Shown here piece by piece: positions 1 through 37,585 of a stretch of DNA of 37,585 nt; the first letter of the stretch is position 1, and each line of letters opens with the position of its first letter. The translations under genes were made by a program, and so were the position numbers. The notes beneath the pieces were generated by a model, which searched no databases, was not told where the DNA came from, and was given only the letters and a program-made list of their open reading frames with translations. This DNA is from Actinomycetes bacterium. Lineage in GTDB: Bacteria; Actinomycetota; Acidimicrobiia; Acidimicrobiales; Poriferisodalaceae. The stretch lies in the NCBI GenBank assembly GCA_024228575.1, contig JAAETH010000711.1, positions 1 to 37,585 on the forward strand, in the 5' to 3' direction.

Positions 1-1
1 A

Positions 2-1171
2 CCAGTTCACCCCGGCGGGACCGCTGAGACACCAACTCACATCCTTCTCGTCGGGCCACTGCCGCCGCCGCTCACCGGCACACCCATCAGTTTCGAGATC
101 TTTGCCGAAGAGAGCATGCGCCTCGTCGGCGAAGATGTGGTGAGCATTGTCGACACCTCGCCCAAGCGCCTCAAACAGCAACTGACGACGGTCACGAACC
201 TGTTCAGGTTGTCGAATCTGCGTCAGGCACTGCGCGTGATCGTCGGTGTTGCCCGAAACCTTCGCCAAGCCGACGTGATGATCGTCTTCGCTTCCAACGG
301 GCACCTCGTGTCACTCGGGCCAGTGCTGCTTCTCTTGGCCCGGATTTCGCGGACACCGTGTCACCTGAGGGTGTTCGGAGGTTCGCTCGATCGGTTCATC
401 GAGTCCAAACCACCTGCTGTGAGACGCTTGGCCGACGCCACGCTCAAGCGCTACGCGGGTGTGATCGTGCAGACCGAACTACTTCGAGCCCACTTCGCGG
501 AGCAACTCGGAACCGACCGCGTCCACCTCGTACCGGGATACCGCAAACCCTTGACCGAGGAGGCTGACCCGGCTCCGGTTCACAGGACCGGATCGTCGGA
601 TGTGTTGCGGCTTGTCTTTGTCGGAATCATCAAGGAGACCAAGGGAGTTCTCGTTCTTCTCGAAGCCCTGTCGCAGCTGCAGGCCGCCGGCACCAAGGTG
701 GCCTGCGACTTCTTCGGAACCCTGCACGAACCGGTGCGAGCCACCTTCTTCGAGGAGGTCGATCACCTCGAACGAGTCTCGTACCGCGGTGAACTCGACT
801 GGCGCGATGTCGTCAGCACCATGGCTACCTACGACGCCCTCGTGTTGCCGACCTTCTTCGACGGCGAAGGACACCCTGGGGTCATCATCGAGGCCAAGCT
901 CGCCGGAATAGCGGTTGTCTCGACCGATCATCGGTCGATTCCCGAGCTGGTCACCGATGGGTTCGATGGGTTGCTGGTGACACCGGGCAGCAGCGAGGCA
1001 TTGGCCACCGCGCTGGTTCGTCTCCTTGGCGACCCGGCCCTGGTCGATTCGCTCGGCCGCGCCAGCGCCCGCAGCGGACTCACCCACACCTCCGAGGCCG
1101 GCGCCCGCCAGATCCTGGGCGCTGTCGGAGTCGCTACAGCTTCGATCCCATCACGAAGACCGACGAGTTGA
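2..1171 (+). CDS. GT4-family glycosyltransferase, 5' end cut by window
   Basis: This is a retaining glycosyltransferase of the GT-B fold that would add a sugar to a lipid-linked glycan at the cytoplasmic membrane. The frame is open from base 2. The residues before the first ATG (116) read as a typical GT4 beginning (ILLVGPLPPPLTGTPISFE, a glycine/proline acceptor loop), so the gene starts outside the window and the ATG at 116 is internal. The C-terminal half has the donor-binding signature: EGHPGVIIEAKLAG followed by STDHRSIPELV and DGLLV, the E-x7-E pattern of GT4 enzymes. Its 3' end overlaps the end of the convergent flippase gene by 38 bases. Donor and acceptor cannot be told from sequence. 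The neighbouring flippase, epimerase and phosphoglycosyl transferase suggest a role in building a repeat unit. Confidence 0.85.
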   Translation, partial: PVHPGGTAETPTHILLVGPLPPPLTGTPISFEIFAEESMRLVGEDVVSIVDTSPKRLKQQLTTVTNLFRLSNLRQALRVIVGVARNLRQADVMIVFASNGHLVSLGPVLLLLARISRTPCHLRVFGGSLDRFIESKPPAVRRLADATLKRYAGVIVQTELLRAHFAEQLGTDRVHLVPGYRKPLTEEADPAPVHRTGSSDVLRLVFVGIIKETKGVLVLLEALSQLQAAGTKVACDFFGTLHEPVRATFFEEVDHLERVSYRGELDWRDVVSTMATYDALVLPTFFDGEGHPGVIIEAKLAGIAVVSTDHRSIPELVTDGFDGLLVTPGSSEALATALVRLLGDPALVDSLGRASARSGLTHTSEAGARQILGAVGVATASIPSRRPTS

Positions 1172-2477
1172 CTCCCATCCGGCGACGAACCTCCCACCAC
1201 ATCCACAGACTGCGCAGGACACGGATCGCAGCCGTGACCACAGCCATGCCGATGACGTCGAACCAGATGATGGCTGGAACCGCGACGGCCGCGTAGATCA
1301 GCAGCGACACCATCAAGATCCGCGAATTCGTCCGCTCATGACCACCCATGTTCAATGCGATACCAACCGGCCCGGCGAGGGCATTCACGACCTGGCCGAC
1401 CGCCAGAACAACAAAGATGGGCCGCCCATCAACAAATCGTTCACCGAATATGCCGAGCAAGAAGTCGCTGGCGAGCAGTGTGACGAAGCCGATAACGATC
1501 GCCGACGCCGTCGAGATGAGCGACGATTGATACACAGCTCGCTGAACCTCACGGCGATTGCCCGCAGCCGCGTGTTCGGCCACGAGAGGTGAAACAACAC
1601 TGTTCGACGCGGACAATCCGAAGGCGAGCAACTGGGCCAGCCTGCTGGCCACGGCGTACACACCCGCCTCGGCCGCACCAAAGGCCATGCCAACGATCAA
1701 TATGTCTGCCCGATTCACGAGAACTCGGCTCGCGCTCGAGACCGTGAACTGGGCAGAGATTCGTCGCCACTCCCGGGATCGTGAGACATCGGGCTCTACG
1801 CAACGATCGGAACGAGGCACGGAGCGCGCTACGACAAACCACGACACCGCGACCATGAGCGCGATGGTGACGACGTGGGCAGACATCGCCATGGCGCCGG
1901 TGCGATCCAACTCGAGGACTGATGTGGCAACCCACAGCACCCCGAACCAAGTCGCCGGCCGGGCGATCGAAACCAGGAACCGGCCGTGGGCGACCCGCTT
2001 GAGCCCACCCAGCGCGCCCGAGTTGACGCGAAAGACCGCCCATGCCGGCAAGACAAGGGCGCCGATCAGAAACGTGTTGGCGAGTCCATTGTCCATCGGC
2101 ACGAGGAGGGCGGCGACGACCAGCACCACTGTGGTGACAGCACCAGCCACCAGCACAGACCGGCGCGCGACTCGCAGGGCGCCATATACCTCTGACCACC
2201 GGTCCTGACCCCTGGCTATCGCTACGAATCGGACCACCGAACGGTCGAAACCGATGACCGCCGACACCATGAGGACGTCGAGCCAAGCGAACACGACCGT
2301 GTAGCGCCCGTAGTCCTCGTCACCCAGCAGATTCGCTGCGTAGGCCTGAACCAGATAGGACAAGGCCTGTCCAGCGACGCCGATGATGACATTGCCGAAC
2401 GCGGAGATGGCGAATCCGAGGCTGAGCCGGCGCAACAGCACGGCCCGCCGTTCGCTGGAGAGACCCGGGATACACAT
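1134..2477 (-). CDS. Wzx-type flippase (polysaccharide biosynthesis / MATE-like membrane protein)
   Basis: This is a multi-pass membrane protein of 447 residues that would flip undecaprenyl-linked oligosaccharide across the membrane. It has about 12-14 hydrophobic segments and the usual start of the family: a basic patch, then a helix ending GQALSYLVQAYAANLLG, then EDYGRYTVVFAWLD. Later stretches such as ADILIVGMAFGAAEAGVYAVASRLAQL match the conserved middle of Wzx/MATE-like flippases. The frame is open to an ATG at 2546, but that lies inside the upstream beta-propeller gene. The ATG at 2477 falls 11 bases after that gene's stop, so I chose it. The two probably form a short operon. The 3' end overlaps the convergent glycosyltransferase gene. 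Transported substrate unknown. Confidence 0.8.
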   Translation of the reverse strand: MCIPGLSSERRAVLLRRLSLGFAISAFGNVIIGVAGQALSYLVQAYAANLLGDEDYGRYTVVFAWLDVLMVSAVIGFDRSVVRFVAIARGQDRWSEVYGALRVARRSVLVAGAVTTVVLVVAALLVPMDNGLANTFLIGALVLPAWAVFRVNSGALGGLKRVAHGRFLVSIARPATWFGVLWVATSVLELDRTGAMAMSAHVVTIALMVAVSWFVVARSVPRSDRCVEPDVSRSREWRRISAQFTVSSASRVLVNRADILIVGMAFGAAEAGVYAVASRLAQLLAFGLSASNSVVSPLVAEHAAAGNRREVQRAVYQSSLISTASAIVIGFVTLLASDFLLGIFGERFVDGRPIFVVLAVGQVVNALAGPVGIALNMGGHERTNSRILMVSLLIYAAVAVPAIIWFDVIGMAVVTAAIRVLRSLWMWWEVRRRMGVNSSVFVMGSKL

Positions 2478-2488
2478 CGGATCGGCAA

Positions 2489-3475
2489 TCAGCCCAGCAC
2501 GGAGAAGACGACGTCGACGAGCGGATCGTCGAGTGGGCGACGCCATTTCAGATTGCCCTTGCCAACATCGAACCGGGCGATGTGGGTGGGTTTGAGCTTG
2601 GCGTTGTCCATCCTTCCGAAGCGTGTCTTGACCCAGCGGATGTTCTCGCGGATCTTTGTGACCCTCAGCGTCGAGAAGCCGACCAGGAGGTCCCCGTCGT
2701 TGGCGATCGTCAAGCCGCGCAACCAGCCGACGACCTCGTCCGACGTGTCCATCGAATGTAGGTCGTACACCCCGGTGACCTCATCGGTGCGAAGGTCGGC
2801 GGTCACGACATGCCCGTCGACGGTGGTGAACCAGACAGAGTCACCGACCACGTGACCATCGTGTGGACGTTCGACCGCGATGTCGATACGCCGGTCTCGA
2901 TTGGTGAGACAAAGTGCATCGCGCTGCTCGAACCTGCTGACCCAGATCTCGTCGTCGTGGATGAACACATTGTTGGGATGTGACCGGTGGGGTTTGGTCG
3001 AGAGCACCTTCCGGTAGTCGGTGTCGCGGTCGAAACGATCCCAAGTATCGGCTTCGAGTGTGTTCCATTCGCGAACGACTCGGTCGTCGTCATCGATCTC
3101 GACGACCAGATCGAGTCCCGTCGAGACCACGAGCAAGGTCCCGTCCGCTGTCGGCCGCACATGATGTACGTCGTTGAAACAAGGAAGCGAGACATATCGC
3201 AACATCTCCCATGTGGAGGTGTCGTAGACCATCGCTTCGGTCGTGGTCCCCACATACAACTTGCCGTCGTCCATCGTCCCCGACTTGAAGACGATCGATG
3301 ATTGTTGTTGAGGCCGGGCCTCTGGCGGGGTCTCGTAGCTCACCACCTGCTCACACTCGCCGGTATCGACATCCATCATCACGATCACGGCTTCGGCGTG
3401 GCGGGTGTGAGACGCGGAGGGCAGTGTTGCGCTGAGGGTTCGTTGCCGCCCACCAAGAATCGCGATCGTCTGCAT
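2489..3475 (-). CDS. Beta-propeller-like protein of unknown function
   Basis: The 328-residue protein has repeated units of about 45 residues with the strand pattern of a beta propeller, for example DGKLYVGTTTEAMVYDTSTWE, DGTLLVVSTGLDLVVEID, HDDEIWVSRFEQRDALCLTN and GDSVWFTTVDGHVVTADL. A conserved-looking SHPNNVFIHDD segment sits mid-protein. There is no signal peptide or membrane helix, so it is probably cytoplasmic. It resembles propeller proteins of the TIGR03032/DUF4915 kind that occur in polysaccharide loci, but I cannot name a family with certainty. The start ATG at 3475 is the only one upstream of the first blade; the upstream ACGGAA is a weak ribosome site. It is followed by the flippase gene after 11 bases and is divergent from the orphan gene at 3587, sharing a 111-base promoter region. 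Confidence 0.65.
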   Translation of the reverse strand: MQTIAILGGRQRTLSATLPSASHTRHAEAVIVMMDVDTGECEQVVSYETPPEARPQQQSSIVFKSGTMDDGKLYVGTTTEAMVYDTSTWEMLRYVSLPCFNDVHHVRPTADGTLLVVSTGLDLVVEIDDDDRVVREWNTLEADTWDRFDRDTDYRKVLSTKPHRSHPNNVFIHDDEIWVSRFEQRDALCLTNRDRRIDIAVERPHDGHVVGDSVWFTTVDGHVVTADLRTDEVTGVYDLHSMDTSDEVVGWLRGLTIANDGDLLVGFSTLRVTKIRENIRWVKTRFGRMDNAKLKPTHIARFDVGKGNLKWRRPLDDPLVDVVFSVLG

Positions 3476-3586
3476 CAGTGTTCCGTCGGCGCAAGCGACC
3501 CCGAATTGCCTGTTTGGTACGATCGCCCCGAGATTTGTTGGCCGATGTCATGTCGGAGAGACCAGTTCGACCGACAGGACATCGCG

Positions 3587-4564
3587 ATGGCTACCCACAC
3601 CGATGTGCCGAGTTCGGTCCTTGGCCTCGTCGCGGGACCCCTCACCTCGTTCGTCGAGGTTCCCTTTGTCGAGGGAAGCGAGTTTCGGGACCTCGAACTC
3701 CAGCGCATGAAACTCGAGGATGGGTCGGTCGCCCACCTTCTGCGAGGCCGTCTGCCCGATGGAACGCTCGAGATCTGGGCCGAACCCGAGCTGGGCGCGG
3801 ACGCAGGCTGGGTCGAAGTCGATCCGGTCCTGTCCATCGCGGCGGTTTCGCGCTACCAGGTTGTCCAGTTCGACGAATTGGTCTACGACCTCGCCGGCGA
3901 GTCCATCACCGTCCGCGCTGTTGTGAGCAGCTCCGACGGCCGCCACATCGTCTTCTCGGCATCTGCGATGCGCCCACCAAGAACCGACGACATCTTCACC
4001 CCTGCGGTCCCAGGGAGCGAACTGCCGATGCTGCGCCTGATGCGCCTGCGCGATTTCTGGCTCATGTCACGTTCCTTGACGGCCATCGACTGCTCGGTCG
4101 ACGGGCGCAGACTCGAACCCGAACCCATGGGAGGGCCCGTCGGTCTCGGGCGCGATCTGTGGTCTGCACGCGTTGCGGGGGACATCCTCGTGGCTGGCCT
4201 CGCACCGACATCAAGAATCACCAACCAGGTCGTTTCTCGCGTTGAACGCAACGGCATGTTCTTCGAGGTCGAGCTGGGCGACGCTCCCGCGGCACTCGCG
4301 TTGCCTCTCGAGGTGACGTCCGATCTGGGCGAGGTGACGTCGGCAGAGGTGAGAATCCTGCCCATCGACTCCGATCGTCTCAAGATCGTCGTCTCCAAGG
4401 TCCGCCAGCAGTGGTTTCCGGGTCGCGGGGATGTGAGGCTTCTTGCCCTGTACGCGGCTCGGCGCATACGCCGGCGGGGCGACAATCTGCAGTTCGTGGC
4501 GACACTCGACCGTCGCTGCGACGGGTGGAAGACGACTTACTCGTGCTGGAAGCGTGACGACTGA
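3587..4564 (+). CDS. Unrecognised protein (orphan in glycan locus)
   Basis: I do not recognise this 325-residue protein. It is soluble-looking, has no signal peptide or membrane helix, and is rich in predicted beta strands. The middle holds MLRLMRLRDFWLMSRSLTAIDCSVDGRR and the C-terminus holds an aromatic/basic patch (RQQWFPGRGDVRLLALYAARRIRRRGD) with two late cysteines. The frame is open further upstream into the divergent gene. I chose the ATG at 3587 because AGGA lies about 8 bases before it and the sequence then starts cleanly; an ATG at 3545 is an alternative. The stop is 33 bases before the epimerase start, so the two are probably co-transcribed. Codon use matches its neighbours, so it is likely a real gene. 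Confidence 0.6.
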   Translation: MATHTDVPSSVLGLVAGPLTSFVEVPFVEGSEFRDLELQRMKLEDGSVAHLLRGRLPDGTLEIWAEPELGADAGWVEVDPVLSIAAVSRYQVVQFDELVYDLAGESITVRAVVSSSDGRHIVFSASAMRPPRTDDIFTPAVPGSELPMLRLMRLRDFWLMSRSLTAIDCSVDGRRLEPEPMGGPVGLGRDLWSARVAGDILVAGLAPTSRITNQVVSRVERNGMFFEVELGDAPAALALPLEVTSDLGEVTSAEVRILPIDSDRLKIVVSKVRQQWFPGRGDVRLLALYAARRIRRRGDNLQFVATLDRRCDGWKTTYSCWKRDD

Positions 4565-4585
4565 GCACCCACACCATGACCGGTG

Positions 4586-4593
4586 AAGGAGGA
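4586..4593 (+). promoter_or_regulatory. Strong ribosome binding site deciding the epimerase start
   Basis: AAGGAGGA ends 4 bases before the ATG at 4598. It lies inside the possible longer reading from a GTG at 4583, so the shorter start is favoured. Confidence 0.7.
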
Positions 4594-4597
4594 CGAG

Positions 4598-5578
4598 ATG
4601 GCACAAGCAGACCTGCAACCAGTGAATACGGTTCTTGTCACCGGCGCTGCCGGGTTCATCGGCTCACACCTGTGCGAGTTGCTGGCCCGACAGGGCAAGA
4701 CGGTCGTGGGGGTCGACAACTTCGACCCCTACTACGCTCGGCTCGACAAGGAACACAACGTGGCGTGCGTCCGCGCAGCCGGAGGCGATTTTCGCGAGTC
4801 CGACATTCGCAGCTACGGCGACATCGCATCGCTGATCGACGTGACCCGCCCCGAGGCGATCGTCCATCTTGCCGCCAAGGCCGGCGTTCGCAACAGTGTC
4901 AGGTTCCCGCGGCAGTACTTCGAGACGAACCTGCTCGGCACTCAGAACGTGCTGGATTCATGCCGGGCATTGGGCGTCGAGAGGATGGTGCTCGCGTCCA
5001 CCTCGTCGGTATATGGGCGTACCACAACCATCCCGTTCATCGAGAGCGACCCGTGTGTGTCCCCGCTCCACCCGTATGCGGCTTCCAAGCGTTCAACCGA
5101 ACTCCTGGCTGGTACGTACGCCCAGCTATACGGCCTGCAGATAACTGTCATGCGGTTCTTCACCGTCTACGGCGAGCGCGGCCGCCCAGACATGATGCCC
5201 CGTCTGCTGCTCGACTCGATCTCGAACGGAACGAAGGTCGATCTGTACGAAGGGCCCCTGGAACGCGACTGGACCCACGTCAGCGACATCGTCCGCGGCC
5301 TGGCCGCGGCAGTCGACCGTCCCCTCGGATTTGAGGTGCTGAATCTGGGCAGGGGCGAGCCGATTGCGCTCAGGGAGTTCATCGACGAACTGCAGGAGGT
5401 CGCAGGCAAGAAGGCGAACCTCGCCGCGGCCCCGCGGCCCGACTCCGAGATGTTGTCGACGTATGCGAGCACGGACAAGCTCCGCGAACTTCTCGGCGTC
5501 GAATCGGTGGTTCCGGTCCGCGACGGTGTTGCCGCACTGTGGGAGTGGTGGCAGGAGTACTCGACCATGCGCCGCTGA
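4598..5578 (+). CDS. NAD-dependent nucleotide-sugar epimerase (UDP-glucuronate 4-epimerase-like)
   Basis: This is an extended short-chain dehydrogenase/reductase of 326 residues acting on a UDP-sugar in the cytoplasm. The NAD-binding loop is VTGAAGFIGSHL, followed by the VDNFDPYY acidic end of strand beta-2. The catalytic set is present: Ser in ASTSSVYG and the YAASK (YxxxK) pair. RFFTVYGERGRPDM matches the UDP-glucuronate 4-epimerase subgroup (RFFTVYGPWGRPDMA), and DWTHVSDIVRG and NLGRGEPI are the usual substrate-side motifs. Conversion of UDP-GlcA to UDP-GalA is the best guess; a UDP-glucose or UDP-GlcNAc 4-epimerase is possible. It follows the orphan gene by 33 bases and converges on the second glycosyltransferase. 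Confidence 0.85.
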   Translation: MAQADLQPVNTVLVTGAAGFIGSHLCELLARQGKTVVGVDNFDPYYARLDKEHNVACVRAAGGDFRESDIRSYGDIASLIDVTRPEAIVHLAAKAGVRNSVRFPRQYFETNLLGTQNVLDSCRALGVERMVLASTSSVYGRTTTIPFIESDPCVSPLHPYAASKRSTELLAGTYAQLYGLQITVMRFFTVYGERGRPDMMPRLLLDSISNGTKVDLYEGPLERDWTHVSDIVRGLAAAVDRPLGFEVLNLGRGEPIALREFIDELQEVAGKKANLAAAPRPDSEMLSTYASTDKLRELLGVESVVPVRDGVAALWEWWQEYSTMRR

Positions 5579-5588
5579 TTCCAGCGGC
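5571..5588. terminator. Short hairpin between convergent genes
   Basis: GCCGCTG and CAGCGGC form a perfect 7-bp stem with a 4-base loop (ATTC). The left arm includes the epimerase stop codon. No T-run follows on either strand, so it is only a weak terminator candidate for the convergent epimerase and glycosyltransferase genes. Confidence 0.35.
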
Positions 5589-5614
5589 AGCACTTCAACC
5601 CGACTGACCGGGGA

Positions 5615-6874
5615 TCATCGGCGCCGCACAATCGGCCCAAAACGCCTGGATCGTGACCCGTGGTCGCCCACGGCCTGCTCCAGAACGTCCTCGAGTTGGT
5701 GTGCCAGGTCGTCGCGGTCGAATCTTGCTCGACCCAACTCCTCGGCGGCCTCGCCCGCGATCGTGCACCACGACGGATCGTGCAGCCGTTCCACGAGATC
5801 GTCCGCGGCCAGTTCGAGATCGGTCGCAGAGACGACCAGTCCGGCGCCGGTTGCCTCGAGCAGCTCGGCCTGCCAGCCGCGATAGTTGACCAGCGTGGGT
5901 GTCCCACTCGCGAGCGCGTCGAACCACTTGTTTGCCGAGTTCGCCCACATCTCGGGCAGGTCTATGAAGATCGAACACGCAACATCGGCCGCTGACAGCG
6001 CACTTACAACCTCGGTCTTCGGCATCGGACCACACATCTTGAGGTTCACGTCCAGCACTCCGAGCCGCAACGCCTCGCTGCGAACGTGCTCCTCCTCCCT
6101 GCCTTCACCCACGAGCAAGAAACGAATCTCGGGATCGCGTCGGTATACGGCTTCGGCGAGTCTCACGAGATATGCCAGATCGTTGACCTGGCCAAATGAT
6201 CCTGCGTACAACACCAGGCGGCGATCGCCGATCCAGGCGTCGCGCCGGCGGAACGCCTCGCCAGCTGTGGGCGAAACCGAGAAGAGGTCGAAGTCGCAGC
6301 TGTTCGGAATCGTGGCCACCCGAGCTGGCTCGTACCCCGTAGCGACGACACCTTCGGCCATCTGAGGCGAAAGCGCCACGACCCGCTCGGAGCGTCGGTA
6401 GGTCACCTTCTCCAACCAGCGAGCGATCACTATTGCGAACCGATTCTTGAGGGCACCAATCGCTATCGGCATCTCCGGCCACAGGTCACGCACCTCGAAC
6501 ACCATCGGAATGCCGTTGCGCCAAGACGCCCATACACCGGGGATCGATATGGTCAACGGCGTGCTGGTCGCGAACACAACGTCACCCCCAAGGGACCGGG
6601 CACGTCGCATCGATAGCAGGGCGAAACGGGCGTACGACCAGATGCGCCTGATCGTGCCCATGTTGTCGGAGTAGATGTTTGCGAGGGCGTGCACGTGTAT
6701 GCCCTCGACCGTCTGCTCGCCCCAACCGCGGTCTGGCCCCTCTATCAGCCGGCTCGACGTCACGACGTGAACCTCGTGTCCGGCAGCGACAAGACGTCGC
6801 GCCATCTCGAACGATCGAGTGCCGCTGCTGCCAGACGGGGTGGCAAAGTACTGATGCAGATAGACGATGCGCAC
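5615..6874 (-). CDS. GT4-family glycosyltransferase (WbuB-like)
   Basis: This is a 419-residue GT-B glycosyltransferase. The N-terminus reads RIVYLHQYFATPSGSSGTRS then FEMARRLVAAGHEVHVVTS, the start typical of the WbuB-type GT4 group. The C-terminal donor domain carries VLYAGSFGQVNDLAYLVRLAE, FLLVGEGREEE and ANKWFDALASGTPTLVNY, which fit the nucleotide-sugar pocket. WbuB-like enzymes commonly transfer FucNAc-type amino sugars to lipid-linked intermediates, which would suit this locus, but specificity is inferred. I chose the GTG at 6874 because AGAGGG lies about 6 bases upstream and the family homology begins exactly there; the ATG at 6958 would add 28 residues without family character. It is divergent from the VanZ-LamG gene. 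Confidence 0.82.
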   Translation of the reverse strand: MRIVYLHQYFATPSGSSGTRSFEMARRLVAAGHEVHVVTSSRLIEGPDRGWGEQTVEGIHVHALANIYSDNMGTIRRIWSYARFALLSMRRARSLGGDVVFATSTPLTISIPGVWASWRNGIPMVFEVRDLWPEMPIAIGALKNRFAIVIARWLEKVTYRRSERVVALSPQMAEGVVATGYEPARVATIPNSCDFDLFSVSPTAGEAFRRRDAWIGDRRLVLYAGSFGQVNDLAYLVRLAEAVYRRDPEIRFLLVGEGREEEHVRSEALRLGVLDVNLKMCGPMPKTEVVSALSAADVACSIFIDLPEMWANSANKWFDALASGTPTLVNYRGWQAELLEATGAGLVVSATDLELAADDLVERLHDPSWCTIAGEAAEELGRARFDRDDLAHQLEDVLEQAVGDHGSRSRRFGPIVRRR

Positions 6875-6947
6875 CGCAGACCCTCTTGATTCGACCGTGT
6901 CCGTTTCGGCTGATTCTGTCGGCCGACGATCCAGACAGTACCACCAA

Positions 6948-6964
6948 GGTGATCTCAAATCACC
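6948..6964. promoter_or_regulatory. Inverted repeat in divergent promoter region
   Basis: GGTGAT-CTCAA-ATCACC is a perfect 6-bp inverted repeat with a 5-base spacer. It sits between the divergent glycosyltransferase and VanZ-LamG genes in a 195-base gap, where an operator would be expected. No regulator is assigned, and a chance palindrome is possible. Confidence 0.3.
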
Positions 6965-7069
6965 ACATAGAGTGGATTACGAACGCGCTGTGCGTTAGAC
7001 TTTTGCGAGAGCCAGCGGCGCTGTGGCACCAAATCCGATGATCGAGGCCGGCTGTTGACGAGGACGTTC

Positions 7070-8146
7070 ATGACCACCTCCACAAGGCCAGCACCGTCGC
7101 CGCCGGATCCGTCGCCGCCGAGGTCGACCGCAACGACCAGGAGTTTGGGAGCAGCAACCCTGGGGTGGTTGCTGGCGGCCATCACCGTGCTCTTGCTCGT
7201 CGAACCACGATCTATCGACTTTCCCCCCGAATTGGCACACCTGGCACTGTTCGCCTGTGGCAGCGCGACCAGTACGGCCTGGCTCTTCGGTCGCTGGCGG
7301 TTGACGAAACTCGTCTCCCTCGTGGCAGTCCTAGGGGTGTTCATTGCCGTGGTCACAGAACTCGCTCAGGCATGGTTCGTCAGTGAACGGCGCGGTCAGC
7401 TCAGCGACTTCTGGGCCGATGTCGCCGGGGTCGGGCTGGGCCTCATCGCTGCGATCGCATGTGTGGCCCTGTTGGGGGAGCGTGGCAGGCATCTCGCTGC
7501 CGTATCGACGTGGATAGCGCTGGTAACCCTGCTGGGGTCGGTGGTTGTTTCGGACCCGCTCGGCAAGCCCGCTATCGACTGCGGAGACCACAACCCCGAC
7601 TCGGCCGACACACTCGCCGAACCCGCCTGGAGCTGGACCGCGGACGACGACGTTGGGAGAGGTGAGCCCTCCCTTGCTCCCGAGATGATCTGTCTCGTGG
7701 GACAAGAGGAATCCTTCACAGTCGTCGCGATCGCGGCGTCGAACGATCTCGAGCAGACGGGACCAACCCGGATCGTCACATCGTCCGTCGGCTACCAGAG
7801 TGCAGATATCAACTTCCACCTCGGTCAGGAAGGCACCGCATTGAGTGTGCGTATACGGTCCGGCAACCACGGGATCGACAAGACCCTGGTCTCCGACGTG
7901 TTCACCGATACCGAGCCACACACGATCGCCGTGCGCTTCGATCACGGTGATGTGACCGTCGTGGTCGATGGTGAAGCCGCCACCCACTTCAACATCGACG
8001 ACAGCCTCGCCAGGTGGGAGGTCGAGTACCCCATCATCGTCGGCGACGAATTCGGGGGCGATCGCACATTCCTCGGTCATGTCGAGGTCGTCGAGATCCA
8101 CGCACGAGCACTGAACGACGACGAACTCGCGTCATGGTCTCGATGA
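7070..8146 (+). CDS. VanZ-like membrane domain fused to a LamG/concanavalin-like domain
   Basis: The protein has 358 residues. Residues about 25-165 hold four hydrophobic segments with a VanZ-like core (VFIAVVTELAQAWFVSERRGQLSDFWADVAGVGLG: a charged FxxxRxxxxxDxxxNxxG-type loop, with Asn replaced by Val here). Residues about 180-355 are a beta-rich segment ending GEFGGDRTFLGHVEVVEIHARALNDDELAS, the classic end of LamG/laminin-G-like lectin folds, probably outside the cell. The ATG at 7070 has GAGG about 6 bases upstream; a TTG at 7055 is possible. VanZ proteins occur in many cell-envelope polysaccharide loci, but their biochemical role is poorly known. The stop overlaps the SGNH hydrolase start as ATGA, so the two are translated together. 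Confidence 0.75.
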   Translation: MTTSTRPAPSPPDPSPPRSTATTRSLGAATLGWLLAAITVLLLVEPRSIDFPPELAHLALFACGSATSTAWLFGRWRLTKLVSLVAVLGVFIAVVTELAQAWFVSERRGQLSDFWADVAGVGLGLIAAIACVALLGERGRHLAAVSTWIALVTLLGSVVVSDPLGKPAIDCGDHNPDSADTLAEPAWSWTADDDVGRGEPSLAPEMICLVGQEESFTVVAIAASNDLEQTGPTRIVTSSVGYQSADINFHLGQEGTALSVRIRSGNHGIDKTLVSDVFTDTEPHTIAVRFDHGDVTVVVDGEAATHFNIDDSLARWEVEYPIIVGDEFGGDRTFLGHVEVVEIHARALNDDELASWSR

Positions 8147-9222
8147 CCCATTCCCCGAAATTCCCCGTCCAAGGGGGGCCTTTTCGCTGGCGCGGTGCCG
8201 CGGCCCTGCACGATGCCGGGGCCGATGTCCGACCGGACCGGCTCGACCCCAACATCTCGAGGCTCTTGGGCGATGGACTCCGTGCCAGAGGCGCCCAAAG
8301 CGCCGGGGTCCGCCTCAGTGCTCGCACCGACGCTGCGTCCCTGTCGCTGACCCTCGGGTGTTCACCACCCTCCGAGGGCCCGCCGCCGACACTGGCGGCC
8401 ACGGTGAACGGCCGTGTCGCGTACGTCGGGGAAGCCTTCGGGAATGTTCGCGTGGACCTCCAGAAGGCCCTGGGGTCGAGCCGCCCAGCCGATGTCGATC
8501 TGTGGTTGCCCCACAACTGCTCGACAGCACTCTCTGGCTCCATCGTTTGTCCCGACGGCTCGCAGACCACTGCCGACGATCGAGATCTGTTCAGATGGAC
8601 CGTGTATGGCTCGTCGATCACCCAGGCCGTGCACGCTTCATCACCGGTCTCGGGATGGGCCTCGAGGGTCGCTCTCGAAAGGAACTGGGATCTGACGAAC
8701 CTCGGCTTCGCTTCTGAGGCGATGCTCGACCCACTGGTTGCGAGACAGATTGCGGCCACCGCGACAGACCTCGTCACGGTGTGCGCCGGCATCAATCCCC
8801 ACACCGCTGGATCGATGTCGTCAGGTGTCTTTCGCAGCTTGTTGGCGGGGTTCATCACCACCATTCGCGACGGTCACCCCACGATCCCGATCGTCGTGGT
8901 GTCGCCCATCATCTGTCCCGATCGCGAAGATTCTCCATCCCAGCCCCGCGCACTGCCGACGATGGGACGACGAGCACTGGCGCGCATGCCCTGGGCCAAC
9001 TCACGGAACCTCGTCGGCCCGACGCTCGCGTCGCTGCGGGCCGACGTCCACGATGTAGTCGACGCGCTGAACGAGACAGATCAGGCTCTGACCGCCATCG
9101 ACGGTACGAGGCTGCTCGGCCGTGCCGACGCGGCCCATCTGGGTGATGGTCTTCACCCAGACGACGACGGTCATCGGCTCATGGCCGAACGTTTCCTCGA
9201 CCTTGTGGCCGACCCTCGCTGA
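8143..9222 (+). CDS. SGNH/GDSL-type hydrolase or acyltransferase (SsfX3-like)
   Basis: This 359-residue protein has a beta-rich N-terminal domain (about residues 1-145, with the DVDLWLP motif resembling the GxDLY/SsfX3 N-terminal domain) and a C-terminal SGNH domain. The nucleophile Ser is in YGSSITQ (block I), Gly in NLGF (block II), Asn in CAGIN (block III), and the Asp/His pair in DGLHPDDDGH (block V). Such enzymes remove or transfer O-acyl groups on sugars; SsfX3, a relative, transfers salicylyl in a tetracycline pathway. No signal peptide is seen. The ATG at 8143 overlaps the previous stop (ATGA); an in-frame ATG at 8134 is also possible. It ends 5 bases from the end of the convergent PKS gene. 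Acylation or deacylation of the local glycan is my inference. Confidence 0.75.
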   Translation: MTHSPKFPVQGGPFRWRGAAALHDAGADVRPDRLDPNISRLLGDGLRARGAQSAGVRLSARTDAASLSLTLGCSPPSEGPPPTLAATVNGRVAYVGEAFGNVRVDLQKALGSSRPADVDLWLPHNCSTALSGSIVCPDGSQTTADDRDLFRWTVYGSSITQAVHASSPVSGWASRVALERNWDLTNLGFASEAMLDPLVARQIAATATDLVTVCAGINPHTAGSMSSGVFRSLLAGFITTIRDGHPTIPIVVVSPIICPDREDSPSQPRALPTMGRRALARMPWANSRNLVGPTLASLRADVHDVVDALNETDQALTAIDGTRLLGRADAAHLGDGLHPDDDGHRLMAERFLDLVADPR

Positions 9223-9227
9223 ATGCT

Positions 9228-12200
9228 TCAGCTCGAGGTGTCCACCGAACCGGCCACCGCGTCGATCGCAACACGGAGTTCGCCGGCCAAGGACTCGACG
9301 AGTGGTTCCGAGAGACGGGCGGTGGGGTACACAAGTGTCACGCCGACCCTCTTGCCATCGACGGCTGCCATGACCGCGATGTCGTGGTCGCGTGGGTTGT
9401 CCGGATGGTTCCCGTCACCCAACGGTTCGTCGACCACTTCCACCGCCTGCGGAGCCGAGGATTCGATCGGACGCCCGACGTAGTTGAAGAGCACCCTCGG
9501 TCGGGGCCGGGTCGTCCCCTCAGAAGGTCGTTGATAGCGCAGAACGTCGAACGTCCAGGCGCGATCGATAATCGAACGGAGGGCCTCTACCCTCTCGGGG
9601 GTGCTGACCGGGGAGGCGTCGAGCCAGACCGGCGAGTACGAAAGAAAGAACCCGACGGTCCGCGACAGATCGATGCCGGGAATCAGCCGGCGTCCATGTC
9701 CGATGACATCGACCCCGACCGTGGGAGATCCAGTCCAAGATCGGAGGGCGTCACCGAGGGCGAGCAGGATGAGTTCGTCGACGCGCCCGACCCCACTCTT
9801 GAGGAGTGCGCCCGACGTCTCCTCGTCGAGCCACATGTGTGTGTCAGAAGCCAGCAGGTTCGTGTTCGGGGCGCGGGTGTCGCCCGGCCAGTTCACCTCG
9901 GTGACCTCCAGCGCGTCCCACCTCAACACGTCGGTGTCGGCTTCTTCTGATGTGGCCAACTCGTCGAGAACGCTGGGCCAAACCGAGAAGGGGAGTGTCG
10001 GTCGCGCCAGCGAGTTGGGGTCGCCGGTCGCCAACAGAAGGTCCAACTCGTCGACGAGGGAAAGCAAGGACAGGCGATCGCTGACGAGGTGATGGAGGCC
10101 GACGAAGACTCGCTGATCTCCATCGTCGGTCTCGACAAGGCTGAACCTCGCCACCGGTCCGTCCGTTATGTCGAACTCGTCCTGCCAGCCCGCAGCGAGG
10201 GTTTCTAGTTCACTCGAGGCCACGTTCTCGACAGCATGAACGGTGGTCGATCCTCCTGCGTCGGCGTCGACAAACTGGGCCCATCCGGGGGGTTCATCGG
10301 TGGGGCGGATCCGTGTGCGCAAGGCGTCGTGTCGTTCGACCAGCACACCAACTGCTTCCTCGATCCGAGACCATTCGAGACGGCCCAGCGGAGCAAGCCA
10401 GGCACAGACGTTGAAGCGACTCGGGTGCGGAGAACCTCGTTCGAGGAAACGCCGTTGTGCGGGGGAGAGCTTCTGCCACCCGACCACACTGCGTTGAGTT
10501 TCATCCGCTCCGCCGAGGTCGTCGGCTGCGAGGCGGAGCAATTCGGCCACGAGGTCGGCCAGCCTCGTATTGTCGAAGATCAGATCGAGCGGGACCTCAG
10601 AACCGACGTGATGCCTCAACCTGTCGGCCATCCGAGCCACCTGAAGAGAGTCGCCGCCGAGATCGAAGAAGTCATCGTCTGGGGAGATCTCGTCGACTCC
10701 CAACAAGGTTGACCAAATCGCTGCGACACGTTCTTCCAACGACCCCTCACCGTCGATGTTGTCGACTCCGTCGTCTTGTGCGAGAGCTTGCTCGAGGAAC
10801 GGACTGATGACGGTCTTGTCCGCCTCGACCCGCTTGCGCAGGTCGGTGGTGGAAACAAACAGTGTGGCGCAATCGGCGGTGAGAGCTCGCCCGAAGAGCC
10901 GCACTCCGTCCAGGGGGGTGAACGAGTGAAGCTCGTCCATCAACTTGATGCCCGACTTGTAACGGTCGGCAAAGTCCTGGGCGACTCGAACCGACATGCC
11001 GATGTCGACCCAATCGTCCCACGCAACCGTCACCACACGATCAGCGTTGAACACATCTGTTTCGGCCAGCGCCTCGACGAAGGAGTTGGACGTCACGTAG
11101 CCCACTTGACCAAACCGGTTGTGGTACAGCTGTGAGGCAATCGAACTGGACAACAAGACGAAGTCGAGACTTCGCTGCCCACACACGTCTCGGAGTGCGC
11201 CGGCCAACACGACCGCCCCATAAACCTTGGCGGCAATCGCCGAATGGGCAGCAGCAGGCGAACGGCGATGGATCGCACCCTCGTCGTCGGCGACAGCGGC
11301 AGCCACGATGACACCATCGATCGGGCCGAGTTTTTGCTCGACGTCCGATATGGCCTGTGTCATCGCGACCTGGTCGGTCGCGTCGACGGCAAACACTTCG
11401 ACACCCGGAGACGATTGCTCGATCGCTGCCAGTCGTTCGAGGCGACGTGTTGTCTCGGGGTTTTCGGGGTCGGGAGAGGGGCGCCCCGATCGGCTGGTCA
11501 GGGCCAGTCGTGCTCCGTGGTTCTCGGCCAGATGACGACCGAGCGACAGGCCGACACCACCGAGGCCTCCCACGATCAGGTAGGTGCCGCCGTCGCGCAC
11601 GGGTAGGTCTTGATCGAGCGGCTGGGGGAGGGTCAAGGGGTCGAGGTCGTGCACCCATCGGTGACCTGAGCGGATCGCCACGAGCCTGTGTTCGTCCTCT
11701 GCGGAGGTGAGGGTTCGGCCGAGACAACCGAGCGTATTGTCGGTGAGGTCTTGCCCGATCGCGACATCGACCAGTCGACACGAGATCCCCGCGTACTCGA
11801 GGGGGATGACCTTGACCGGACCACCCAGTGCCGCCGACGTGGGGACCACCGTTTCGCCGCCCATGACGTCGTGGGCTCCGGAACACACGACATCTATCTG
11901 CACTCGATGATGCTGGGATGTAGCCGCCAAGGCCCTGGCCAGAGACAACAGGGTGTTGACACCTCGATCGAGGAGGGAACCGGTGGTGTCGATGTCGATC
12001 GGCGGCGCGGCCTCGTGTATGGACCACAGATGGACGACGCGCCGAGGGCTCCTGCCCTGCTCGGCCAGTTCGCCGACAACCGATGCGAGGCCGTCATCGT
12101 CGGCAGCGGCGACGATGTCGACCTCGAGATCGGTCGAGTTCCCGAGCGTCACTACATGAACGTCATGGTTCCTGGCCCGGAGGTCCTCGATGATCGCGGC

Positions 12201-15032
12201 ACAACGATCGTCATGTGTCGCCAGCACGAGGACACAACCGGTTTCGCCAGCGGTCGGGGTATCGCGCCGCCACGATCGGGCGTAACACCAGCGGTCGATG
12301 TCGTCTCGTTCTGTGGGCACCGCCACCGCTTGGGGTGTGTCCGATTCGTCGGGCAGTGCGAGCACATGGCGGGCTTCGGGCAACCACAGTCGCTTGTGAT
12401 CGAGAACACTCGTAGGAGCCGGAACCCTGGTTCTGGTGACGGGGCCGTGTACCAGCTCCCAGTCGACTTCGAGGCCACTCGCCCAGATCGAACCCAGGGC
12501 CTCGAGAGCCACGACATCGCCTGGTCGTCGATCGCGATCGGTTCCGATCACCGAGACCGTTGTCGGAGCCGAACCAAACGAGGTGTGCGACATGGCGAAG
12601 GCCCCAAGCGCGCGCCCGGGACCCACCTCGACCAGCAACTTCGTGGCGTGATCGCATGCAATCACGTCGAGGCATTTGTCGAACCTCACCGCACTACGAA
12701 TCTGCCCACCCCAGAATTGCGGATCGACCGCCTGAGCATCGGTGAGCCAGCCTCCCGTCACATTGCTGAGCATCGGGATCGACGGGGCGGACAGGTCGAC
12801 CGACGCGAGGACATCCGTGAAACTCCGCGCCGCTTCCTCCATGGCCTGCGTGTGGAACGCGTGAGAGGTCGCCAGTGTGGCGAAGGTGATGCCCTTCTTC
12901 TCCAGCGAGTTGCAGAACCCCTCGACAGCGGCGGCGGTGCCGCCGGCGACCGACGCGCCAGACGCGTTCGCAACCGCAACCTCCACACCATCGGTCAGAT
13001 GGGTCGAAAGTTCGTCAGCGCTGAGCCGGGTCGCGACCATCACGCCAGGATCCATCGATTGCATCAGACGGCCGCGGGCCGCTATCACCCGCACGGCGTC
13101 TCCCAGCGAAAGCACCCCCGCCAGAACCGCTGCAGCGAACTCGCCGACGCTGTGTCCCAGGAGCACATCTGGGGTCTGGCCCCACGCCTGAAGCTGCCGG
13201 GCCATGGCGTACTGCACGCTGAAAAGGGCAGGCTGGGTGATCTCGGTTTCGCGGAGCCGAATAGTTGCTTCGGTATCGTCGCGGTCGGCGAGAAGGAGGG
13301 GCCGAAGATCGATCCGTTCCCTGTCGTTCAGCAGGGTGAGAACGTCATCGAGTGCATTCGTGAATTCATCGATGCGACCGTGGGCACCCCCCATTCCGGG
13401 GAACTGGGCTCCTTGTCCCGAGAACATCCAGACCGAGCCCGAACGGTTGGCGGCTTCGAAAGCCTTGGCCCTCGTGCCGTGTGTGACGTCTGAGGCACCG
13501 GGGTCGACAACCTGGATCCGCCGGTGACCAAGTGTGGCGCGCCCCACCTCGAGAACCTCGAGCTCGCTGCGGCCCAAGACCCCACGCTTGGCCCACTCGA
13601 GTGCCTCGGACGCTGTCTCATCGGCACCGACAGACGAGCTGGCCGACGTCATCAGAACATACGGCCGATCCAACGGCCTGTTCGTCGAGCTGATGGCTGG
13701 CGCCTCCTCGACGATGACGTGAGCGTTGGTGCCACCGATGCCGAACGAACTCACCCCGGCGCGACGAAGGTCGGTGCCCTCCGAATCCCATTCGACGAGT
13801 CGGTCGGCGACGATGAAGGGACTGTTGGCGAAGTCGATGGCCTCGTTCGGTGCCTCGAAATGAAGGCTGGCGGGGATCTTCGCCTCTCGCACCGCGAGCG
13901 CTGCCTTGATGAGGCCGGTGACACCCGCGGCGGCATCGGTGTGACCTGTGTTGGTCTTCACCGAACCGATGTAGCAGAAGCCGTTGCGATCGGTCGTCTC
14001 GCGAAAGGCCTTTGTGAGCGCTGCGACCTCGACCGGATCGCCGAGTTTGGTACCCGTACCGTGGGTCTCGACGTAGGTGACATCGTCGCCCGTCACGCCG
14101 GCGACAGCCTGGGCGAGGGCGATGACCTCGGCTTGACCCGCAACCGACGGTGCCGAGTAGCTGACCTTGTTCGAACCGTCGTTGTTGATGGCAGAACCGG
14201 CTATGACCGCATGAACCGTGTCGCCGTCGGCAAGTGCGTCGCTGAGGCGTTTCAGGACGACAACTCCGGCACCCTGACCCAACGTCGTACCGTTTGCGTT
14301 TTCGTCGAAGGCCCTGCAATAGCCATCCTCGCTGAGGATCATGCCCTGCTGGTAGAAGTAGCCGACCCCTTGACGCAGGTTCACGCTGACCCCACCGGCC
14401 AGAGCCATGGTGCAATGGTGGTCGAGCAGATGTTGGGCCGCCAGGTGCACGGCGACGAGCGATGTCGAACATGCCGACTGGACATTGAGAGCAGGCCCGG
14501 TCAGGTTGAGACGGTGTGAAATTCGCGTCGCCAAAAAGTCGCGGTCGTTGCCGATCATCTGATCGAACGCGGTCAGCGAATCGGTTGCGTCAGGACGCCC
14601 GAGCAGGGTCGCGTGGTCTATCGGATTGCAGCCGGCGAAAACGCCGACCTCGCCCGGCACTTCGAAGGGGTTGTACCCCGCATGTTCCAGAGCGCGGTAC
14701 GCCACCTCGAGTAGTACGCGAGCCTGAGGATCGGTCATCGATGCTTCGCGGGGCGACATTGCGAACAACTCCGCGTCGAACTCGTCGAAATGTGGGAGCC
14801 TTGTGCCGCGGCGAACAAAGTTGTCCCGGCCGTAGACCGATGCCGGTATCCCGAGTTCGTCGAGTTCGTCGTCTGTGAACTCGTGGAGGCAGTCGCGTCC
14901 ATCGAGCAGGTTCTGCCAGAACGTGTCGAGGTCGGGTGCCTCGGGATATCGCCCGGCCAGGCCGACGATGGCGACCTTGTCGGGTTCATCGAGGCCGTCG
15001 AGGTCGAGGGCTTCAGTATCTGGGCTGTGCAT
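9228..15032 (-). CDS. Type I PKS module KS-AT-KR-ACP with a C-terminal epimerization/condensation-like domain
   Basis: The protein has 1934 residues. KS spans about 16-445 (Cys188 in QSACSTS, His324 in VETHGTGT, His364 in NTGHTDA). AT spans 534-870 (Ser628 in GHSVGE; HAFH at 724-727 predicts malonyl-CoA). A structural KR half lies at about 915-1140. The catalytic KR spans 1145-1340 (GGLGGVG; Lys1269, Ser near 1297, Tyr1312, Asn1316; Asp pair at 1249-1250 weakly suggests a B-type, D-hydroxy product). ACP spans 1432-1502 (Ser1462 in LGGDSL). A condensation-superfamily domain spans 1520-1930 and looks most like an epimerization domain (HHLVSDR, GHGRR, SRTVGFF, FNYVGR). There is no DH, ER or TE. 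It would add one malonate unit and reduce the ketone. The ATG at 15032 falls 17 bases after the NRPS stop; the longer reading runs into that gene. A phosphopantetheinyl transferase must act in trans. Confidence 0.92.
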   Translation of the reverse strand: MHSPDTEALDLDGLDEPDKVAIVGLAGRYPEAPDLDTFWQNLLDGRDCLHEFTDDELDELGIPASVYGRDNFVRRGTRLPHFDEFDAELFAMSPREASMTDPQARVLLEVAYRALEHAGYNPFEVPGEVGVFAGCNPIDHATLLGRPDATDSLTAFDQMIGNDRDFLATRISHRLNLTGPALNVQSACSTSLVAVHLAAQHLLDHHCTMALAGGVSVNLRQGVGYFYQQGMILSEDGYCRAFDENANGTTLGQGAGVVVLKRLSDALADGDTVHAVIAGSAINNDGSNKVSYSAPSVAGQAEVIALAQAVAGVTGDDVTYVETHGTGTKLGDPVEVAALTKAFRETTDRNGFCYIGSVKTNTGHTDAAAGVTGLIKAALAVREAKIPASLHFEAPNEAIDFANSPFIVADRLVEWDSEGTDLRRAGVSSFGIGGTNAHVIVEEAPAISSTNRPLDRPYVLMTSASSSVGADETASEALEWAKRGVLGRSELEVLEVGRATLGHRRIQVVDPGASDVTHGTRAKAFEAANRSGSVWMFSGQGAQFPGMGGAHGRIDEFTNALDDVLTLLNDRERIDLRPLLLADRDDTEATIRLRETEITQPALFSVQYAMARQLQAWGQTPDVLLGHSVGEFAAAVLAGVLSLGDAVRVIAARGRLMQSMDPGVMVATRLSADELSTHLTDGVEVAVANASGASVAGGTAAAVEGFCNSLEKKGITFATLATSHAFHTQAMEEAARSFTDVLASVDLSAPSIPMLSNVTGGWLTDAQAVDPQFWGGQIRSAVRFDKCLDVIACDHATKLLVEVGPGRALGAFAMSHTSFGSAPTTVSVIGTDRDRRPGDVVALEALGSIWASGLEVDWELVHGPVTRTRVPAPTSVLDHKRLWLPEARHVLALPDESDTPQAVAVPTERDDIDRWCYARSWRRDTPTAGETGCVLVLATHDDRCAAIIEDLRARNHDVHVVTLGNSTDLEVDIVAAADDDGLASVVGELAEQGRSPRRVVHLWSIHEAAPPIDIDTTGSLLDRGVNTLLSLARALAATSQHHRVQIDVVCSGAHDVMGGETVVPTSAALGGPVKVIPLEYAGISCRLVDVAIGQDLTDNTLGCLGRTLTSAEDEHRLVAIRSGHRWVHDLDPLTLPQPLDQDLPVRDGGTYLIVGGLGGVGLSLGRHLAENHGARLALTSRSGRPSPDPENPETTRRLERLAAIEQSSPGVEVFAVDATDQVAMTQAISDVEQKLGPIDGVIVAAAVADDEGAIHRRSPAAAHSAIAAKVYGAVVLAGALRDVCGQRSLDFVLLSSSIASQLYHNRFGQVGYVTSNSFVEALAETDVFNADRVVTVAWDDWVDIGMSVRVAQDFADRYKSGIKLMDELHSFTPLDGVRLFGRALTADCATLFVSTTDLRKRVEADKTVISPFLEQALAQDDGVDNIDGEGSLEERVAAIWSTLLGVDEISPDDDFFDLGGDSLQVARMADRLRHHVGSEVPLDLIFDNTRLADLVAELLRLAADDLGGADETQRSVVGWQKLSPAQRRFLERGSPHPSRFNVCAWLAPLGRLEWSRIEEAVGVLVERHDALRTRIRPTDEPPGWAQFVDADAGGSTTVHAVENVASSELETLAAGWQDEFDITDGPVARFSLVETDDGDQRVFVGLHHLVSDRLSLLSLVDELDLLLATGDPNSLARPTLPFSVWPSVLDELATSEEADTDVLRWDALEVTEVNWPGDTRAPNTNLLASDTHMWLDEETSGALLKSGVGRVDELILLALGDALRSWTGSPTVGVDVIGHGRRLIPGIDLSRTVGFFLSYSPVWLDASPVSTPERVEALRSIIDRAWTFDVLRYQRPSEGTTRPRPRVLFNYVGRPIESSAPQAVEVVDEPLGDGNHPDNPRDHDIAVMAAVDGKRVGVTLVYPTARLSEPLVESLAGELRVAIDAVAGSVDTSS

Positions 15033-15049
15033 GTTCGATCGAGTCCGGA

Positions 15050-18304
<3,255 letters not shown>

Positions 18305-18323
18305 GTCTTCTCCGGGGTCGGCT

Positions 18324-21287
18324 CTAGCTGACAGCGAGCGTCGAGGTCACTGTGATCGTGTCGTTGACCACGGCGGCGATCCTCTCGACGGTGGCGTCGG
18401 AAAGTGTTGCTCCAGAGGGCAGGCAGATTCCACGTTCGAACAATCGGTCAGAACACCGGCCACCGATCTGTTCGGCACCGGCGAACACCGGCTGCTGATG
18501 CATTGGCTTCCACGCCCGACGTGCCTCGATGCCGTGGGCGTTGAGCGCATCACACACCAGTTCTGGTGCAATTCCGTCCGGGAGTTCGGCCACATTCAGC
18601 CAGGAGTTGGGGCGATCGGTGACCCCGGTTGGGAACCATGAAACCTCGATCTCCGACCGGTAGAACGCGCTGATCTCGCTGCGACGTTCGATGATGCTCT
18701 CGAGCCTGCCCATCTGTGCCACTCCGACAGCGGCCAGCAGGTTCGACATCCTGTAGTTGAAGCCCCGCTCGACGTGCTCGAAGTGTGGTAAGGGCTCGCG
18801 GGCCTGGGTCGACAGCTTGCGAGCATGTTCGATCTGGTCGATATCGCCGAGCAGGGCACCACCACCTCCTGTCGTGATGATCTTGTTTCCATTGAAGCTG
18901 AGAACGCCGAAGTCTCCGTGGGCGCCCGCATGTCGACCACAGGCAAGGCTGCCGAGGGCTTCAGCGGCATCCTGGATGAGGGGGATGCCGTAGCTTTCGC
19001 ACAGTGGCTTGATGGTGTCGTAGTCGGCGCAGAAACCGTAGAGATCGACGGTGACGACAGCGGCCGGTAGTCGCCCCATCCGCTCGCGCGAGCTGAGGAA
19101 TTCGGCCAACAGGACCGGATCGAGGTTTCCCGTCCTGGCGTCGGAATCACAAAAGATCGGGGTTGCGCCCGTTTGAAGGACAGCAAATGCCGAGGCTGCA
19201 AACGTGGCGGTCTGAACCACAACCTCGTCGCCGGGCCCAATACCGTGAAGATGAAGAGCAAGGTGTAGCCCAGCGGAGCCACTGCTGAGAACAAGCGCAG
19301 CGGGCACATCGAGGTAGTCGACCAGGTGCCGTTCGAACTCGACAACACTTGGCCCTGTGGGAGCAATCCACCCCGAGTCGAACGCATCGAGCAGCGAGCT
19401 GCGCTCGGCCCCGGTCATGTCGGGAGGAGAGAGGAAGGTCCGAACTGGCGACGTGATCGGAGTTGGGCGGATGGGTTTGTACTCCGCGGCATCGCGGAGC
19501 TCGGCTCTGAGCAGGTCATCGTCGGCGATGAGAGCGAGATCGCATATGTCGGACCAGCCGACTGGGGGACAGGTTGCATGCCACATCAGGCCGGTCTCGT
19601 TCAGCACCACCGGCTCCTCGACACCGGTAAGCCTCTCGGTCATCTTCTCGCCGGGCCGCAACCCTGTGATCTCGATGTCGAGGTTCTTGCCAGAACTCTC
19701 GATCATCTGACGGGCCACGTCCACTATCTTCACCGGCTTGCCCATCTCGAGGATCATCACCTCGCCGGTTCGCCCGATGTCGCCGGCCGCGATGACGAGG
19801 CCAACAGCCTCCTCGACGGTCATGAAGTACCGCTCGATCTCGGGATGCGTCACCGTGAGAGGCTCGTCCATCTCGATCTGTTTGGCGAACGCGTCGAGGA
19901 CCGAACCCCTGCTGCCAAGGACATTCCCAAAGCGAACCGAGAGGTACTGACGGTCGGGATTCTGCGACTTGTTCGCCGTGAGACGTTCTGCGAGGCGTTT
20001 GGTGAACCCGAGAACGCTGCTGGCGTCGGCAGCCTTGTCGGTACTCACGTTGATGAACCGCATCGCCTCGTGAGCAGACGCCTCTTCGAGGAGGTTGTGG
20101 GTGCCGCCAACATTGGTCTTGAAACCTTCACCGGGTGCAGCCTCGAGCAGGGTCAGATGTTTGAGCGCTGCTGTGTGGAAGACGATCTCTGGATGCCAGG
20201 TACCGAAGACAGCGGCCATGCGGTCGCGGTCGCGGATGTCGGCGACTATGAGCGAATCGTCGTCCAGCAGAGCACGCCCTTCCATCGAGAGCTGCAGAGC
20301 ATGCAGTGCCGATTCGTCGCGATCGAGCATCAGGACCTTGCGTGGATCGAGACGCGCAAGTTGCCGACACAGCTCTGACCCGATCGATCCGCCGGCACCC
20401 GTCACGAGGATGGTCTTCCCAGCGACATAGCGGCCGCACTGATGCAGGTCGAGATCGACCTGCTTTCGCCCGAGCAAGTCGGCCGGCGTCACGTCGCGGA
20501 TGTCGGAAGCCGAGACAACCCCGCCGCGAGACATCACCTCGGTCATCGTCGGAAGAACGCTGACGTGCAGCCCGAACGACCGCCCGAGATCGGTCAATTC
20601 GCGGATCAGGCCCGAGCGTGCCGACGGGATCGCTATCAGCAGGTGTTTGGCAGAGTGTTCCTCGACGAGGGCGCCGAGCTTCTCACGCCCACCAGCGACA
20701 GCGATGCCCCCAATCTTGCGACCGTGCACACGTTCTGCGTCGTCGAGCATCGCCACGACGCGATATCGGCCGATCTCCTGGGAAAGAGCCTCGGCGATGT
20801 GTGCTCCACCGAAGCCGGCGCCGAAGATGATCATCGGCTCACCCTTGGCCCTGAGAAGGCTGTTCATCTTGTCGCGATGTGCACGCCATGCGACGCGGGC
20901 AATCGTCTGCGCCGCAAAGGCCACGAGGGCGGAGCAGACACACAGGAGTATGGCGCGCCCGAACCCGAGAGCGGTCGCAACAAGGCCGGCCACGAGAGCA
21001 CCGGCCAGGACAGGAACCGTCAACCTCAGCGTTCCGGTGGGTGACCCGAGCGCCCAGATCGAATACAAGCCCACACGGCGACCGACCAGCACCGACACAC
21101 ATCCCGCGGCCAGACCCACGACCAGACGGCCTGCGATCGACTCAGAACCTGCCTCGAGTCCCAACGCCGTCGGCAGGATCAGAACCACCACGATCCAGAC
21201 CAACAAGTCGAGAAGGGCCACCAAGCCGTCGCGATGTCCCCTGACCCAACCCATCTCAGAATCGAGCCGGTTCACCAGATTGTGCAT
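18324..21287 (-). CDS. Fusion: membrane-bound NDP-sugar 4,6-dehydratase (PglF/WbpM-like) + DegT/DnrJ aminotransferase (PglE-like)
   Basis: The single protein of about 987 residues joins two consecutive bacillosamine-pathway enzymes. Residues about 20-135 are four membrane helices. Residues 150-280 are a first Rossmann-like domain. Residues 290-580 are the FlaA1/WbpM-type dehydratase (GAGGSIGSEL at 297; STDK at 415-418; Lys430 in GFTKR; RFGNVLGSRGSV; GLRPGEKMTE). Residues about 618-985 are a full-length DegT aminotransferase (SSGSAGLHLAL; QDAAEALG; PLP Lys802 in SFNGNK; RGFNYRMSNLLAA). It would turn UDP-GlcNAc into the 4-keto-6-deoxy sugar and then UDP-4-amino-4,6-dideoxy-HexNAc. Both parts match the usual lengths of the separate enzymes. 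The start is uncertain: ATG 21287 is used, but GTG 21341 or 21314 and ATG 21254 are possible. It is first in the operon with NRPS and PKS. Confidence 0.9.
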   Translation of the reverse strand: MHNLVNRLDSEMGWVRGHRDGLVALLDLLVWIVVVLILPTALGLEAGSESIAGRLVVGLAAGCVSVLVGRRVGLYSIWALGSPTGTLRLTVPVLAGALVAGLVATALGFGRAILLCVCSALVAFAAQTIARVAWRAHRDKMNSLLRAKGEPMIIFGAGFGGAHIAEALSQEIGRYRVVAMLDDAERVHGRKIGGIAVAGGREKLGALVEEHSAKHLLIAIPSARSGLIRELTDLGRSFGLHVSVLPTMTEVMSRGGVVSASDIRDVTPADLLGRKQVDLDLHQCGRYVAGKTILVTGAGGSIGSELCRQLARLDPRKVLMLDRDESALHALQLSMEGRALLDDDSLIVADIRDRDRMAAVFGTWHPEIVFHTAALKHLTLLEAAPGEGFKTNVGGTHNLLEEASAHEAMRFINVSTDKAADASSVLGFTKRLAERLTANKSQNPDRQYLSVRFGNVLGSRGSVLDAFAKQIEMDEPLTVTHPEIERYFMTVEEAVGLVIAAGDIGRTGEVMILEMGKPVKIVDVARQMIESSGKNLDIEITGLRPGEKMTERLTGVEEPVVLNETGLMWHATCPPVGWSDICDLALIADDDLLRAELRDAAEYKPIRPTPITSPVRTFLSPPDMTGAERSSLLDAFDSGWIAPTGPSVVEFERHLVDYLDVPAALVLSSGSAGLHLALHLHGIGPGDEVVVQTATFAASAFAVLQTGATPIFCDSDARTGNLDPVLLAEFLSSRERMGRLPAAVVTVDLYGFCADYDTIKPLCESYGIPLIQDAAEALGSLACGRHAGAHGDFGVLSFNGNKIITTGGGGALLGDIDQIEHARKLSTQAREPLPHFEHVERGFNYRMSNLLAAVGVAQMGRLESIIERRSEISAFYRSEIEVSWFPTGVTDRPNSWLNVAELPDGIAPELVCDALNAHGIEARRAWKPMHQQPVFAGAEQIGGRCSDRLFERGICLPSGATLSDATVERIAAVVNDTITVTSTLAVS

Positions 21288-21390
21288 ATGTGTGCGTACG
21301 TGTGTTGTCCTCACCGCTCTCCGTGATATCACCCACAACACAACTGCGCAACAATTCAGGACAACGCAACGGCCGAATCGTCACGCCCAA

Positions 21391-21409
21391 CTGGAGATCA
21401 GCGCTCCAG
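21391..21409. promoter_or_regulatory. Inverted repeat in divergent promoter region of the amino-sugar genes
   Basis: CTGGAG-N7-CTCCAG is a perfect 6-bp inverted repeat in the 239-base gap between the dehydratase-aminotransferase fusion and the phosphoglycosyl transferase, a plausible shared operator. A TTGACA at 21451-21456 could be a -35 box for the plus-strand gene, but I see no good -10 at the right distance. Confidence 0.3.
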
Positions 21410-21526
21410 CCCGACTTTTGCCTGGCGTGCAAATCTCACTTAGCGTAGTCTTGACATGTGTGTGTGGGTGTTGAAGCAACACCGGCCCACCAGAAGACTC
21501 CCACCTCACATACAGAGAATGGAACC

Positions 21527-22189
21527 ATGGTAGAAACGATGACGAGACACGTGACAGGTCCTGACGACGCTGCCTCGGTCCGGCCGGTGCCGATCATCCC
21601 AACACCGTGGTGGAAACGCACATTTGACATCGTGGCCGCCATCGCAGCTCTCGTGCTGATGGCGCCCGTCGCTGCGGTCACGGCGGCTGCGATCAGGCTT
21701 CTCATGGGCAATCCTGTGATATTTCGCCAGGAGCGCGCCGGCCTCGGTGGCGAGACTTTCTGCATACTCAAGTTCCGAACACTGCTCGACTCCACCGACG
21801 CGGCCGGCAACCCGTTGCCCGACTCAGAGCGCCGTCATTGGTTGGGCGATCTCCTCCGCAAGACGAGCCTCGATGAGATCCCGACCTTCGTGAACGTCAT
21901 CAGGGGCGACATGAGTGTGGTCGGACCACGACCACTCTTCGTGCGCTATCTCGAGCGCTACTCCGACGAGCAGGCGAAACGACATCAGGTACGGCCCGGC
22001 CTCACCGGGCTCGCCCAGACCAGTGGGCGAAATGACGTCTCGTGGGACGAACGATTCGAGCTCGATCTCACCTACATCAACTCGATGTCCCTGCTGCTCG
22101 ACCTACACATCGTTGCCCGCACGTTCAAGACGGTGCTTCGAGCCGACGGGGCAGATGGTTCTGTCACAATCGGCGAGTTCGGCATCTGA
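21527..22189 (+). CDS. Monotopic phosphoglycosyl transferase (PglC/WecA-replacing initiating sugar transferase)
   Basis: This 220-residue membrane enzyme transfers a phospho-sugar from a UDP-sugar to undecaprenyl phosphate, the first step of a lipid-linked glycan. One re-entrant hydrophobic helix spans about 34-58, preceded by WWKRTFDI. The catalytic core follows: IFRQERAGLGG, FCILKFRT, LRKTSLDEIPTFVNVIRGDM with the Asp116-Glu117 dyad, SVVGPRPL, and RPGLTGLAQTSGR. The small size without the extra N-terminal helices of WbaP places it with PglC. UDP-diNAc-bacillosamine is the PglC substrate, which fits the divergent dehydratase-aminotransferase fusion. I chose the ATG at 21527 because the conserved part follows and GAGAATGG lies just upstream; an ATG at 21458 would add 23 residues. 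Confidence 0.9.
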   Translation: MVETMTRHVTGPDDAASVRPVPIIPTPWWKRTFDIVAAIAALVLMAPVAAVTAAAIRLLMGNPVIFRQERAGLGGETFCILKFRTLLDSTDAAGNPLPDSERRHWLGDLLRKTSLDEIPTFVNVIRGDMSVVGPRPLFVRYLERYSDEQAKRHQVRPGLTGLAQTSGRNDVSWDERFELDLTYINSMSLLLDLHIVARTFKTVLRADGADGSVTIGEFGI

Positions 22190-22279
22190 GAGCAGAAGTC
22201 CGACATCACAGGCGACCCATCTCGGTACCGATCGCTCAGCTGTGACACCCTTTGCACTGAGCTGAGGAGTACCTGGGCG

Positions 22280-23272
22280 ATGACGATGATGCGTGCGACC
22301 CGAATGGTCGATATCGGACGAATGATCTGCGAGGAGATCGACATTCCCGAGATCGACGACGGGCAGGTCTTGGTCAAGAGCGAGATGGCCTCGATCTGTG
22401 GCAGCGACCTCCACATCGTGATGATGGGCGCGGGTATCAACCATCCGATGCCCTGTCCCCATGGATATCCGGGGCACGAGGGGATTGGCCAGATCGTCGA
22501 CAGCAACGTCGAGGACCTCGAAGTCGGAACACGGGTGCTCACGTTTCCCATGCCCCCTGCGGGCGAGTGTTTCAACGAGTACCAACGAGTCGGCGGTACG
22601 TTTTGCACCCCGCTGCCCGACACGGTCGTTCCTCGAAGCAACCTCCTGATGGCACAACAGCTCGGCACGGTCGTGTTTGCCCGCAGGATGTTCCCGCGCG
22701 ATGTCGAAGGCGAAACGGTCGCTGTTGTCGGTCAGGGATCGGCAGGCCTGTTCTGGACCTACCTGCTGAAACGTGCGGGTGCCGCAAAGGTCATCGTCTC
22801 GGACTACTCCAGCGCCCGGCTCGCCCTGGCTGGGCGGTACGGCGCCGATGTTTTGGTCAACGCTACCGATGCCTCGATCGAGGAAGCGATCGCCGACGAG
22901 ACCGCCGGCGTCGGCGCCGACTATGTGGTCGAGGCCGTGGGCCGCTCCGACACATTCCTCGAATCCGTCGACCTTGCGAGGATGGACGGCGAACTGATGT
23001 GGTTCGGCCTGCCGAGCACCGATGGCGCCATCCCGATGCACTTCGGTCGGTTCTTTCGCAAGCGGTTGAAGGCGTCGTCGACCTACGGTGCCCAGTTCGA
23101 ACCCGATGCCGCCTCGTTTCGCGAGGCACTCGACCTGATCGCAGGTGGAGAGGTCGACGTCGCACCCCTGCTCAGCCACGTCTACGGGATCGAACAGATC
23201 GACGAGGCGATGCACATAGCCCACGAACCCGAGGACACGGGTGCTCTCAAGGTCTCGATCGATTTCTCCTGA
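22280..23272 (+). CDS. Zinc-dependent MDR-family alcohol/polyol dehydrogenase
   Basis: The 330-residue protein belongs to the medium-chain dehydrogenase/reductase superfamily. The catalytic zinc site is visible: Cys40 in ICGSDLH and His66-Glu67 in GYPGHEGIG. The Rossmann loop reads VVGQGSAGLFW and is followed by VIVSDYS (an Asp at the end of the second strand, favouring NAD). The four-cysteine structural zinc loop is absent: the region around 95-115 has only scattered Cys residues. It would oxidise or reduce a sugar, polyol or threonine-like alcohol; the exact substrate is unknown. GGAG lies about 11 bases before the ATG, and later in-frame ATGs exist. It sits 90 bases after the phosphoglycosyl transferase, so it may be read from the same promoter, and 131 bases before glgX. 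Confidence 0.78.
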   Translation: MTMMRATRMVDIGRMICEEIDIPEIDDGQVLVKSEMASICGSDLHIVMMGAGINHPMPCPHGYPGHEGIGQIVDSNVEDLEVGTRVLTFPMPPAGECFNEYQRVGGTFCTPLPDTVVPRSNLLMAQQLGTVVFARRMFPRDVEGETVAVVGQGSAGLFWTYLLKRAGAAKVIVSDYSSARLALAGRYGADVLVNATDASIEEAIADETAGVGADYVVEAVGRSDTFLESVDLARMDGELMWFGLPSTDGAIPMHFGRFFRKRLKASSTYGAQFEPDAASFREALDLIAGGEVDVAPLLSHVYGIEQIDEAMHIAHEPEDTGALKVSIDFS

Positions 23273-23403
23273 GCCCGGCGGTGTTCCAACACTCTCAGGT
23301 CGAGATCCTGTAGGTCTCTCGATTGCGGCCGATTGGAACGAGTTGGACAGCGCCCGGAGCTTCAATCCCGAACTCCCGCCGACCGTCTAGCCTGTTGCGA
23401 CCC

Positions 23404-25551
23404 ATGACGTATCTCAGAGACCCGGCCCCCGAACGGCACGACACCTCTGCCATCTGGCCCGGTTCGATGTATCCGCTCGGCCCCACCTACGACGGTGATG
23501 GCACAAACTTCGCGGTGTATTCCGAGGTTGCAGACCTGGTCGAGCTCTGCCTGATCGATCCCGACGGCTCCGAGCGCCGCATCGCCCTGCCCGAGACGAC
23601 GGCGTTTGTTCACCACGGCTACATGCCAGGGGTGCAACCCGGCCAGCGCTACGGCTACCGGGTCCACGGACCGTGGAGTCCCGCCCAGGGCCTCGTGTGC
23701 AACCCGTCGAACTTCCTCGTCGATCCGTATACAAAGGCCGTCTCTGGCCACGTCGAGTGGGACGAGGCGCTGTATCCGGCCGATCCTTTCGACGGCGACG
23801 TCATGAACGACAAGGACAGCCTTCCGTTCATGCCCCACTCGGTCGTCGTCGACGACAACTTCGACTGGGAGGGCGACAAACCCCCTCACGTGCCACTGCA
23901 TCGCACCGTCGTCTACGAGACCCACGTGCGCGGGATGACCATGACACATCCCGACGTGCCAGCCGGCTTGCGCGGTACCTACGCCGCCATGGCTTCCAAG
24001 CCGATCCTCGACTATCTGGTGAATCTCGGAATCACCGCCGTCGAATTGATGCCGATCCACCAGTTCGTCGACGATCACTTCCTGGTCGACAGGGGACTGC
24101 ACAACTACTGGGGCTACAACACACTTGCGTTCCTGGCCCCTCACGGCGCGTACTCGTCGTCTGGTGACACCGGCCAACAGGTGACCGAGTTCAAGGCGAT
24201 GGTCAAGGCCTTCCACAGCGCCGGCATCGAGGTGATCCTCGACGTGGTGTACAACCACACGGCCGAGGGAAACCACCTGGGACCGATGATGTCGCTGAAG
24301 GGGTTCGACAACGGCCAGTATTACCGGCTCAGCCCCGAGAATCGGCGCTACTATGTCGACTTCACCGGCACGGGCAACAGCCTCGACATGCGTCACGTCC
24401 AGACGCTGCAGCTGATGATGGACAGCCTGCGCTACTGGATCCTCGAGATGCACGTCGACGGGTTCCGATTCGATCTGGCTTCGACTCTGGCCAGGGGTCT
24501 ACACGACGTCGACCGATTGTCGTCGTTCTTCGACCTGATCCATCAAGACCCCGTCGTGAACCAGGTCAAGCTCATCGCCGAACCGTGGGACGTCGGTCCC
24601 GGTGGCTACCAGGTCGGCAATTTCCCACCACTGTGGTCCGAGTGGAACGCCAAGTTCCGTGACGGTGTGCGCGACTTCTGGCGCGGCGCCGACGAAACCC
24701 TGGCCGACTTCGCGTCGCGCATCACCGGAAGCTCAGACCTGTACGCCTGGTCGGGTCGGGTTCCTTCGGCCAGCATCAACTTCGTCACCGCCCACGACGG
24801 ATTCACGCTGACCGATCTCGTGTCGTATAACGAGAAACACAACGAGTCCAACGGCGACTCGAACAACGATGGCGAGTCACACAATCGATCGTGGAACTCT
24901 GGGGTCGAAGGCCCAACACACGATCACACGATCCGGACGGTTCGCAACACGAGGAAACGATCGATCCTCACCACCTTGCTGCTGTCGCAGGGTGTCCCGA
25001 TGTTGCTGGCGGGAGACGAGATCGGCAAGACCCAACACGGCAACAACAACGCCTATTGCCACGACTCCGAACTCTCGTGGATCGACTGGGACTCAGCCGA
25101 CAGCGAGCTCCACGACTTCACTACAAAACTCATCAGGATGCGCCGCGATCACCCGATCTTCCGGCGAAGGCGCTGGTTCGAGGGTCGACCTATCCACGGC
25201 GACCACGTCACAGACATGGGATGGTTCCAACCCGACGGAGCGGAGATGACAAGCGACGACTGGGCGGTCGGTTACGCGAGTTCGCTGAGTGTGTTCCTGA
25301 ACGGCAAGGCCATCACCCGTCGCGGCCGGCGTGGCGAGCGTGTCGTCGACGACGACTTCCTGATGATGTTCAACGCTCAGGGTGCCCCGCTCGAGTTCTC
25401 CCTTCCCGTCCCTCTGTCCGAACGGTGCTGGATGATCGACATCGATACGGCCCGACGCGTCGACGGGTCAGAGGTCGTCCAGCCGGGAGAGTCGATCCCT
25501 GTCGGACCGTGGGCCACGGTCGTGCTGCGCCGCGAAGGGAACACAAGGTGA
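23404..25551 (+). CDS. glgX: Glycogen debranching enzyme GlgX (isoamylase type)
   Basis: This 715-residue GH13 enzyme cuts alpha-1,6 branches of limit dextrins during glycogen breakdown. The N-terminal CBM48-like domain begins YPLGPTYDGDGTNFAVYSE. The catalytic barrel has all four GH13 regions: DVVYNHTAEGNHLGP, GFRFDLAS (nucleophile Asp357), LIAEPWDVGPGGYQVGNFP (acid/base Glu393) and VTAHDGFTL (Asp465). LVSYNEKHNESNGDSNNDGESHNRSWN is the typical GlgX loop. Length fits the family. The frame is open to 23323, but family similarity begins near YPLG, so the ATG at 23404 is used; the ribosome site is weak. The last four bases overlap the glgA start (GTGA), which points to translational coupling. 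Confidence 0.93.
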   Translation: MTYLRDPAPERHDTSAIWPGSMYPLGPTYDGDGTNFAVYSEVADLVELCLIDPDGSERRIALPETTAFVHHGYMPGVQPGQRYGYRVHGPWSPAQGLVCNPSNFLVDPYTKAVSGHVEWDEALYPADPFDGDVMNDKDSLPFMPHSVVVDDNFDWEGDKPPHVPLHRTVVYETHVRGMTMTHPDVPAGLRGTYAAMASKPILDYLVNLGITAVELMPIHQFVDDHFLVDRGLHNYWGYNTLAFLAPHGAYSSSGDTGQQVTEFKAMVKAFHSAGIEVILDVVYNHTAEGNHLGPMMSLKGFDNGQYYRLSPENRRYYVDFTGTGNSLDMRHVQTLQLMMDSLRYWILEMHVDGFRFDLASTLARGLHDVDRLSSFFDLIHQDPVVNQVKLIAEPWDVGPGGYQVGNFPPLWSEWNAKFRDGVRDFWRGADETLADFASRITGSSDLYAWSGRVPSASINFVTAHDGFTLTDLVSYNEKHNESNGDSNNDGESHNRSWNSGVEGPTHDHTIRTVRNTRKRSILTTLLLSQGVPMLLAGDEIGKTQHGNNNAYCHDSELSWIDWDSADSELHDFTTKLIRMRRDHPIFRRRRWFEGRPIHGDHVTDMGWFQPDGAEMTSDDWAVGYASSLSVFLNGKAITRRGRRGERVVDDDFLMMFNAQGAPLEFSLPVPLSERCWMIDIDTARRVDGSEVVQPGESIPVGPWATVVLRREGNTR

Positions 25552-26927
25552 GAATCCTGTTTGCGACGTCGGAGATGACCCCGGTCGCGCGAGTCGGCGG
25601 GCTCGCCGAAGCTGCTGCAGGACTGGTCAAGGCCCTGCGTGCTCAAGGCCACGACGTCGGCATCGTCATGCCCGACTATGGCGGCACCGACCTCGCCGCC
25701 CAGCACACGATCGATCTCGATGTGCCCGAGTGGGTCGGGCCGTGCCACGTGCGCCGCGGCATCCATCCGGTGCTCGGCGACCTGACGCTCGTCCACACAG
25801 CGGGTATCGATCGTCCCCACCCCTACACCGACGAACACGGCGAGGGTTGGTCGGACAACGACCGCCGGTTCATGGGCTTCTCGGCAACGGTCGCCGCTCT
25901 CAACGACGTCGAACGGCCAGACGTCCTACACCTGAACGACTGGCACACCGCTGCTGTGCTCGGACTGCAGACGGTCGCGACACCCAGCGTGCTGACGATC
26001 CACACGCTCGGATACCAGGGGACGATGGACGGCTCTTGGCTCGGCGTCATGGGAACCGGGGTCGAGCACTTCGAGTGGTTTGGCGCGTGTAATCCCCTTG
26101 CCGGTGGTATCGCTCTGGCCGATCGGGTCGTGGCTGTCAGCCCGAACTATGCAAACGAGATCCTGACCTCCGAGGCGGGCATGGGCCTCGACGGACGCCT
26201 GCGAATCCTCGGTGACAGGCTGGTCGGCATCCGCAACGGAATCGACGTCGAGATCTGGAACCCCGCCACCGATCCCCACACCGCCGAGCCCTATGACGCC
26301 ACCGATCTGGCAGGCAAGGTGGCCTGCCGGGCCCAGCTTCACGACATCGCCGGTTGGGCCGACTCGAACCACCCGATCATCGGTGTAGTGACCCGGCTCG
26401 TCGAGCAGAAGGGCCTCGACATCCTCAATGGCACCCTCCGCTTCCTCGACGGGTTTCCGGCAAGGCTGTTCGTCCTCGGCAGCGGGTCGGCACAACTTGC
26501 GTGGCAGCTGCGACAGGCCGCCGACGATGCCCCAGACCAGGTGTTCTTCTTCGACGGCTACGACGAGCCGCTCGCTCACCAGATCTTCGCCGGTGCCGAT
26601 CTGTTCGTCATGCCGAGCCGTTTTGAACCGTGCGGCCTGGCCCAGATGCAGGCGATGGCCTACGGCACCATCCCCGTCGTCACCGACGTCGGCGGGCTTC
26701 ACGACACGGTCATCGATGCCGACGCCGACCGGGCGAACGGAACCGGATTCATCTCGAAATCGGTCGACGCCGCCGGCGTGGTCGACGCCTTGCACCGCGC
26801 TGTCAGGGCCTACCGGCACTCGGCTCGCAGGGGTGGAATCCAGCGCCGTGGCATGGGCCACGACTGGTCATGGGTAACCCCCGCCAGACGCCATCTGGAC
26901 CTCTACGAGCAGGCGCAAGCACGATAG
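25548..26927 (+). CDS. glgA: Glycogen synthase GlgA-type glucosyltransferase
   Basis: This 459-residue GT5-type enzyme adds glucose from ADP- or UDP-glucose to growing alpha-1,4-glucan. The N-terminus reads RILFATSEMTPVARVGGLAEAAAGL, the start of GlgA, but the usual Lys of KTGGL or KVGGL is Arg here. The acceptor-side motif LHLNDWHTA and the donor-side VTRLVEQKGLDIL and MPSRFEPCGLAQMQAMAYGTIPVV are intact. The start is the GTG at 25548 inside the GTGA overlap with glgX; the frame is open much further upstream, but that part lies within glgX and reads as a shadow. With glgX it makes a small storage-glucan unit. A strong hairpin follows 27 bases after the stop. Confidence 0.88.
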   Translation: MRILFATSEMTPVARVGGLAEAAAGLVKALRAQGHDVGIVMPDYGGTDLAAQHTIDLDVPEWVGPCHVRRGIHPVLGDLTLVHTAGIDRPHPYTDEHGEGWSDNDRRFMGFSATVAALNDVERPDVLHLNDWHTAAVLGLQTVATPSVLTIHTLGYQGTMDGSWLGVMGTGVEHFEWFGACNPLAGGIALADRVVAVSPNYANEILTSEAGMGLDGRLRILGDRLVGIRNGIDVEIWNPATDPHTAEPYDATDLAGKVACRAQLHDIAGWADSNHPIIGVVTRLVEQKGLDILNGTLRFLDGFPARLFVLGSGSAQLAWQLRQAADDAPDQVFFFDGYDEPLAHQIFAGADLFVMPSRFEPCGLAQMQAMAYGTIPVVTDVGGLHDTVIDADADRANGTGFISKSVDAAGVVDALHRAVRAYRHSARRGGIQRRGMGHDWSWVTPARRHLDLYEQAQAR

Positions 26928-26954
26928 GCACTCGACTGCCGGTTGTTCTGAACG

Positions 26955-26995
26955 CGGGTGTCGGACCGACCACGAGGATCGGTCCGACGAACCCG
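26955..26995. terminator. Strong hairpin, likely bidirectional terminator
   Basis: CGGGT and GTCGGACCGA pair with TCGGTCCGAC and ACCCG: a 10-bp perfect inner stem with a 9-base loop and a 5-bp outer stem separated by a 2-base bulge. It lies between the convergent glgA and secreted-protein genes. There is no clear T-run. Confidence 0.65.
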
Positions 26996-27012
26996 GGAGG
27001 GTTCTGTTTCAG

Positions 27013-29010
27013 CTACTTGGCATGAATGAAACCGGAGCTGAAATCGAAGGCTCCTCCGAAGCCGACGACGACACCTTCGGCGTCGATGAGGACATACCCC
27101 GACCTGTCGGCGAGTACGTCAACCGACGTGATGGGATCGGGATTGGCGTTGGCGCCGAGGCTTCCGTGGAAGACGCTGGTTCCGAAGTTGAAGATGCCTC
27201 CATCGTTGGCGAACATCAGGTATGCGTCACCAGAGGCGAGCGCTCCGATGATCGGGGCTGCGAGCTGGACTCCAGGCAGGATTCCGGGGAGCGAGTTCTT
27301 GAACTCGACGTTGCCGAAGCTGAAGATGCCTCCGTCACCTGCGACGAGCCAGTAGCCGTCACCAGCGAGGTTCGGTACCAGTCCGACCACTGGTGAGTCG
27401 AGCGTCACTCCAGGAAGTACCTGGGGGACCGAGCCGAGGAACGCAGCTGCACCGAATGCGAAGATGCCTCCGTCGCCGGCCACGATGTAGTAGCCGGTGC
27501 CGTCGGGCAGGGCGACCGAATCGACGGCTGGCTGGTCGAGTGTGATCGCGAGCTGGACCATGTCACCGAAGTGCACGGCGTCGCCGCGTGCGATCACTCG
27601 ACCGGCGTCTGTGAAGATCCAGTAGCCCTCGCCTGAGGGTGTGATCGACATCGACACCACCATCTCTCCGGCTGCGATCGCGGCCGGTGCGGGCGCAGGC
27701 CCACTCAGAACCTCGGAGTTCGTGTCGTCGAACACCGGCACACCAGTCCCGACGCCCGCAGCGATTCCCGTCTCGGTCAGGATCCAGTAGCCCGTCTCGG
27801 CAGGGTTCAACTCGACATCGACGACCGGAGCTGGAGCATCGGCGCATGTGAACATGCGGGCACCGCCGGCGTCGCCGGTCCACTCGTGCCACATCTGCAT
27901 CACGGCTGGCCTGCTGCCCAACACGAAGTCATAGGCACCGCCGGAACCGTCACCGACCGGTCCGGTGTATATCACGTCCGGATCCGTGATGATGACCTCG
28001 TGGGGGTTCCCGACCAACGGCCCGGCCACGACGGTCGTGAACGGAAGTCCCTCGGAGAAGTTGCCCAGATCGACGGTTATCTGGTCGGTTGTCTGATCCA
28101 GGGCACACGAGGCCGCCGGGGTCGGGAACATCTGGAGTTCATCCGGTCCGACGGTCACGCGGACACAGTCGCCCTCGGAGTTGAAGCCCATGCGACCCAT
28201 GAACATTCCCCGCTCGCTGACCTCTGTCTGCATGGTCGACGTGGCAGTACCATCACATCCGCCGTCTTCGCTGACGGGCACGACTTCGATGGTCACACCC
28301 TCTCCTGCCGGCCACATCTCGCCGTAGACGGTGCCGAAGGCGGCCTCCCGGTACAGCCCCGGTTCCGAAACAGTCGCCACGTCGACGCTCATGTCTCCGT
28401 CGCCGTCTGTCGCGCTGAGGCCGAACTCCATTCCGTCGGTGACCGAAGGCACAACGGAATCATCATCTATGCCAGCGCACGGACCGGGCTGTGTGAAGTC
28501 GAGGGTGGTAGTTCCCGTGGCCTGCACCCAGCGCTGGATTCCGCTCGTGCCGATCGACACATCACCGTCGCACCCAACCGTCACGTCGGGATCGTCGGGG
28601 TCGACCCAGACGGTAGCCGTGGAGTCACCGAAGGACGTGATCGCGACGTCCTGCAACAGGACCGACGCCGTGCGTCCGCCGGTGTCGGAGACATCGACCG
28701 TCCACCCCGGCATCAGGTGACACGGAACGGTGATGCCGCCTTCGTTGAGGTCGGCAACCGCTACGACGATCTGATCGCAATCAACACCGTCGCCGCTGAA
28801 GTCGATCGTGACCGTTCCCGTGAAGTTGTCGAGCGAGACCCAGCCGCTGTCGATCTCCACCCTGACGTTGGCCCCGTCTGGGCCCGCGCCGGCCGGGGGA
28901 ACACCGACCATCACGATGGCGGCCGCCAACAGCGTCGCTATCAGAGCTACGAACATCCTCCGCGAGGATGTTCGCCAAGTTCCACGATTTGCTCCAGATC
29001 GGCCGTTCAT
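27013..29010 (-). CDS. Secreted protein with C-terminal GYW/DGGIF-type tandem repeats
   Basis: The 665-residue protein starts with a signal peptide: basic residues, then a hydrophobic run (VALIATLLAAAIVMVGV) and likely cleavage after PAGAG near residue 43. Residues about 45-400 are beta-rich and hold paired cysteines, with acidic VxVDPDDPDVTVGCDGD-like strands. Residues about 405-665 contain six repeats of roughly 45 residues: three close copies (YIVAGDGGIFAFG, WLVAGDGGIFSFG, LMFANDGGIFNFG) and three diverged ones (GYWILTETG, GYWIFTDAG, GYVLIDAEG). Such repeats are frequent in Acidimicrobiia exported proteins and probably fold as a propeller. There is no sorting signal or anchor helix. I chose the ATG at 29010 because AGAGGAG lies about 6 bases upstream. 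The function is unknown; a cell-surface or matrix protein is likely. Confidence 0.8.
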   Translation of the reverse strand: MNGRSGANRGTWRTSSRRMFVALIATLLAAAIVMVGVPPAGAGPDGANVRVEIDSGWVSLDNFTGTVTIDFSGDGVDCDQIVVAVADLNEGGITVPCHLMPGWTVDVSDTGGRTASVLLQDVAITSFGDSTATVWVDPDDPDVTVGCDGDVSIGTSGIQRWVQATGTTTLDFTQPGPCAGIDDDSVVPSVTDGMEFGLSATDGDGDMSVDVATVSEPGLYREAAFGTVYGEMWPAGEGVTIEVVPVSEDGGCDGTATSTMQTEVSERGMFMGRMGFNSEGDCVRVTVGPDELQMFPTPAASCALDQTTDQITVDLGNFSEGLPFTTVVAGPLVGNPHEVIITDPDVIYTGPVGDGSGGAYDFVLGSRPAVMQMWHEWTGDAGGARMFTCADAPAPVVDVELNPAETGYWILTETGIAAGVGTGVPVFDDTNSEVLSGPAPAPAAIAAGEMVVSMSITPSGEGYWIFTDAGRVIARGDAVHFGDMVQLAITLDQPAVDSVALPDGTGYYIVAGDGGIFAFGAAAFLGSVPQVLPGVTLDSPVVGLVPNLAGDGYWLVAGDGGIFSFGNVEFKNSLPGILPGVQLAAPIIGALASGDAYLMFANDGGIFNFGTSVFHGSLGANANPDPITSVDVLADRSGYVLIDAEGVVVGFGGAFDFSSGFIHAK
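28950..28974 (-). promoter_or_regulatory. Near-perfect hairpin in signal-peptide codons
   Basis: An 11-bp perfect stem (arms 28950-28960 and 28964-28974) with a 3-base loop lies 36-60 bases after the start codon of the secreted-protein gene. It covers a GGAGG followed at once by an in-frame ATG. It could affect mRNA stability or ribosome passage; no function is proven. Confidence 0.4.
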
Positions 29011-29172
29011 CACAACTCCTCTCGTCTGCGCCGGCAAGGCGTGCCAGCACTCCAATCATCGCCATATGACGTTTCAGTTCGCGCAACATCTGGGTTTCAT
29101 GCGGGTCCTGGACTGCTCGAATTGCCCGACATAGGGTGAGCCGCCAATACCCATTCCTTCGAGGTTCCAGCC

Positions 29173-31668
29173 ATGGCACCGAAGCACCTCAAGCGGGCCC
29201 AGCGGCCATCGAACCAGCGTTCGCGAGAGATCAGCGAGCGGGTCGGTCACCTCCTCGACGACCTCCGAGATGGCGGCGAACGACGGGTCCGCAAGCTCGC
29301 CGCCGAGTACGACAGCTGGAATGGTCCGATCGTGGTCGATTCGGACACGATCGAAAGGGCGCGGGCGACACTCGACCGCGGACTCGTCGACGACATCGAG
29401 GCCGCACACCACAACATCAGGGCCTTCGCGACCGCGCAGCGAGCGACCATTCGACCGCTCTCCACCGAGATCGCTCCTGGCATCGTCGGAGGCCACCACC
29501 TACTGCCGGTGAACGTGGCCGGCTGCTACATCCCGGCCGGTCGGTTCGCCCACATCGCTTCGGCGCTGATGAGTGTCACCACGGCTTCGGTGGCCGGAGT
29601 CGACACCGTGATCGCCACATCCCCGGCACGGCCCGAGCGCGCGGGAGTACACCCCGCGATCCTGGTGGCAGCCGACATGGCCGGTGCCGACATCATCCTC
29701 GGTCTTGGTGGGGTACAGGCCATCGCAGCGCTGGCCCAAGGCCTGTTCACGGGCCGGCCCGCAGACATGATCGTCGGCCCCGGCAACGCCCTGGTCGCCG
29801 AAGCGAAACGTCAGCTCTTCGGCCAGATCGGCATCGATGTCGTCGCCGGACCCACCGAATCGATGATCGCTGCGGACCACACTGCCGATCCGAACACCGT
29901 GGCGATCGACCTGGTAGGCCAGGCCGAACACGGCCCCGACTCGCCGGTCTGGCTCGTCACCACCAGCGAGAAGCTGGCCGCCGAGGTCGCAGAGATCGTG
30001 CCCTGCATCGCAGAAGAGCTGCCCGAGCCGAACCGCACTTCGGCGATGACGGCCTGGGAGAACCACGGCGAGATCGTGGTGGTCGACACCAGAGAAGAGG
30101 CAGCCGAGACGTGTGACCGGTACGCCCCTGAACACCTTCAGGTGCTGGCAGCCGACCTCGACTGGTGGAAGCAGCGGCTGAGCAACTACGGCTCGCTATT
30201 CCTCGGGCCCGAGACCACGGTCACCTTCGGAGACAAGAGCGCCGGCCCCAATCACATCCTGCCCACCGGGCGGGCCTCCCGCTACACCGGCGGACTCAAT
30301 GTTCTGACCTTCCTGCGCACCCCGACCTGGCAGCAGATGAGCGCGGATGCCGCTGCCCGGCAGGGTGCATTGTCCGGGCGGATCTCGCGGTTCGAAGGTA
30401 TGGAGGGCCACGCCCGCTCCGCCGACGCCCGTGTCGATATCGGTGCCCAACCCGAAGGCGAGCTGCCACACCTACATCTCGACCTCACTTCACAGGAACC
30501 ACTCCCTCAGGCCGCCATAGATCGGGCCAACGAACTGATGCGGAGCGGCCAGCTGTTCCGTTATGGCGAGAGTTGCGACGGGGGAACCGACGCAGCGCTC
30601 CTCGAGGAGGAGTTCGCCGCGCTGGTCGGGCGCCGATATTGTGTCGCTTTCAACAGCTGCGGAGCATCGATGGCCGCAGCGCTGATGGCGGCAGGAGTGC
30701 AGCGCGACGAGCCCGTCCTGATGAACACCTTCACGCTCGCCCCGGTACCAGGGGCGATCGCCCACGCCGGCGCCGAGCCCGTATTTGTCGGCATCACGCC
30801 CGATTATCACATCGACCTGGAAGACCTTCGGCTGGCCGCTGAGCGCACTGACGCCCGCTGGCTCTTGTTGTCGTACATGCGCGGCCACATACCAGACCTC
30901 GATGTTGTGATGCAGGTCTGCGACGCACTCGGCATCACCGTCATCGAGGACTGCGCCCACAGCATGGGTGCGGGCTGGCGCGGGCGCGCCACCGGGACGT
31001 TCGGACTCGCTGGCTGCTTCAGCACGCAGAGCTTCAAACACGTCAACTCTGGCGAGGGCGGATTGCTGGTCACCGACGACGATGACGTCGCGGCGCGTGC
31101 GGTGCTGCTGTCGGGTTCCTACATGCTCTACGGTCAACACGGAGCAACACCCGATGCCAGCGTGTTCGAGCACCACCGCCTCACAACACCAAACCTCTCC
31201 ATGCGAATGTCGGCCCTGGCCGCTGCACTGGTTCGCCCTCAACTGGCAGAACTTGCCGATCGCGCCCGACGGTGGAACGAGCGTTATGTCGAACTCGCCG
31301 GCCTGCTCGATGCGGACCCTCGCATCACGGTTCCCACCCGTCACCGCGATGAACACTACGTGGCGTCGTCGATCCAGTTCTCCGTCGACAGTTCGCAGAT
31401 GGCCGACTGGATCGACATCGCTGGATCTCACGGCGTTCACGTGAAGTGGTTCGGCAGGGGCGAACCGGTGGGCTTCACGAGCAACTTCGATCACTGGCGT
31501 TTTGCCGCCGAACAGACCGTTCAGCGACAGGGTCTGCAGCGAACGCAGCACGTGCTCAGCGGTCTCTGCGACATGCGTATTCCATTGGCCATGACCCGGT
31601 CCGATGCAGCCGATATCGCAAGCATCATCCGCGGCGCCCTCGATCTGACCGAGACGGCGAGTCGATGA
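29173..31668 (+). CDS. Fusion: histidinol-dehydrogenase-like (HpsN-like) oxidoreductase + DegT/DnrJ aminotransferase
   Basis: The 831-residue protein contains two complete enzymes. Residues 1-430 are HisD-like, closest in style to sulfopropanediol dehydrogenase HpsN (LPVNVAGCYIPAGRFAHIASA; NVLTFLRTPTWQQ). Catalytic Glu320-His321 (YAPEHLQ) and the zinc ligands Gln250, His253 (GQAEHG), Asp354 (GDKSAGPNH) and His413 (EGH) are all present. Residues about 440-825 are a DegT-family aminotransferase with PLP Lys622 (STQSFKHVNSGEGG), VIEDCAHSMGA and NLSMRMSALAAA. It would oxidise an alcohol with NAD, and the second half would aminate or deaminate a carbonyl compound. It is probably not histidine biosynthesis, since no his genes are near. 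The ATG at 29173 has GAGG about 9 bases upstream. Its stop overlaps the MttB-family start (ATGA). Confidence 0.88.
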   Translation: MAPKHLKRAQRPSNQRSREISERVGHLLDDLRDGGERRVRKLAAEYDSWNGPIVVDSDTIERARATLDRGLVDDIEAAHHNIRAFATAQRATIRPLSTEIAPGIVGGHHLLPVNVAGCYIPAGRFAHIASALMSVTTASVAGVDTVIATSPARPERAGVHPAILVAADMAGADIILGLGGVQAIAALAQGLFTGRPADMIVGPGNALVAEAKRQLFGQIGIDVVAGPTESMIAADHTADPNTVAIDLVGQAEHGPDSPVWLVTTSEKLAAEVAEIVPCIAEELPEPNRTSAMTAWENHGEIVVVDTREEAAETCDRYAPEHLQVLAADLDWWKQRLSNYGSLFLGPETTVTFGDKSAGPNHILPTGRASRYTGGLNVLTFLRTPTWQQMSADAAARQGALSGRISRFEGMEGHARSADARVDIGAQPEGELPHLHLDLTSQEPLPQAAIDRANELMRSGQLFRYGESCDGGTDAALLEEEFAALVGRRYCVAFNSCGASMAAALMAAGVQRDEPVLMNTFTLAPVPGAIAHAGAEPVFVGITPDYHIDLEDLRLAAERTDARWLLLSYMRGHIPDLDVVMQVCDALGITVIEDCAHSMGAGWRGRATGTFGLAGCFSTQSFKHVNSGEGGLLVTDDDDVAARAVLLSGSYMLYGQHGATPDASVFEHHRLTTPNLSMRMSALAAALVRPQLAELADRARRWNERYVELAGLLDADPRITVPTRHRDEHYVASSIQFSVDSSQMADWIDIAGSHGVHVKWFGRGEPVGFTSNFDHWRFAAEQTVQRQGLQRTQHVLSGLCDMRIPLAMTRSDAADIASIIRGALDLTETASR

Positions 31669-33188
31669 ACAGGCGGGGGAGGGCACGCGAATCGAAGAGG
31701 CAACAGCGACTGGCGGGCGGGCGGGCAGCACATCCGCCGATCGGCCCGGGTTTGACCGGCGGCACCTACCGGCCATTGTCTTGCGACGACGTCGATCGCC
31801 TGCACGACGCTGCGTTGACCGTTCTCGAGGACCTGGGAATGGCCGACGCTCCCCAGTTCCTTGTCGAATCGGCCACCGCCAGGGGAGCGGTTCACGGCTC
31901 CGATGGGCGCCTCCGCTTCCCCCGTTCCCTGGTGGGCGAGATCATAGAAGGGGCGGCCCGGCGATTCGTGCTGTACGGCCGCAGGAGTCATCACGATCTG
32001 GAGATATCGGGTCAGCGGGTGCACTACGGCACCGGTGGAGCCGCGATCAGCATCCTCGAAATCGGTACGACCAATTTCCGCCCATCGTTGCTCACCGATC
32101 TCTACGACTTCGCTCGTGTCGCCGACCAGCTGCCCAACGTGCATTGGTTCACACGCTGCCTCATCGCCACGGATCTTCCCGACCCGCTCGATCTCGACAT
32201 CAACACGGCATACGCGCTCGTGGCCGGGACCACCAAACACGTCGGAACCGCCATCACCGTCCCCGAGAACGTGACGCCGGTGATCGAGCTGTTCGACCTC
32301 GCTGCCGGCGGTACGGGGGCTTTCGCCGAACGGCCATTCTGCAAGCTGCACTCGAGCCCGATAGTGCCGCCGCTGCGATATGGCGGGGACGCCTGCGACA
32401 CGTTGCGTGAAGCGGTTCGTCAAGGCATGCCGATCACCGCCATCACCGCAGGCCAGGCCGGAGCCACGAGCCCTGCGTCGCTGGCCGGCACCCTCGTTCA
32501 GACCCATGCCGAGACGCTCGCTGCACTGATACTGGTCAATCTCATCGAGCCCGGTCACCCGATGATCTTCAGCAACTGGCCATTCGTATCCGATCTGCGA
32601 ACCGGTTCGATGGTCGGCGGGTCCCCCGAGAATGCGGTCCTCAACGCAGCCGCTGGCCAGCTGGCAGCCCACCTGGGGCTCCCCAGCGGTGTGGCGGCAG
32701 GAATGGCCGACTCGAAGCTCCCCGACGTCCAGGCCGGATACGAGAAGGGGGTCACCACAACACTGGCCGGTCTCGCCGGCGCCAACCTCATCTACGAGTC
32801 GGCCGGCATGTTGGCGAGCCTCCTGGCAGCATCACTCGAGCAGTTCGTCATCGACGACGAGCTGCTCGGCACAGCGCTGCGAACCATCCGGGGGATAGAG
32901 GTCACCGACGAGACGATCGGTCTCGAGGCGATCTCCGAAGCCGTCCTGGGCCCTGGGCACTACCTCGGCTCGGCCCAGACCCTGGCACTGATGGAGACCG
33001 AGTATCTGTACCCGGCACTGGGCGACCGGAGGACGCCAGACGAGTGGACCAGGAGCGGATCTCACGACGCTCGCCATGTTGCTGGTGAACACATCGACGA
33101 GCTGCTGGCCAATCCCGCCGAACACCTCGACCCCGACAACGACGCCGCAATTCGCGAACGCTTCGACATCCGGCTTGCTCACTTGTGA
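31665..33188 (+). CDS. MttB-family (trimethylamine methyltransferase-like) protein, non-pyrrolysine
   Basis: This 507-residue protein belongs to the MttB/COG5598 superfamily, which moves a methyl group from a quaternary or tertiary amine to a corrinoid protein. Typical segments are YRPLSCDDVDRLHDAALTVLEDLG near the N-terminus, HYGTGGAAISILE, FARVADQLPNVHWFTR, and the barrel core KLPDVQAGYEKGVTTTLAGLAGANLIYESAGML. The frame runs through the pyrrolysine region without a TAG, so it belongs with the non-Pyl members (glycine betaine, proline betaine, carnitine types). No corrinoid protein gene is in the window. The ATG at 31665 overlaps the previous stop (ATGA) and its stop overlaps the next ORF's GTG (GTGA). 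A quaternary amine or betaine substrate is inferred. Confidence 0.85.
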   Translation: MNRRGRARESKRQQRLAGGRAAHPPIGPGLTGGTYRPLSCDDVDRLHDAALTVLEDLGMADAPQFLVESATARGAVHGSDGRLRFPRSLVGEIIEGAARRFVLYGRRSHHDLEISGQRVHYGTGGAAISILEIGTTNFRPSLLTDLYDFARVADQLPNVHWFTRCLIATDLPDPLDLDINTAYALVAGTTKHVGTAITVPENVTPVIELFDLAAGGTGAFAERPFCKLHSSPIVPPLRYGGDACDTLREAVRQGMPITAITAGQAGATSPASLAGTLVQTHAETLAALILVNLIEPGHPMIFSNWPFVSDLRTGSMVGGSPENAVLNAAAGQLAAHLGLPSGVAAGMADSKLPDVQAGYEKGVTTTLAGLAGANLIYESAGMLASLLAASLEQFVIDDELLGTALRTIRGIEVTDETIGLEAISEAVLGPGHYLGSAQTLALMETEYLYPALGDRRTPDEWTRSGSHDARHVAGEHIDELLANPAEHLDPDNDAAIRERFDIRLAHL

Positions 33189-33391
33189 GCGAAGACCCCC
33201 GAACGCTCGGACTCGCTGTCGATCCCGGGAGCGATCAGCCGTTGTATCGACAGCTCCGGGCCGCGATCATCGAATCGATCGCCGAAGACCGCCTGTCACC
33301 GGGCGAAGAGGCGCCTTCTTCGCGGGCGTTGGCACAGTCGCTCGGAGTCAGCCGCACAAACCCCGTCACTGTCCAAGGAGTACCGAGTTGA
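33185..33391 (+). pseudogene. Truncated GntR/MocR-type winged-helix ORF (68 aa)
   Basis: The ORF encodes the first part of a GntR-type DNA-binding domain: DQPLYRQLRAAIIESIAEDRLSPGE, then PSSRALAQSLGVSR. In complete proteins this is followed by NTVVxAYxxLxAEG (recognition helix and wing) and a ligand or aminotransferase-like domain. Here similarity stops after VSR and the frame ends 10 codons later. The start (GTG) overlaps the MttB-family stop (GTGA) and its stop overlaps the next start (TTGA). An internal deletion that removed most of a MocR/PdxR-like regulator is the simplest reading; a functional mini-protein is possible but lacks the recognition helix. Confidence is in the homology, less in the broken state. 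Confidence 0.6.
33375..33380 (+). promoter_or_regulatory. Ribosome binding site supporting a TTG start
   Basis: AAGGAG lies 7 bases before the TTG at 33388, inside the truncated GntR ORF. It is the strongest such site nearby and fixes the start of the flavoprotein gene. Confidence 0.65.
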
Positions 33392-35811
33392 GCGATCTTC
33401 CATCACGCACCCGCGTCGTCGTCATCGGTGGCGGCGTCGGAGGCGCCAGCGCCTTCTACCACCTGACCACCCACGGCGGCTGGTCCGATGTGGTGCTCGT
33501 CGAACGCGACGAACTCGCGTCGGGATCGACGTGGCACGCGGCAGGCCAGGTCACACAGTTCGGAGCTGTGCAGACCATGGTCGGGCTCAAGAAGCACTCC
33601 GTCGAGCTGTATACCAGGCTCGCTGCCGATCCCGAATCGCCCATCACGTACCACCGCGATGATGGCGGGATTCGCCTCGGCTACGACCAGTCCGATCTCG
33701 ACGGGTACAGGCACTTCGTCGGCATGGCCAAGGGCATGGGCGTCGACTTCGAGGTGCTCGGCCCCTCGGAGATGGCTGCATCTCATCCCCTGCTCGATGT
33801 CACCGGCCTGTCTTGTGGGCTCTGGGATCCTGTCGACGGCGACATCGATCCGACCGGACTGGTCAACGGTCTGTGCAGGGCGGGTCGCCTCAACGGCGGC
33901 AAGGTGTTTCGTCATACCAGCGTCAACGGCCTCGATCCGATCGGTGACGGCTGGCTGGTGCGCACCAACCGGGGCGACATCGAGTGCGAGGTGTTCGTGA
34001 ACGCCGCCGGTTATCGCGTCCACCAGGTGGGGGAGTTCTACGGCCTCGAGTCGGCGGTGTCGTCGATGGAGCACCAGTTCTTCGTCACCGAAGAGATCCC
34101 CGAAATCGCCGCGCTCGACCGGCGTGTCCCACTGATCCGAGACCCGGGCGATGACTTCTACAGCCGCCAGGAACACAACGGTCTGCTGGTCGGCATATAC
34201 GAACAGGGCTGCAAGACGTGGGGGCGTGAACACATCCCCGAGGACTTTGCAGGCAAACTCGAGCCACCCGATCTCGATCGGTTGATCAACAACATGGAGC
34301 GGGTGATGGAACGTTTGCCCGTGCTCCAGACCGCCGGCGTCGCCTCGGTGGTCAACGGTCCGATCACCTATTCCGGCGACGGGGTTCCCCTGGTCGGCAA
34401 ACTCCCCGGTGTGCCCAACGGCTACGCGATGTTGGGTATCCGCGCCGGAATCGGTGAGGCTGGAGGGCTGGGCAAGGTCCTGGCCGAGATCATCGTCGAT
34501 GGCGAGTCCGAATGGGACACGTGGGTGCTCGACCCGAGGCGGTTCACCCAGTACGCGGGCGAGGCCTACACGTCGGCCAAAGCCGTCGAGGAGTATCAGC
34601 GCGAGTTCATCTTCCACCGGCCAGACGAATACCGCCCCGCCGGGCGTTTGGCGAAGTGCACGCCGTTGTACGACACCTTGGCCTCCGCCGGCGCAGAGTT
34701 CGGCTCCCTCAACGGTTGGGAGCGCGTGCTCTACTTCCACCCGCCAGAGGGCAACTTCGAACACGTGCCAGCCTTCCGGTTCTCGACCTTCCACGACCAG
34801 ATCGGTGCCGAAGCCAGGGCCGTGCGCAACAACGTAGGCATCGTCGAGATCTCCGGCTTCACCCGCTACCTGGTCGAGGGCGAGGGTGCGATCGAGTGGT
34901 TCGACCGGCTCAACGCGGGGCGGATGCCCGCAGTAGGCCGCACCGGCTTGGCCTATGTCAGCGACGAGAAGGGGCGGTTCCGCTCCGAGTTCACGGTCAC
35001 GCGGCTCGGTGACGATCGGTTCTGGCTCCTCAGCGCTGCAGCCGCCGAATGGCACGACATCGACCTGTTGAACGAGGCAAACCCGCCCGGGACTGTGACC
35101 ATCACCAACCTCGGCGACACACACAATGCGCTGATGGTGGCCGGGCCGCGTTCTCGCGACGTGCTGGCAGCCGTCACGGACCATCCCCTCGACAACACCT
35201 CCTTTCCCTGGTTGGCGACGCGTTCATTCGACATCGCCGGCGTAGCGGTCCAGGCCCTACGGGTCAGCTTCACCGGCGAACTCGGCTGGGAGCTGCACTT
35301 CGCGATGGAGGGTTCACTCACCGTCTACGAGGCCCTCTGGGATGCGGGCCGGCCGCTCGGAATGATCGGTTTCGGCCTGCTCGCCACCGAGTCGATGCGG
35401 ATCGAGAAGAACTACCGCGGCTGGAAGACCGATCTCCACACCGAGTACACGGTCTTGGAAGCGGGCCTCGAACGGTTTGTCGACCTGGACAAGGATTTCC
35501 GCGGCCGCGACGCGATCGTTGCCAGACACGAGGCGGGCGACAGACGCCGCTTCGTGGTGATGGAGGTCGACAACACCGAGGCATCGGCCCACGGCGGCGA
35601 CCCGATCTGGGCGGACGACGAGCTCGTCGGCGTGATCAGCAGTGGCGCCTACGGCTACACATTGGAGGCCAACATCGCCATGGGCTACGTCGACCCCCAA
35701 TTCGCGAATCCCGGCACCGCGCTCGCCATCGACATCATCGGAATACGCTCGTCTTGCATCGTACGATCCGAGCCGATGTTCGATCCCGACCACAAACGGC
35801 CCCAAGCCTGA
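33388..35811 (+). CDS. Dimethylglycine/sarcosine dehydrogenase-like flavoprotein with GcvT domain
   Basis: The 807-residue protein has an N-terminal DAO-type FAD domain (VVVIGGGVGGASAFYHL, then VLVERDELASGSTWHAAGQ; His50 is where DMGDH-type enzymes bind FAD covalently). A middle FAO_M domain follows, and then a GcvT/aminomethyltransferase half (about 420-800: SGFTRYLVEGEGAIEWFDRL; RFRSEFTVTRLGDDRFWLLS; VSFTGELGWELHF; ESMRIEKNYRGWKTDLHTEYTVLEAGL). Such enzymes oxidise an N-methyl group and pass the formaldehyde unit to tetrahydrofolate. The start is TTG 33388, preceded by AAGGAG; the longer upstream frame lies inside the MttB-family gene. It works naturally after a methyltransferase in breaking down an N-methylated compound. 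The C-terminal IGIRSSCIVRSEPMFDPDHKRP is complete. Confidence 0.9.
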   Translation: MSDLPSRTRVVVIGGGVGGASAFYHLTTHGGWSDVVLVERDELASGSTWHAAGQVTQFGAVQTMVGLKKHSVELYTRLAADPESPITYHRDDGGIRLGYDQSDLDGYRHFVGMAKGMGVDFEVLGPSEMAASHPLLDVTGLSCGLWDPVDGDIDPTGLVNGLCRAGRLNGGKVFRHTSVNGLDPIGDGWLVRTNRGDIECEVFVNAAGYRVHQVGEFYGLESAVSSMEHQFFVTEEIPEIAALDRRVPLIRDPGDDFYSRQEHNGLLVGIYEQGCKTWGREHIPEDFAGKLEPPDLDRLINNMERVMERLPVLQTAGVASVVNGPITYSGDGVPLVGKLPGVPNGYAMLGIRAGIGEAGGLGKVLAEIIVDGESEWDTWVLDPRRFTQYAGEAYTSAKAVEEYQREFIFHRPDEYRPAGRLAKCTPLYDTLASAGAEFGSLNGWERVLYFHPPEGNFEHVPAFRFSTFHDQIGAEARAVRNNVGIVEISGFTRYLVEGEGAIEWFDRLNAGRMPAVGRTGLAYVSDEKGRFRSEFTVTRLGDDRFWLLSAAAAEWHDIDLLNEANPPGTVTITNLGDTHNALMVAGPRSRDVLAAVTDHPLDNTSFPWLATRSFDIAGVAVQALRVSFTGELGWELHFAMEGSLTVYEALWDAGRPLGMIGFGLLATESMRIEKNYRGWKTDLHTEYTVLEAGLERFVDLDKDFRGRDAIVARHEAGDRRRFVVMEVDNTEASAHGGDPIWADDELVGVISSGAYGYTLEANIAMGYVDPQFANPGTALAIDIIGIRSSCIVRSEPMFDPDHKRPQA

Positions 35812-35834
35812 TCTCTGAGACTGGACCCCAACCC

Positions 35835-37070
35835 GTGAGCGATATCTCTTCAGCTAGCAATGTGACGCACCTCGAGGCCGCCATCGACGGCACCCGGCTG
35901 GCTCACAACGAACTTCAGACCCTTCACGAGGGCCGCCCCCTGTGGGTCCGATACGACCTCGATGCTGTGAAAGCGAAGATGAGCAAGGACGTCGTGGCAG
36001 GTCGAGAGCCCACCATGTGGCGCTACCAGGAACTGCTGCCCGTCGACGACCACTCGAAGATCGCTTCGCTGGGTGAAGGTATGACACCGATGCTCCGCTG
36101 CGACCGGTTGGGCGCAGAACTGGGTTTACGAAACCTGTGGGTGAAAGACGAGTCTCAGCTGCCTACCGGGTCGTTCAAGAGCCGAGGTCTTTCGATGGCC
36201 GTCAGCCGGGCAAACGAGCTCGGTGTGAAGAGTGTTGCGATTCCAACTGCAGGCAATGCCGGCGGGGCCATGGCGGCGTACGCTGCCAGGGTCGGCCTCG
36301 ACGCGTACGTGTTCATGCCCGCGGACACACCGATCGTCAACCAGTACGAGGCGTCGTACTACGGTGCCAACGCCTTCTTGGTGAACGGTCTGATCACCGA
36401 CTGTGGAGCGGTCGTACGGGAGGGAACACCTCACATGGGGTGGTTCGATGTCTCGACGCTGAAGGAGCCGTACCGCATCGAGGGCAAGAAGACCATGGGT
36501 CTCGAGCTCGCCGAACAGTTCGACTGGTCGCTGCCCGACGTCATCTTGTATCCGACCGGGGGTGGAACCGGCCTGATCGGCATGTGGAAGGCGTTCGCCG
36601 AACTCGGCGAAATCGGCTGGCTGGCCGACGAAGGACGTCCACGCATGATCTCGTGCCAATCCGAGGGATGTGCACCGATCAGCACCGCGTGGCGCAACGG
36701 CGAACGTTTCGCCGACCCGTTCCCGAACGCCGCCACCGCGGCGAGCGGCTTGCGGGTCCCCGCAGCGGTCGGCGATTTCATGATCCTCGACGCCGTCAAC
36801 GAATCTGGTGGCCAGGCGCGCGACTGCCCCGAGGATTCACTTCTGGCCTGGTCCCGTCGAGCTTCGGCCCTCGAGGGCATCGCCTTCGCACCAGAGACCG
36901 GTGCGTGCCTGAGTGTGCTCGAACAGCTGGTGGCGGAGAAGGCCATCGACCCCGACGAGCGAGTGGTCATCTTCAACACCGGAGCGGCACAGAAGTACGT
37001 CGAGGTCATGGGCACCCAGCAACTGTCGACCCTGCCAGACCCAGTCGATTGGTCGGTTTTTGGGGCCTAG
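35835..37070 (+). CDS. Threonine synthase-like PLP enzyme
   Basis: The 411-residue fold-type II PLP protein resembles ThrC, which turns O-phosphohomoserine into threonine. The PLP Lys115 is in LPTGSFKSRGL, the substrate-side motif PTAGNAGGAMAAYAARVG is present, and the phosphate loop reads YPTGGGTGLIGMWKAF. SLGEGMTPML near residue 79 is also typical. The GTG at 35835 comes 23 bases after the flavoprotein stop; the ribosome site is weak (GAGACTGGA). The longer upstream frame lies inside that gene. There is no homoserine kinase, homoserine dehydrogenase or aspartokinase nearby, and the neighbours are catabolic, so a paralogue with another lyase or replacement activity is possible. I leave the symbol blank for that reason. 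Confidence 0.82.
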   Translation: MSDISSASNVTHLEAAIDGTRLAHNELQTLHEGRPLWVRYDLDAVKAKMSKDVVAGREPTMWRYQELLPVDDHSKIASLGEGMTPMLRCDRLGAELGLRNLWVKDESQLPTGSFKSRGLSMAVSRANELGVKSVAIPTAGNAGGAMAAYAARVGLDAYVFMPADTPIVNQYEASYYGANAFLVNGLITDCGAVVREGTPHMGWFDVSTLKEPYRIEGKKTMGLELAEQFDWSLPDVILYPTGGGTGLIGMWKAFAELGEIGWLADEGRPRMISCQSEGCAPISTAWRNGERFADPFPNAATAASGLRVPAAVGDFMILDAVNESGGQARDCPEDSLLAWSRRASALEGIAFAPETGACLSVLEQLVAEKAIDPDERVVIFNTGAAQKYVEVMGTQQLSTLPDPVDWSVFGA

Positions 37071-37215
37071 ACGAGTAGTCCACGGGTTGGGGTCTCGTAT
37101 GGATGAGACGGCACCGATGAAAGGCTCGATCGTGGCGATCTGGGGTGGGGTGGGGCTGTCCGCTGACGCGTCCCGTCGACTCGGTGTGACCGAGTAGATG
37201 ACAGAGCGTGGCGAA

Positions 37216-37233
37216 ACGCGCCCGCGGGCGCGT
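37216..37233. repeat. 18-bp perfect palindrome
   Basis: ACGCGCCCGCGGGCGCGT equals its own reverse complement. It sits 146 bases after the threonine synthase-like gene, in DNA with no trusted gene. It may be an operator or part of a terminator region, or chance in GC-rich DNA. Confidence 0.45.
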
Positions 37234-37417
37234 CTGGTCGACCAATCGTGACCGAACCACCACCCACCGTCACCCAGCCCGCCAGATAACACGCCGCGGA
37301 ACGCGACAAGCCCTTGGACCGCGAGAGCAGCCGTGACACAGCCAATCCCGCCCCGCCGCCGCCAGTGAGAAACCCCGCCCGGGACAACAACTCGCGTTGG
37401 TGGGAATAACGCGCCGA

Positions 37418-37472
37418 AGCCGACCCCTTGTGGGTCGGCTCCAGAAGCACGGGGCTTGAGAGTCACAAGCCC
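37418..37472. terminator. Two tandem hairpins
   Basis: Hairpin 1 (37418-37440) has a perfect 9-bp stem, AGCCGACCC/GGGTCGGCT, with a 5-base loop. Hairpin 2 (37452-37472) has a perfect 7-bp stem, GGGCTTG/CAAGCCC, with a 7-base loop. They lie just after a possible minus-strand gene end. There is no T-run, so the terminator role is inferred. Confidence 0.45.
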
Positions 37473-37585
37473 GATCAGGTATCTCGTCAGGCATCGACTC
37501 CGGTGGGCTCGCCATCAGCAGCCGGGCCACCAGCTCCACGGCCTTCGCCTCGCTGGCCACCGCGCTCGCCGCGTTCTGGCATCTC

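Follow-up and report, generated by a model that had tools for sequence, protein, structure and literature searches.

The window, as we call the whole stretch of 37,585 nucleotides analysed here, encodes on its reverse strand a 987-residue protein, P0001 (18324..21287), in which a PglF-type 4,6-dehydratase is fused to a PglE-type 4-aminotransferase, as judged from the translation, from Pfam and from solved relatives. That P0001 makes UDP-4-amino-4,6-dideoxy-GlcNAc is well supported, activity and substrate being predicted from homology to PglF and PglE. We put at just short of an even chance the wider proposal that the fused enzyme makes a UDP-4-amino sugar, that an adjoining NRPS-PKS acylates its 4-amine, and that the product goes into a surface glycan.

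The coordinates, strand, length and residue numbers that a sequence-only reading had assigned to this gene are correct; its frame contains no stop and stays open as far as a GTG at 21341. All its parts lie on the minus strand. A membrane-helix region (residues 18-133; 20889..21236) appears both as hydropathy stretches and as helices in the predicted model, as expected from the membrane anchor proposed in that reading. It is followed by a Polysacc_synt_2 dehydratase domain (residues 293-559; 19611..20411), matched by Pfam at 6e-92, and by a DegT-family aminotransferase domain (residues 626-974; 18366..19412), matched by DegT_DnrJ_EryC1 (PF01041) at 5.5e-79 and 266.4 bits, both far above cut-off. 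A CoA_binding_3 match falls just below its cut-off (24.8 bits against 25). N-terminal membrane helices, a linker domain and Polysacc_synt_2 together give P0001 the large PglF/WbpM-type architecture. The dehydratase domain carries the NAD-binding motif GAGGSIGSE (297-305), STDK at 415-418 (TDK 416-418), Leu426 and the YxxxK-type lysine 430; the PLP lysine, placed by alignment, is Lys802, in NGNKIITT / GNK.

By sequence and by fold, the closest solved relatives of the two domains are PglF and PglE of Campylobacter jejuni, whose structures (PDB 5bju, 4ztc) the domains of the predicted model match. STDK and the PLP lysine align with T395/D396/K397 of PglF and K184 of PglE, in the residue numbers of the PDB titles, and every catalytic residue named beforehand (STDK, Lys430, Lys802) is present. 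Pfam, solved relatives, alignment and modelled folds thus back the earlier assignment of the halves as probable PglF-type and PglE-type enzymes. At the PglF M405 position, which is that of the SDR tyrosine, P0001 has Leu426, and Leu is also found there in all three other relatives inspected (G040, G198, G788). Because the residue is Leu and not Met, with lysine and TDK kept, we name the dehydratase half PglF-like. The best NCBIfam match of the other half, TIGR04181 (LegC family), scores 309.9 bits, below its cut-off of 420, so this half is called PglE-like and not a LegC equivalog. These two departures would suit an enzyme that uses another substrate or yields another epimer, such as a C5-inverted or other NDP-hexose, and that is functionally no PglF/PglE pair; we think this quite improbable, since PglE and PglF are the nearest solved relatives by both measures and the large membrane-anchored architecture is that of PglF.

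The two enzymes are joined by a linker (residues 556-615; 19443..19622, minus strand) whose GC content by codon position, 0.68/0.47/0.75, resembles that of the domains on either side (0.66/0.42/0.76 and 0.66/0.48/0.71), which makes a frameshift or read-through of noncoding DNA unlikely. Residues 552-614 have low confidence in the model, with pLDDT under 50. Direct transfer of the 4-keto intermediate from one site to the other, as envisaged in the sequence-only reading, is no more than a conjecture. The genome is a draft assembly of 960 contigs, a circumstance that favours taking the fusion for an artefact of assembly or sequencing, or either half for inactive. We give this hardly any credence, because the frame is open, the linker is of coding type, both halves keep their motifs, and an independent fusion occurs in G040. 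The same assembled sequence and linker composition speak against the stop or frameshift between the halves that was an earlier concern.

The domain architecture has a second instance: in G040, a genome of another family and an independent assembly, both domains lie in one 992-aa frame. Matches spanning both P0001 domains were found in 2 of 397 genomes of the order and, among 396 drawn from the phylum, in P0001's own genome only (both searches at E up to 1e-140; the three genome samples used for P0001 overlap). The genome searches, over at least 248 genomes, scored at most 2 to 7 candidates in each genome and may therefore have overlooked fused copies with low similarity. An apparent third fusion on contig C263 of G788 (match 195-700) was rejected: its frame runs no further than the dehydratase, and the remaining alignment is due to chance. 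Matches in G038, G216 and G045 that lie in long open frames, with no second domain in the match itself, have no aminotransferase match there, and in G043 dehydratase and aminotransferase are genes in different frames. A contig search aimed at close relatives gave six loci, and no chain carrying both domains came out of tblastn. Among 72,556 plasmids (tblastn, E up to 1e-60), 299 records matched and none covered 80% of P0001 in one place; the best, from Priestia, reached 75% in three pieces and is annotated with the aminotransferase only, as a separate gene. Six phage records matched at E up to 1e-20, none covering 80% of P0001, and seven pattern matches in IMG/VR included no relative. We noticed no PglF-PglE fusion in the titles and abstract openings among the literature matches listed.

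In a tree of 21 aminotransferases, the window's sequence is sister to one fused to an NRPS in G198 (support 97/94), and a clade uniting it with the other PglF-fused aminotransferase, that of G040, is rejected (AU p 6.5e-6), the clades tested having been chosen after tree inspection. Since this tree rejects a common origin, there were at least two separate fusion events. Resolution in the dehydratase tree is weak: its window row, a long branch, stays unplaced, and a clade of window and G040 is only weakly disfavoured (p 0.038). The trees exclude rows that had a stop, exceeded the E-value limit, lay inside another row, or fell short of 230 aa for the dehydratase and 280 aa for the aminotransferase; one such is the incomplete aminotransferase found where G198 contig C169 ends.

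Downstream of the fused gene, on the same strand and with operon-like spacing, are an NRPS and a PKS gene. The NRPS (15050..18304, minus strand) starts 19 bases past the stop of the fused gene and is a C-A-PCP module, with Condensation, AMP-binding and PP-binding domains in Pfam and the motifs HHxxxDG and GGHS. Its A-domain code, read by eye at what we take to be the specificity positions, is serine-like. After a gap of about 17 bases comes the PKS (9228..15032, minus strand; Pfam), a KS-AT-KR-ACP module with a malonyl-type AT motif and a terminal E-type domain; the ATG at 15032 is a chosen start within a frame open from 15173. Pfam finds no thioesterase domain in the NRPS or PKS protein. Beside the PKS, and convergent with it, lies a GDSL-type hydrolase (8014-9222) that could release the chain by hydrolysis.

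The terminal domain (9231..10490, minus strand) is the candidate for an amide-forming release domain. Pfam reads it as a plain condensation domain, a reading we rejected: among solved structures it is closest to epimerisation domains, while lacking their Glu. NRPS epimerisation (E) domains have their catalytic Glu in EGHGRE; the window domain has IGHGRR there, and HHLVSDR where HHxxxDG is expected. Eleven terminal domains were compared. HHxxSDR without the Glu occurs in all five that are PKS-linked (window, G198, G333, G317, G790), and EGHGR is kept in four of the six that are not (L093, L094, L095, L065); the remaining two, which follow NRPS modules in G788, do not keep it. The matches at two places in G437 and in G593, both from the phylum sample, and in G363 from G198's family, four in all, keep EGHGR and so are not of the window kind. 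The G437 and G363 copies follow NRPS modules, and on the 7.5-kb contig of G593 only the carrier and terminal domain match the window's.

Other genes of the window point to a glycan. The phosphoglycosyl transferase (PGT) reported as divergent from the fused gene is real, a Bac_transf domain in Pfam at 21458..22189 on the plus strand, whose true start may lie further in. A glycosyltransferase with GT4-type Pfam domains (5615..6958, minus strand) has a homologue that comes after the PKS in G198. Domain matches add, as context, a Wzx-type flippase (Polysacc_synt; 1134..2546, minus strand) and an NAD-dependent sugar epimerase/dehydratase (4583..5578, plus strand). The window PGT is 53.5, 55.2 and 56.3% identical to PGTs adjoining an NRPS-PKS, and 43.7-52.4% identical to six beside aminotransferases without one.

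G198 offers the most direct link between sugar and peptide enzymes. On one of its contigs an aminotransferase (DegT, 4.4e-81) and an NRPS C domain (5.7e-30) share an unbroken frame of 726 aa; a second contig overlaps this one by 126 aa with 7 differences, the two being joined by overlap only and not by reads, and continues with A-PCP and with homologues of the window PKS, glycosyltransferase (45%) and PGT (53.5%). The aminotransferase is thus tied to both the enzyme that precedes it and the one that follows, being fused to the dehydratase in the window and to the NRPS in G198. The aminotransferase-NRPS fusion was found in 1 of 248 genomes. A PGT accompanies the NRPS-PKS in G198, G317 and G790. 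In the last two, no PglE-type aminotransferase lies with the cluster in the stretches covered (38 kb in three pieces and 20 kb); theirs are on other contigs. In the window, G198, G317 and G790 alike the NRPS-PKS has a PGT with it, and the aminotransferase is not so constant; this would suit a product that joins the glycan later, once the carrier lipid or polymer already bears the sugar, or else by way of a different amine or hydroxyl, with the first sugar as the fused enzyme's only contribution. The direct fusion in G198 argues against such late joining, which we hold to be unlikely.

The sequence-only reading had called the pathway bacillosamine-type. The first two steps are indeed shared; beyond them the label is open to doubt, as no PglD-type protein is found among the window frames scanned and the gene heads an NRPS-PKS operon. 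Elsewhere in the same genome, contig C509 encodes a PglD_N/hexapeptide protein, so acetylation in trans is possible. An ordinary pathway of that type with a rare fusion, in which a PglD-like enzyme elsewhere acetylates and the adjoining NRPS-PKS makes an unrelated small metabolite, would accommodate this gene and several other facts: the fused gene of G040 has a PglD-type gene downstream and lies in a 27-kb stretch where nothing matches the NRPS or the PKS, the G317 and G790 clusters have no neighbouring aminotransferase, and the GDSL hydrolase could release a free product. Against it, the neighbours of the C509 gene have no connection with sugars (AMP-binding, CitMHS, Ppx/GppA and others), the NRPS of G198 is fused to the sister aminotransferase, and the PGT travels with the NRPS-PKS in three genomes. 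We regard this account as rather doubtful, though a serious contender.

In the acylation pathway that we favour, the dehydratase half would convert UDP-GlcNAc to UDP-4-keto-6-deoxy-GlcNAc, and the aminotransferase half, with PLP and glutamate, would convert this to UDP-4-amino-4,6-dideoxy-GlcNAc. The free 4-amine would then serve as nucleophile for the NRPS-PKS, in place of or besides PglD-type acetylation; we infer that acylation replaces acetylation here. The A domain would load a serine-like residue onto the PCP, and the PKS would add and reduce a malonyl unit, giving something like 4-amino-3,5-dihydroxypentanoyl-ACP, a chain that the first C domain may N-acylate. The terminal epimerisation-type domain, lacking its Glu, would release the chain by forming an amide with the sugar amine, after which the PGT would put the acylated amino-sugar phosphate on a polyprenyl carrier and glycosyltransferases would extend it into a surface glycan. 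Product, direction and release chemistry are those presumed for this NRPS-PKS. In its full form, the proposal is that N-acylation of the UDP-4-amino sugar by the NRPS-PKS takes place on the nucleotide, with serine and reduced malonate, and that a one-time epimerisation domain, now serving for amide-forming release, carries it out; one lineage has the aminotransferase covalently linked to the dehydratase, another has it linked to the NRPS. So stated, the proposal is tentative, possible more than probable. Points for a tie between NRPS-PKS and sugar are operon-like spacing, the G198 fusion, the closer PGTs, the absence of PglD from the window frames scanned and the terminal-domain motifs; points against are G317 and G790 without adjoining aminotransferase, a fusion in 1 of 248 genomes, the PglD-type gene of G040, C509 and the GDSL hydrolase.

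The fusion by itself would be a rare, at least twice-evolved union of consecutive nucleotide-sugar enzymes, on which the handing-on of an intermediate could readily be tested. Should the second half hold as well, NRPS-PKS lines would be making side chains for the sugars of a cell-surface glycan, linking two fields that seldom meet, and an epimerisation-type domain would have taken up chain release onto a sugar amine. A direct bench test is at hand, since each part can be prepared on its own and the product detected by mass spectrometry. In the titles and abstract openings among the literature matches listed, we noticed no sugar nucleotide acylated by an NRPS in this manner.

P0001 resembles C. 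jejuni PglF and PglE in its catalytic Thr-Asp-Lys, its PLP lysine and its PglF-kind membrane-anchored N-terminal part; it differs in being one chain, in its Leu at the Met405 position and in that PglD is not found alongside. ArnA joins a dehydrogenase/decarboxylase to a formyltransferase, whereas P0001 joins a dehydratase to an aminotransferase; what they share is that each unites a pair of enzymes from a pathway to a 4-amino sugar. PglF and PglE are separate proteins, named and added individually in the portion of the source cited here (PMC8040287), and ArnA is introduced in an excerpt of another as the bifunctional enzyme of 4-amino-4-deoxy-L-arabinose addition (PMC12650200). Lincosamide synthetase is like the proposed system in that NRPS components link an amino acid to an amino sugar through an amide. 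It is not known to us to contain a PKS module, a PGT or a terminal domain of the epimerisation type. VibH, for its part, uses a soluble amine. As far as the cited extracts go, the former combines NRPS components with mycothiol-related elements in antibiotic synthesis (PMC4351081), and the latter is a stand-alone NRPS condensation domain (PMC11546977). The terminal domain of the window would, as proposed, share with VibH the use of a soluble amine by a condensation-superfamily domain, while differing from it in being nearest the epimerisation branch and in following a PKS carrier.

The fused gene (window 18324-21287, minus strand) translates in one frame to 987 residues, in which Pfam places a Polysacc_synt_2 domain at residues 293-559 and a DegT_DnrJ_EryC1 domain at residues 626-974; hydropathy marks membrane-type stretches near the N-terminus. 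Its best solved relatives by sequence are PglE (1o61, 4ztc) and PglF (5bju, a record that names it WlaL) of Campylobacter jejuni, and the same two are best by fold, from an AlphaFold2 model of the fused protein (mean pLDDT 70.2, pTM 0.44). The sequence-only reading had proposed a single uninterrupted chain, named its catalytic residues, and described a phosphoglycosyl transferase (PGT) gene encoded divergently. The linker indeed contains no stop, and its GC content by codon position follows that of the domains on either side; the catalytic residues are correct, and the PGT gene lies divergently at 21458 on the plus strand. M405 of C. jejuni PglF is replaced by Leu426. To the extent that sequence can tell, the PglF-PglE fusion is genuine.

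The fusion is also rare. Matches covering both domains occurred in 2 of 61 relatives (E up to 1e-60). With E up to 1e-140 they occurred in 2 of 397 genomes from the order and in 1 of 396 sampled from the phylum. Each count includes the window's own genome; the samples overlap, and only two candidates per genome were scored in the larger two. The fused protein of G040, a genome from the same order and a different family, has 992 residues and 44% identity over residues 23-970. When 21 aminotransferase domains were placed in one tree, those of the window and G040 fell apart, and a clade uniting them was rejected (AU p 6.5e-6); the fusion therefore has at least two origins. The poorly resolved dehydratase tree agrees weakly with separate origins (p 0.038). 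Adjacent yet separate dehydratase and aminotransferase genes, as in G009, G043 and G060, are the likely raw material. The G040 gene lies in a more ordinary glycan locus, with an asparagine-synthase-type gene divergent upstream and PGT, UDP-sugar dehydrogenase and PglD-type genes downstream (L037 15145-17223, minus; L038 3177-3914, plus). The window's own genome has a further, unfused PglF-type dehydratase on contig C466 (59510-61108; L002, L049), followed directly by a Glycos_transf_4 gene.

On the same strand as the fused gene lie an NRPS gene (C-A-PCP; 15050-18304), whose ATG is 19 bases past the fused gene's end, and, after a gap of about 17 bases, a PKS gene (start taken as ATG 15032) encoding KS-AT-KR-ACP and a terminal Condensation-superfamily domain. 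The AT domain contains HAFH, which we take to be malonyl-specific. Read by eye, the A-domain positions are D V W H I S L I D, presumably a serine-like code, and this reading holds with small changes in relatives G198, G317 and G790; EntF, which activates serine, is among the better PDB relatives. We interpret the region as a surface-glycan locus, since the window also encodes glycosyltransferases, a sugar epimerase and a flippase. None of the 26 window frames scanned with Pfam encodes a PglD-type protein. The stretch 7055-9222 (plus) holds a frame with a laminin-G-like domain and a sub-cut-off VanZ match, and after it a GDSL lipase. A second fusion, at 29173-31668 (plus), joins histidinol-dehydrogenase-type and DegT-type aminotransferase domains in one 831-residue frame adjoining MTTB- and DAO/GCV_T-type genes; of 248 genomes from the order, 7 contain a near-full-length match (64-100%), the window's own among them; one of these matches has an internal stop and one lacks the first 77 residues. 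Separate neighbouring matches occur in other genomes, e.g. G178, G203 and G237.

We propose that the NRPS-PKS would acylate the 4-amine of the sugar made by the fused enzyme. Evidence for such coupling comes from G198. One contig, reached through its terminal-domain homologue and beginning within the NRPS, carries in a row homologues of the NRPS (46%), PKS (46%), the glycosyltransferase at window 5615-6958 (45%) and the PGT (53.5%). On a second, a single 726-residue frame fuses a PglE-type aminotransferase (54% to the window's) to the start of the NRPS condensation domain; divergent from it begins a gene that by eye resembles PglF and perhaps runs on into a third contig. Between the first two contigs there is an overlap of 126 residues with 7 differences, which fits strain variation. 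The two aminotransferases are sisters in the tree (97/94), one joined to the preceding enzyme and the other to the NRPS, the classical pattern for enzymes that share a pathway.

Against coupling, the NRPS-PKS-PGT stretches fetched from G317 and G790 contain no aminotransferase match; PglE-type (56 and 55%) and PglF-type genes lie on other contigs, in G790 with the aminotransferase near a homologue of the glycosyltransferase at window 5615-6958. The G040 fused gene accompanies a PglD-type gene and has no NRPS or PKS match in the 27 kb fetched, the aminotransferase-NRPS fusion was found in 1 of 248 genomes, and the window's genome encodes a PglD-like protein on another contig, amid unrelated genes. 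Both G317 and G790 have a protein of about 325 residues without a Pfam match between PGT and NRPS (L067 14172-15158 and L070 16472-17440, both minus) and a TauD-type dioxygenase near the NRPS-PKS (L067 2875-4972 and L070 3821-4783, both minus), joined in G317, the one of the two in which that frame was scanned, by an acyl-CoA-dehydrogenase-like gene; tailoring of the acyl chain by these enzymes is possible.

The solved chains nearest to the PKS terminal domain are from PvdL and tyrocidine synthetase, and we take them to be epimerisation domains. Such domains carry a Glu in the motif EGHGRE; the window domain has Ile there, and its HHxxxDG reads HHLVSDR. Among 11 terminal domains compared, all five linked to a PKS lack the Glu (window I, G198 and G333 L, G317 and G790 S) and have SDR. 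The PKS-linked domains thus form a separate line in which epimerisation is not expected. EGHGR is kept in four of the six others (L093, L094, L095, L065); the remaining two, after NRPS modules in G788, read IGHGRE and MKHGRD, so Glu loss is not confined to PKS-linked copies. Pfam found no thioesterase domain in the window NRPS or PKS proteins. We infer a role in chain release for the terminal domain; a GDSL-type hydrolase encoded convergently beside the PKS gene could also act in release.

In the proposed mechanism the acyl group would be a serine-malonate-derived amino-dihydroxy acyl, and the terminal domain would form the amide; the order of steps, this product and this amide formation, taken jointly, seem to us possible rather than probable. 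In the limited literature searched we noticed no single-chain pair of this kind, no such NRPS-PKS coupling and no PKS ending in an epimerisation-type domain that lacks the Glu; every single domain is of a known kind.
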